Below are positions 1 to 37,108 of a DNA stretch of 37,108 nucleotides, one piece after another. Under the pieces are notes generated by a model. It was not told the DNA's origin, did no database searches, and saw only the letters and a list, made by a program, of their open reading frames with translations. Position numbers and translations under genes: made by a program. The stretch's first letter is position 1. Each line of letters opens with the position of its first letter. Source of the DNA: Lachnospiraceae bacterium (GTDB lineage: Bacteria; Bacillota; Clostridia; Lachnospirales; Lachnospiraceae); NCBI GenBank assembly GCA_016282915.1, contig JAEELW010000168.1, positions 1 through 37,108 on the forward strand, written 5' to 3'.

Positions 1-1829
1 ATGATCGCGGTACAGACGGGCAGGAAAAAGAGGATCATGACCTGTCTTTTGATCGTCTGTTTTACCTCTTTGTCCGTCATGCCGGCGTTGCTCAGGATCG
101 TAAATCGTTTCCGGTCCTCATATCCTTCCGACATCTGCTTGTAATAGATGATCACGACCGTCACCGCAAGGAAGAGCACCGCAAGGAAGATCCCCACAAA
201 GAACACGCCGCCGTACAGGGAGTAAAAGTACTGTCTTTCCTCCTCTTTATAGCGGATATCCGCTTCGTCCCCAAAGGCCTCCCTGAGCTTTTGCACAAGC
301 GTCTGCACGCTGCTCTCTTCCGGCTCCTGCGCGAACTCGATCCCGATAAAGACCTTTAAAGTCTCAAGCTCTTCCCCTTCCGCAGCTTCCAGGCTGCGGA
401 TCTCCTTCAATACGTCCGCATCGGATACCACAAGGATGTCTTTTTCGAAAAGCCCCATGGTCGAGTCATAGATATAATAAAGACCTTCATCCCCGATCGC
501 TTCTTTGACTTTCAGCTCCCTGCCGAAGAGCCTCAGGCTCTCGCCGGCTTTTTTCCTGCTTTCGGAAGCGTAATAGAGGATCTCATCCTTCGCCAGCGTC
601 TCATTTTTCCCCAGATAGCTGTTATAATCCTCCAGCGTCAGCATGTAGACGGTCTCCATTCTGGCCCAGTCCGGATAATGGGGATCCACGGCTTTGAACT
701 CGCCGTCCTCCTTAAGGACCATGGTCATGTAATACTGCCGGAATATGCTCTCCTTAACCGCCGCATCGCTCCCCGCCGTGATCCCGGCCAGCTTTCCGCT
801 ATATCCCGCGCTGTCTTCTTCCGCCGTCTTCGTCATATGCAGCAGCAGGTCCGTCGGATATCTCATGTTCAGATTCTGCTCGCCCAGCATCATCAGGGAA
901 AGGGAGCACACGAGCAGAAGGATCACGCCTGTGGACAGCACGCAGATGGACGCAAGTCCGGAGGCGTTGTGCTTCATGCGGAAGATCAGGTTGGATACGC
1001 TGAAGAAATTCCTGCTCCGCAGGTAAAACTTCCTGTTTTTCTTCAGCCGTTTCAATATGAAGATACTGCCGGCGATGAAAAGCTCATAGGTGCCGGCGAT
1101 GACCAGGATGATACTGATAAAGATCATCGTGAGCGCCGAATAGGAATTTCCGGTCGTGAGCGCCAGGTAGTAGCCCAGCCCCATGCAGACCACGCCGCTG
1201 ATCAGGGAGGAAAGCTTAACCTTCGGCTCGCTCTCGCCCATGTTTTCCGCACGCAGCAGCGTGATGGGATTTCCGAGCCTTACCGAAAAAAACTTGACCA
1301 GGTAACAGACCAGGAAAGCCGCGCCGTAAAGGATGAGGGTAGCGCAGACCGCCCTTCCGGAAAAGACCGGGCCGTTCACCGGCGGCTGCTTCACCGCTTT
1401 GTACAAAAGCAGCAGCATCAGCTTATTGAGGAAGGTCCCGGCGGCAAGGCCGATCAGCAGGGTAAGGACCGCCTGCACCAGCGTATCGGTCAGGAGTACC
1501 AGGCTGATGTTCCTTTTGCTCAGTCCCAGCACGCCGTAAAGTCCCATCTCTTTTTTGCGGCTCCGCATCACGAAATGATTCCCATACAGGAGAAAGATCA
1601 CGGCGATGCCGGCTACGATGAAGCTGCCGAGCCGCAGGAGAAGAGAGATATTCTTTGCTCCGTAAAAAAGCTCTTTTCCATCCCGGATCAGAAGGTCGCT
1701 CCAGGCGATGGAGACCATGATATAAAAGATCATGACCGTGACGGACGCGACAAGGACATAGGAAAACACGGACTTCTTATTCTTCTTTATACCGTCGAGC
1801 GCAAGCTTTGTCAGCAGTTTACGATTCAC
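1..1829 (-). CDS. BceB-like ABC transporter permease, C-terminus cut by window edge
   Basis: Membrane subunit of a Bce-type transporter, a family that protects Firmicutes from cell-wall-active peptides and also acts as sensor for a partner kinase. About 609 codons are visible. The start is GTG at 1829: a clean AGGAGG lies eight bases upstream and the start overlaps the ATPase gene end by 11 bases, so the two are translationally coupled. The N-terminus is short and Lys-rich, followed by FtsX-type membrane segments. A polar region of about 210 residues (roughly 320-530) sits between membrane segments, which is the BceB hallmark, and a further membrane helix follows before the edge. The neighbouring ATPase, kinase and response regulator complete a BceABRS-like set. 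The substrate cannot be told from the sequence. The family is fairly certain; the exact peptide role is inference. Confidence 0.85.
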   Translation of the reverse strand, partial: MNRKLLTKLALDGIKKNKKSVFSYVLVASVTVMIFYIMVSIAWSDLLIRDGKELFYGAKNISLLLRLGSFIVAGIAVIFLLYGNHFVMRSRKKEMGLYGVLGLSKRNISLVLLTDTLVQAVLTLLIGLAAGTFLNKLMLLLLYKAVKQPPVNGPVFSGRAVCATLILYGAAFLVCYLVKFFSVRLGNPITLLRAENMGESEPKVKLSSLISGVVCMGLGYYLALTTGNSYSALTMIFISIILVIAGTYELFIAGSIFILKRLKKNRKFYLRSRNFFSVSNLIFRMKHNASGLASICVLSTGVILLLVCSLSLMMLGEQNLNMRYPTDLLLHMTKTAEEDSAGYSGKLAGITAGSDAAVKESIFRQYYMTMVLKEDGEFKAVDPHYPDWARMETVYMLTLEDYNSYLGKNETLAKDEILYYASESRKKAGESLRLFGRELKVKEAIGDEGLYYIYDSTMGLFEKDILVVSDADVLKEIRSLEAAEGEELETLKVFIGIEFAQEPEESSVQTLVQKLREAFGDEADIRYKEEERQYFYSLYGGVFFVGIFLAVLFLAVTVVIIYYKQMSEGYEDRKRFTILSNAGMTDKEVKQTIKRQVMILFFLPVCTAI

Positions 1830-2586
1830 TTTCGTCGCCTCCTCTCATGAGCACCGTCACCGCGTCGCAGATCCTGTCGAGCATCTGCGAACGGCTCATG
1901 TCGCCGCGGTAGATCTGATGGAAGACCTCGCCGTCGCGGATGAACATCACGCGTCCCGCATAGCTGGCCGCCACATTGCTGTGGGTGACCATCAATATCG
2001 TCTGTCCGCCGCGGTGGATCTCGCAGAGCTGTTCCATCAGCCGGGTCGCCGCTCTGGAATCCAGCGCTCCCGTCGGCTCGTCTGCCAGAAGGATCTGCGG
2101 CTTCGTGACCAGCGCCCTTGCAATGGCGGTGCGCTGCTTCTGCCCGCCCGAGATCTCATAGGGATATTTCTGCAAAAGCGCGCCGATCCCCAGCTGTTCG
2201 GCAAGCGGCGTCACCTTTTCGTCCATGTGCGCGGGATCCTCGCCCGCCAGCACCAGCGGCAGCCGTATATTGTCTTCCACCGTAAAATTGTCCAGCAGAT
2301 TAAAATCCTGAAAGATGAAACCCAGGTTCCCCCTTCTCATGACCGCTCTTTCGGCGTCCTTCAGCGCCGAAAAATCCTTTCCCTTCACCAGCACCCTGCC
2401 GGCCGTGGGCACATCCAGACTCGCCAGGATGTTCAAAAGCGTCGTCTTTCCGCTGCCCGATTCGCCCATGATCGCCACGAACTCGCCTTCCTCCACGCTG
2501 AAATGCACATCCGAAAGCGCCACGGTCTCCGCCCCGAGCTTCGCCTTGTAGATCTTTTTCACATGATTGACTTCCAGTAACGCCAT
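1819..2586 (-). CDS. Bce-type ABC transporter ATP-binding protein
   Basis: Cytoplasmic ATPase that powers the adjacent BceB-like permease. The protein is 255 residues from the ATG at 2586, which has a GGGAGG ribosome site; reading further upstream gives a basic, non-conserved extension that I reject. It carries Walker A (GESGSGKTT), the ABC signature (ISGGQKQR), Walker B with D-loop (LLADEPTGALD) and the H-loop (MVTHS), all intact. This is the MacB/LolD/BceA type of ATPase. It follows the kinase gene by about 90 bases, a gap that holds a perfect palindrome (2678-2693), so transporter genes may have their own regulated promoter. The 3' end overlaps the permease start. Confidence 0.93.
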   Translation of the reverse strand: MALLEVNHVKKIYKAKLGAETVALSDVHFSVEEGEFVAIMGESGSGKTTLLNILASLDVPTAGRVLVKGKDFSALKDAERAVMRRGNLGFIFQDFNLLDNFTVEDNIRLPLVLAGEDPAHMDEKVTPLAEQLGIGALLQKYPYEISGGQKQRTAIARALVTKPQILLADEPTGALDSRAATRLMEQLCEIHRGGQTILMVTHSNVAASYAGRVMFIRDGEVFHQIYRGDMSRSQMLDRICDAVTVLMRGGDESES

Positions 2587-2677
2587 GATCTTTTCCTCCC
2601 GTTCTTTCTGATGTGTCCAGCATAACAAAAAAGAAAATGCACAGCACTTTCTTTTCCTTACGATCCGCTTTTGTAAA

Positions 2678-2693
2678 CTTACATTTTTGTAAG
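2678..2693 (-). promoter_or_regulatory. Palindrome upstream of the Bce-like ABC genes, candidate response-regulator operator
   Basis: CTTACA and TGTAAG form a perfect 6+6 inverted repeat around TTTT, and another TGTAA half-site lies at 2673-2677. The palindrome overlaps the stop codon of the kinase gene and lies about 90 bases before the ATPase start. A possible -10 (TATGCT, 2619-2624) is downstream, with no good -35, as expected for an activated promoter. BceR-type regulators bind inverted repeats in front of bceAB, so an operator is a reasonable inference. Confidence 0.45.
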
Positions 2694-3593
2694 GTTCTCC
2701 CGATCCTCCGCCGCGGCGGTCGTTATAAAGACCTCCGTCCCCTTTCCTTCCTGCGACACGGCACCGATCCCGTGTCCCAGCTTGTCGCACACGCCCCTGC
2801 ACAGATACAGCCCGAGGCCGCTCGCCTTTTTATCCAGCCTGCCGTTGCAGCCCGTAAAGCCCTTTTCAAAGATACGCGGCAGATCCTCGCTGCGTATGCC
2901 GATCCCCGTATCGGCGATCACAACGCGCGTACACGCCCCGTCCTTTTCCGCACGGATCGTGACGCCTCCCTCCTTCGTATATTTGAGGGCGTTGGAGAGG
3001 ATCTGTTCCAGAACGAAACAGAACCATTTCTCATCCGTAAGGATCTTTGTGTCCAGATCCTTCAGCTCCACTTTCAGGTGCTTATGGATAAAGATCGTGG
3101 AATATTTTTTCACGGTCTGCTTTACCATAGGGAGCAGCTCGCAGCTTTCGAGCTGCAGGTCGCCGGAGAGATTTTCAAAGCGCGTGTAATCCAGCGCCAG
3201 CTCCACGTAGTTTTCGATACGGAAGAGTTCCTGCCTGCACTGCGCGCGGTCCGGCTCTTCGTTCTGCAGAAGAAGGTTCATCGCGGCGATGGGCGTTTTG
3301 ATCTGATGCGCCCAGAGCGCAAAGAAATCTTCCTTTTCCTTCAACAGCTCATACTGCTTCCGCTCCTCTGCCCCATCGTCCGTCTCAAGTGCCTCTTTTC
3401 TCTTTCTCCTGCGGTACTGCCCGTAACGGATAAGGAGCGCGGCTGCGGTAACGATCAGCAGGAACGCGGTCTCGTAAAAAACAAATTCGGGATTGATGTC
3501 ATAGAGAAAACCGGCCGCAATCAGAAGCGCGGCCGCCGTCAGATTCGCACACAGGATCACGATGCTTTCTTTTCGGAATTCATCCTTCTCCAA
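2679..3593 (-). CDS. BceS-like intramembrane-sensing histidine kinase
   Basis: Sensor kinase of 304 residues. Two membrane helices (about 11-31 and 40-56) are joined by a loop of only about eight residues, so there is no extracellular sensor domain; such kinases read the state of a partner BceB-type transporter. The H-box is FFALWAHQIKTP with phosphoacceptor H97. The N-box (LSNALKYT), G1 (DTGIGI) and G2 (GLGLYL) motifs are present. The start used is TTG at 3593, overlapping the response regulator by 14 bases; no strong ribosome site precedes it, so coupling is likely and the exact start is uncertain (a GTG at 3560 is an alternative). It sits between its likely response regulator and the ABC genes. 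Confidence 0.88.
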   Translation of the reverse strand: MEKDEFRKESIVILCANLTAAALLIAAGFLYDINPEFVFYETAFLLIVTAAALLIRYGQYRRRKRKEALETDDGAEERKQYELLKEKEDFFALWAHQIKTPIAAMNLLLQNEEPDRAQCRQELFRIENYVELALDYTRFENLSGDLQLESCELLPMVKQTVKKYSTIFIHKHLKVELKDLDTKILTDEKWFCFVLEQILSNALKYTKEGGVTIRAEKDGACTRVVIADTGIGIRSEDLPRIFEKGFTGCNGRLDKKASGLGLYLCRGVCDKLGHGIGAVSQEGKGTEVFITTAAAEDRENLTKM

Positions 3594-4257
3594 TGATATA
3601 GCCCATCCCTCTTCTGGTCGTGATCAGATCTTTTGCCCCGGCCGCTTCCAGCTTTTTCCGTATGCGTGTCATATTCACGGTCAGCGTATTGTCGTCCACA
3701 AATTCCTCGGCGCCCCAGAGCCTTTCCATGATCTGCTCACGCGTAACGACCTGCCCTGGATGCTCCATCAGCACCTTGAGGATCAGGAATTCGTTCTTTG
3801 TCAGTTCCAGCTTCTGCCCGGCCACCTCGGCCGTCGTATCATCCAGGTTCAGCTTCACACTGCCCGTCTCCAGCACATGCCGCGTCAGGCTCTCGCCGTA
3901 GCTGCGCCGCAGCACCGCCTGGATCTTGGCGATCAGCACCTGCATATCGAAGGGTTTTGCGATAAAATCATCCGCTCCCATGTTCATGGCCATGATGATA
4001 TTCATATTATCGTCCGCCGAGGACAGAAAGACGATCGGCACGTTCGACACCTTCCGTATCTCCGTGCACCAGTAAAATCCGTTGTAGCAGGGAAGCTTCA
4101 GGTCCATCAGCACGATGTCCGGCTTGCACTCTTCAAAAGTACCCATCACGTCCCGGAAATCCTTTACCGTCACGCCCTTCAGCTGCCATCCGGCCAGCTG
4201 CTTCGCCAGCTCCTCCGCGATCACCTCGTCATCTTCCACGATCAGAACATTTCTCAT
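3580..4257 (-). CDS. OmpR/BceR-family response regulator
   Basis: DNA-binding response regulator of 225 residues from the ATG at 4257, which has GGGAGAG just upstream; a longer reading from 4293 lacks such a site. The receiver domain (1-120) has the acidic pair E8/D9/D10, phosphoacceptor D52 (VLMDLKLP) and the conserved Lys in AKPF. A winged-helix OmpR-type effector domain follows, ending in the typical RRGMGY motif. It overlaps the downstream kinase gene, so the pair is co-translated. The likely targets are the ABC genes downstream (palindrome at 2678) and perhaps its own operon. Confidence 0.93.
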   Translation of the reverse strand: MRNVLIVEDDEVIAEELAKQLAGWQLKGVTVKDFRDVMGTFEECKPDIVLMDLKLPCYNGFYWCTEIRKVSNVPIVFLSSADDNMNIIMAMNMGADDFIAKPFDMQVLIAKIQAVLRRSYGESLTRHVLETGSVKLNLDDTTAEVAGQKLELTKNEFLILKVLMEHPGQVVTREQIMERLWGAEEFVDDNTLTVNMTRIRKKLEAAGAKDLITTRRGMGYIIGEG

Positions 4258-4289
4258 AATCTCTCCCGTACCCGCCTCTATGGAACTGT

Positions 4290-4784
4290 TCAAAAACGTC
4301 TCCGCGGCGTTTCCTCTTCCATGCTTTCGTCGTCATAAGCTTCATCTCCATAGAGCTCATCCTCCAGAAGCTCGATCCCGTAATCGATCGTATCCCTTAC
4401 TTCCTCGTTTGTCCGGAAGCCGCCTTTCTTACGGTTGCATCTCCAGCACAGGACCTGCAGATTGTCCTCGTCCTTTCCGCTCCCTCCGTCGGCTACGGAT
4501 TCGATATGATCGATCTCCAGCAGAAGGTAATCTCCCAGGCCGGGGCAGAGCTCATCGACAAAATCCTTTGAGATGCCGCAGATCTGGCAGGTATATCCGT
4601 CCCTCTCCAGTATCCTCTGCTTCATCCCGGGACTGATCCGCCTCCTGCCGGAGACCTCCCTTTCGGTCTCCTGCCGGTATCTCTGTTTTCTGCGGATGCT
4701 CCCGTGTAAGAGGATAAGAAACAGCACCGCCGCCGCAAGGACCGCGATGATGATATATAAAAGCTTTTCATCCTGCCAGGGCAT
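4290..4784 (-). CDS. Membrane-anchored HNH endonuclease-like protein
   Basis: Protein of 164 residues with an N-terminal hydrophobic helix (about 9-27), a basic stretch (31-49), an HNH nuclease domain (about 52-122) and a very acidic tail ending in RRRF. The HNH core is complete: zinc-type Cys pairs C66/C69 and C113/C116, the D92-H93 dyad, N108 and N117. The start at 4784 has AAGGAG upstream. The gene lies 32 bases before the response regulator gene and in the same direction, so it may be the first gene of the Bce-like operon, or a gene inserted between the two transporter/two-component modules. Target and role are unknown. A membrane-tethered HNH nuclease is unusual: options are processing incoming DNA, defence, or a non-nuclease role. 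Confidence 0.8.
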   Translation of the reverse strand: MPWQDEKLLYIIIAVLAAAVLFLILLHGSIRRKQRYRQETEREVSGRRRISPGMKQRILERDGYTCQICGISKDFVDELCPGLGDYLLLEIDHIESVADGGSGKDEDNLQVLCWRCNRKKGGFRTNEEVRDTIDYGIELLEDELYGDEAYDDESMEEETPRRRF

Positions 4785-4846
4785 ATAGTCTCCTTCTTAT
4801 CATTTTCCCCGTCATAACAGGGACGCGCTTCCTCCGGGACTCCGCA

Positions 4847-5815
4847 TCAGGAATACAGCGTGATCAAAAACTTCGCGCCCTTTCCGGCCTCGCTCTCCGC
4901 TTCGATCTTTCCGCCGTGGGACGAGATGATCTGCTTTGCCATGGCCAGCCCGATCCCCACGCTGTTGGGCGAGCTGTTGCCTGCTTTATAAAAGCGCTCG
5001 AAGATATGCGGAAGATGCTCCGCCTCAATGCCTTTCCCGTTGTCTTCGATGCAGAGCCTCGTACAGAGATTGTTCTGTGAAGCCGTGATCTTTACACAGC
5101 CGCTGGCCGGCGTATGCTCGATGCAGTTCTTGACGATATTGCTGACCGCCTCCCGGAACCAGTGCTTATCCGCTCGGATCACGATCTGTTCCGGTATATC
5201 ACACTGAAGCTTCACATCCGCCACCTCCGCCATCACGGCAAGGGGATCCGTGGTCTCCTCCATCATTGCCTTCAGCGGAAGCTCTTCAAACTTCATCTCC
5301 AGCACGCCGGCCTCCAGCTGCGAAAGCGTAAGGAGATTGCGGATCAGCCAGGTCATCTTGCCGATCTGCAGATCGATCTTTGCAGCGTATTCCAGGCGCT
5401 GTTCCTCCGTCACCTCCGCTCCCATCAGCAGCTCCGTCATCAGCGAGATCGCGGTGAGCGGCGTCTTGAACTGGTGCGAGATGTCCGACATCATATCCGA
5501 CATGTATTTCTTCTGTTTATGCTCGGCGGAATACTGTTCACGCAGTATCGTGACCACCTTGTAGATCTCGCTCCGGAGTATCCCCAGGCTTCCTTCACGG
5601 ATCTCCGCCATTTCCGGAAGCTCGGCCAGATCCTGTACCCTGGTGATATAGTCCGTAAGCTCACGGATCTGCTTTTCAAGCTTCAGGTGATCGTACACAT
5701 CAATGCACAATAATGTGATAATACACAATATGAGCATCCCGCATATCCATACGGGATCTCTCATAAGGACACATATGAGCGCGCATGCCGCTATGACCGC
5801 AAGCTTCCGTTTCAT
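4847..5815 (-). CDS. Sensor histidine kinase with short membrane sensor region
   Basis: Kinase of 322 residues. Two membrane helices fill residues 4-18 and 23-41 with almost no external loop, followed by a coiled linker (43-100). The H-box is SDISHQFKTPLTA with H114; N-box (NIVKNCIEH), G1 (DNGKGI) and G2 (VGIGLAMA) are intact. It starts four bases after the stop of the response regulator gene and is the last gene of the ATPase-permease-regulator-kinase set. As it lacks an extracellular domain, it probably listens through the transporter, as in Bce-type systems, although permease and kinase are not the classical BceB/BceS size classes. The ligand is unknown. Confidence 0.9.
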   Translation of the reverse strand: MKRKLAVIAACALICVLMRDPVWICGMLILCIITLLCIDVYDHLKLEKQIRELTDYITRVQDLAELPEMAEIREGSLGILRSEIYKVVTILREQYSAEHKQKKYMSDMMSDISHQFKTPLTAISLMTELLMGAEVTEEQRLEYAAKIDLQIGKMTWLIRNLLTLSQLEAGVLEMKFEELPLKAMMEETTDPLAVMAEVADVKLQCDIPEQIVIRADKHWFREAVSNIVKNCIEHTPASGCVKITASQNNLCTRLCIEDNGKGIEAEHLPHIFERFYKAGNSSPNSVGIGLAMAKQIISSHGGKIEAESEAGKGAKFLITLYS

Positions 5816-5819
5816 CCTC

Positions 5820-6554
5820 TCAGTCCATCCGGTAACCGATCCCGCGCACCGTCTGTATCACGGGTTCGTCCCCCTCCTGCTCCAGTTTCTTACGCAGCCT
5901 GCGCACGTAAACCGTAAGGGTATTGTCGTTTACGAAATCCCCGGCGCTGTCCCACATCTCCGAGAGTATCCTCTGCCTGGTCAGGAGCTGTCCGCGGCTT
6001 CCCACAAAGGTGAGGAGCAGGCGGTATTCCACCGCGGAAAGGAAGATCTCCTCTCCATCCCGCATCACCTTCCCGGTATGTATGTTCAGGATATTTTTTC
6101 CGATCCGGACGATATCCCCGTCTCCTGCAGCTGCTGCCTTTTCCGCTTCCCCGGCTCCTGCTGCCGCTCCTTCCGACGCCGCGTTTTTCCCGCTCCTGCG
6201 GAGCACGGCCCGGATCCTGGCGATCAGTTCCCGGATACGGAAGGGCTTCGCGATATAATCATCCGCTCCCTGCTCCAGCGCCAGCACCGTATGGATCTCG
6301 TCGTCACAGGCCGTCAGAAAGATGATGGGGACTTCCGACCTTTCCCTTATGGCCCTGCACACCTGATAACCGTCCCCGTCCGGCAGGTTAATGTCAAGAA
6401 GGCACACATCAAAGTGTACCTCCCCGGCTTTCTTTACGGCTTCCAGCGCATCCTGCATGCAGGCGTAGGCCTCCACCTCATATTCTTCCTGCGAAAGGGC
6501 GACCTTCAGCCCTTCCACGATGATCGGATCATCCTCAACGATCAGTACTTTCAT
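5820..6554 (-). CDS. OmpR-family response regulator with Ala/Gly-rich linker
   Basis: Response regulator of 244 residues. The receiver domain has D8/D9, phosphoacceptor D54 (CLLDINLP) and AKPF; the C-terminal winged helix ends in the RGIGYRMD motif. Between the domains (about 120-150) lies an unusual linker made almost only of Ala, Gly, Glu and Lys, longer than the usual OmpR linker; the first module's regulator does not have it. The start at 6554 has GGAGG six bases upstream. The permease gene ends 15 bases before it, so it is in the same operon. A possible operator lies upstream of the operon at 10393-10408. Confidence 0.93.
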   Translation of the reverse strand: MKVLIVEDDPIIVEGLKVALSQEEYEVEAYACMQDALEAVKKAGEVHFDVCLLDINLPDGDGYQVCRAIRERSEVPIIFLTACDDEIHTVLALEQGADDYIAKPFRIRELIARIRAVLRRSGKNAASEGAAAGAGEAEKAAAAGDGDIVRIGKNILNIHTGKVMRDGEEIFLSAVEYRLLLTFVGSRGQLLTRQRILSEMWDSAGDFVNDNTLTVYVRRLRKKLEQEGDEPVIQTVRGIGYRMD

Positions 6555-6568
6555 TTATCCTCCGCGCT

Positions 6569-9514
6569 TTATACCATCTCCGTCCGGACTTCATCGATCA
6601 GCTGCATCTTTTTGCTGTCCCCGTATCCGGCCAGGGTAAAGAGCCCCAGACCCGCGCAGCTTGCAAGCACGCTCAGCACGATCATCCAGAGCGGGAGCGT
6701 AAAGTTCATCTTCCCGAACCAGCTGTCCAGCAGCCTATGTAAGCATACCACAAATGCCGTCGTTATCAAAGCGGAATATACATACGCTCTTGCCAGCAGC
6801 CTTGTATTCTCCAGCATCAGCATCCCTGTCTTCTGCTTTTTCGTGATCCCCATGGAACGGAGTACCGACAGTTCCCGCTGTCTGGCGTATCTTCTGCCCA
6901 TGACCGAATTGTAGAGGTTCAGAAGGCAGATCAGTGCGATCAGTATCGTAAAGCAGACGGCGACAATACCTACAATACTCGTGATGGCCTCCTTAAAACT
7001 CATATAACCGTCCAGGATGGATGCGGAAGTGACTGCGCTGTCACCGTACTCGTCCCTGATCTGGGCCAGTCTCCGCAGCAGGTCCGAATCGTTTGTATTT
7101 ACGCTGAAGAACATGCAGCGGAAACCGATCTCTTCCTGTTCCTCCCCGGGCAGAAAGCTTCCCATATAAGCAGCCGTCTGCTCCGAAACAAAGAGCCACT
7201 GGGCTTTCCCATGAAATTCGCCGAATTCCTCCGCATCCTCCCTGTTCACATATCCCCCGAAACTCACGGGGATCTCGACCGTCTCCAGCGCTTCTGTCTC
7301 AGGGACATATTGCTCGTCAAGCAGTGTGAACGTATCACCCTCTTTCAGATCAAGAACTTTCTCCAGCCTGTACATGCTGTAGTCGGGCTTCACGGTCCCC
7401 TCTCCGCCAAAGCGGAAGTCATCCGTGGATAATTCCAGGGTATCATAGGCAAGAACAGGGTGCTCAAGCTCTGCCGTATCCCTGCCGGCCTTCTTTGCCA
7501 GCTTTTCAAAATCCCCTTCCGTAAGAATGAGCAGATTCACCTCGGGATGATCGGAAGCGTACTCCGGCTCCAGATAACGCAGTATGATATTTGCCGGGGC
7601 CCCGCCAGGGAAATACTTTCCGATCATTGTGCCGAGCTTTTCACGGTATTCGTCCGTATAGTCATCCAGACAGATATTATAATCGAACATGCTGTAGTAC
7701 AGCTCCTTATAGCCTTCCGTCTCTTCGGAATCCATGATATCCCTTATGCCGGATGCATAGTCTTCCCCTGCGCGAAAGAAAACGTACTGATAGTCCGTAA
7801 AAGCTTCACCGGGTATGAACTCATTTCTCTGCACCTTGCTCTTCAGCACATCCGTGATGCTCCTTACCGTAAAAGCCGTGACCAGAGTGAGCACGATGAA
7901 AGCCGTGATGCTCCTTACGATCCCCTTTGTCGTATGGCGGTTTCTGCTTACCGACGCTGCCGCCAGCAGCTGCTTCGTTCTGCCCTTTTTCATAAGCCGG
8001 GAAAATGTCCTGTATCCCTTCTTCCTGCCCCCCGTAATACTGTCTGTGCTTCGTATGCTTTCCACAGGGCCGATCCTGCTGATCTTCAGTGCGGGGATCC
8101 AGGCGCTCATCCACACGGCAGTCGCGGAAAAAAGGAGGATAAAGATGATATTCAGCGGGTTTACGATCAGTTCACAGGGGATCTCACAGCTTTTCCCCGT
8201 CACTACGTTTGCCGAGATCATCTCGATGAGACTTGCAAAGTGCGGGTAAAGGAGCGCCATCGCGCCTTTGATCAGCAGCAGTCCCAGCACGATACCGAGC
8301 GGGAGCGCAAAGATGAGCAGCGAGAACACTTCGTAGTAAACGCTCCACTTTTTCTGTTTTTTCGTCGCTCCCACCGAAGAGAGCATACCGAGATAACGGC
8401 TCCTCTCCGTATAGGAAATGCTGAACACGTTGTAGATCAGGATCAGCGCTGCCGCCGTGATCAGTACGATGAAGAATACCTGGGCAAAGATCATCAGCTT
8501 ATTGAAGTTCATATCGCTCCCCTTTGCCGCAAAGGTCAGGAGCATATTGTTCTGAACGATCTGCTGCGGATCGAAAGGAATATGCTCGCCGTCCCCTGCC
8601 ACACAATAGGATCCCAACGCCTCTGCTTCTGCCCTTTCCGCCTCCGTCCGGTGCTCATCGATGATCTTTGCGATATCCTCGATCCCGCGCACGGTGATAT
8701 CCGGATCCACCTTCAGCACCAGATTTACTTTCTCGCCTTCCGCCACTGCATTCCCGCTCCGCATCAGGGCCATGTATCCGCCCTGTCCGTTTGCCTCGTA
8801 ATAGGGCGCTTTCATGATCCCCGAGACCGTCACCGTCTTTTTCAGGCCTGTGGATCTATGGATCGCTTCAAAATCCGCATTGTCGCTCAGATAAGGGAAA
8901 TGGTCCGGGAGCTTTACGGTCTCTCCGTGAGAGATATGAAAACCGCTGCCAAACACGAGTGTCCCGGGTTCCGCGCCTGCTGCCACCTGTTCCTCTTCAC
9001 CTTCCTTGTAAAAAACATGGATATATCTTTCGAAAGTGTCGATCGCGATGCTGTCTCCCACCCGGATATCCGCTCCGTCCCTGAGGGCGCGTTCGCTGAT
9101 CAGGATCTCGTTTTCGTTTTCGGGAAAGCGCCCTTCGACAAGGTCGATGTTCATCCAGTCAAAGAGTTCCTCCGAATAGCCCTTGATCTCCAGATACGGC
9201 GTCCACTCCGGATTTCCGCTCTTTTCAAACACCGTATACCCCAGGGGCCTGGAAACTCCGGTTTCTTCGACATAATCCAGCGCCGCGATCTCATCGGCCA
9301 CAGCCTTGTCCACATCGTAGACCTGGTAATGCCATTTTCCCTGATCCGCTTCCACGGCTCTTTTCAGGAACTCCATGACCGTGTCTTTCCCCACAAATAC
9401 GGCGGTCATCATGATCACCATCACCAGGATCCCCAGAAAAGTGATGATGGTGCGCATCCTGTTTTTCTTCATATATGTTGCAGTCACTTTGAATATGATC
9501 TTTTTATTTTTCAT
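6569..9514 (-). CDS. Large FtsX-family ABC transporter permease
   Basis: Membrane permease of 981 residues with two FtsX-type halves. An N-terminal helix (about 19-40) is followed by a large extracellular region (about 45-335), three to four helices (about 340-485), a second large extracellular region (about 560-830) and three C-terminal helices ending near residue 970. This duplicated layout is that of the large permeases that pair with LolD/MacB-like ATPases in Firmicutes and often work in peptide or toxin efflux or lipoprotein handling. The start at 9514 has AAAGGAG upstream. The ATPase gene ends 35 bases before it and the response regulator follows after 14 bases. Substrate unknown. Confidence 0.9.
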   Translation of the reverse strand: MKNKKIIFKVTATYMKKNRMRTIITFLGILVMVIMMTAVFVGKDTVMEFLKRAVEADQGKWHYQVYDVDKAVADEIAALDYVEETGVSRPLGYTVFEKSGNPEWTPYLEIKGYSEELFDWMNIDLVEGRFPENENEILISERALRDGADIRVGDSIAIDTFERYIHVFYKEGEEEQVAAGAEPGTLVFGSGFHISHGETVKLPDHFPYLSDNADFEAIHRSTGLKKTVTVSGIMKAPYYEANGQGGYMALMRSGNAVAEGEKVNLVLKVDPDITVRGIEDIAKIIDEHRTEAERAEAEALGSYCVAGDGEHIPFDPQQIVQNNMLLTFAAKGSDMNFNKLMIFAQVFFIVLITAAALILIYNVFSISYTERSRYLGMLSSVGATKKQKKWSVYYEVFSLLIFALPLGIVLGLLLIKGAMALLYPHFASLIEMISANVVTGKSCEIPCELIVNPLNIIFILLFSATAVWMSAWIPALKISRIGPVESIRSTDSITGGRKKGYRTFSRLMKKGRTKQLLAAASVSRNRHTTKGIVRSITAFIVLTLVTAFTVRSITDVLKSKVQRNEFIPGEAFTDYQYVFFRAGEDYASGIRDIMDSEETEGYKELYYSMFDYNICLDDYTDEYREKLGTMIGKYFPGGAPANIILRYLEPEYASDHPEVNLLILTEGDFEKLAKKAGRDTAELEHPVLAYDTLELSTDDFRFGGEGTVKPDYSMYRLEKVLDLKEGDTFTLLDEQYVPETEALETVEIPVSFGGYVNREDAEEFGEFHGKAQWLFVSEQTAAYMGSFLPGEEQEEIGFRCMFFSVNTNDSDLLRRLAQIRDEYGDSAVTSASILDGYMSFKEAITSIVGIVAVCFTILIALICLLNLYNSVMGRRYARQRELSVLRSMGITKKQKTGMLMLENTRLLARAYVYSALITTAFVVCLHRLLDSWFGKMNFTLPLWMIVLSVLASCAGLGLFTLAGYGDSKKMQLIDEVRTEMV

Positions 9515-9549
9515 CTTACAGCTCCTTTTGATCTATGCCGGCATCATGC

Positions 9550-10239
9550 TCACACGATATTCCTGACTTTTTCATTCCTTATGATGCGTCCGTCCTCTAA
9601 GCCGATCACCCGGTCTGCCTGCATCGCCAGTCCTTCGTCGTGCGTGATCAGGATGAGCGTCTGACTGTTTTTCCGGTTCGATTCCTTTAAAAGCCCGACG
9701 ATCTCTTCACCGGTCTTCCGGTCCAGATTGCCGGTGGGTTCGTCGGCCAGAAGGATAGCCGGATGGCTGTAGAGTGCCCTTCCGATGGATACCCGCTGCT
9801 GCTGCCCGCCCGAAAGCTGGTTCGGAAGGTTCCGTCTCCGATCGCTCAGGCCCAGATGCTCGACCACACTGTCCAGCCTCTCCTGATCCAGCGGTCTTCC
9901 GTCCAGCAGATGGGGCAGCGCGATGTTTTCGTCCACATTCAGTACCGGCATCAGGTTGTAAAACTGATAGACCAGACCGATCTGCCTTCTCCGAAAGATC
10001 GCCAGCTTATCTTCGTTTAAGCTGTGGATATCGGTCCCGTCAATGAAGACCTTTCCTTCCGTAGGTCTGTCCACGCCGCCGAGTATATGCAGCAGTGTGG
10101 ATTTGCCGCTTCCCGAAGGGCCGATGATCGATACGAACTCGCCCTTCTCCACCGTAAAGCTCACATGATCCAGCGCCCGCACTTCGGTCTCCCCCGCGCC
10201 GTAGATCTTTGATATATCTTCACATTTCAGGATTTCCAT
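9550..10239 (-). CDS. ABC transporter ATP-binding protein (LolD/MacB type)
   Basis: ATPase of 229 residues, first gene of the second transporter/two-component operon. The start at 10239 (MEILKCED) is chosen because of the AAAGGAAAAGG ribosome site; upstream in-frame sequence encodes only a basic, polar stretch. Walker A (GPSGSGKST), signature (LSGGQQQR), Walker B/D-loop (LLADEPTGNLD) and H-loop (LITHD) are all intact. It should dimerise and drive the 981-residue permease encoded directly downstream. Confidence 0.94.
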   Translation of the reverse strand: MEILKCEDISKIYGAGETEVRALDHVSFTVEKGEFVSIIGPSGSGKSTLLHILGGVDRPTEGKVFIDGTDIHSLNEDKLAIFRRRQIGLVYQFYNLMPVLNVDENIALPHLLDGRPLDQERLDSVVEHLGLSDRRRNLPNQLSGGQQQRVSIGRALYSHPAILLADEPTGNLDRKTGEEIVGLLKESNRKNSQTLILITHDEGLAMQADRVIGLEDGRIIRNEKVRNIV

Positions 10240-10392
10240 TTTTCCTTTTCCTTTCTGTTTTTTGTCACGCTGCCGGCCGTCGGACGTCTCCTTCTGCCTG
10301 TTTCTGTGACGCTTCTCCTCTGCGGTCCCTGCCGCATCCTTTCGACATTTATCACTATAACACAGGATCATGACAGGGCGATGACTTTTAAA

Positions 10393-10408
10393 GTGACAGT
10401 TTAGTCAC
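10393..10408. promoter_or_regulatory. Inverted repeat in the divergent intergenic region, candidate operator
   Basis: GTGAC and GTCAC flank a six-base A/T-rich centre. It lies about 155 bases before the ATPase start and about 100 bases before the divergent small membrane protein gene. A weak -10 for the ABC operon (TATAGT on the minus strand, 10354-10359) has no good -35, as in activator-dependent promoters, so binding by the operon's own response regulator is plausible but unproven. Confidence 0.35.
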
Positions 10409-10438
10409 ATTCGCCCCTGCCCGGAGAACAGAAAAAAA

Positions 10439-10471
10439 GCTCTTTTTTGAATAAAGAGCGCATGCTATAAT
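10439..10471 (+). promoter_or_regulatory. Extended -10 promoter with an overlapping inverted repeat
   Basis: TGCTATAAT (10463-10471) is a perfect extended -10 hexamer for the small membrane protein gene starting at 10506; no good -35 is visible. A perfect 7+7 inverted repeat (GCTCTTT at 10439-10445, AAAGAGC at 10453-10459) covers the -35 area and could be a repressor site, or a weak terminator for transcription coming from elsewhere. Confidence 0.5.
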
Positions 10472-10505
10472 AAAGACTGAATTTTATGTATTCGGGAGTG
10501 AACAG

Positions 10506-10802
10506 ATGGAAGGACAGATTTCCGTAATAAGCCTTGAAGAAAAGAAAAAAGCCCGGAAGAAGATATTCATCCTTTTTATCATCCGCATCTTCCTCTGGTT
10601 CGTTGCGGCCGTGTCAACGGTCATCTGGATATACTATTCCTGGGAACTTCATCATGACGGGATCTTTGATCCCTCTGAATACGCGACGCTCCTCAGGCCC
10701 GTGCTCTACACCTGCCTGATCATCTCGATCGCCGCGGTCTGCACGAGCTTTGCGCTGTACGCACTTACAAAAAGGATCAGGAAGAAGTATGACCTTCGAT
10801 AA
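10506..10802 (+). CDS. Small two-TM membrane protein, function unknown
   Basis: 98-residue protein not assigned to a family. A Lys-rich start (residues 10-19) leads into a first membrane helix (about 20-44), a short outward loop with acidic residues, a second helix (about 62-85) and a basic C-terminus (KRIRKK), so both ends should be cytoplasmic by the positive-inside rule. The ATG at 10506 has GGGAGTG upstream and an extended -10 promoter at 10463. It is divergent from the second ABC/two-component operon and converges with the hydrolase-like gene, overlapping it by 26 bases at the 3' end. It may be an accessory of the divergent transporter, but nothing in the sequence proves this. Confidence 0.75.
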   Translation: MEGQISVISLEEKKKARKKIFILFIIRIFLWFVAAVSTVIWIYYSWELHHDGIFDPSEYATLLRPVLYTCLIISIAAVCTSFALYALTKRIRKKYDLR

Positions 10803-11547
10803 AGCTTTCCACTTCCTGTATCCATTTGGCGCTTTCAAAGATCGCCATCTGTGACTGTCCGTAACCGTCAAAACAGCGGATCTCTGTCTGCGGGTTGATC
10901 TCCTTCATCTTCTGGGCGCACTTTTTGCTGATCGATTCATTTCCTTTGGTCCCATGAATAAAGAGGATGTTCAGCTTCTGGCTGTAGGCTTGATAATAAA
11001 AATCGCTGAATACGCTGTCCGAGATATTATTGACCGAATTTTCCTTGATCAGATCCATCATCTGCAGGTATTCTCCGAGATAACGGTCCGGCAGAAAATC
11101 TTTCGCACAGGACGCCAATACCTTTCCGTCCCTGTTCTTGCTTCCCTTGACGAGGTTCCGGTAATTCATCCGCATGACGCCCAGCAGAAGCGCGGGAACC
11201 TTCTGCAGATGCACACTGTCCAGGATCAGATAATCCACGCTGATCTTGGGCATACCAGCAAGGGTTGCCGCAATACGTCCCCCCATAGCCATACCGCAGA
11301 GTATGTCGATCTTTCCGTTCAGTTTTTCCGCCGCATATTCCTTGATCTTTAAAGCCTCATCTTCCACGGACTGGAAGGTGCTCTCTTTATTCTGCGTATG
11401 CCCGTCCAGTTCCGGAACGACCACAAAATACTTATCCGCAAAGTGGATGGCGATATCCTCCCAGATCTGCCAGGGCATAAATTCCCCATGAAGCAGCATG
11501 ATCACCTTCCGCCCTTCTTCATATTCGCCCAATGTATGAAAGATCAT
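10777..11547 (-). CDS. Alpha/beta-hydrolase fold protein lacking nucleophile Ser and catalytic His
   Basis: Protein of 256 residues with an alpha/beta-hydrolase fold: oxyanion-type LLHGE near 18-22, a nucleophile elbow in the right place after strand 5 (DILCGMAMGG, 81-90) and a late FIHGT strand (196-200). The elbow reads G-M-A-M-G, so the nucleophile Ser is Ala87. Where the family has the catalytic His (GxGH) this protein has GYGQ (Q231). Two of three triad residues are therefore missing and ordinary ester hydrolysis is unlikely. It could be a binding protein or pseudoenzyme. It is 16 bases downstream of the GNAT gene and in the same direction. The end overlaps the convergent small membrane protein gene. 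Confidence 0.8.
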   Translation of the reverse strand: MIFHTLGEYEEGRKVIMLLHGEFMPWQIWEDIAIHFADKYFVVVPELDGHTQNKESTFQSVEDEALKIKEYAAEKLNGKIDILCGMAMGGRIAATLAGMPKISVDYLILDSVHLQKVPALLLGVMRMNYRNLVKGSKNRDGKVLASCAKDFLPDRYLGEYLQMMDLIKENSVNNISDSVFSDFYYQAYSQKLNILFIHGTKGNESISKKCAQKMKEINPQTEIRCFDGYGQSQMAIFESAKWIQEVESFIEGHTSS

Positions 11548-11563
11548 TTATCCACCCCCCGCC

Positions 11564-12040
11564 TCACAGATCCTTCAGATAAAAGCGGTTCATCGTACCA
11601 TGGACGACCTCGTCCGGTTTGCGGATCCCGCGGTATCCGCTCTTTTCGTAAATATGAATGGCTGCCGCAAGCGCGGTATGCGTTTCCAGATACATCTTTT
11701 TGTATCCCAGTTCCCGGGCTTTGTCCTCGATCCTGCGGATCATCTCGTATCCGGTCCCGTGGCCTTTGACCCTGTCCGTAAGATACAGCTTCTGAAGCTC
11801 CGCGCAGTCCTCGATAAAATCCAGCTCCGCAAGCCCCACGCCGCCGACGATCTCTTCCCCGTCCTCAACGATAAAGTAAAAACGTTTCGTCCTGTCCGCA
11901 AGATAGAATTCGCTCAGATGATCCAGATGACTGTCAAAATACGCCGTCCCCGGGATATCCAGTCCATGGGCTCTGAGATTGCTCCGGATGATCGCGGCAA
12001 GCGCGGCGTCATCGGCCCCGCATATCTCCCTGTACTCCAT
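11564..12040 (-). CDS. GNAT-family N-acetyltransferase
   Basis: Protein of 158 residues that should transfer an acetyl group from acetyl-CoA to an amine. The acetyl-CoA motif A is clear (LQKLYLTDRVKGHGTGYEMI; the pyrophosphate loop is RVKGHGTG, about residues 90-97) and the later IYEKSGY motif with its Tyr is present near 130. The substrate is unknown. The start at 12040 has a GGGAGAAGGG site, and a consensus promoter lies at 12117-12145. It is the first gene of a two-gene unit with the hydrolase-like protein. Confidence 0.9.
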   Translation of the reverse strand: MEYREICGADDAALAAIIRSNLRAHGLDIPGTAYFDSHLDHLSEFYLADRTKRFYFIVEDGEEIVGGVGLAELDFIEDCAELQKLYLTDRVKGHGTGYEMIRRIEDKARELGYKKMYLETHTALAAAIHIYEKSGYRGIRKPDEVVHGTMNRFYLKDL

Positions 12041-12092
12041 TTTCCCTTCTCCCGCCGGATCGCTGTTTTACGCAGATCCTGATATGAGCTTC

Positions 12093-12107
12093 GGCGCACG
12101 GTGCGCC
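12093..12107 (-). other. Perfect GC hairpin in the GNAT leader
   Basis: GGCGCAC and GTGCGCC pair around one base, only about ten bases inside the predicted transcript start of the GNAT gene. It could stabilise the mRNA 5' end or be a dimeric protein site; no U-tract follows, so it is not a terminator. Confidence 0.4.
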
Positions 12108-12116
12108 AACACCATA

Positions 12117-12145
12117 ATTATAGAAAAAATATTTCTGACTGTAAA
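12117..12145 (-). promoter_or_regulatory. Sigma-A promoter of the GNAT/hydrolase unit
   Basis: On the minus strand TTTACA (12140-12145) and TATAAT (12117-12122) are separated by 17 bases. Transcription would start near 12110, giving a leader of about 70 bases before the GNAT start at 12040. Confidence 0.7.
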
Positions 12146-12196
12146 GTACGTACATGCTCTTACTCTGTTTTTTTTCGTGCTGCCGCGCCGGCCCAT

Positions 12197-13366
12197 TTAA
12201 GGCTCCTCCGCTGCCGCGAAACGGATGCAGAGATAGCCGTTCTCGAATTTCGCAGCTTCGATTTCTCTCCCCGAAAAGGCCTCCGGCATCGGGAACTTGC
12301 GGTTTTCGTTCTTCACACCCACGATCAGCTCGTTCCGGTCCTGCTCCAGTGTCAGTTCCTCCTTCTCCGCAAAAGGGAGATAGATCCGGAGCGTGGAATG
12401 CTCCCTGTCCACCCGGTAGATCTCCTCTTCAAACAGAACTGCCGAAGGATCCTTCTCTCCGTAGATCCGCGCCCCGACCTGCTTCAGCACTTCCATGGTC
12501 CGCAGTTCCGTATCCATCAGCTCCACATAAAAGCGCGGCACTTCGCTGAAGGATGTGCGGATCTCTTCCAGTCCTTCCTGCTGCAGCTTCTGCCATTTGC
12601 TGAAGTAACCCTCCATCGCTCTTTCCGGATAGATATGATTGACGATCACGGCATCCACATTATAACCGTACAGATAGAGGCAGGTGAAATTGCGCTTTGC
12701 CTCACTGATCACGATACGCTCCGGCGTGGTCACGACACGGAGGCTCACCGTCTTTTTATCCAGCATCAGATTCTGCAGGCGCTCCATTTTGTCCATCAGA
12801 TGCTCGATATCGTCAAAGACGCTGTCCCCGGGCATGGGGATCTTCATAAGCCCCTCGACCACCCGGCCGCCGGTCTTAACGAGGGCTTTCTCTACCGGGA
12901 GGAATCTTTTTATCAGGCCGGAAAGCCTCTCCGGATACTTCAGGAGCGAAAGCGTTTCGCCGGTCGGCGCGCAGTCCACAATGATCGTATCGTATTCGCC
13001 GCTTTCGTACACGTCCAGTATCCGGAACATCGAAAAGAGCTCTTCCAGCCCCGGAAATACCAGCAGTTCCTCGGCCTCGATCCCGCCGCCTCCCTTTGCG
13101 GTCAGCAGCCTTTTTAAATAATCCTTCATGTTTCCCCAGCTTTTTTCGCTTTCATAGACCGTGTCGATCTCCATGGCGTACAGGCGCTCCGTCAGCTTCG
13201 TCGCCTCCCGCCCGATCTTCACGCCGAAGGAATCTCCCAGGCTGTGAGCCGGATCCGTGCTCATCACGAGCACCTTCTGCCCGCTCTCCGCGATGGTGCA
13301 GGCGCTGGCACACGCCATGCTGGTCTTTCCTACGCCGCCTTTTCCCGTATATATGATCACTCTCAT
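12197..13366 (-). CDS. ArsA/Get3-like ATPase 1 with HSP20-like C-terminal domain
   Basis: P-loop ATPase of 389 residues. It has the deviant Walker A (GKGGVGKTS, 8-16), switch I (STDPAHSLGDSF), switch II (IIVDCAPTGETLSLL) and, in the last about 90 residues, a beta-rich domain like the HSP20-like domain found in bacterial ArsA homologues. There is one P-loop domain, so it should work as a dimer, perhaps with the second ATPase at 13718-14896; actinobacteria have comparable side-by-side Get3-like pairs. No metalloid pump or arsenic gene is near, so arsenite transport is not supported. The start at 13366 has AAAGGAG upstream. A 34-bp repeat array separates it from the upstream small gene. Client or cargo unknown. 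Confidence 0.88.
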   Translation of the reverse strand: MRVIIYTGKGGVGKTSMACASACTIAESGQKVLVMSTDPAHSLGDSFGVKIGREATKLTERLYAMEIDTVYESEKSWGNMKDYLKRLLTAKGGGGIEAEELLVFPGLEELFSMFRILDVYESGEYDTIIVDCAPTGETLSLLKYPERLSGLIKRFLPVEKALVKTGGRVVEGLMKIPMPGDSVFDDIEHLMDKMERLQNLMLDKKTVSLRVVTTPERIVISEAKRNFTCLYLYGYNVDAVIVNHIYPERAMEGYFSKWQKLQQEGLEEIRTSFSEVPRFYVELMDTELRTMEVLKQVGARIYGEKDPSAVLFEEEIYRVDREHSTLRIYLPFAEKEELTLEQDRNELIVGVKNENRKFPMPEAFSGREIEAAKFENGYLCIRFAAAEEP

Positions 13367-13389
13367 CTCTTTCTCCTTTCCAAAACCAG

Positions 13390-13488
13390 TGAGGACACGG
13401 GGACGGTCCTTCTGTCCTCATCTTGAGGACACGGGGACGGTCCTTTCGTCCTCATCTTGAGGACACGGGGACGGTCCTTCCGTCCTCA
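13390..13488. repeat. Palindromic 34-bp repeat array 1 (three copies)
   Basis: Copies begin at 13390, 13424 and 13458 with an exact 34-base period and differ by one or two bases. Each has outer arms GAGGAC and GTCCTC around an inner GGAC-G-GTCC, so each folds into a hairpin. There are no unique spacers, hence not CRISPR; it resembles REP/BIME-type elements. The last copy overlaps the end of the small gene by a few bases. The array lies inside an apparent operon and has the opposite orientation to array 2. Confidence 0.85.
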
Positions 13489-13725
13489 AACGATATCAAC
13501 CTTTTTTACGCTCTTTTTCTGCCCGCTCTCCGCTTCCGTCTTTGTTTCCTTCTCCTTCATTACAGCGTTTGCCACGCAGCCGGCCAGCATTTCTCCGAGC
13601 ATCTGTTTCAGCTCGTTTCCGATCACTCTCATATGTTCCGGCGTACGCTCCGGAAGCAGCGCCAGTATGGCTTTTTTCTGATACTCCGCCGCAGTTTTCA
13701 GTCTTTTCTTCATCTCTTTATTCAT
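13486..13725 (-). CDS. Small basic helical protein between the two ArsA-like genes
   Basis: 79-residue protein from the ATG at 13725, which overlaps the stop of the upstream ArsA-like gene by eight bases and is therefore probably coupled to it; an in-frame TTG at 13746 is a weaker option. No family recognised. The first half is predicted helical and basic, the middle (about 27-55) amphipathic with one Cys, and the tail is a Lys/Glu/Ser-rich, probably disordered stretch ending in VDIV. The place between two ATPases suggests a partner or adaptor, but that is inference from position only. The last codons touch the repeat array. Confidence 0.6.
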   Translation of the reverse strand: MNKEMKKRLKTAAEYQKKAILALLPERTPEHMRVIGNELKQMLGEMLAGCVANAVMKEKETKTEAESGQKKSVKKVDIV

Positions 13726-14896
13726 CCTCTTCACCGCCTTTCTCAAAGCTGATCCTCAGTTTCCCTTCCTCAAACGCCGCGCCGGAGACAACATAAGTTC
13801 TCAGGATGTTCGGCAGCGGGATGTTCCGTTTAAAGTTTCCGAGCTTGATCACGATATCATTCGCCGCCTGATACAGGTCGATATCCGCCTTGTCTGCGCA
13901 GGGGATGAAAAGTTCCAGACTGTATCCCGTTTCTGTCTTGGTAAAACGCTCCCTTTCGGTGATGATCCTTTTTCCGAATACATCCCTGTCTCCCAGAACC
14001 TTTTCGGCGATCCTGCGGATCGCCGCTTCGCCCCGCACTTCCTCGTCATACCAGGGGATCTCGCAGACCGGCAGCGCCGCAAAGCAGGCTTTCAGCTCCC
14101 CGATATACCCTTTCTGAATGTCGATCCAGCGATCAAAGAATTCGTTACCGATATCCGCCGGAAGGATGCGATTGATATACAGCCCGTCCACATTGAAATC
14201 GTACAGGTTCATATACATGTAGTTGCGCTTTGTCTCTTCTACCACCATTTTCTCCGGCGTTGTCACGATCCGGATACTCGTGGTCTCCCGGTCCTTTAAA
14301 AGCTCCTGCAGCTCCGCAAGCTTCAGATACATCTTTTCAATGTCGCTCATCGCTTTTTTATTCGGCATCTCCACCTTAAATACCAGCTTTGATACCGGCG
14401 CCAGGATACGCACGCCGATCTTTCCGATGGGAAAGAGTTTCTCCATATACCAGGAAAGCAGTTCGGGGAATTTCAGCAGCGACAGCGTTTCCCCGGTGGG
14501 CGCGCAGTCCACGATGATCCGCTCATACTCTCCGCTCTTATGGATCTCGGCGATCTTTAAAAGCGAGAACAGCTCCTCCATTCCGGGTATCATCCCCAGA
14601 TCCCTGATGCTCATGTCATTGACGCTTGCCAGCAGCTTCGTGAGGTACGTCATGATATCGGCAAAATCGTTCTCCATCACATATTCCGGATCGATCTCGT
14701 AGAGCGTAAGTCCCGGCATCACCTCTTCCGCCTCTTTTCCCAGCTTTTTCTCAAACAGATCTCCCAGATTGTGCGCCATATCCGTGCTTACCAGCAGCGT
14801 CTTCTTCCCTTCCTTCGCGCTTTTATACGCATGCGCCGCTGCCACGCTGCTCTTTCCCACGCCGCCTTTTCCCGTAAAGATCAAGATCCTGCTCAT
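13718..14896 (-). CDS. ArsA/Get3-like ATPase 2 with HSP20-like C-terminal domain
   Basis: P-loop ATPase of 392 residues, paralogous to the 12197-13366 protein over its length. Deviant Walker A is GKGGVGKSS (8-16), switch II is IIVDCAPTGETLSLL, and the beta-rich C-terminal domain is present. Switch I reads STDMAHNLGD: the usual Pro of DPAH is Met here, whereas the partner keeps Pro, which hints at an asymmetric heterodimer. The start at 14896 has AAAGGAG. Upstream are repeat array 2 and a candidate MarR operator (15131-15153). It is likely the first gene of a three-gene unit: this ATPase, the small protein, the other ATPase. Confidence 0.88.
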   Translation of the reverse strand: MSRILIFTGKGGVGKSSVAAAHAYKSAKEGKKTLLVSTDMAHNLGDLFEKKLGKEAEEVMPGLTLYEIDPEYVMENDFADIMTYLTKLLASVNDMSIRDLGMIPGMEELFSLLKIAEIHKSGEYERIIVDCAPTGETLSLLKFPELLSWYMEKLFPIGKIGVRILAPVSKLVFKVEMPNKKAMSDIEKMYLKLAELQELLKDRETTSIRIVTTPEKMVVEETKRNYMYMNLYDFNVDGLYINRILPADIGNEFFDRWIDIQKGYIGELKACFAALPVCEIPWYDEEVRGEAAIRRIAEKVLGDRDVFGKRIITERERFTKTETGYSLELFIPCADKADIDLYQAANDIVIKLGNFKRNIPLPNILRTYVVSGAAFEEGKLRISFEKGGEEDE

Positions 14897-14948
14897 TTTC
14901 TTCTCCTTTCCTGTGATGGGACGCTCCTTCAGTCCGCTTCTCTTTCCC

Positions 14949-15104
14949 TTCCGGACACGGGAACCGTCCCCCTGCCTTCATCTTGAGGACAGAAGGACCG
15001 TCCCCCTGTCTTCATCTTGAGGACAAAAGGACCGTCCCCCTGTCTTCATCTTGAGGACAAAAGGACCGTCCCCCTGTCCTCAAAAGGACCATCCCCCTGT
15101 CCTC
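14949..15104. repeat. Palindromic 34-bp repeat array 2 (about four and a half copies)
   Basis: Copies begin near 14949 (degenerate), 14983, 15017 and 15051 with a 34-base period, then a shortened piece runs to about 15104. The core is GGACCGTCC between GAGGAC and GTCYTC arms, the reverse complement of array 1. It stands between the ATPase gene start and the MarR operator, so it would be in the leader of that transcript. Confidence 0.85.
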
Positions 15105-15130
15105 TCCCTGTCCTCTTGTTTCAGTCCTCG

Positions 15131-15153
15131 AATAGTTCCATTGTCGAAGTATT
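15131..15153. promoter_or_regulatory. Candidate MarR operator upstream of the ArsA-like operon
   Basis: AATAGTTC (15131-15138) and GAAGTATT (15146-15153) form an inverted repeat with one mismatch and a seven-base centre. Arm sequence and spacing match the palindrome in the promoter of the neighbouring MarR gene (15768-15792), so the same repressor probably binds both. Only a weak promoter (AAGACA and ACTATT, 17 apart) can be seen around it. Confidence 0.5.
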
Positions 15154-15166
15154 TGTCTTTTTTTAT

Positions 15167-15188
15167 GGCAGCCCCAAAACGGGCTGCC
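15167..15188. terminator. Hairpin after the MarR gene, possible terminator
   Basis: GGCAGCCC and GGGCTGCC pair perfectly (8+8, six-base loop) about 25 bases after the MarR stop. On the minus strand the hairpin is followed by an A-tract, not a U-tract, so termination there is doubtful; on the plus strand an AT-rich run follows. Confidence 0.35.
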
Positions 15189-15214
15189 GTATATTTTCCT
15201 AATGGACCGCTCCC

Positions 15215-15712
15215 TTACTCGATGGTGATCTTTCGCACCTTCCTTACGCTTTCCTCTTTCCTGTGCTCCTGCTTCAGTACCTCGAGCACTTTCGCCGTCA
15301 TTTTGCGGAAGAGCTCCGTTTCCTCCCGGGTAAGTGAGCCGAGCACCTGCATGCCGTAGTACATGACTTCGTCAAAGAGCTTCTGAAACTGCATCCTTCC
15401 CTTTTCACTGAAGCCGATCAGCACGACTCTTTTATCTTCGGCGGAGCGGCTCCGGACGATCAGTCCGTTATTCTCCATCCGGCTGACGATCCCGGTCGCC
15501 GTATTCAGCGGTACATGGATATACTCCGCGATCTCGCTCATCTTCACTTCGTTTTTCCGGAAAAGCAGCCAGTAGATCAGCACTTCATTCTTTGTGCAGT
15601 TGAGAAAGATATTTTCCCAGAGTTCCGAGGATAAGAGTTCCTTCACTTCCTCTATGTAGTTTTCAATATCCCGGAATACCTCCGGCGACAATCCCTGCAC
15701 GCCTGTCTCCAT
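15215..15712 (-). CDS. MarR-family transcriptional regulator
   Basis: Winged-helix regulator of 165 residues from the ATG at 15712 (GGGAG six bases upstream). A TTG 57 bases earlier stays in frame but lies inside the operator and is rejected. The helix-turn-helix and wing are typical: MSEIAEYIHVPLNTATGIV followed by RMENNGLIVRSRSAEDKRVV (about residues 67-105). N- and C-terminal helices for dimerisation are present, with a charged C-terminus. Its promoter carries a perfect 9+9 palindrome over the start site, so it should repress itself; a matching site precedes the ArsA-like operon. The ligand is unknown. Confidence 0.92.
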   Translation of the reverse strand: METGVQGLSPEVFRDIENYIEEVKELLSSELWENIFLNCTKNEVLIYWLLFRKNEVKMSEIAEYIHVPLNTATGIVSRMENNGLIVRSRSAEDKRVVLIGFSEKGRMQFQKLFDEVMYYGMQVLGSLTREETELFRKMTAKVLEVLKQEHRKEESVRKVRKITIE

Positions 15713-15767
15713 ATAGCTCCCGCTCCGGCTGCCGGCCCGGCCATCTGCGGCGGACCCTTCTCCTGTC

Positions 15768-15823
15768 AATTACTTCTTCCTTCGAAGTAATTTAATTCTA
15801 CACCCGAAGTATTTTTCTGTCAA
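15768..15823 (-). promoter_or_regulatory. MarR promoter with overlapping autoregulatory operators
   Basis: TTGACA (15818-15823) and TAGAAT (15795-15800) are 17 bases apart on the minus strand. AATTACTTC and GAAGTAATT (15768-15776 and 15784-15792) form a perfect palindrome with a seven-base centre over the expected start site. A further GAAGTATT at 15806-15813 lies in the spacer and pairs weakly with 15791-15798, again seven bases apart, so a second, lower-affinity site is likely. Confidence 0.75.
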
Positions 15824-15841
15824 TAGCCAATAATAAAATTT

Positions 15842-16093
15842 TTACCCTGCGTAGATCACTTTCGCCGTAACGCCCTCCAGCATGCCGAGCTTTCCGGAAA
15901 GGGCGCTGATCTTCGGCTGCGGCGCTTCGACCGCAACGCTGATGATGGCCAGTTCTTCCCCGCCGTGTTTATGATGGGGAAGCCCCATACGTCCGATGAT
16001 AAACTGCCCGAATTCCGAAAGGATGGCATTCAGCTTCGCGCTCTGCGTTACGTCCGTAACGATAATGCCGATCAATGCGATCCTGCTCTCCAT
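15842..16093 (-). CDS. TM1266-like iron-only hydrogenase system regulator
   Basis: 83-residue protein matching the TM1266 family of small ACT/NikR-C-like proteins that are encoded with [FeFe]-hydrogenase genes and thought to regulate them. Features are the N-terminal beta strand (RIALIGIIV), a central LPHHKHGGEELAIISVAVEAP stretch with three His that could bind metal or ligand, and a C-terminal strand (VTAKVIYAG). There is no DNA-binding domain. The start at 16093 has GGGAGGA. It is 133 bases downstream of the fused ABC gene and in line with the hydrogenase-like sensor at 18698, so it supports a hydrogenase-linked role for this cluster. Confidence 0.85.
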   Translation of the reverse strand: MESRIALIGIIVTDVTQSAKLNAILSEFGQFIIGRMGLPHHKHGGEELAIISVAVEAPQPKISALSGKLGMLEGVTAKVIYAG

Positions 16094-16197
16094 GATATTC
16101 CTCCCATAGCTGTTATATAGCTGCTTTTCAGTCCCGGGCCATGCACCTGCTGTGCTGCTGCAGGCCCATACTTCTGAGCAGCCGGTTTCCCCGTGAT

Positions 16198-16217
16198 CCG
16201 GAAAAGCGGCCTTCCGG
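16198..16217 (-). other. Hairpin between the fused ABC gene and the TM1266-like gene
   Basis: CCGGAA and TTCCGG pair around eight bases just after the ABC stop. There is no U-tract, so it may limit read-through or protect mRNA ends rather than terminate. Nothing else is seen in the 133-base gap. Confidence 0.3.
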
Positions 16218-16226
16218 AATAAAGCC

Positions 16227-17663
16227 TTATTCTCCTTCCGCTTTTACGCCGCCTTCTGAAACGCCCTTATCGTCTGCATTTCCGGGATCCGCGTTCAGCA
16301 TGATCTCCTCCGCGTCATAAAAGAGTTCCGCTTCCGTCCCGTGGGACGCAAACAAAAGACTCCGCCCCTCCAGCTTCAGACGTATCCAGTCCAGCGTCTT
16401 CTGCTTCGTCTCTTCATCCAGTCCGGTAAATGCTTCGTCCATGATCACCGCATCCGAGGGATGCAGCAGGGCACGCATCACGGCCACACGCCTTCTTTCC
16501 CCTCCGCTCAGTTCCGAAGCCGGAAGCATCAGGGTCCGTTCCGGAAGGAGCTTTCTCACTTCCGCCGCCAGATCCCCCGTGCAGCCTGCAAGCTTCAGGT
16601 TCCGCAGGGCATTGGCGCTTTCCACGAGACGGTCTTCCTGGAAGACCATGCTCAGCCTCCCCGCGGCAACGCTGCCCCGGTCCGGTATCACGGTCCCCGC
16701 AAGCATCCCGAGGAGCGTGCTCTTCCCCTCGCCGGACGGTGCCTTAAGATATGCGATCTTTCCCGCCTTAAGCTTTACCTCCGTATCGACAAGCGTCCTG
16801 CCCTCATAGCTTTTGACGATGCGCTCCGCATAGAGCGTATACCCTTCAGGCAGTCCGTCCGTAAAAGAAGCCCCCGTATTCAGCGCATCCCCTTCTCCCC
16901 CGCAGGTCTCCGGGCGCAGACAGGGCGCGGGAAACTTTGACAGCAGCTTAAGCAGGCGCATGATCAGGCGCTCCGTCAGGCTGCTCAGCAGAAGTATGAC
17001 GATGACCCAGGCAAAAACGCCCGCCGTGTTCAGATAGATCTTGTCGCGGTAAAGCCTTTCGCCGATACTGAATTCCGGCAGGCCGATGATCTCGGCAGCG
17101 ATGCCAGATTTAAAACACATCCCTAAAGAGACCGAGACCGCGGAATGAAGATAAGGCAGATACGCGGGACGGCAGATCCAGAGGAAACGGTCGATCGGGC
17201 GCAGCCGGAATACGGCAGCCATCTCAAGCAGCTCTTTGTCCGCGTGCGAAAGCCCTGTCTGCATATTGGAATAGATATTCGGAAACACCACCATGAGGCT
17301 GATGCAGAGCACGAGATAACGCGGTCCCCACCAGATCAGCAGTATCACCGCCACCGCCGTGACAGGGACCGATTTCAGAAAGCTGACAAAGGGCGCCAGG
17401 AACTCCTTCAGCCAGCCGTATCGCTGCACTGCAAACGCAAGCATGAAAGCAAGAAAAGAAGCCGCGAAAAAGCCGCCCAGTATACGCAGCAGGGAACCCA
17501 GCAGCGACTGCCAGAACGCCGCCTCCCGGAGCTTGACAAAAAGCTCCCGCAGCGTTTCGACAGGCGTCGCAAAATATATGGGATTGCTTACAAAAAGGGC
17601 GGTGATCTGCCACAGGCCCAGCCAGATGAGCAGTATCACCGCCTTCTTCAACTTATCTTTCAT
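16227..17663 (-). CDS. Fused ABC permease-ATPase of the NitT/TauT (SsuBC-like) type
   Basis: 478-residue protein that joins two normally separate importer subunits. Residues 1-245 are a SsuC/TauC-like permease with about six membrane helices and the ATPase-coupling loop around LLEMAAVFRLRPIDRF. After a Gly/Pro-rich linker (245-270) comes an SsuB-like ATPase: Walker A APSGEGKST (about 309-317; Ala replaces the first Gly), Q-loop VFQEDRL, signature LSGGERRR, Walker B VIMDEAFTGLD, H-loop ASHGT. ATG at 17663 overlaps the lipoprotein stop by four bases, so the two are coupled. Imported solute unknown; relatives carry sulfonates, nitrate or thiamine precursors. The fusion forces one ATPase per permease. 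Confidence 0.88.
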   Translation of the reverse strand: MKDKLKKAVILLIWLGLWQITALFVSNPIYFATPVETLRELFVKLREAAFWQSLLGSLLRILGGFFAASFLAFMLAFAVQRYGWLKEFLAPFVSFLKSVPVTAVAVILLIWWGPRYLVLCISLMVVFPNIYSNMQTGLSHADKELLEMAAVFRLRPIDRFLWICRPAYLPYLHSAVSVSLGMCFKSGIAAEIIGLPEFSIGERLYRDKIYLNTAGVFAWVIVILLLSSLTERLIMRLLKLLSKFPAPCLRPETCGGEGDALNTGASFTDGLPEGYTLYAERIVKSYEGRTLVDTEVKLKAGKIAYLKAPSGEGKSTLLGMLAGTVIPDRGSVAAGRLSMVFQEDRLVESANALRNLKLAGCTGDLAAEVRKLLPERTLMLPASELSGGERRRVAVMRALLHPSDAVIMDEAFTGLDEETKQKTLDWIRLKLEGRSLLFASHGTEAELFYDAEEIMLNADPGNADDKGVSEGGVKAEGE

Positions 17664-18628
17664 TCGGCTCCGTAATAAAAATCATCCACCGGAAGAGCGC
17701 CGCCCACCGAAGACGGATCCTGCTCATAGAGTACCTGCAGATAGCCCGCAAGCGCCGTCCTCATCTCGCTGCCCGAGATACTCACGATATTGCAGTAAGG
17801 GATCGCCTTTGCCGCGACCGGCGCCTTCTCGATGATCCCGGCCTCGGCCACATATCCGGAGGCCGTCTGTATATCCGAATTGACAAATGCCACATCCTCC
17901 GCATGATCCTTCAGAAAAGCGCTTACCGCATCCGGATGCTCCTCCAGAAACTCCTTACGCACAACGGTCACACCGGTCACGAGCCGGGAACCGTTATTTA
18001 AGGCTTCCCATTCCGCGGTCATATCCAGCACAACCGAAAGATCCTCGTTCTGATTGACAGCCACGGTCACAAAAGGCTGCGGCAGCATACCTACCGCCGT
18101 TTCATCCTCCGCCAGCAGTGCCGCCACTTCCGTTGCCTCCGACTTGAACTCGATATCCACCTTGTCGCTCAGACCGTTCTTCTCAAGAAGATAGCGCAGT
18201 ACATATTCCGGCGTGGTCCCGGCTCCCGTCGTATACACGGTACGACCCTCGAGATCCTTCATCCCTTTGATCCCGTGATCGCCGCTGACCATGTAAAGCA
18301 CGCCCAGGGTATTGATGTCGATCACGCAGATACCGCCTTCCGTCTTTTTGTACAGGACGGATGCCACGTTTGCCGGAATGAGCGCGATGTCCAGCTGCCC
18401 CGAGATCATCGAGGACAGGAGCACATCCGGCTGCGTCTCCATTGTGAAACTGTAATTGCTGTTTTCCTGCCCGTGGATCATGCGGATGATGCCGATCGAC
18501 GTAGGCCCTTTGAGTGAACCGACGCGTACGTTCACGTCGTCACGCCCGCCGCTTTCGTCTTTCGCGCATCCCGCGATCAACACAAGCATTGCCGCGAAGG
18601 CAATGATCCTTAAGAATGTCTTTTTCAT
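17660..18628 (-). CDS. NitT/TauT-type ABC substrate-binding lipoprotein
   Basis: 322-residue solute receptor. The signal peptide has the lipobox LIAGC (Cys at about residue 21), so the mature protein is lipid-anchored outside the membrane. The NMT1/SsuA-like fold is indicated by SLKGPTSIGIIRM near the start, GQLDIALIPANVASVLY, and TGAGTTPEYVLRYLLEKNG. Start at 18628 has AAAGGAG. It hands its ligand to the fused permease-ATPase directly downstream. It follows the hydrogenase-like/chemoreceptor gene by 69 bases, so it may be co-transcribed with that sensor. The ligand cannot be read from the sequence. Confidence 0.9.
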   Translation of the reverse strand: MKKTFLRIIAFAAMLVLIAGCAKDESGGRDDVNVRVGSLKGPTSIGIIRMIHGQENSNYSFTMETQPDVLLSSMISGQLDIALIPANVASVLYKKTEGGICVIDINTLGVLYMVSGDHGIKGMKDLEGRTVYTTGAGTTPEYVLRYLLEKNGLSDKVDIEFKSEATEVAALLAEDETAVGMLPQPFVTVAVNQNEDLSVVLDMTAEWEALNNGSRLVTGVTVVRKEFLEEHPDAVSAFLKDHAEDVAFVNSDIQTASGYVAEAGIIEKAPVAAKAIPYCNIVSISGSEMRTALAGYLQVLYEQDPSSVGGALPVDDFYYGAE

Positions 18629-18697
18629 TTATGTCTCCTTTCCACGCAGCACGAAGCTTTGTTATCAGGGTCTTGTAATAACTGTTATTTTCCCGCT

Positions 18698-20629
18698 TTA
18701 CGATTCCAGGACCTGTTTCAGCGAGTTCTCCACGCTGCTCGTGAGGTCCTGCATCATCTCGATGGAGGAGGACGTCTTCTCGCTGGATTCCACCAGGCTC
18801 TCCGCTCTCGAATTGACGCTCTCCACGATCTTCGTAAGCTTTTCCGATTCCTTGATCAGCTTTTCAATGGCTTCCTTGATATCGCTGTTGTTCTTGTTGC
18901 TGTCATCCGCGGTCGTCTTGGAATTCTCTGCCAGACTCTTGATCTCGTTGGCAACCACCGCAAAGCCGCGGCCCGCTTCTCCCGCGCGCGCCGCCTCGAT
19001 GGAAGCGTTGAGTGCCAGCAGGTTTGTCTGGTCGGAGATCGCGATCACGTCGGCGTTGTTGGCGCCGAGCTTCTCCAGATAGCCTTCAATATTTGACAGC
19101 ACTTCCTTCAGATTCTGTGCAAAAGAATCCACCTCGGCCATAGACTCGGAGATTCCGCTGGTCTGCTTTGCATTGTCGGCGCTGACCTTCTCGATCTGCC
19201 CGATGGTATCCAGCAGGTTGTCAAAATTCTCGCTGATCCCGGCAGACAGATTCGAATTCTTCTCGCTCATCTCCCTCTGGACGCGGCTCACCTCTTCGGC
19301 CAGCTCCATAGCCTTGTCCTTCTCCTCATAGGCTCTGTCCTTGATATAGTGAACGCAGTTGTGGATGTGGCTGAAACCGTTATGGATGGCAAAGGCCATC
19401 TCCCTGCAGGTGCTGTATCCGCAGCAGCCGCAGTCGATATGCCGCTTCTCCTGCGTATCCTTCTTCAGCGAACGGTATATGGCCTCGATCTCCGCCTCCG
19501 AAGGCTTCTTATATCCGCACTCCCTGCTTCTGTCGGTATATTTCCGTATAAAGTCGTCCAGGCGCAGACCGGCAAACTGGCGGTTGAGAGCTTCCAGTCT
19601 CTTTTTCGGCGTCAGCTCCCTGCCCCAGGCTGATTTTTTGGAATTGTTCTTGCTGTCGGAACGAATCTTCTGTATCCGCTCAAACACATCCTCGTTCATC
19701 GTCTTGCGGTTGTCGACGCCGGTCCCGTACAGACAGCCGTTGGTGCAGTTCAGCGCATCGATGAAGAGATAGGAAGTACGCCCGCTCTGGATACGGCTCT
19801 TGTTTCTCTGAAGGTATTCATACATATGATGCTCGCCTTCCATCTGGCGGACCAGCGCATCCTCGCCGAGAAGCCAGTAAACATTCTCTTTCAGACCGCC
19901 GGGCATCGGATAAATGGAACCGAGACCGTACTCGATCTCGTCCTTGTAGGGCTGCGCACCGCTTACCGGATGCTCCTTCAGATAGGCCACAAGCCGCGAG
20001 AACGTCAGGTTATAGGATACATATCCGTGGTTATTCGGATCGTCAATCTCGTTCTTCTTCGCGATGCAGGGGCTGATAAACGCCAGCTTATCGCTCACGT
20101 TCATGTATTTCTTCAGATAGACGGCCGCGCACATCATGGGACTCTGCACCGGCATCAGCTTGGGCAGCAGCTCCGGCAGATAGCGCTCGATGTAGCCCAC
20201 GACAGCCGGGCAGGGCTGGGAGATGCCTCCGAAAAACTTTCTCTCCGTGATGTATTTGATATAGGCCCAGGTCGTGATATCCGCTCCGAAAGAAACGCTG
20301 ATAAAACGGTTCACGCCCAGTTTCTTGAGCATGCCAAGATATTTCCCGTATTCCCCGGGATAGTTGGCAAGAAAGGCCGGTGCGATGAGAACGGAGATCT
20401 TCTGCCCGCGTTTCAGATCCGCAAAGAAGGTATCGACATCGTCGATATATTCCCTGGCCCCGTGCTCGCAGGCGTCAATGCAGGCGCCGCAGGCAATACA
20501 CTTTTTCGGGTCGACCTCGATGATATTACCCCTGTCCTTTTCGACCGCGATATTCGCGCCGATACAGCTGCAGGAACGGACACAGCGGTTGCATCCGATG
20601 CACTTCTCATTTGTCCTCACTAAACTCAT
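18698..20629 (-). CDS. [FeFe]-hydrogenase-like sensor fused to a chemoreceptor signalling domain
   Basis: 643-residue soluble protein. In order: two 4Fe-4S ferredoxin motifs (C10-C20 and C44-C54), an H-cluster-type domain (about 78-305), a CxxCxxxxC...C Fe-S module (C400, C403, C408, C425), a coiled coil, and an MCP signalling hairpin whose tip is [20 protein letters not shown] (about 531-550). Cluster-binding cysteines are C140 (SQPCP), C188 (SPCIAKK), C295 and C299 (NCTNGC). The cysteine that relays protons in catalytic enzymes (first C of TSCCP) is Pro here, so it is probably a sensor like group C enzymes, not a bulk H2 producer. Start ATG 20629 has AGAGGTGA; a GTG at 20638 lies within that site. 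It could report H2 or redox state to CheA. Confidence 0.88.
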
Positions 20630-20684
20630 TCCGCTCACCTCTCATGATCCGTATTTCGCAACAAATTCTATTACTGTACTTCTC

Positions 20685-22700
20685 TTATACGTGATACTGT
20701 GACAGATCCGAATTAATCTGATCCGAGTAGCGGTTCAGGTTCTCGGAGATATTGGCGATGTTGTCGGTCTCGGTGCGGAGCTTGTTGCTCTCCGTAACGA
20801 TCCTGTCGCTCAGGCCCAGCACCTGGGTGATGTTCGTCGCCTGTTCTTTGGTCGTCACCTCGTTTCCGGAAGCCACGCCGTTGATCCGCTCGATCCCGCC
20901 GGCGATGGTCGTGATACCGTTGGTCGCCTTTTCCACCTCATTGTAGATCAGATCGAAGGATTCGTTCACACCTTCAACCCCCTGCATGCAGGCCGCCATA
21001 TCCTTGACACAGATCGCAGCCATCTTATTGATGTTGTTGATGTTCATCGTCACTTCATCCACAAGGCGGCGTATCGTTTCGGTCTCCTGCGCGGACTGGT
21101 TGGCCAGAACGCCCACTTCCGTAGCAACGATCGCGAAGCCTTTTCCCATCTCCCCGGCTCTGGCCGCCTCAATGGAGGCATTCAGGGACAGCAGGTTGGT
21201 CTGGTCGGAGATCGCATTGATCGTATCGGTGATACCGGTGATCTCCTCGATGGATTTTGCGGTGGCGCGGATCAGCTCCGCAAGCTCTCCGATGGTCTGG
21301 TTCAGGGTCGTGACGTTCTTTGTCATGCCCTCCATATCATCCTTACCCTTTGCGGAAGCCGCTCTTGTCTTATCACAGAGGGAACGTACATCTTCCGCAT
21401 TCTTTGCCAGCTTGCCGGAAGTAGAGGCCAGCTCCGTTGCCGACTGGGCGATCTCCTCCAGAGAACCGTTCATTTCCGTCAGTGTCGAGTTCAGCTGCTC
21501 GATGGATTCGCCCTGGCTGCGGTTTGCTTCGGAAAGCGTATGGGAGATCTCGAAGCACTCGCCGGCGCGGTTGTTCATGGCGCCCGAGATCTCGGAAAGA
21601 CTGTTCAGCGTGGAACGCATCTTCTCGATATAATTGTTCATGCTCTCACTCAGCGTCGTGATCTCGTTGTTTCCTTCCGGAATGATCTTTACGGTAAAGT
21701 CGCCGTTGCTCAGATCCGTGATCCTCTCGGTAACCGTGGTGACCGGACGGATCGCCTTACTGATGATGAAGTACAGGATGATCGAAAGTATCGCCAGCAG
21801 GATGATGCCGCTTAGGAACGTCAGCAGCATGACCTTCCAGATCGTGTCGCCCAGAAGCGACGCAGGCACTGCGCTGACAACAACCCAGGAGGTGTCCTCA
21901 ATGTCCGTCGCCGTATACATCATGGCGCCGTCGTCAGTACTCTCTGTCACAACCTTGCTGTCATCCGGCGTAGCCGAGGTATTCAGGGAGCCGATGATGG
22001 AGGAAATGCCTTTTGCCACGGCATCATTCGAAGAAGAGATGTTTTCTCCCACGCAGGAGGGATTACTGCTGACAAGGATGTCCTTTGAATCCTTATTGAT
22101 GATATAATACTTCGCCTCAGGCGAGATCGAATCAAAACGATTGACCTTTTCGGCAACCTTGTCGAAGTTGATATCGCTGCTGAGCACCACGCCGTCGCGG
22201 ATCATGATGGAGCAGGCCAGGCAGGTCTTTCCGGTAGACGCATCCACATAAGGCTCGGAGGAATAGATCTGTCCCTTCTTGTCGATAGCTCCTTTGTACC
22301 ACGCCCTGTCCGTGAATACAAAGGTATCATCCGGGATCCAGCCGGAGCCGTCCAGGAATCTGCCGGTATCCCCGTAAGCCATATAGATATCCTGGGAATC
22401 CGGATCCTCCTGCGTGAGTTTCAGGAGCATTGCGAGCATATCGTCATAGGAAGGCTCCGGAATGTTCCGGATGACGCTTGCCGTCTGCTCCACACGCTCT
22501 TCGATGCTGCTCCACCAGTTATGGACCTCGGACGCATAGGTCACGGATTCTCTGGCTAAAATGTTGTTCGTGAGATACTGGATATTATCAACTGCGATCT
22601 TGATACTGATCTGCGTGATGATCACGATCAGTATGGCCACATAGATGATGATCTTGCTTAATAAGGATTTTTTGAGCGATTTTCTCTTTTTGACTTTCAT
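20685..22700 (-). CDS. Transmembrane methyl-accepting chemotaxis protein with dCache-type sensor
   Basis: 671-residue chemoreceptor: TM1 (about 15-35), an extracellular dCache-like domain (about 40-275) with the typical DRAWYKGA and [14 protein letters not shown] motifs, TM2 (about 285-310), HAMP (about 312-365) and a long cytoplasmic signalling hairpin with its tip near residue 500 ([21 protein letters not shown]). No C-terminal CheR-tethering pentapeptide is seen. Start at 22700 has a perfect AAGGAGG, and a consensus promoter lies at 22782-22810. The hydrogenase-like/MCP gene follows after 55 bases, so both chemoreceptors are probably made together and could mix in the same arrays. Ligand unknown; dCache domains often bind amino acids or related molecules. 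Confidence 0.92.
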
Positions 22701-22730
22701 TATGAATCCTCCTTGAATCTTTGTGTGATC

Positions 22731-22749
22731 CGGATCCTTCCGGGATCCG
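22731..22749 (-). other. Hairpin in the chemoreceptor leader
   Basis: CGGATCC and GGATCCG pair perfectly around five bases, about 30 bases before the MCP start and downstream of its promoter. It does not hide the ribosome site; a stability or protein-binding role is possible. Confidence 0.35.
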
Positions 22750-22781
22750 TCGCTCGAAATATCATTTCAATCGCAGTATAT

Positions 22782-22810
22782 ATTTTATATTTTATCTACA
22801 GATCTGTCAA
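22782..22810 (-). promoter_or_regulatory. Sigma-A promoter of the chemoreceptor/hydrogenase-like sensor unit
   Basis: TTGACA (22805-22810) and TAAAAT (22782-22787) are 17 bases apart on the minus strand, about 80 bases before the MCP start. It is near-consensus, so expression is probably by the housekeeping factor rather than by a motility sigma factor. Confidence 0.7.
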
Positions 22811-22811
22811 T

Positions 22812-22872
22812 AAAAACAAAGAATGCACACAACTCCGCCCCGCCTCGGGAAGCGTATAAATGCGTGCATCCG
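22812..22872 (-). terminator. Weak candidate terminator after queF
   Basis: GATGCAC and GTGCAT can pair around an inner CCCG/CGGG hairpin, and the minus strand then reads a T-rich stretch just before the chemoreceptor promoter. The structure is imperfect, so this is tentative. Confidence 0.3.
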
Positions 22873-22882
22873 TTTGCCTGAT

Positions 22883-23377
22883 CTATCTGTTATCCACTTT
22901 CTCCGGGTACATGTCATGCTTCGTCATCCGTTCCCAGGCCACTTCTTCCCATTTCGTCCCGGGTTTTCCGTAATTACAATAGGGATCGATGGAGATCCCG
23001 CCCCGCGGAAGGAATTTTCCCGTCACCTCGATATACTTGGGATCCATGACTTTGATCAGATCCTTCATGATGGTATTTACGCAATCCTCATGAAAATCCC
23101 CATGGTTCCTGTAGGAAAAAAGGTAAAGCTTCAGTGACTTGCTCTCGACCATTTTTTCACCCGGCACATAGGAGATGATGATCGTCGCGAAATCCGGCTG
23201 TCCCGTGATCGGGCACAGGCTGGAAAACTCCGGGCAGTTGAATTTCACGAAATAATCGTTCCCCGGATGCCGGTTGTCAAAGGTCTCCAGCAGTCCCGGA
23301 TCATAAGTGGCCGGATAAGCCACCTGATGGTTTCCGAGTTTTGTCAGTCCTTCTTTTTCTCTTTCTCTCTCACTCAT
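22883..23377 (-). CDS. queF: NADPH-dependent 7-cyano-7-deazaguanine reductase
   Basis: Reduces the nitrile preQ0 to the amine preQ1 in queuosine tRNA modification. At 164 residues it is the short (type I, Bacillus-like) form. The catalytic Cys55 in [13 protein letters not shown], Asp62, the ESKSLK NADPH motif (78-83) and H96-E97 in FHED are all present and in the same positions as in Bacillus subtilis QueF. The start at 23377 has GGAGGAG and overlaps the transporter stop by eight bases. It is the last gene of queC-transporter-queF. Confidence 0.96.
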
Positions 23378-24062
23378 TTTTTTCTCCTCCCGGTCGGATC
23401 ATTCTTGCAAGATAGATAAACGGCGTATCAACAAGCGCCACAACGGCTTTAAACAGATAGGTGGTGATCAGGATGCTGAAAAAGACCCCCGTCGGATAAG
23501 TCCCCCAGAATGCCAGAAAGGTAAAGATCACCGTATCCACGGCCTGGCTGATCAGCGTGCTCCCGTTGTTGCGGAGCCACAGCTTCGACTTGCCGTCCCC
23601 GGTCTTCTTCCAGATGAAATGATACAGGAAAACGTCGATATTCTGGCTGCAGATAAAGCCCGTCAGGCTGGCGATCGTGATCCTCGGCACCAGACCGAAC
23701 ACCGTGACCAGGCTCTCATTGACGTAATCGTTGGCGTTCGGCGTAAACAGAAGGATCAGCTGCGTTCCCAGAAGCCACAGGAGCATGACCGAAAAACTGT
23801 ACAGCACGGCGTTCCTCGCTTCTTTTTTCCCGTATTTCTCGGAAAGGATATCCGTCACGAGAAAAGTCGACGCATACAGCACGTTTCCCGCCGTGGTCGA
23901 CAGACCGAAGAGATCGACGCATTTACAGACGGCGATATTCCCAAGCAGCGTTCCGAAGATCGCAAAAGCAAAAAGTCCGTTCTTCCCAAACAGCCGGTAG
24001 AGCAGCAGCACGCTCCCCAGATAGACCAGTACACTTAAGACAAACAGCAGTTCATTCGGCAT
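23370..24062 (-). CDS. yhhQ: YhhQ/VUT-family queuosine precursor transporter
   Basis: 230-residue integral membrane protein with about six helices. The family signature is seen in [27 protein letters not shown] (positions about 57-83; here given in two overlapping parts of the motif, the key being [13 protein letters not shown]) and in the [21 protein letters not shown] segment near 140. YhhQ proteins import queuine or the preQ0/preQ1 bases. It lies between queC (four bases upstream) and queF (overlap of eight), so it belongs to the operon. This suggests salvage of deazaguanines as well as synthesis. Confidence 0.92.
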
Positions 24063-24065
24063 TTC

Positions 24066-24758
24066 TCAGATTCCTTTCTCATATACGACGGGATCCTCCA
24101 GGCCGTTGCTCCGGAAAGCCCGTATCCTGTCCCTGCAGGTGCCGCACACGCCGCAGGCTTTTTCGTTTCCTTCATAACAGCTCCAGGTCAGTTCAAAGGG
24201 AACCGAAATCTCCGTCCCCATCGCCACCACCTCGGCCTTGCTCTTATCGATAAAAGGCGCCACGACTCTCAGTTCTTCGCCGCTCCCGATGCGGATCGCT
24301 TCGGAGATCGCCCTGTTGAACACCACACTGGTATCCGGATAAGCGCTTCCCGCCGCATCGTCCGCATGTGCGCCGTACCAGATCTCCGCGCAGCCGTGGC
24401 TTAACGCTATGGACGCGGCCGAGGAAAGAAAGAGTCCGTTCCGGAAGGGCACATAGGTGTTCACGGCTTTTCCCTCCGTTTTCTTCAGCTGCTCCGCATA
24501 CTCCTCATGCGGGATCTCTTCCGTGGAGCCCTGCAGCAGGCTGCAGTTGCTGTCCTTAAAGATCTCGCCCAGATCCAGCGTGATCCTCTTTACGCCGTAA
24601 TGCGCCGCAAGCTTTTCGGAAGCCTTCATCTCCTTATCGTGCTTCTGCCCGTAATATACGGACAGGGCCAGCACTTCTTCCGCCCCGTATTCCTTTACCG
24701 CGAGCCCCAGGCAGACCGAGCTGTCCAGGCCGCCGCTGAAGAGCACCAATGCTTTCAT
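24066..24758 (-). CDS. queC: 7-cyano-7-deazaguanine synthase
   Basis: Makes preQ0 from 7-carboxy-7-deazaguanine, ammonia and ATP. The 230-residue protein has the PP-loop SGGLDSS (8-14), the YYGQKHDKE segment, and a C-terminal zinc site with four cysteines (CYEGNEKACGVCGTC, about 190-204). The start at 24758 has GGGAGAAAAGGG. It is the first gene of the operon, with a strong promoter (24914-24941), a pseudoknot-like leader and an intrinsic terminator before it. queD and queE are not in the window, so they must be elsewhere or the pathway starts from imported precursors. Confidence 0.96.
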   Translation of the reverse strand: MKALVLFSGGLDSSVCLGLAVKEYGAEEVLALSVYYGQKHDKEMKASEKLAAHYGVKRITLDLGEIFKDSNCSLLQGSTEEIPHEEYAEQLKKTEGKAVNTYVPFRNGLFLSSAASIALSHGCAEIWYGAHADDAAGSAYPDTSVVFNRAISEAIRIGSGEELRVVAPFIDKSKAEVVAMGTEISVPFELTWSCYEGNEKACGVCGTCRDRIRAFRSNGLEDPVVYEKGI

Positions 24759-24784
24759 CCCTTTTCTCCCGATTTCTTTTGGCC

Positions 24785-24821
24785 AAAAAAATTATAGCTT
24801 TACAAAACGCAAAGCTATAAT
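24785..24821 (-). terminator. Intrinsic terminator in the queC leader (attenuator)
   Basis: A perfect 11-base stem (24791-24801 with 24811-24821, nine-base loop) is followed on the minus strand by seven T. It lies between the queC promoter and the queC start, about 30 bases before the coding region, so it can only act as an attenuator. Together with the upstream pseudoknot it fits a riboswitch that ends transcription when precursor is plentiful. Confidence 0.85.
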
Positions 24822-24849
24822 CATAAATACACGGTATCATAATCATAGT

Positions 24850-24891
24850 CCTGGTTTTGTTTAACGACAGGATGGTACAAACGAACTGTCG
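24850..24891 (-). promoter_or_regulatory. Candidate preQ1 riboswitch aptamer (class I-like)
   Basis: On the minus strand CGACAG (24886-24891) pairs with CTGTCG (24865-24870) around a 15-base loop that begins TTCG and contains GTTT; an A-rich tail follows (TTAAACAAAACC) whose AAAC can pair with the loop GTTT, giving a compact H-type pseudoknot. Short stem, TTC at the loop start, ACC in the loop and an A-rich tail are traits of preQ1-I aptamers. The gene context (queC, yhhQ, queF) and the terminator downstream agree. The consensus match is partial, so the class is uncertain. Confidence 0.6.
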
Positions 24892-24913
24892 GTATATAAA
24901 GCATACGCTGCCT

Positions 24914-24941
24914 ATTATATACAAAGTATCTTAAAAGTCAA
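24914..24941 (-). promoter_or_regulatory. Sigma-A promoter of the queuosine operon
   Basis: TTGACT (24936-24941) and TATAAT (24914-24919) are 16 bases apart on the minus strand. Transcription would start near 24907, just before the candidate aptamer. The -35 is only a few bases after the stop of the upstream sensor gene, with no terminator between, so some read-through into the leader is possible. Confidence 0.75.
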
Positions 24942-24945
24942 TGCG

Positions 24946-27537
24946 CTATTTCAGGCCCGGAACAAAAGCGATGGCTTCCTCCGGCATCAGCGGCTTGCTG
25001 AAATAGTAGCCCTGTATGGTATCCGCTCCGAAATCCTTCAGGCGGTAATACTGCCATTTTTCCTCCACGCCCTCGATGGTCATCTCCTTATCCAGATCGT
25101 GGGTCAGGCGGATCACGTCATTGATAAAGGAATCCTTTCCGTCCACGAGATAATTATCCACCAGGGATTTATCCAGCTTGATCACATCCACGGGGATGTA
25201 GGTCAGGTAGGCCAGGGACGAATAACCGGTACCGAAATCATCCATGAGCAGACGTATCCCCATATCCTTAAATCGCCCGAAGAGATCTTCCGTCTGTGAG
25301 TTACGGTCCAGGAAGATGCTTTCCGTGATCTCGATCTCGATATACTTTGCCGGGATATCATATTCATCCAGCAGCTTCTGAAGGAAATCCACATAGCCCG
25401 CATCGCTGATCTGGTTGCTGGAAAAGTTTACCGACACCGGATACAGCGTGCGTCCTTCATCACGCCACGCCGCCAGCTGACGCACGACCAGTTCGGTCGT
25501 AATACGGCCGTTCCTCCAGATCCAGCCGCATTTTTCCGCAACGGGGATGAATTCTCCCGGGCCTATCCCCTTTGTCTTCAGACGGATCAGGGCTTCATAG
25601 CCATACAGTTTCAGCTTCTGCGCATCCACCTTCGGCTGGTATACCATGTAAAAGCCGTCGTTTTCAAAAGCTTCCTTTATGCATTCGCGTATGTATTTTT
25701 CCCGCCTTGCCTTTTCCTGCAGTTCCTCACTGTAAAAGAAGATGCGGTCGCGGCCGAGGTTCTTGGCCACAAACATGGCTTCCTCGGCATTGTTGATATG
25801 GTCCTCCACTCCAAGGATGCCGTCCGCGTTGCACACGCCGATGCTCACCGACATATGCAGCTCGATCGATCCCGAAACATAAGGTTTTGCAAAGACCTCC
25901 TGTATCAGTTTCAGGGACGGGTGATCCTCCGTCATGGGTTCGTTCAGCATGATCAGGAACTGGTCGCCGCTGTAGCGCGAGAGCAGCCAGCGCTTCTCCA
26001 GCGCCAGAAGCTTCAGATCCATCGCCACTTTCTTCAGGATATCGTCCGCCGTTTCATGTCCGTAGGTCGCGTTGATCCCCTTAAAACCTTCGATGTCCAC
26101 CATGACATAGGAGACGCTGTTCCAGGTCCCTTCGGCTTCTTTCAGGAATTCCATGGCGTAGCGGCGGTTAAAGATATCCAGCAGCTCGTCGTGCTGCGCC
26201 TTGTAGATCAGGTTCTGATGCTCGTTCTCCACCGCATTCTTCAGATAATGCACGCAATTGTCGCGGTGATTGAAACCGTTATAGATGGCTTTCGCCATAT
26301 CCATACAGCTTTCGTATCCGCAGGAACCGCAGTTGATCCTGCGGGATGCGTTGCTGTCCTTGCCCATGGAGCGGAAGATGTGCTCCAGCTCATTCCGGTC
26401 AGGCATGCGTATAACGCATTCCCCGGAAAGATCCCGGTAATGCCGCAGATAATCGGAAAGCTCCAGCTTCGAGAACTGGCGGTTCAGCGCTTCCAGCCGC
26501 TGCTTTGGACTTAAGGAGCGCGATACGGCGGACGTGGTACTGTCCGTGATCACCTTTTCCCGGATCTTTAAGAGATTAAAGAGCGCGCGGTCCGTCGCCG
26601 AAAGCTCCGGATCCGTGGCCGTGCCGCACAGACAGCCGTTCTCGCAGTTCAGTGCGTCGATAAAAAGAAAGGGGATATCCTTGTCCGCGATGGACTGCGC
26701 GTGCGTCTTAAGATACTCAAACATGCGCCGCTCGCCTTCGATCTGACGGATGAAGGCATTGTCCCCGAGGAACCAGCGCACATGATCCCTGAGCCCTCCG
26801 GGCATGGGATAGATCGTTCCTAGACCGTATTCCACCTCGTCGTCGACGGGATCTCCGCTGATCCCGCGCTCCTCCACCGCCTTCATCAGCTGCCGGAAGG
26901 TCACGTTGTAATCGATCAGGCCTGCGTTTTTCGGATCGTCGATCTCCAGCTTCTTTGCGATACAGGGACTCAGGAAAGCGAAACGGTCCGTAATGCCCAT
27001 TTCCTTTCTGGCGTATATGGCCGCGCACATCAACGGACTCTGTACCGGGAAGAGATTCGGCAGAAGCTCCGGAAGATATTTCTCGATATAAGTGACTACG
27101 ACGGGGCAGGGCTGCGAGATACCGCCCGTAAAGCCGTGCTCCTGAATATAACGGATGTAGCCCCAGGTGGTGATATCCGCCCCGAAAGCCACGTTGATGA
27201 TATGACGCACGCCCAGGGCTTTCAGGCCGCCCAGCACTTTTCCGTATTCCTCCGGATAGTTCGCGCGGAACGCGGGCGCGATCAGCAGCGAGATCTCTTT
27301 TCCGGCGGCCAGATCCGCGAGGAAGGCATCAGTATCGTCCTTATATTCCCTGGCTTCATGCTCGCAGGCGTCAAAACAGGCACCGCAGGCCACACATCTC
27401 GCGGGATCGACGATGATACGCGATCTTCCCTCCTCATCGGGATCCGTAGAGATGCAGGCGCCCATGGCGCTGCAGACATTGATGCATTTATTACAGCCTA
27501 CGCAGTTTTCATTTGTATAGATGAGTCCTTCTGTCAT
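24946..27537 (-). CDS. [FeFe]-hydrogenase-like sensor fused to GGDEF and EAL domains
   Basis: 863-residue soluble protein. Two ferredoxin motifs (C12-C22, C48-C58) lead into an H-cluster-type domain (about 82-305) with C144 (SQPCP), C192 (SPCIAKK), C298 and C302 (NCENGC), then an Fe-S module (C403, C406, C411, C428), a GGDEF domain (about 445-602) and an EAL domain (about 615-860). GGDEF is degenerate: SGDQF at 523-527 and DIE for the metal site. EAL looks active: YEALIR (E648), NFSSNQ, EITES, DDFGTG and TIEGVEE. So it probably degrades c-di-GMP under control of the Fe-S part. The input part closely matches the 18698-20629 sensor, with Pro again in place of the proton-relay Cys. Start has GAGGAGG. 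Confidence 0.9.
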   Translation of the reverse strand: MTEGLIYTNENCVGCNKCINVCSAMGACISTDPDEEGRSRIIVDPARCVACGACFDACEHEAREYKDDTDAFLADLAAGKEISLLIAPAFRANYPEEYGKVLGGLKALGVRHIINVAFGADITTWGYIRYIQEHGFTGGISQPCPVVVTYIEKYLPELLPNLFPVQSPLMCAAIYARKEMGITDRFAFLSPCIAKKLEIDDPKNAGLIDYNVTFRQLMKAVEERGISGDPVDDEVEYGLGTIYPMPGGLRDHVRWFLGDNAFIRQIEGERRMFEYLKTHAQSIADKDIPFLFIDALNCENGCLCGTATDPELSATDRALFNLLKIREKVITDSTTSAVSRSLSPKQRLEALNRQFSKLELSDYLRHYRDLSGECVIRMPDRNELEHIFRSMGKDSNASRRINCGSCGYESCMDMAKAIYNGFNHRDNCVHYLKNAVENEHQNLIYKAQHDELLDIFNRRYAMEFLKEAEGTWNSVSYVMVDIEGFKGINATYGHETADDILKKVAMDLKLLALEKRWLLSRYSGDQFLIMLNEPMTEDHPSLKLIQEVFAKPYVSGSIELHMSVSIGVCNADGILGVEDHINNAEEAMFVAKNLGRDRIFFYSEELQEKARREKYIRECIKEAFENDGFYMVYQPKVDAQKLKLYGYEALIRLKTKGIGPGEFIPVAEKCGWIWRNGRITTELVVRQLAAWRDEGRTLYPVSVNFSSNQISDAGYVDFLQKLLDEYDIPAKYIEIEITESIFLDRNSQTEDLFGRFKDMGIRLLMDDFGTGYSSLAYLTYIPVDVIKLDKSLVDNYLVDGKDSFINDVIRLTHDLDKEMTIEGVEEKWQYYRLKDFGADTIQGYYFSKPLMPEEAIAFVPGLK

Positions 27538-27583
27538 CTGCCTCCTCAGGGAGTATCCGGAAGAACGTTACAATACCAGTTCG

Positions 27584-27612
27584 ATTATACCACAATATCG
27601 TCGTTCTGTCTT
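27584..27612 (-). promoter_or_regulatory. Promoter of the hydrogenase-like GGDEF/EAL gene
   Basis: TGGTATAAT (extended -10, hexamer at 27584-27589) with AAGACA (27607-27612) 17 bases upstream on the minus strand, about 45 bases before the start codon. Confidence 0.6.
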
Positions 27613-27701
27613 TATATCCAAAGCATTTCATGCTGAATCGTTATTGTTCGGCCCGGCCCACGCAGCGGCTGCGGAGCGATACTTTGACCGGCAGGCCTGC
27701 A

Positions 27702-28484
27702 TCAGCCCAATGCCACATCCAGCGCCATCATCAGCGTAAAGCCCAGCGCGAACATCACCACGCCGATATTTGAATGCTCTCCCTCCGACATTTCCGGGAT
27801 CAGTTCCTCCACCACCACGTACATCATGGCACCTGCGGCAAAACTCAGAAGATAGGGCATAGCCGGGATCACCGCACCCGCGGCCAGGATCGTGAGCGCC
27901 GCGCCCAGAGGCTCTACCGCGCCGGAGAGCACGCCGTCCCAAAAGGCCTTCCCCTTGCTCCTTCCCTCCGCGCACAGCGGCATGGAGATGATGGCCCCCT
28001 CCGGGAAATTCTGTATCGCGATACCCAGCGCCAGCGCCAGGGCTCCTCCCGCCGTGATATTGCTGTTTCCCGAGAGAAAGCCCGCGTACACGACGCCCAC
28101 CGCCATCCCCTCGGGGATGTTGTGCAGCGTGACGGCCAGCACCATCATGGTCGTCTTTTTAAAGCCCGCCCTGGGTCCTTCCGCCTTTTCCGCATTCATA
28201 TGCAGATGCGGGATGACGGAATCCAGCAGCAGGAGGAATAAAATGCCCAGCCAGAATCCCGCGAAGGCCGGAAGAAAGCTCAGCCTCCCAAGCCCCTCCG
28301 ACTGCTCCATCGCCGGAATGATCAGACTCCAGATCGACGCTGCCACCATCACGCCGCTCGCAAAGCCGGTAAGCGCCTTCTGTACCTTCACTCCCAGCTC
28401 CTTCTTCATAAAAAACACGCAGGCCGCTCCCAGTGCGGTCCCTGCAAACGGGATCAAAAGTCCCATGATCACTTTCAGAGTCAT
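27702..28484 (-). CDS. ZIP-family metal transporter (GufA/ZupT-like)
   Basis: 260-residue membrane protein that should import zinc or another divalent metal. It has about eight helices. The two metal-site helices are clear: LHNIPEGMAVGVVYAG in helix 4 and IAIQNFPEGAIISMPL in helix 5. The start at 28484 has GGAAGAGGAAAG; a longer reading to 28556 is basic and not conserved. Its His-rich loop (IPHLHMNAEK) lies between helices 3 and 4, as in the family. It is divergent from the DUF4405-flavodoxin gene. A link to the metalloproteins around it is possible but not shown. Confidence 0.93.
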   Translation of the reverse strand: MTLKVIMGLLIPFAGTALGAACVFFMKKELGVKVQKALTGFASGVMVAASIWSLIIPAMEQSEGLGRLSFLPAFAGFWLGILFLLLLDSVIPHLHMNAEKAEGPRAGFKKTTMMVLAVTLHNIPEGMAVGVVYAGFLSGNSNITAGGALALALGIAIQNFPEGAIISMPLCAEGRSKGKAFWDGVLSGAVEPLGAALTILAAGAVIPAMPYLLSFAAGAMMYVVVEELIPEMSEGEHSNIGVVMFALGFTLMMALDVALG

Positions 28485-28608
28485 AATCTTTCCTCTTCCT
28501 TTCCCGGTATTTCGGAAAGCCCTTCTCATCAGGACCTTCCGAAAAAAATGTATCACCGCCCCGTGGATACGTCAAGAAACCCGGTCCGCGCTATAAGTTT
28601 TAGGCCGT

Positions 28609-28631
28609 GACCGCGCAGCGAGTGCGCGGTC
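28609..28631. other. Perfect GC-rich hairpin in the divergent intergenic region
   Basis: GACCGCGC and GCGCGGTC pair perfectly around seven bases between the ZIP gene and the DUF4405-flavodoxin gene. There is no T-tract on either side. It may be a REP-like element or a regulator site. Confidence 0.4.
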
Positions 28632-28676
28632 CGGCTGTGAACAGTAACAGCTTTTTCCCCTGCCGCGGCGCGAATA

Positions 28677-28685
28677 TGTTATGAT
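28677..28685 (+). promoter_or_regulatory. Extended -10 promoter for the DUF4405-flavodoxin gene
   Basis: TGTTATGAT is an extended -10 about 44 bases before the start codon at 28729; no convincing -35 is seen. Confidence 0.45.
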
Positions 28686-28728
28686 ATAAGCGTTGAAGCA
28701 GGCGTTCACCCCGGGGAGGTTTTCAGAG

Positions 28729-30147
28729 ATGAATGAGAAAAAAAGCAAAAACGCAAAAATGATCCGTATGTGCGTCGATATCGCCATGGTGATCCTGATG
28801 CCGCTGCTGATGGCCTATTCCCTGGTCGGCGAGCTGCTGCACGAGATCATCGGCGTAAGCCTTTTTGTTCTGTTCATCACGCATCACGTGCTGAACCGTA
28901 AATGGCTCTCATCCCTGAAACAGGGAAAATGGACGGCGCTGCGCGTCGTCAATACCGCAGTCAATGTCCTGATGTTTCTGCTGATGCTCGCGATGATGGT
29001 GAGCGCGCTCATCATCTCCAACTATCTGTTTGTATCCCTTAAGCTCGGCGGGGCCGCCATAGGACGCGTGCTGCACCTTGTCGCCGCAAACTGGCTTTTT
29101 GTACTCATGTCGCTCCATCTGGGGCTTCACATGAATACCGTGAGCACCTACTTCGGTATCGGTCCGCACAAAACGCTGCGGCGCGTACTTTCCGTTGTCT
29201 TTGCCCTGATCGCCGTATACGGCTGCTATGCGATGATAAAGCGCAGCATGCCGTCTTATCTGTTCCTGACGCAGTTCTTCGCGTTTCTGGACGACTCCGA
29301 ACCCGTCGTTTTCTTTCTTCTCGACTATGTGAGCATCATGATCTTTTTCGCAGTCGCCGCATTCTGGGGCGCGCGTCTTCTGACCCTGCCGCGCACCCGG
29401 CGATCCAAAGAGGACGGAACGAAAGCCGCTAAAGCCCCGAAAAAGAAACGTCTGAAAGTACTGCTGATCCTTGCGGCCCTCGCTCTCGTCGCCGGTATCG
29501 TCTGGGGCGTTCCTTACCTGCGACGGCATTTTAAAACGGTAACGATCGACAGTAAGATGGCCACCGCCATGCCCGCCGTGGAGCTGTCCGGCAGAACCCT
29601 CACCGTCCAGTTCACGCGCGTCGGAAATACGGACTTTGCCCCCGATGTGGATGCGGTCTCTTCCGCTTCGCTCATGCTCGATGAAAACGGCTCTCTTGTG
29701 GGAAACGCCGGGCTGATCGCACAGATGGTGCAGAACGCTGTCGGCGGGGACGTCTATCCCATACGCGTAAAGGAACACTATCCTTCTTCCTATGCGGACA
29801 CGATCAGCGTAGCCAGCAGAGAATTCAAAAGCAGCTCGTTCCCCGAACTGACGGGCAGCGACGCTTTTCCGGATACCGCCGCCTACGAGCGCATGATCCT
29901 GGTCTTCCCGCTCTGGTGGAGCACAGTCCCCAAAGCCGTGGAAGCTTATCTTTCACAGCAGGATCTGAGCGGCCTGAAAGTATATCTCATACTCACGCAC
30001 GGCGGCGGCGGAAAAGGCAGCGTACCGGCCGATCTTTCCGCCATGCTCAGGGGCGCGGTTCTGGACGAAAACATCCTTCTGATCTATGACGACGACGCCG
30101 ACGAAGCTGCCGGCAGGGTTTACGAATGGCTGAAAACGATAGACTGA
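28729..30147 (+). CDS. DUF4405 membrane protein fused to a flavodoxin-like domain
   Basis: 472-residue protein. Residues about 12-225 form five to six membrane helices of the DUF4405 type, with His pairs in opposite helices (LLHEIIG and ITHHVL; HLVAANW and LHLGLHM) that are likely b-heme ligands. A Lys-rich linker and a further helix (about 250-270) lead to a C-terminal flavodoxin-like domain (about 285-472) with the FMN phosphate loop TRVGNT and the later FPLWWSTVP and LTHGGGG loops. The layout suggests electron transfer between membrane heme and a flavin. Start ATG 28729 has GGGGAGGT; an in-frame TTG at 28693 is rejected. It is alone on its strand here, so its partner is unknown. Confidence 0.82.
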   Translation: MNEKKSKNAKMIRMCVDIAMVILMPLLMAYSLVGELLHEIIGVSLFVLFITHHVLNRKWLSSLKQGKWTALRVVNTAVNVLMFLLMLAMMVSALIISNYLFVSLKLGGAAIGRVLHLVAANWLFVLMSLHLGLHMNTVSTYFGIGPHKTLRRVLSVVFALIAVYGCYAMIKRSMPSYLFLTQFFAFLDDSEPVVFFLLDYVSIMIFFAVAAFWGARLLTLPRTRRSKEDGTKAAKAPKKKRLKVLLILAALALVAGIVWGVPYLRRHFKTVTIDSKMATAMPAVELSGRTLTVQFTRVGNTDFAPDVDAVSSASLMLDENGSLVGNAGLIAQMVQNAVGGDVYPIRVKEHYPSSYADTISVASREFKSSSFPELTGSDAFPDTAAYERMILVFPLWWSTVPKAVEAYLSQQDLSGLKVYLILTHGGGGKGSVPADLSAMLRGAVLDENILLIYDDDADEAAGRVYEWLKTID

Positions 30148-30153
30148 GCCCGC

Positions 30154-31299
30154 CTATACGGCCGGGCTCAGCGCAGGTTCTTTCTCTTTCTCACGGACGC
30201 CGCAGGCGGATCCGGCCATAAGCTGCTCCACCAGTTCGCGCTTTTCATACAGAACGCAGCCGCCGTCATGATCATCCAGCAGGATGTTCCCGCTCTGCAG
30301 GGCCATAAACAGCGGTGAATGCATTGCCTCGCGCAGTGAGCTGTTCCGTATGTTCACATCCGAATAAGGCGAGAACGGACAGGGCTCGGCTCCCCCGTGG
30401 GAATTGATATGGAAGAAGCCTCTCCCCGCGGCCACGCAGCCGCCGGAGCCCTTCTCATCCCCCGGAAACGAGATATACACCATCTCCGGCTTCTCGGCCC
30501 TGAGGCGCGCGATCTCTTTCTTCAGGTATTCCCGCTCTTCCTCTCCCGGCGCCAGATCCTTACTCTCTTCCATCACGGGCACAAATTCCACAAAGATCAC
30601 GGCTTTACAGCCTCTGGCGGACAGTTCCTCCAGAAAGCCCTCCGAAGTGAGCTCGCGTATATTTTCCGTCGTGACCGTAACGGAAGCCCCGAAGATCAGT
30701 CCGCGTTCATGCAGCGCGTCCATGTTCTTTATCACACGCTCATAGATCCCTGCGCCTCTCCTGGCGTCCGTGACTTTCTTTTTCCCTTCCAGGCTCATGA
30801 TCGGGATGAGATTGCGCCTTTTATCGAGCAGTTCCAGGTAACGTTCGTCCAGGAAGGTCCCGTTCGTAAAGATCGGGAAGAGGATGTTTTTCTTCTTTCC
30901 AGCGGCTTCTATGACGCCCCTGCGGAACATCGGCTCCCCGCCGGCCAGCAGGATAAAGCTGATCCCCAGCTCGTCCGCCTCCTCAAAGACGCCCAGCCAC
31001 TCTTCATCCGTCATCTGGGCCACAGGCTCCGTATCCAGCGTGGCGTGATTGCAGCGCGAATAGCAGCCCGCGCAGTGAAGATGGCATTGGCTCGTGATGC
31101 TGGCGATCAGAAAAGGCGGGATATGCTCCCCTTTCTTTTCGGCTTTTCTGCGCTTCCTCGAAGCCGCCGCACTGGCTGCGGCAAAGCCCAGCATGAAGGC
31201 GCTCTCCTTCGGATCCTTAAAACTTGCCTTAAGCGCGTCCGAAACGACCCTTTCCACGCCCTTCGTCATATATTCCTGTATATCAAAAGCTTTCTCCAT
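30154..31299 (-). CDS. Radical SAM protein with C-terminal Cys-rich region
   Basis: 381-residue enzyme. After a helical N-terminus comes the 4Fe-4S/SAM motif CHLHCAGC (C72, C76, C79), LAGGEPMFR for SAM binding, and a partial TIM barrel. The last 100 residues have further cysteines (GGCVAAGRG, AEPCPF, GGCVLYEKR, GSACG) that may hold an auxiliary cluster, as in SPASM-like proteins. Product and substrate are unknown; no precursor peptide was seen nearby. It begins nine bases after the stop of an OhrR-like regulator, so it is probably the regulated gene in a two-gene unit. Start has AAGGATAAGGA. Confidence 0.88.
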   Translation of the reverse strand: MEKAFDIQEYMTKGVERVVSDALKASFKDPKESAFMLGFAAASAAASRKRRKAEKKGEHIPPFLIASITSQCHLHCAGCYSRCNHATLDTEPVAQMTDEEWLGVFEEADELGISFILLAGGEPMFRRGVIEAAGKKKNILFPIFTNGTFLDERYLELLDKRRNLIPIMSLEGKKKVTDARRGAGIYERVIKNMDALHERGLIFGASVTVTTENIRELTSEGFLEELSARGCKAVIFVEFVPVMEESKDLAPGEEEREYLKKEIARLRAEKPEMVYISFPGDEKGSGGCVAAGRGFFHINSHGGAEPCPFSPYSDVNIRNSSLREAMHSPLFMALQSGNILLDDHDGGCVLYEKRELVEQLMAGSACGVREKEKEPALSPAV

Positions 31300-31308
31300 A
31301 AATGATCC

Positions 31309-31740
31309 TTATCCTTTCAGGAACAGGTATAGAAGCCTGTACATCTCCTTTGCATCTTCTGCGCTGAGCCCCGAAGCGTTGGAAGCCATCTTCAGCGGGA
31401 TATCCTTGCACTTTTCCTTAAGCGCGGTCCCCTCCGGCGTGATGCTGATCACGGTGACGCGCTCATCCTCCTTCGAGCGCTCCCTGGTCACATAACCTGC
31501 CTTTTCCAGACGTTTCAGCAGCGGCGTAAGCGTCCCGGCGTCCAGATAAAGGATATCGCCCAGCTGGCCCACATTCACGCTCTCCTTCTCCCACAGGACC
31601 ATCATCACGATGTACTGCGTATAGGTGAGACCCAGCGGTTTCAGATACGGCGTATAGCTTCCGACGATCTTTCTGCTGCACGCATACATCGGGAAACATA
31701 ACTGATTCTTCAATAAAAGCTGTTCATACTCCTGTGCCAT
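31309..31740 (-). CDS. OhrR-like MarR-family regulator
   Basis: 143-residue winged-helix protein. The N-terminus has KNQLCFPMYACSRK, which matches the OhrR segment with the peroxide-sensing Cys (Cys15 here); a second Cys is five residues on. The helix-turn-helix and wing follow (VGQLGDILYLDAGTLTPLLK, then RERSKEDERV). The OhrR family represses organic-peroxide resistance genes and is released when the Cys is oxidised. Here no ohr gene is near; the co-transcribed gene is the radical SAM protein, nine bases downstream. The start has GGAGGGG and a consensus promoter lies at 31773-31801. Confidence 0.88.
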   Translation of the reverse strand: MAQEYEQLLLKNQLCFPMYACSRKIVGSYTPYLKPLGLTYTQYIVMMVLWEKESVNVGQLGDILYLDAGTLTPLLKRLEKAGYVTRERSKEDERVTVISITPEGTALKEKCKDIPLKMASNASGLSAEDAKEMYRLLYLFLKG

Positions 31741-31772
31741 TTTTTATCCCCTCCGTTTTTTACTTTTACCAT

Positions 31773-31801
31773 ATTATATTTCGCGCAACGTATATTGTCA
31801 A
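31773..31801 (-). promoter_or_regulatory. Sigma-A promoter of the OhrR-like/radical SAM unit
   Basis: TTGACA (31796-31801) and TATAAT (31773-31778) are separated by exactly 17 bases on the minus strand. The spacer holds an imperfect dyad around TTGCGCGAA, a likely place for autorepression. Confidence 0.8.
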
Positions 31802-31802
31802 G

Positions 31803-31833
31803 AAAAAACCGTTCTCTTTTTTCCGGAGAACGG
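31803..31833 (-). terminator. Intrinsic terminator of the EAL gene
   Basis: CCGTTCTC and GAGAACGG pair perfectly (31826-31833 with 31809-31816, nine-base loop), and the minus strand then reads six T. It lies about 50 bases after the EAL stop and touches the OhrR-like promoter, so it separates the two units. Confidence 0.85.
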
Positions 31834-31885
31834 CTTATGCATAGCTTCCGTTAAAATACCTTAAGCGGCCTGCGATCCGCAGCCT

Positions 31886-32593
31886 TTATGAAGGCCGTCC
31901 CAGATAGTAGCCCTGAAAGAGGTCCACCCCCAGGGCCATAAGGCAGTCCAGCTCCTCCTTGGTTTCCACGCCTTCTGCTACGACCAGGATGTTCATTGCG
32001 TGAAATTCGGGGAGCAGCGCTCTTACGTTTTCCTGCTTCTCCGCGATATGATCGATACCGCTGATCAGGGTACGGTCGAGTTTTACGATATCCGGGGACA
32101 TGGTTTTGACCATATCCATATTGTTTATGCCGCAGCCGAAATCATCCAGCGACAGAAGGTTATCCATGAACTTTACGGACTCCTTCTTCACTTCCCAGTG
32201 CTTGGGCGAAAAATAGGGGTATTCCAGATTCTCGATGATCATGCTCCCGCGGATCTCTTCCCCGAAATACTCCAGAAAAGCGTCTGCCTCTTCCTGTCTC
32301 ATGCAGTCGCAGGGGAAGGAATTGATCGATACCCTTTCCTCATAGCCCCGCAGGAAATAGGCCTGCATGGCCCCAAAAAAAGTAGCCACTTCAAGAACAT
32401 GAAGCTTATCCTTTTTCTCATATTTTTCGATCAGTTCCGTTACGGTCATCTCTGCCGGACGCATGAGCGCTTCCCAGGCATAAACGCTTTTTGCATCTGC
32501 CTTAAAGATCGGCTGAAAAACATATTCGATCGTCAGCTCTCCGAGCGCTTTCAGGATATCCTTATCCAAAGGCAAATGATCATAATAAATCAT
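31886..32593 (-). CDS. Stand-alone EAL-domain protein, probable c-di-GMP phosphodiesterase
   Basis: 235-residue protein that is only an EAL domain. Catalytic landmarks are present: YVFQPIF, WEALMRP (the EAL motif), SINSFP, IIENLEY, LDDFGCG, KLDRTLI and AEGVET, then QGYYLGRP at the end. So c-di-GMP hydrolysis is likely. No sensor or membrane part is visible; control would come from expression or partners. Transcription probably ends at the terminator at 31803-31833. It is divergent from aspS, with 241 bases between the two start codons. Confidence 0.9.
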   Translation of the reverse strand: MIYYDHLPLDKDILKALGELTIEYVFQPIFKADAKSVYAWEALMRPAEMTVTELIEKYEKKDKLHVLEVATFFGAMQAYFLRGYEERVSINSFPCDCMRQEEADAFLEYFGEEIRGSMIIENLEYPYFSPKHWEVKKESVKFMDNLLSLDDFGCGINNMDMVKTMSPDIVKLDRTLISGIDHIAEKQENVRALLPEFHAMNILVVAEGVETKEELDCLMALGVDLFQGYYLGRPS

Positions 32594-32770
32594 GCTAAGA
32601 CCTCTTGTCCATCATCTGCTTAACAGTACTATCAGAAAATTCTATCATAAAAGTCCGCTATAAGTAAAGATACAAATGTTACGAAACGAGGATCTTTTAT
32701 TCTCCTTCTTTCAGCAATCCCGTATGAGTGCGGAAATCCGCCAAAAAACTATACCCCTTTCATAAATATA

Positions 32771-32779
32771 TGATATAAT
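32771..32779 (+). promoter_or_regulatory. Extended -10 promoter of aspS
   Basis: TGATATAAT is a perfect extended -10 about 55 bases before the aspS start; no good -35 is seen. The leader is short and has no T-box features. Confidence 0.6.
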
Positions 32780-32834
32780 ACCCCTGTTTTACAGAAAGCG
32801 AACGAATAACGTGTTTCGGAAAGAGGTAGAGATC

Positions 32835-34631
32835 ATGACACAATCACGTACACACAATTGCGGAGAGTTAAGACAGTCGGACGTCGGAAAAAACGTCACT
32901 TTATGCGGCTGGATGGAAAACATGAGGGAAGTGGGCGGTAATCTCGCCTTCGTTATCATGCGCGATTTTTACGGCACGACCCAGCTGGTGGTGGAAAATG
33001 AAGACATGGTGCGCGCCTTTAAGGATATCACCAAAGAGTCCACCATAAAGATCGAGGGCGAAGTGCGGGAGCGCAGCAACAAAAATCCCAAGATCCCCAC
33101 GGGCGACGTGGAAGTGGTCCCCACAAGCGTCGAAGTGCTCGGCAAAAACCGGAATAACGAGCTTCCTTTTGAGATAAACAGAAGTAAAGAGGCCGATGAG
33201 AACCTGCGCCTGAAATACCGTTATCTGGACCTGCGCAACCCCGAGGTGAAAAAGAATATCGTCCTGCGCTGCAACGTGGTCGCCGAGCTGCGCAGACTGA
33301 TGACACAGGAGAATTTCCTGGAGATGACGACGCCTATCCTTACGGCTTCGTCTCCGGAAGGCGCAAGGGATTATCTGGTACCCGCCAGAAAGCATCCGGG
33401 CAAGTTCTACGCTCTGCCCCAGGCACCGCAGCAGTTCAAGCAGCTGCTCATGACCTCCGGTTTTGACCGCTATTTCCAGATCGCCCCCTGCTTCCGCGAC
33501 GAGGACGCCCGCGGCGACCGCACCCCCGGCGAGTTTTACCAGATGGATATGGAGATGGCTTTTGCTGATCAGGAAGACGTGCTGGCAGTGCTTGAGAAGG
33601 TGCTCGTTCCCGTCTTTGAAAAATACGGTATCTACAAGCGGATCACCCCGGCGCCCTTTAAGCGCATTCCTTTCCTTGAGGCCATGGAGAAATACGGTAC
33701 CGACAAACCGGACCTGCGTATCGACCTGGAGCTTCAGGATGCGACGGAGCTGCTCAAAGGCTGCGGCTTCGGTCCCTTCGAGGAAAGCGCCGACACAAAG
33801 ATCAAGGCCGTCGTCGTCTCCGATTTCAAGGCTACCCGCAAGCAGATCGACCAGCTTGTAGCAGATGTGGAAGTGCAGACCGCGCGCAAGACCTTCTGGT
33901 TCCGTGTGGACGAGAACGGCGAGATCGTGGGCGGCATTTCTAAATTTGTACAGCCCATCAAAGATAAGGTGATCGAAGGCCTGGGTCTGAAGGCCGGCGA
34001 TTTCGTAGGCCTGGCCGCCGGAGCTTTGGGTGTGGCCCAGAAGACGGCCGGCGTCATGCGGAGCAAGCTGGGTCTGCTCTGCCCCGAACATATGGATAAA
34101 GAACAGTATCAGTTCTGCTGGATCGTGGACTTCCCCATGTACGAGATCGGTGAAGAGTCCGGCGAGCTGGAATTCTGCCACAATCCCTTCTCGATGCCCA
34201 ACGGCGGTCTCGAGATCCTTGAAAAGGCAGCCCGCGGCGAGGTCGATCCCTTAAGCATCACCGCCTTCCAGTACGACCTGGTCATCAACGGTTACGAATC
34301 CGCCTCCGGCGCCGTGCGTAACCATGATCCCGAGATTATGGTGAAGGCTTTTGAAATGGTACGTCTGGGAGAGGACGACGTGAAAGCGAAATTCCCCGCC
34401 ATGTACAACGCCTTCACTTACGGAGCTCCCCCTCATGCCGGAGCGGCTCCGGGCGTGGACCGCATGATCATGCTCCTTACCGGCGAGGAATCCATACGCG
34501 AGGTCATCACCTTCCCGATGAACAAAAACGCCGCCGACCTGATGATGGATGCGCCTTCGGCCGTCAGCGACAAACAGCTCGATGAGCTTCATCTCAAGTG
34601 TGTGGTTCCGGAAGAGGACAAAGAAGAATAA
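32835..34631 (+). CDS. aspS: Aspartyl-tRNA synthetase
   Basis: Charges tRNA-Asp with aspartate in the cytoplasm. The 598-residue protein is of bacterial type: N-terminal OB-fold anticodon domain (about 1-110), class II catalytic core with motif 2 region (IAPCFRDEDARGDRTPGEFY), an inserted GAD domain (about 290-420), and the motif 3 region (GAAPGVDRMIMLLTGEESIR) near the C-terminus. The start is ATG 32835 with AAAGAGGT upstream; an in-frame GTG at 32811 adds eight unneeded residues. No hisS is next to it, unlike in many bacteria. Whether it also charges tRNA-Asn cannot be judged here. Confidence 0.97.
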   Translation: MTQSRTHNCGELRQSDVGKNVTLCGWMENMREVGGNLAFVIMRDFYGTTQLVVENEDMVRAFKDITKESTIKIEGEVRERSNKNPKIPTGDVEVVPTSVEVLGKNRNNELPFEINRSKEADENLRLKYRYLDLRNPEVKKNIVLRCNVVAELRRLMTQENFLEMTTPILTASSPEGARDYLVPARKHPGKFYALPQAPQQFKQLLMTSGFDRYFQIAPCFRDEDARGDRTPGEFYQMDMEMAFADQEDVLAVLEKVLVPVFEKYGIYKRITPAPFKRIPFLEAMEKYGTDKPDLRIDLELQDATELLKGCGFGPFEESADTKIKAVVVSDFKATRKQIDQLVADVEVQTARKTFWFRVDENGEIVGGISKFVQPIKDKVIEGLGLKAGDFVGLAAGALGVAQKTAGVMRSKLGLLCPEHMDKEQYQFCWIVDFPMYEIGEESGELEFCHNPFSMPNGGLEILEKAARGEVDPLSITAFQYDLVINGYESASGAVRNHDPEIMVKAFEMVRLGEDDVKAKFPAMYNAFTYGAPPHAGAAPGVDRMIMLLTGEESIREVITFPMNKNAADLMMDAPSAVSDKQLDELHLKCVVPEEDKEE

Positions 34632-34664
34632 CATACCGCAATCGGCATGTTCGCGCCGGGCGCG

Positions 34665-34679
34665 CTTGCCGAAGGCAAG
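34665..34679 (+). other. Small perfect hairpin after aspS
   Basis: CTTGCC and GGCAAG pair around GAA shortly after the aspS stop. No T-tract follows, and the main terminator is further on. It may be part of a larger repeated element, but only one copy is in the window. Confidence 0.35.
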
Positions 34680-34706
34680 TTCTTCCTCTCGCGCGATAGT
34701 TAAAGA

Positions 34707-34747
34707 AAAAAAAACGGACCGGGGATTTCCCCGGTCCTTTCCTTTTT
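34707..34747. terminator. Bidirectional terminator between aspS and the Nudix gene
   Basis: GGACCGGGG and CCCCGGTCC pair perfectly around four bases (34716-34737). A T-rich run follows on the plus strand and eight T follow on the minus strand, so it can end both convergent transcripts. Aside from this and the small hairpin, the 248-base gap shows nothing else. Confidence 0.9.
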
Positions 34748-34879
34748 ACACGCAAATCCCGGCTCCGTTCCGGTACTGCCTTTCCCTTACACTCCCGTTT
34801 CCGTCGTCCGGCTGCTGCCCGGATCTGTTGCTCCGGCGTGATCTTTCCTTTCCCCGTAGTGCCTTTGACCAATATTGAT

Positions 34880-35275
34880 CTATTTATTTCCCACGGTCGC
34901 CCGGATCGTCCCGATCAGCTCCCGGTCTGCAGGCAGCCACTTCACGCTGTCAAGCTCGTCCACGGAAAGCCATCTTGCAGCCTCCGCCTCCTTCAGCACG
35001 AGCTCCCCGCTCACCACTTCGGCCCAGAAACAATCCATCGACAGATGAAACTCCGGGTAATCATACTCTATGGTCCCGATCAGCTCGCGGACCGCGATCT
35101 CGGCCGTCAGCTCCTCCCGGATCTCGCGCACCAGCGCCTGTTCCGGCGTTTCCCCGGCTTCCGTCTTTCCACCCGGAAATTCCCACCAGCCCTTATACTC
35201 TCCGTATCCCCTGGCTGTGGCAAAAACCCGCTCTCCGTCCCGTATCACTGCGGCAACGACTTTTATCGTTTTCAT
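34880..35275 (-). CDS. Nudix hydrolase of the MutT type
   Basis: 131-residue protein that should hydrolyse nucleoside diphosphate compounds, likely oxidised dNTPs as MutT does. The Nudix box is GGKTEAGETPEQALVREIRE followed by EL (residues about 34-55), with the catalytic REIREE intact; the usual Gly after EEL is Thr. Features such as WWEFPGGK and the C-terminal ARWLSVDEL and WLPADRELI match the MutT/8-oxo-dGTPase branch. It is convergent with aspS and lies downstream of an AlkZ-related gene, so a DNA-repair theme is possible. Confidence 0.92.
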   Translation of the reverse strand: MKTIKVVAAVIRDGERVFATARGYGEYKGWWEFPGGKTEAGETPEQALVREIREELTAEIAVRELIGTIEYDYPEFHLSMDCFWAEVVSGELVLKEAEAARWLSVDELDSVKWLPADRELIGTIRATVGNK

Positions 35276-35280
35276 GCTTC

Positions 35281-35460
35281 TCTCCGTTTTCCTGCAGGCT
35301 GGTTTTGATCATCGTTTTCCTGCTTTTCTCCGGTTTCCCGCAGGCTGCTTTTTCATCGCTTTCCTGCTTCCCTCCGTTTTCCCGCAGGCTGCTTTTTTTA
35401 TCGCTTCCCTGCTTCTCTCCGTTTTCCCGCAGGCTGCTTTTTAATCATCGCTTCCCTGCG
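35281..35460. repeat. Tandem repeat of about 45 bp, four copies
   Basis: Copies start at 35281, 35327, 35371 and 35416 and share a core of CTCCGTTTTCCCGCAGGCTG followed by a T-run and CCTGCTTC. Period varies from 44 to 46 bases. The last copy runs into the 3' end of the AlkZ-related gene (stop at 35441). It fills the gap to the Nudix gene. It looks like a minisatellite that grew by slippage. Confidence 0.85.
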
Positions 35461-36223
35461 CTGCCGGCTTCTTTCCGATCAGGCGGGCCACCGCATCGTC
35501 GTCCGCTTCCTCGTACAGTTCCTTCACATGGTCATACAGTCTCTGCCAGGACTGCGCCGGCGTCTCTCTGTACGCGGCCGTCACCGTATCATATCCCCAG
35601 ATCTTTTCCGGCGGGAACATGACGGATACCGCCATGCCGTACTCACCGCCCTTTTTGTTCACGCGCCTGCGAAAATCCGCCGTCACAAGATAAAACTGCA
35701 TCTGCAGGCCGGTGATGATCCCCGGATAGTTCTTATCCCCTTCTTTTCCGAAACCCGCTCTCTTCTTCAGTTCCGTAGAAAGGATCTCTTCCCCGCTGTA
35801 TACGGTATCCCCGTCCTCATCCGTGCGGATGTAATAGTCCATGATCTTTTTCTCGCGGCGGTTTGCCAGTCCGTCTTCCCAGCGCGCATCAAAATCATAT
35901 CCGTCCCGTCGATAATTTGCGAAATACGGCAGCCACTCCGTCGAAACGAAGCCGGCCTTCTTATCAAAGAACTTGCCGTATGCGATCCTGTGTTTCCGGG
36001 ATATCTGCTCTCTCCATTCCCAGGGATCCCGGGCCGCATTCCCCGTCCACCAGTATTTCGGATCCGTCCACTCCTCAACGGAAAAGCCTTCCACCCCGTT
36101 CGCAAACAGCGGCAGAAAGCCTATGCTCTCAATATACTCTTCCAGTTCTTCCACGGTATGGATGCACTCCGGGTGTGAGGAACTGACGCCTTTCATCACC
36201 CATTCACCGTTTTCTACAGACAT
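35441..36223 (-). CDS. AlkZ-related protein, function uncertain
   Basis: 260-residue protein that resembles uncharacterised AlkZ-related proteins of clostridia. Conserved-looking motifs are GFLPLFANGVEGFSVEEWT, WWTGNAARDPWEWRE, AYGKFFDKKAGFVS and WLPYFANYRRDGYDFDARW, rich in Trp, Tyr and Asp. AlkZ is a DNA glycosylase for crosslinks, but I do not see enough to claim catalysis. The start at 36223 (GTGGGAG upstream) is preferred over GTG 36232 and ATG 36196. The final codons lie in a tandem repeat, so the C-terminus (KKPAAQGSDD) may vary between strains. A Nudix hydrolase gene lies downstream. Confidence 0.6.
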   Translation of the reverse strand: MSVENGEWVMKGVSSSHPECIHTVEELEEYIESIGFLPLFANGVEGFSVEEWTDPKYWWTGNAARDPWEWREQISRKHRIAYGKFFDKKAGFVSTEWLPYFANYRRDGYDFDARWEDGLANRREKKIMDYYIRTDEDGDTVYSGEEILSTELKKRAGFGKEGDKNYPGIITGLQMQFYLVTADFRRRVNKKGGEYGMAVSVMFPPEKIWGYDTVTAAYRETPAQSWQRLYDHVKELYEEADDDAVARLIGKKPAAQGSDD

Positions 36224-36252
36224 AACTCCCACTCCCCGCCTGTCTGTCGTAT

Positions 36253-36457
36253 CCCGCGTCTTTTTCGATTCATACAGCGCCTTTTTCGATTCATACTGCG
36301 CTTTTTTGATTCATACAGCGCTTTTTCAGTTCATACAGCGCTTTATCCGCGGTCACGATCAGATCGTTGACTAGTCCTGTCCCGTACGCCGCGCCGAAAC
36401 CCATGCTGATCCGTACGCCGCTCCAAAACTCATGCTGACCCGTACGTCCGGGCTGCT
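36253..36457 (-). pseudogene. Decayed multiple copies of the 3' end of the GGDEF gene
   Basis: Bases 36341-36416 match 36541-36616 of the GGDEF gene at an exact offset of 200, with 69 of 76 identical. A second piece, 36417-36457, matches 36588-36628. Between 36253 and 36342 are four copies of a 20-21 base unit coding for (A)xYESKK, the peptide at the end of GGDEF domains. Two 20-base units break the frame and a stop results. It is therefore a dead, repeat-expanded remnant lying directly downstream of the intact gene. Confidence 0.75.
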
Positions 36458-36487
36458 CATCGGTCCGTATATTTTTTGATCTTCACT

Positions 36488-37108
36488 CTACACCTCGATC
36501 AGCGTATAAGTCCCCCGCGTCTTTTTCGATTCATACTGCGCCTTATCCGCGGTCACGATCAGATCGTTGACTAGCCCTGTTCCGAACGCCACACCGAAAC
36601 TCATGCTGATCCGTACATCCGGGCTGCTAGCGATCCTGATCTTTGCCAGCTCCGTCTTCAGTTTTGAAAACTTGTTTTCCAGGCCTGCACGTGTAATATC
36701 AAGGAAAACCATCATAAACTCGTCGCCTCCGTAACGGATGACCACGTCGTCATCCCGGACCGACTGTTCCAGTATCTTCGCGACCTTTTGGATCGCTTCA
36801 TCGCCGCTCTGGTGACCGGCAGTGTCGTTGACTTCCTTGAACAGGTCGATATCCGCCATGACCACCGCTTTGCACGGTTCATAGATGAGCTTTTCATTCA
36901 GGAATCTTCGGTTCCGGATCCCGGAAAGCGAATCGATATAGATCTCCTTTTCGAATTCAGAGATCTTTTTCAGCTGGTCCAGGTTCTGCAGCTTGGCCTT
37001 CGTGGTATCCTGGCAGCCGTATACGAGGTGCGCGAGGCTTCCGTCTTCATTCCTGTCGCCTACCATGAAGATACCTTCAAACCAGCGATGCGCGCCTTCA
37101 CTGTAAAA
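36488..37108 (-). CDS. GGDEF-domain diguanylate cyclase, N-terminus cut by window edge
   Basis: The frame is open to the right edge; about 206 residues are seen. The first about 35 (WFEGIFMVGDRNEDGS and on) look like the end of a PAS-like domain, then a coiled linker, then a GGDEF domain with an intact active site RYGGDEF. An RDDD inhibitory site lies five residues before GGDEF, so product feedback is expected. Metal and substrate motifs (ADIDLFKEVNDTAGH) are also intact, so c-di-GMP synthesis is likely. The end (ADKAQYESKKTRG) has been copied downstream into a decayed repeat region. Confidence 0.92.
   Translation of the reverse strand, partial: FYSEGAHRWFEGIFMVGDRNEDGSLAHLVYGCQDTTKAKLQNLDQLKKISEFEKEIYIDSLSGIRNRRFLNEKLIYEPCKAVVMADIDLFKEVNDTAGHQSGDEAIQKVAKILEQSVRDDDVVIRYGGDEFMMVFLDITRAGLENKFSKLKTELAKIRIASSPDVRISMSFGVAFGTGLVNDLIVTADKAQYESKKTRGTYTLIEV

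Follow-up and report, generated by a model that had tools for sequence, protein, structure and literature searches.

Two hydrogenase-like Fe-S sensor fusions with a shared input module and different outputs in a Lachnospiraceae bacterium

Introduction

How sensory [FeFe]-hydrogenases pass on their signal is a standing question, and fusions place the signalling partner on the same chain. We analysed a window of 37,108 nucleotides from a Lachnospiraceae bacterium, in which an initial annotation, made from the letters of the DNA, had described two proteins (here P0001 and P0002) with the same hydrogenase-like input and different outputs, chemotaxis and c-di-GMP. The locus raises the question of what this input senses and whether one cue governs both outputs, which bears on whether H2 or redox guides swimming and surface life in gut fermenters.

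Results

Pfam analysis confirmed that both proteins are real and share an input composed of two ferredoxin clusters, an [FeFe]-hydrogenase H-domain and a C-terminal Fe-S module (Table 1). The two inputs were 57% identical across 432 residues (E 0.0), so their similarity is not due to chance. The Fe-S module, described earlier as CxxCxxxxC, was present and reads more exactly Cx2Cx4Cx16C. The outputs differed as proposed, with MCPsignal in P0001 and GGDEF plus EAL in P0002 (Pfam). The interval given for P0002 (24946-27537) was correct, while that for P0001 (18698-20629) fell short at the gene start, which is a GTG at 20638; position 20629 is an ATG three codons in. Both genes lie on the minus strand, a point the initial annotation had omitted. 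No PAS domain was detected by Pfam in P0001 or P0002. The relative L143 carries a PAS at its far C-terminus.

Table 1. Positions of the two fusions, their domains and adjoining features in the window
Feature	Position	Strand	Basis or remark
P0001, soluble fusion of an [FeFe]-hydrogenase-like input with MCP, 646 aa	18698..20638	(-)	Starts with GTG; ATG at 20629 is in frame
P0001 ferredoxin pair, residues 7-62, two CxxCxxC...C sets	20453..20620	(-)	Pfam Fer4; conserved in 144-module alignment
P0001 H-domain, residues 80-305, motifs including SQPCPAVV, DALNCTNGC	19724..20401	(-)	Pfam Fe_hyd_lg_C, 5.2e-32
P0001 Cx2Cx4Cx16C Fe-S module, residues 401-429	19352..19438	(-)	Pfam PF04060 (FeS)
P0001 signalling hairpin, residues 430-646	18701..19351	(-)	Pfam MCPsignal (533-643, 3.5e-26) and AlphaFold2 model
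P0003, transmembrane-type dCache-HAMP-MCP receptor	20685..22700	(-)	Pfam; dCache under Pfam cut-off
P0002, [FeFe]-hydrogenase-like GGDEF-EAL fusion, 863 aa	24946..27537	(-)	ORF and Pfam
P0002 ferredoxin pair, residues 11-63	27349..27507	(-)	Pfam Fer4
P0002 H-domain, residues 81-305, SQPCPVVV / LSPCIAKKLE / DALNCENGC	26623..27297	(-)	Pfam Fe_hyd_lg_C, 8.9e-29
P0002 Cx2Cx4Cx16C Fe-S module, residues 401-429	26251..26337	(-)	Pfam FeS; conserved in alignment
P0002 predicted signalling helix, residues 429-448, directly behind last Fe-S cysteine	26194..26253	(-)	AlphaFold2 model
P0002 GGDEF domain, residues 447-598, signature SGDQF	25744..26199	(-)	Pfam and motif scan
P0002 EAL domain, residues 620-849	24991..25680	(-)	Pfam, 1.2e-57, and motif scan
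Terminator-like hairpin, 15 pairs and T-run, between P0002 and queC-queT-queF genes	24790..24822	(-)	

In the AlphaFold2 model of P0001, the hairpin comprised a helix at residues 429-551, a turn near 552 and a second helix at 553-645, with pLDDT values of 92-93 at residues 421-450 and 66-79 across most of the hairpin. The best 50 PDB structure matches listed for P0001 were all [FeFe]-hydrogenases (50/50). P0001 has the conserved signalling tip of MCP chemoreceptors, and the window's genome holds CheA, CheB, CheW and FlhA. CheA was present in 58 of 60 genomes carrying the sensor versus 94 of 238 other genomes (p=1e-17, relatedness uncorrected), which bears out the proposed link of this fusion to chemotaxis. 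P0003 sits 46 bases upstream of P0001, and judged by this spacing the two genes are likely on one transcript.

P0002 contained every motif sought from what we take to be the catalytic set of EAL domains (EALIR, VNFS, DDFGTG, IKLD, IEGVE and QGYYF), suggesting a putative EAL-type c-di-GMP phosphodiesterase. The motif scan found no intact GG(D/E)EF signature in P0002; cyclase activity is doubtful because the signature is degenerate (SGDQF), and the domain is probably not a cyclase. The EAL motifs support the EAL output described initially. The best PDB structure matches listed for P0002 were GGDEF-EAL or EAL proteins, including DosP-type proteins, and [FeFe]-hydrogenases. Terminator-like hairpins numbered 11 across the region versus 9.7 in shuffles, so the one downstream of P0002 is weak evidence of a terminator.

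Removal of identical rows reduced 151 modules to 145, and dropping L052 left 144 for alignment; truncated or broken sensors (L048, L161, L175, L176, L177, L182 and L189) and the HydA L197 were left out of the counts. Sixteen cysteines were almost fully conserved over the 144 modules, including the four of the C-terminal Fe-S module (144/144) and the four [4Fe-4S]H cysteines of the H-domain (143/144). The exact Cx2Cx4Cx16C spacing was matched in 142 of 145 modules; the pattern misses L052, L057 and L061, whose N-terminus is cut or long and whose module lies beyond the scanned stretch. The lysine column, which marks the residue touching the diiron site in true hydrogenases, held K in 140/144 modules. 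Read against group A and B rows, the C299 column held P in 139/144 modules and C in none, the M353 column S in 139/144 and the M497 column L in 140/144. P0001 and P0002 did not differ at the Fe-S ligand positions or at the H-domain sites occupied by P, S, K and L. The AlphaFold models of the two proteins agreed in starting the helix towards the output at residue 429, just after the last Fe-S cysteine; this is the predicted joint.

At least 264 relatives were confirmed, of which the best 80 were kept. A survey of 298 Lachnospiraceae genomes found the input module in 60, and the outputs among the 145 modules were MCP (105), GGDEF-EAL (27), kinase (12) and none (1), as labelled by motif patterns, with twelve proteins verified by Pfam. 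Genomes with both fusions, for which the initial annotation had suggested a search, were found: MCP and GGDEF-EAL types occurred together in 7/298 genomes, so that all but one of the eight EAL-type genomes also had the MCP type (p=2.4e-5, relatedness uncorrected; 57 of 60 carriers classed by output). Output types clustered on the tree (10 changes versus 41.6 in shuffles), which was built by a quick method carrying a long-branch warning, with three rows of groups A and B, taken from fetched genomes, as outgroup. The stand-alone row L198 nested among the fusions. On this tree P0001 and P0002 fell into separate starred clades and are thus not recent duplicates. The closest relatives of both proteins occurred in genome G258 on different contigs; the two genes thus do not form a fixed locus. 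The distribution was patchy within the genus, with no sensor in the same-genus genomes G003 and G280 at E<=1e-60. One sensor copy in G084 was split into two frames. After removal of L192 and L193, which have no sensor, 156 loci became 154, of which 148 were distinct. Among the 27 of 154 loci inspected, no queuosine gene or other non-sensor neighbour from the window was convincingly recurrent; neighbour genes did recur among the close relatives L009-L011.

Maturases were sought with cut-offs of E 1e-60 (HydG), 1e-50 (HydF) and 1e-40 (HydE). In the window's genome, HydE was found, its gene reaching a contig end, and neither HydF nor HydG exceeded its cut-off. None of the three was seen in 28/60 carriers, and HydG was no commoner in carriers (26/60) than in other genomes (107/238). 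We dropped the argument that missing maturases prove a missing H-cluster, because HydG was found in 53 and missing in 49 of the 102 control genomes, which carry TSCCPGW, the motif of true hydrogenases. The hydG gene was likewise missed in several Clostridium acetogens (PMC9431212, excerpt). The sensor motifs were nearly equal in genomes without maturases and with all three (30 rows each): the lysine column scored 27/30 versus 29/30, and the H-domain cysteines 29/30 versus 30/30. Genomes G195, G207 and G212 had a sensor but yielded neither an H-domain match at E<=1e-45 nor a maturase; G287 showed the same pattern, by its absence from the H-domain match list. The hydE, hydF or hydG genes lay within 5 of 148 distinct sensor loci, a rough estimate of the chance expectation being about 0.26 (P=9e-6). 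At L024 the sensor follows hydF by 125 bases, at L032 and L069 it precedes hydG by 22 and 44 bases, and at L013 and L062 other genes intervene.

Two further ideas were rejected. Group A proteins with TSCSPGW had been considered dead hydrogenases, which we dropped because HydA1 (7q4v), the best PDB match, carries the same motif; 7q4w, which shares the sequence, is named A. woodii. Nitrogenase-like genes forming a set next to hydF were tested as a HydG substitute. The NifD-like gene of this set occurred in 42/298 genomes, 37 of them without HydG, and was absent from the window's genome at E<=1e-30, so this set leaves the window sensors unexplained.

Discussion

We consider it probable that P0001 and P0002 belong to one shuffled family of soluble Fe-S sensors, in which redox or H2 state passes through the C-terminal cluster and a helix to the output. 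We infer that the clusters are bound and that one cue, of the following nature and direction, reaches both outputs. The input would be a group D-like (M2e) sensory [FeFe]-hydrogenase module with two N-terminal [4Fe-4S] clusters, an H-domain that has a complete [4Fe-4S]H site and is missing the proton-relay cysteine, and then a C-terminal [4Fe-4S] cluster. It may gauge the reduction of the cell by electrons from ferredoxin, by H2 at the H-cluster or by both, and the sensed state would alter the conformation near the C-terminal cluster; the last cysteine of this cluster is the predicted root of the output helix. In P0001 this helix would be one arm of the MCP hairpin, tuning CheA and thereby swimming; in P0002 it would set EAL phosphodiesterase activity and thereby c-di-GMP. 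In favour of this explanation we count the 57% identity of the inputs, the conserved ligand and H-domain sites, the PDB structure matches, the common helix start, the CheA association, the maturase genes at sensor loci and the co-occurrence of both fusion types. The maturase gaps, the TamHydS C-terminal cluster result (below) and the sensor-less G003 and G280 were counted against it.

It is conceivable, and we hold it with some reserve, that P0001 and P0002 sense different things despite their common fold and form no joint circuit. Their separate clades and the two G258 contigs that hold their closest relatives are consistent with this, but their matching Fe-S ligands and P, S, K and L sites speak against it. 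We think it rather unlikely that the module is a redox sensor with ordinary [4Fe-4S] clusters only and no diiron site, its signal being reduced ferredoxin or oxidants instead of H2. An H-domain-like fold lacking the diiron site is known from the eukaryotic relative Nar1/CIAO3, and the 28 carriers in which no maturase was seen, with nearly unchanged sensor motifs, as well as the four genomes with a sensor but neither H-domain match nor maturase, fit such a sensor. However, the maturase test failed its control (HydG in 53/102 TSCCPGW genomes), maturase genes lie in 5 of 148 distinct sensor loci and the diiron-contacting lysine column is kept in 140/144 modules. Very improbable is a reading in which the fusions are remnants, with H-domain and output uncoupled and the pair arising from domain shuffling without selection: the non-recurrent neighbours in 27 loci, the patchy genus, the degenerate GGDEF half and the broken G084 copy are outweighed by the near-complete 16 cysteines, the EAL and MCP motifs, the few output changes on the tree and the strong CheA association.

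The one-family sensor also admits a bolder form, which we regard as doubtful. The C-terminal [4Fe-4S] domain would be a portable joint that hands the H-domain state on to a helix and that in Lachnospiraceae serves CheA receptors, hybrid kinases and c-di-GMP phosphodiesterases, so that in this genome one reading of H2 or reductant would set swimming and c-di-GMP together, with a pure redox sensor devoid of a diiron site in maturase-free species. If true, the fusions would supply the signalling step so far missing for group D [FeFe]-hydrogenases. One input carries at least three assayable outputs (CheA control, kinase and c-di-GMP hydrolysis), and since the predicted joint occupies an identical position in P0001 and P0002, the passing-on of H2 or redox state can be tested.

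In DosP, O2 sensing occurs at a heme-PAS. DosP (an O2 sensor by its NCBIfam name) and similar sensor-GGDEF-EAL proteins place GGDEF between a cofactor-bearing sensor and EAL, as does P0002, whose sensor is instead the Fe-S/H-domain module. The diguanylate cyclase-linked [NiFe] group 2c likewise represents a putative hydrogenase-to-c-di-GMP link, but its metal site is unrelated and it is linked to a cyclase, whereas P0002 has a fused EAL phosphodiesterase (PMC5037454, excerpt). The initial annotation had named group C as the sensory [FeFe]-hydrogenases, known mainly with PAS/kinase partners. Group C (M2f), with TmHydS and the Ruminococcus albus sensory hydrogenase, resembles the window pair in cluster layout and missing C299, but carries PAS, and TmHydS has M497 to S and M353 to G (PMC8163306, excerpt). 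Group D is defined by the absence of C299 and M353 to Ser/Thr (PMC8163306, excerpt), and by these residue traits, set against the published description, the input module fits a group D (M2e)-like assignment in place of the PAS-type group C. TamHydS of Thermoanaerobacter mathranii (group D, M2e) has the same two N-terminal [4Fe-4S] motifs, H-domain and Cx2Cx4Cx16C (PMC8163306, PMC13104023, excerpts), and, like the window pair, no PAS, no C299, M353 to S and M497 to L (PMC8163306, excerpt). In the excerpted descriptions TamHydS has no fused output, while the window module is fused directly, and its relatives to MCP, hybrid kinase or GGDEF-EAL. In TamHydS, the only characterised group D enzyme according to the excerpted PMC13104023, the C-terminal cluster is not reduced by H2, and the authors ask for interaction partners.

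The pair had been put forward as a new kind of circuit. The MCP linkage is not new, because HydDB already lists in a table, as 'Chemotactic (putative)', the [FeFe] group C2, a hydrogenase-like input linked to MCP that P0001 matches and P0002 does not; the excerpted table holds no class for P0002 (PMC5037454). Our literature search, through excerpts of the sources, found no [FeFe]-GGDEF-EAL fusion. The second-messenger (GGDEF-EAL) sensor type appears to be a new form within a known kind of protein, whereas the swimming (MCP) type belongs to an already named class.

Domain architecture of the two fusions

The genome carrying the window comprises 3.85 Mb in 181 contigs (98.2% complete), and the window is its contig C35 (1-37108). 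The architecture of P0001, a [FeFe]-hydrogenase-like MCP fusion, and P0002, a [FeFe]-hydrogenase-like GGDEF-EAL fusion, is secure. The initial annotation had proposed a common input with different outputs, and the domain content of both proteins bore this out, with 57% identity between the inputs over 432 aligned residues. Domain search of the two proteins found no PAS domain in either. The interval between them is occupied by the queuosine genes queF, queT and queC and by P0003, a dCache-HAMP-MCP receptor lying 46 bases upstream of P0001.

Features of the window and of other fetched loci
Feature	Location	Strand	Content
P0001	window 18698-20638	-	two ferredoxin motifs, H-domain, Fe-S module, MCP hairpin
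P0002	window 24946-27537	-	input as in P0001, then GGDEF and EAL
Tandem ArsA-type ATPases	window 12197-13366 and 13718-14896		C-terminal ArsA_HSP20 domain in each
ABC permease-ATPase fusion	window 16227-17663		single frame
SsuA-like binding protein	window 17660-18628		below cut-off; adjoins the ABC fusion
Flavodoxin-domain protein	window 28693-30147	+	joined to a DUF4405-like part (just under Pfam cut-off)
Lone EAL protein	window 31886-32593		further c-di-GMP-type gene
GGDEF protein	window 36488-37066		further c-di-GMP-type gene, near contig end
Relative L162	4848-6824		highly divergent; C-terminal Fe-S cysteines kept
Relative L207	3349-5967		highly divergent; C-terminal Fe-S cysteines kept, one H-domain cysteine lost
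Relative L198	4889-6244		stand-alone input without output domain, nesting among kinase fusions on the tree; resembles free TamHydS-type protein
Relatives L057 and L061	3370-9159 and 3688-8172		sensor modules inside frames of 1929 and 1494 aa; ~770-880 extra residues N-terminal
Locus L236	3557-8216		hydF next to genes for a NifH-like ATPase (match under NCBIfam cut-offs) and a NifD/E-like protein

Group D-like features of the sensor module

We counted residues in an alignment of 144 modules. The four C-terminal cysteines were conserved in 144/144, the four H-domain cysteines in 143/144 (the exception being L207), and the full set of eight ferredoxin cysteines in 142/144 (one change in L025; L168 is cut). 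At the position of the proton-relay cysteine, C299, 139/144 modules had proline and 0/144 cysteine. Serine occupied the M353 column in 139/144 modules and leucine the M497 column in 140/144; for the remaining H-cluster residues, numbering and roles are general background knowledge. In Foldseek searches, [FeFe]-hydrogenases made up 50/50 of the best 50 matches listed for P0001, and the matches listed for P0002 included GGDEF-EAL or EAL proteins together with [FeFe]-hydrogenases. The available portion of Land et al. 2020 (PMC8163306) gives Ser at M353 and Leu at M497 for TamHydS (group D), Gly and Ser, respectively, for TmHydS (group C), and describes Cx2Cx4Cx16C as common to groups C and D and group D as lacking PAS. 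Because the serine, the leucine, the Cx2Cx4Cx16C motif and the lack of PAS match these reported group D traits, the sensor module is, as judged from its sequence, group D-like.

Family distribution and exchange of outputs

The input profile (E ≤ 1e-60) matched 60/298 genomes of the family, filtered to at least 90% completeness; at this threshold G003 and G280, which belong to the same genus as the window genome, gave no sensor match. A collection scan with the input returned at least 80 named loci. Output labels, assigned by motif pattern (L079, an MCP type, by eye), divided 145 distinct modules into MCP (105), GGDEF-EAL (27), histidine kinase (12) and none (1). Pfam searches of ten relatives revealed hybrid kinases with a receiver and sometimes Hpt, an additional receiver domain in one MCP type (L157) and a C-terminal PAS in one GGDEF-EAL type (L143).

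In a quick tree, P0001 fell in an MCP-only clade of 7 rows and P0002 in a GGDEF-EAL-only clade of 11 rows, both starred at 100; a larger GGDEF-EAL set of 21 rows (support 87, not starred) nested in a starred, mostly-MCP set. The tree required 10 output changes (9 if the outgroup is not counted as a state) versus 41.6 in shuffles. These clades and counts indicate several exchanges of output on a single input, and the placement of P0001 and P0002 in separate clades argues against a recent duplication as the origin of the window pair. The proposed search for genomes with both fusion types found MCP and GGDEF-EAL fusions together in 7/298 genomes, which are 7/8 of the GGDEF-EAL holders (P = 2.4e-5, with 57/60 carriers classed and kinship ignored). 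One genome, G258, holds the closest relatives of both P0001 and P0002, on different contigs.

Maturases and the H-cluster

With cut-offs of E 1e-60 for HydG, 1e-50 for HydF and 1e-40 for HydE, the 60 carriers yielded HydG in 26, HydF in 30, HydE in 31 and none of the three in 28. HydG was no commoner in carriers than in other genomes (odds ratio 0.94, P = 0.88), and sensor motifs were nearly identical between maturase-free and maturase-bearing genomes (30 rows each). The window genome has a group B hydrogenase and HydE but no HydF or HydG over the cut-offs; its HydE is on a 3.2-kb contig and extends up to the contig end. As a control, we took the 102 genomes that matched the true-hydrogenase motif TSCCPGW (as a DNA pattern); HydG was present in just 53 of them. 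Since these genomes also often lack HydG, maturase absence does not single out the sensors in this family. The 49/102 TSCCPGW genomes without HydG at E ≤ 1e-60 include single-contig ones (e.g. G194, G160, G267).

The hydE/F/G genes lay within the fetched stretch at 5/148 distinct sensor loci (154 before duplicate removal), against about 0.26 expected under a rough model of half the genomes having one such cluster per 3 Mb (P = 9e-6). The order in L024 is hydE-hydG-hydF-sensor, with 125 bases from hydF to the sensor; the sensor precedes hydG by 22 bases in L032 and 44 bases in L069, and other genes intervene in L013 and L062. At two further loci, a group B-like hydrogenase lies 287 bases upstream of the sensor (L135, in a genome without HydE/F/G) and a group A HydA is near (L197). 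The hydE/F/G genes at sensor loci favour an H-cluster; overall, the evidence on it pulls both ways.

In four genomes without detected HydG, hydF adjoins nitrogenase-like genes (L236, and L230, L231 and L232 with NifD-like proteins). A NifD-like gene was present in 42/298 genomes, 37/42 of them without HydG (P = 1.6e-6). The nitrogenase-like genes beside hydF may provide a way of assembling the hydrogenase cofactor without HydG.

Outputs and their junction with the sensor

The suggested tie to chemotaxis held at genome level: CheA occurred in 58/60 carriers versus 94/238 other genomes (P = 1e-17, kinship ignored), and in the window genome CheA, CheB, CheW, FlhA and a sigma factor share one contig, with two CheW-receiver proteins encoded elsewhere. 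In P0002, every EAL motif looked for was present, and the GGDEF signature reads SGDQF.

AlphaFold2 gave a mean pLDDT of 87.2 for each protein (pTM 0.72 for P0001 and 0.59 for P0002). In both models a helix starts at 429, right behind the last Fe-S cysteine C428, and spans 429-551 in P0001 and 429-448 in P0002; pLDDT in P0001 was 92-93 at the joint and 66-79 across most of the hairpin. Because the helix directly follows C428, the C-terminal cluster is predicted to lie where the signalling helix begins. In the accessible part of a 2026 TamHydS study (PMC13104023), the C-terminal cluster was not reduced by H2, a structural signalling role was kept possible and interaction partners were called for.

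Comparison with known systems

Most likely, the pair serves as a soluble sensor for redox/H2 that feeds two outputs, and a putative single circuit driven by one H2 signal is a reasonable reading. In the sections available, HydDB (PMC5037454) names [FeFe] C2 'Chemotactic (putative)', with its role listed as undetermined, and [NiFe] 2c 'Diguanylate cyclase-linked (putative)'; an acetogen survey (PMC9431212) restates the C2 definition and discarded such hits. The parts available of PMC8924675, PMC12578642, PMC6163223 and PMC6776011 describe no GGDEF or EAL fusion, and the titles and abstracts listed in searches of open-licence full text yielded no [FeFe]-GGDEF-EAL fusion, which is weak evidence of absence. 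Of the new kind of circuit proposed initially, the GGDEF-EAL half thus stands as a new variant within the literature searched, whereas the MCP half does not, since P0001 fits the named MCP-linked hydrogenase class C2 of HydDB.
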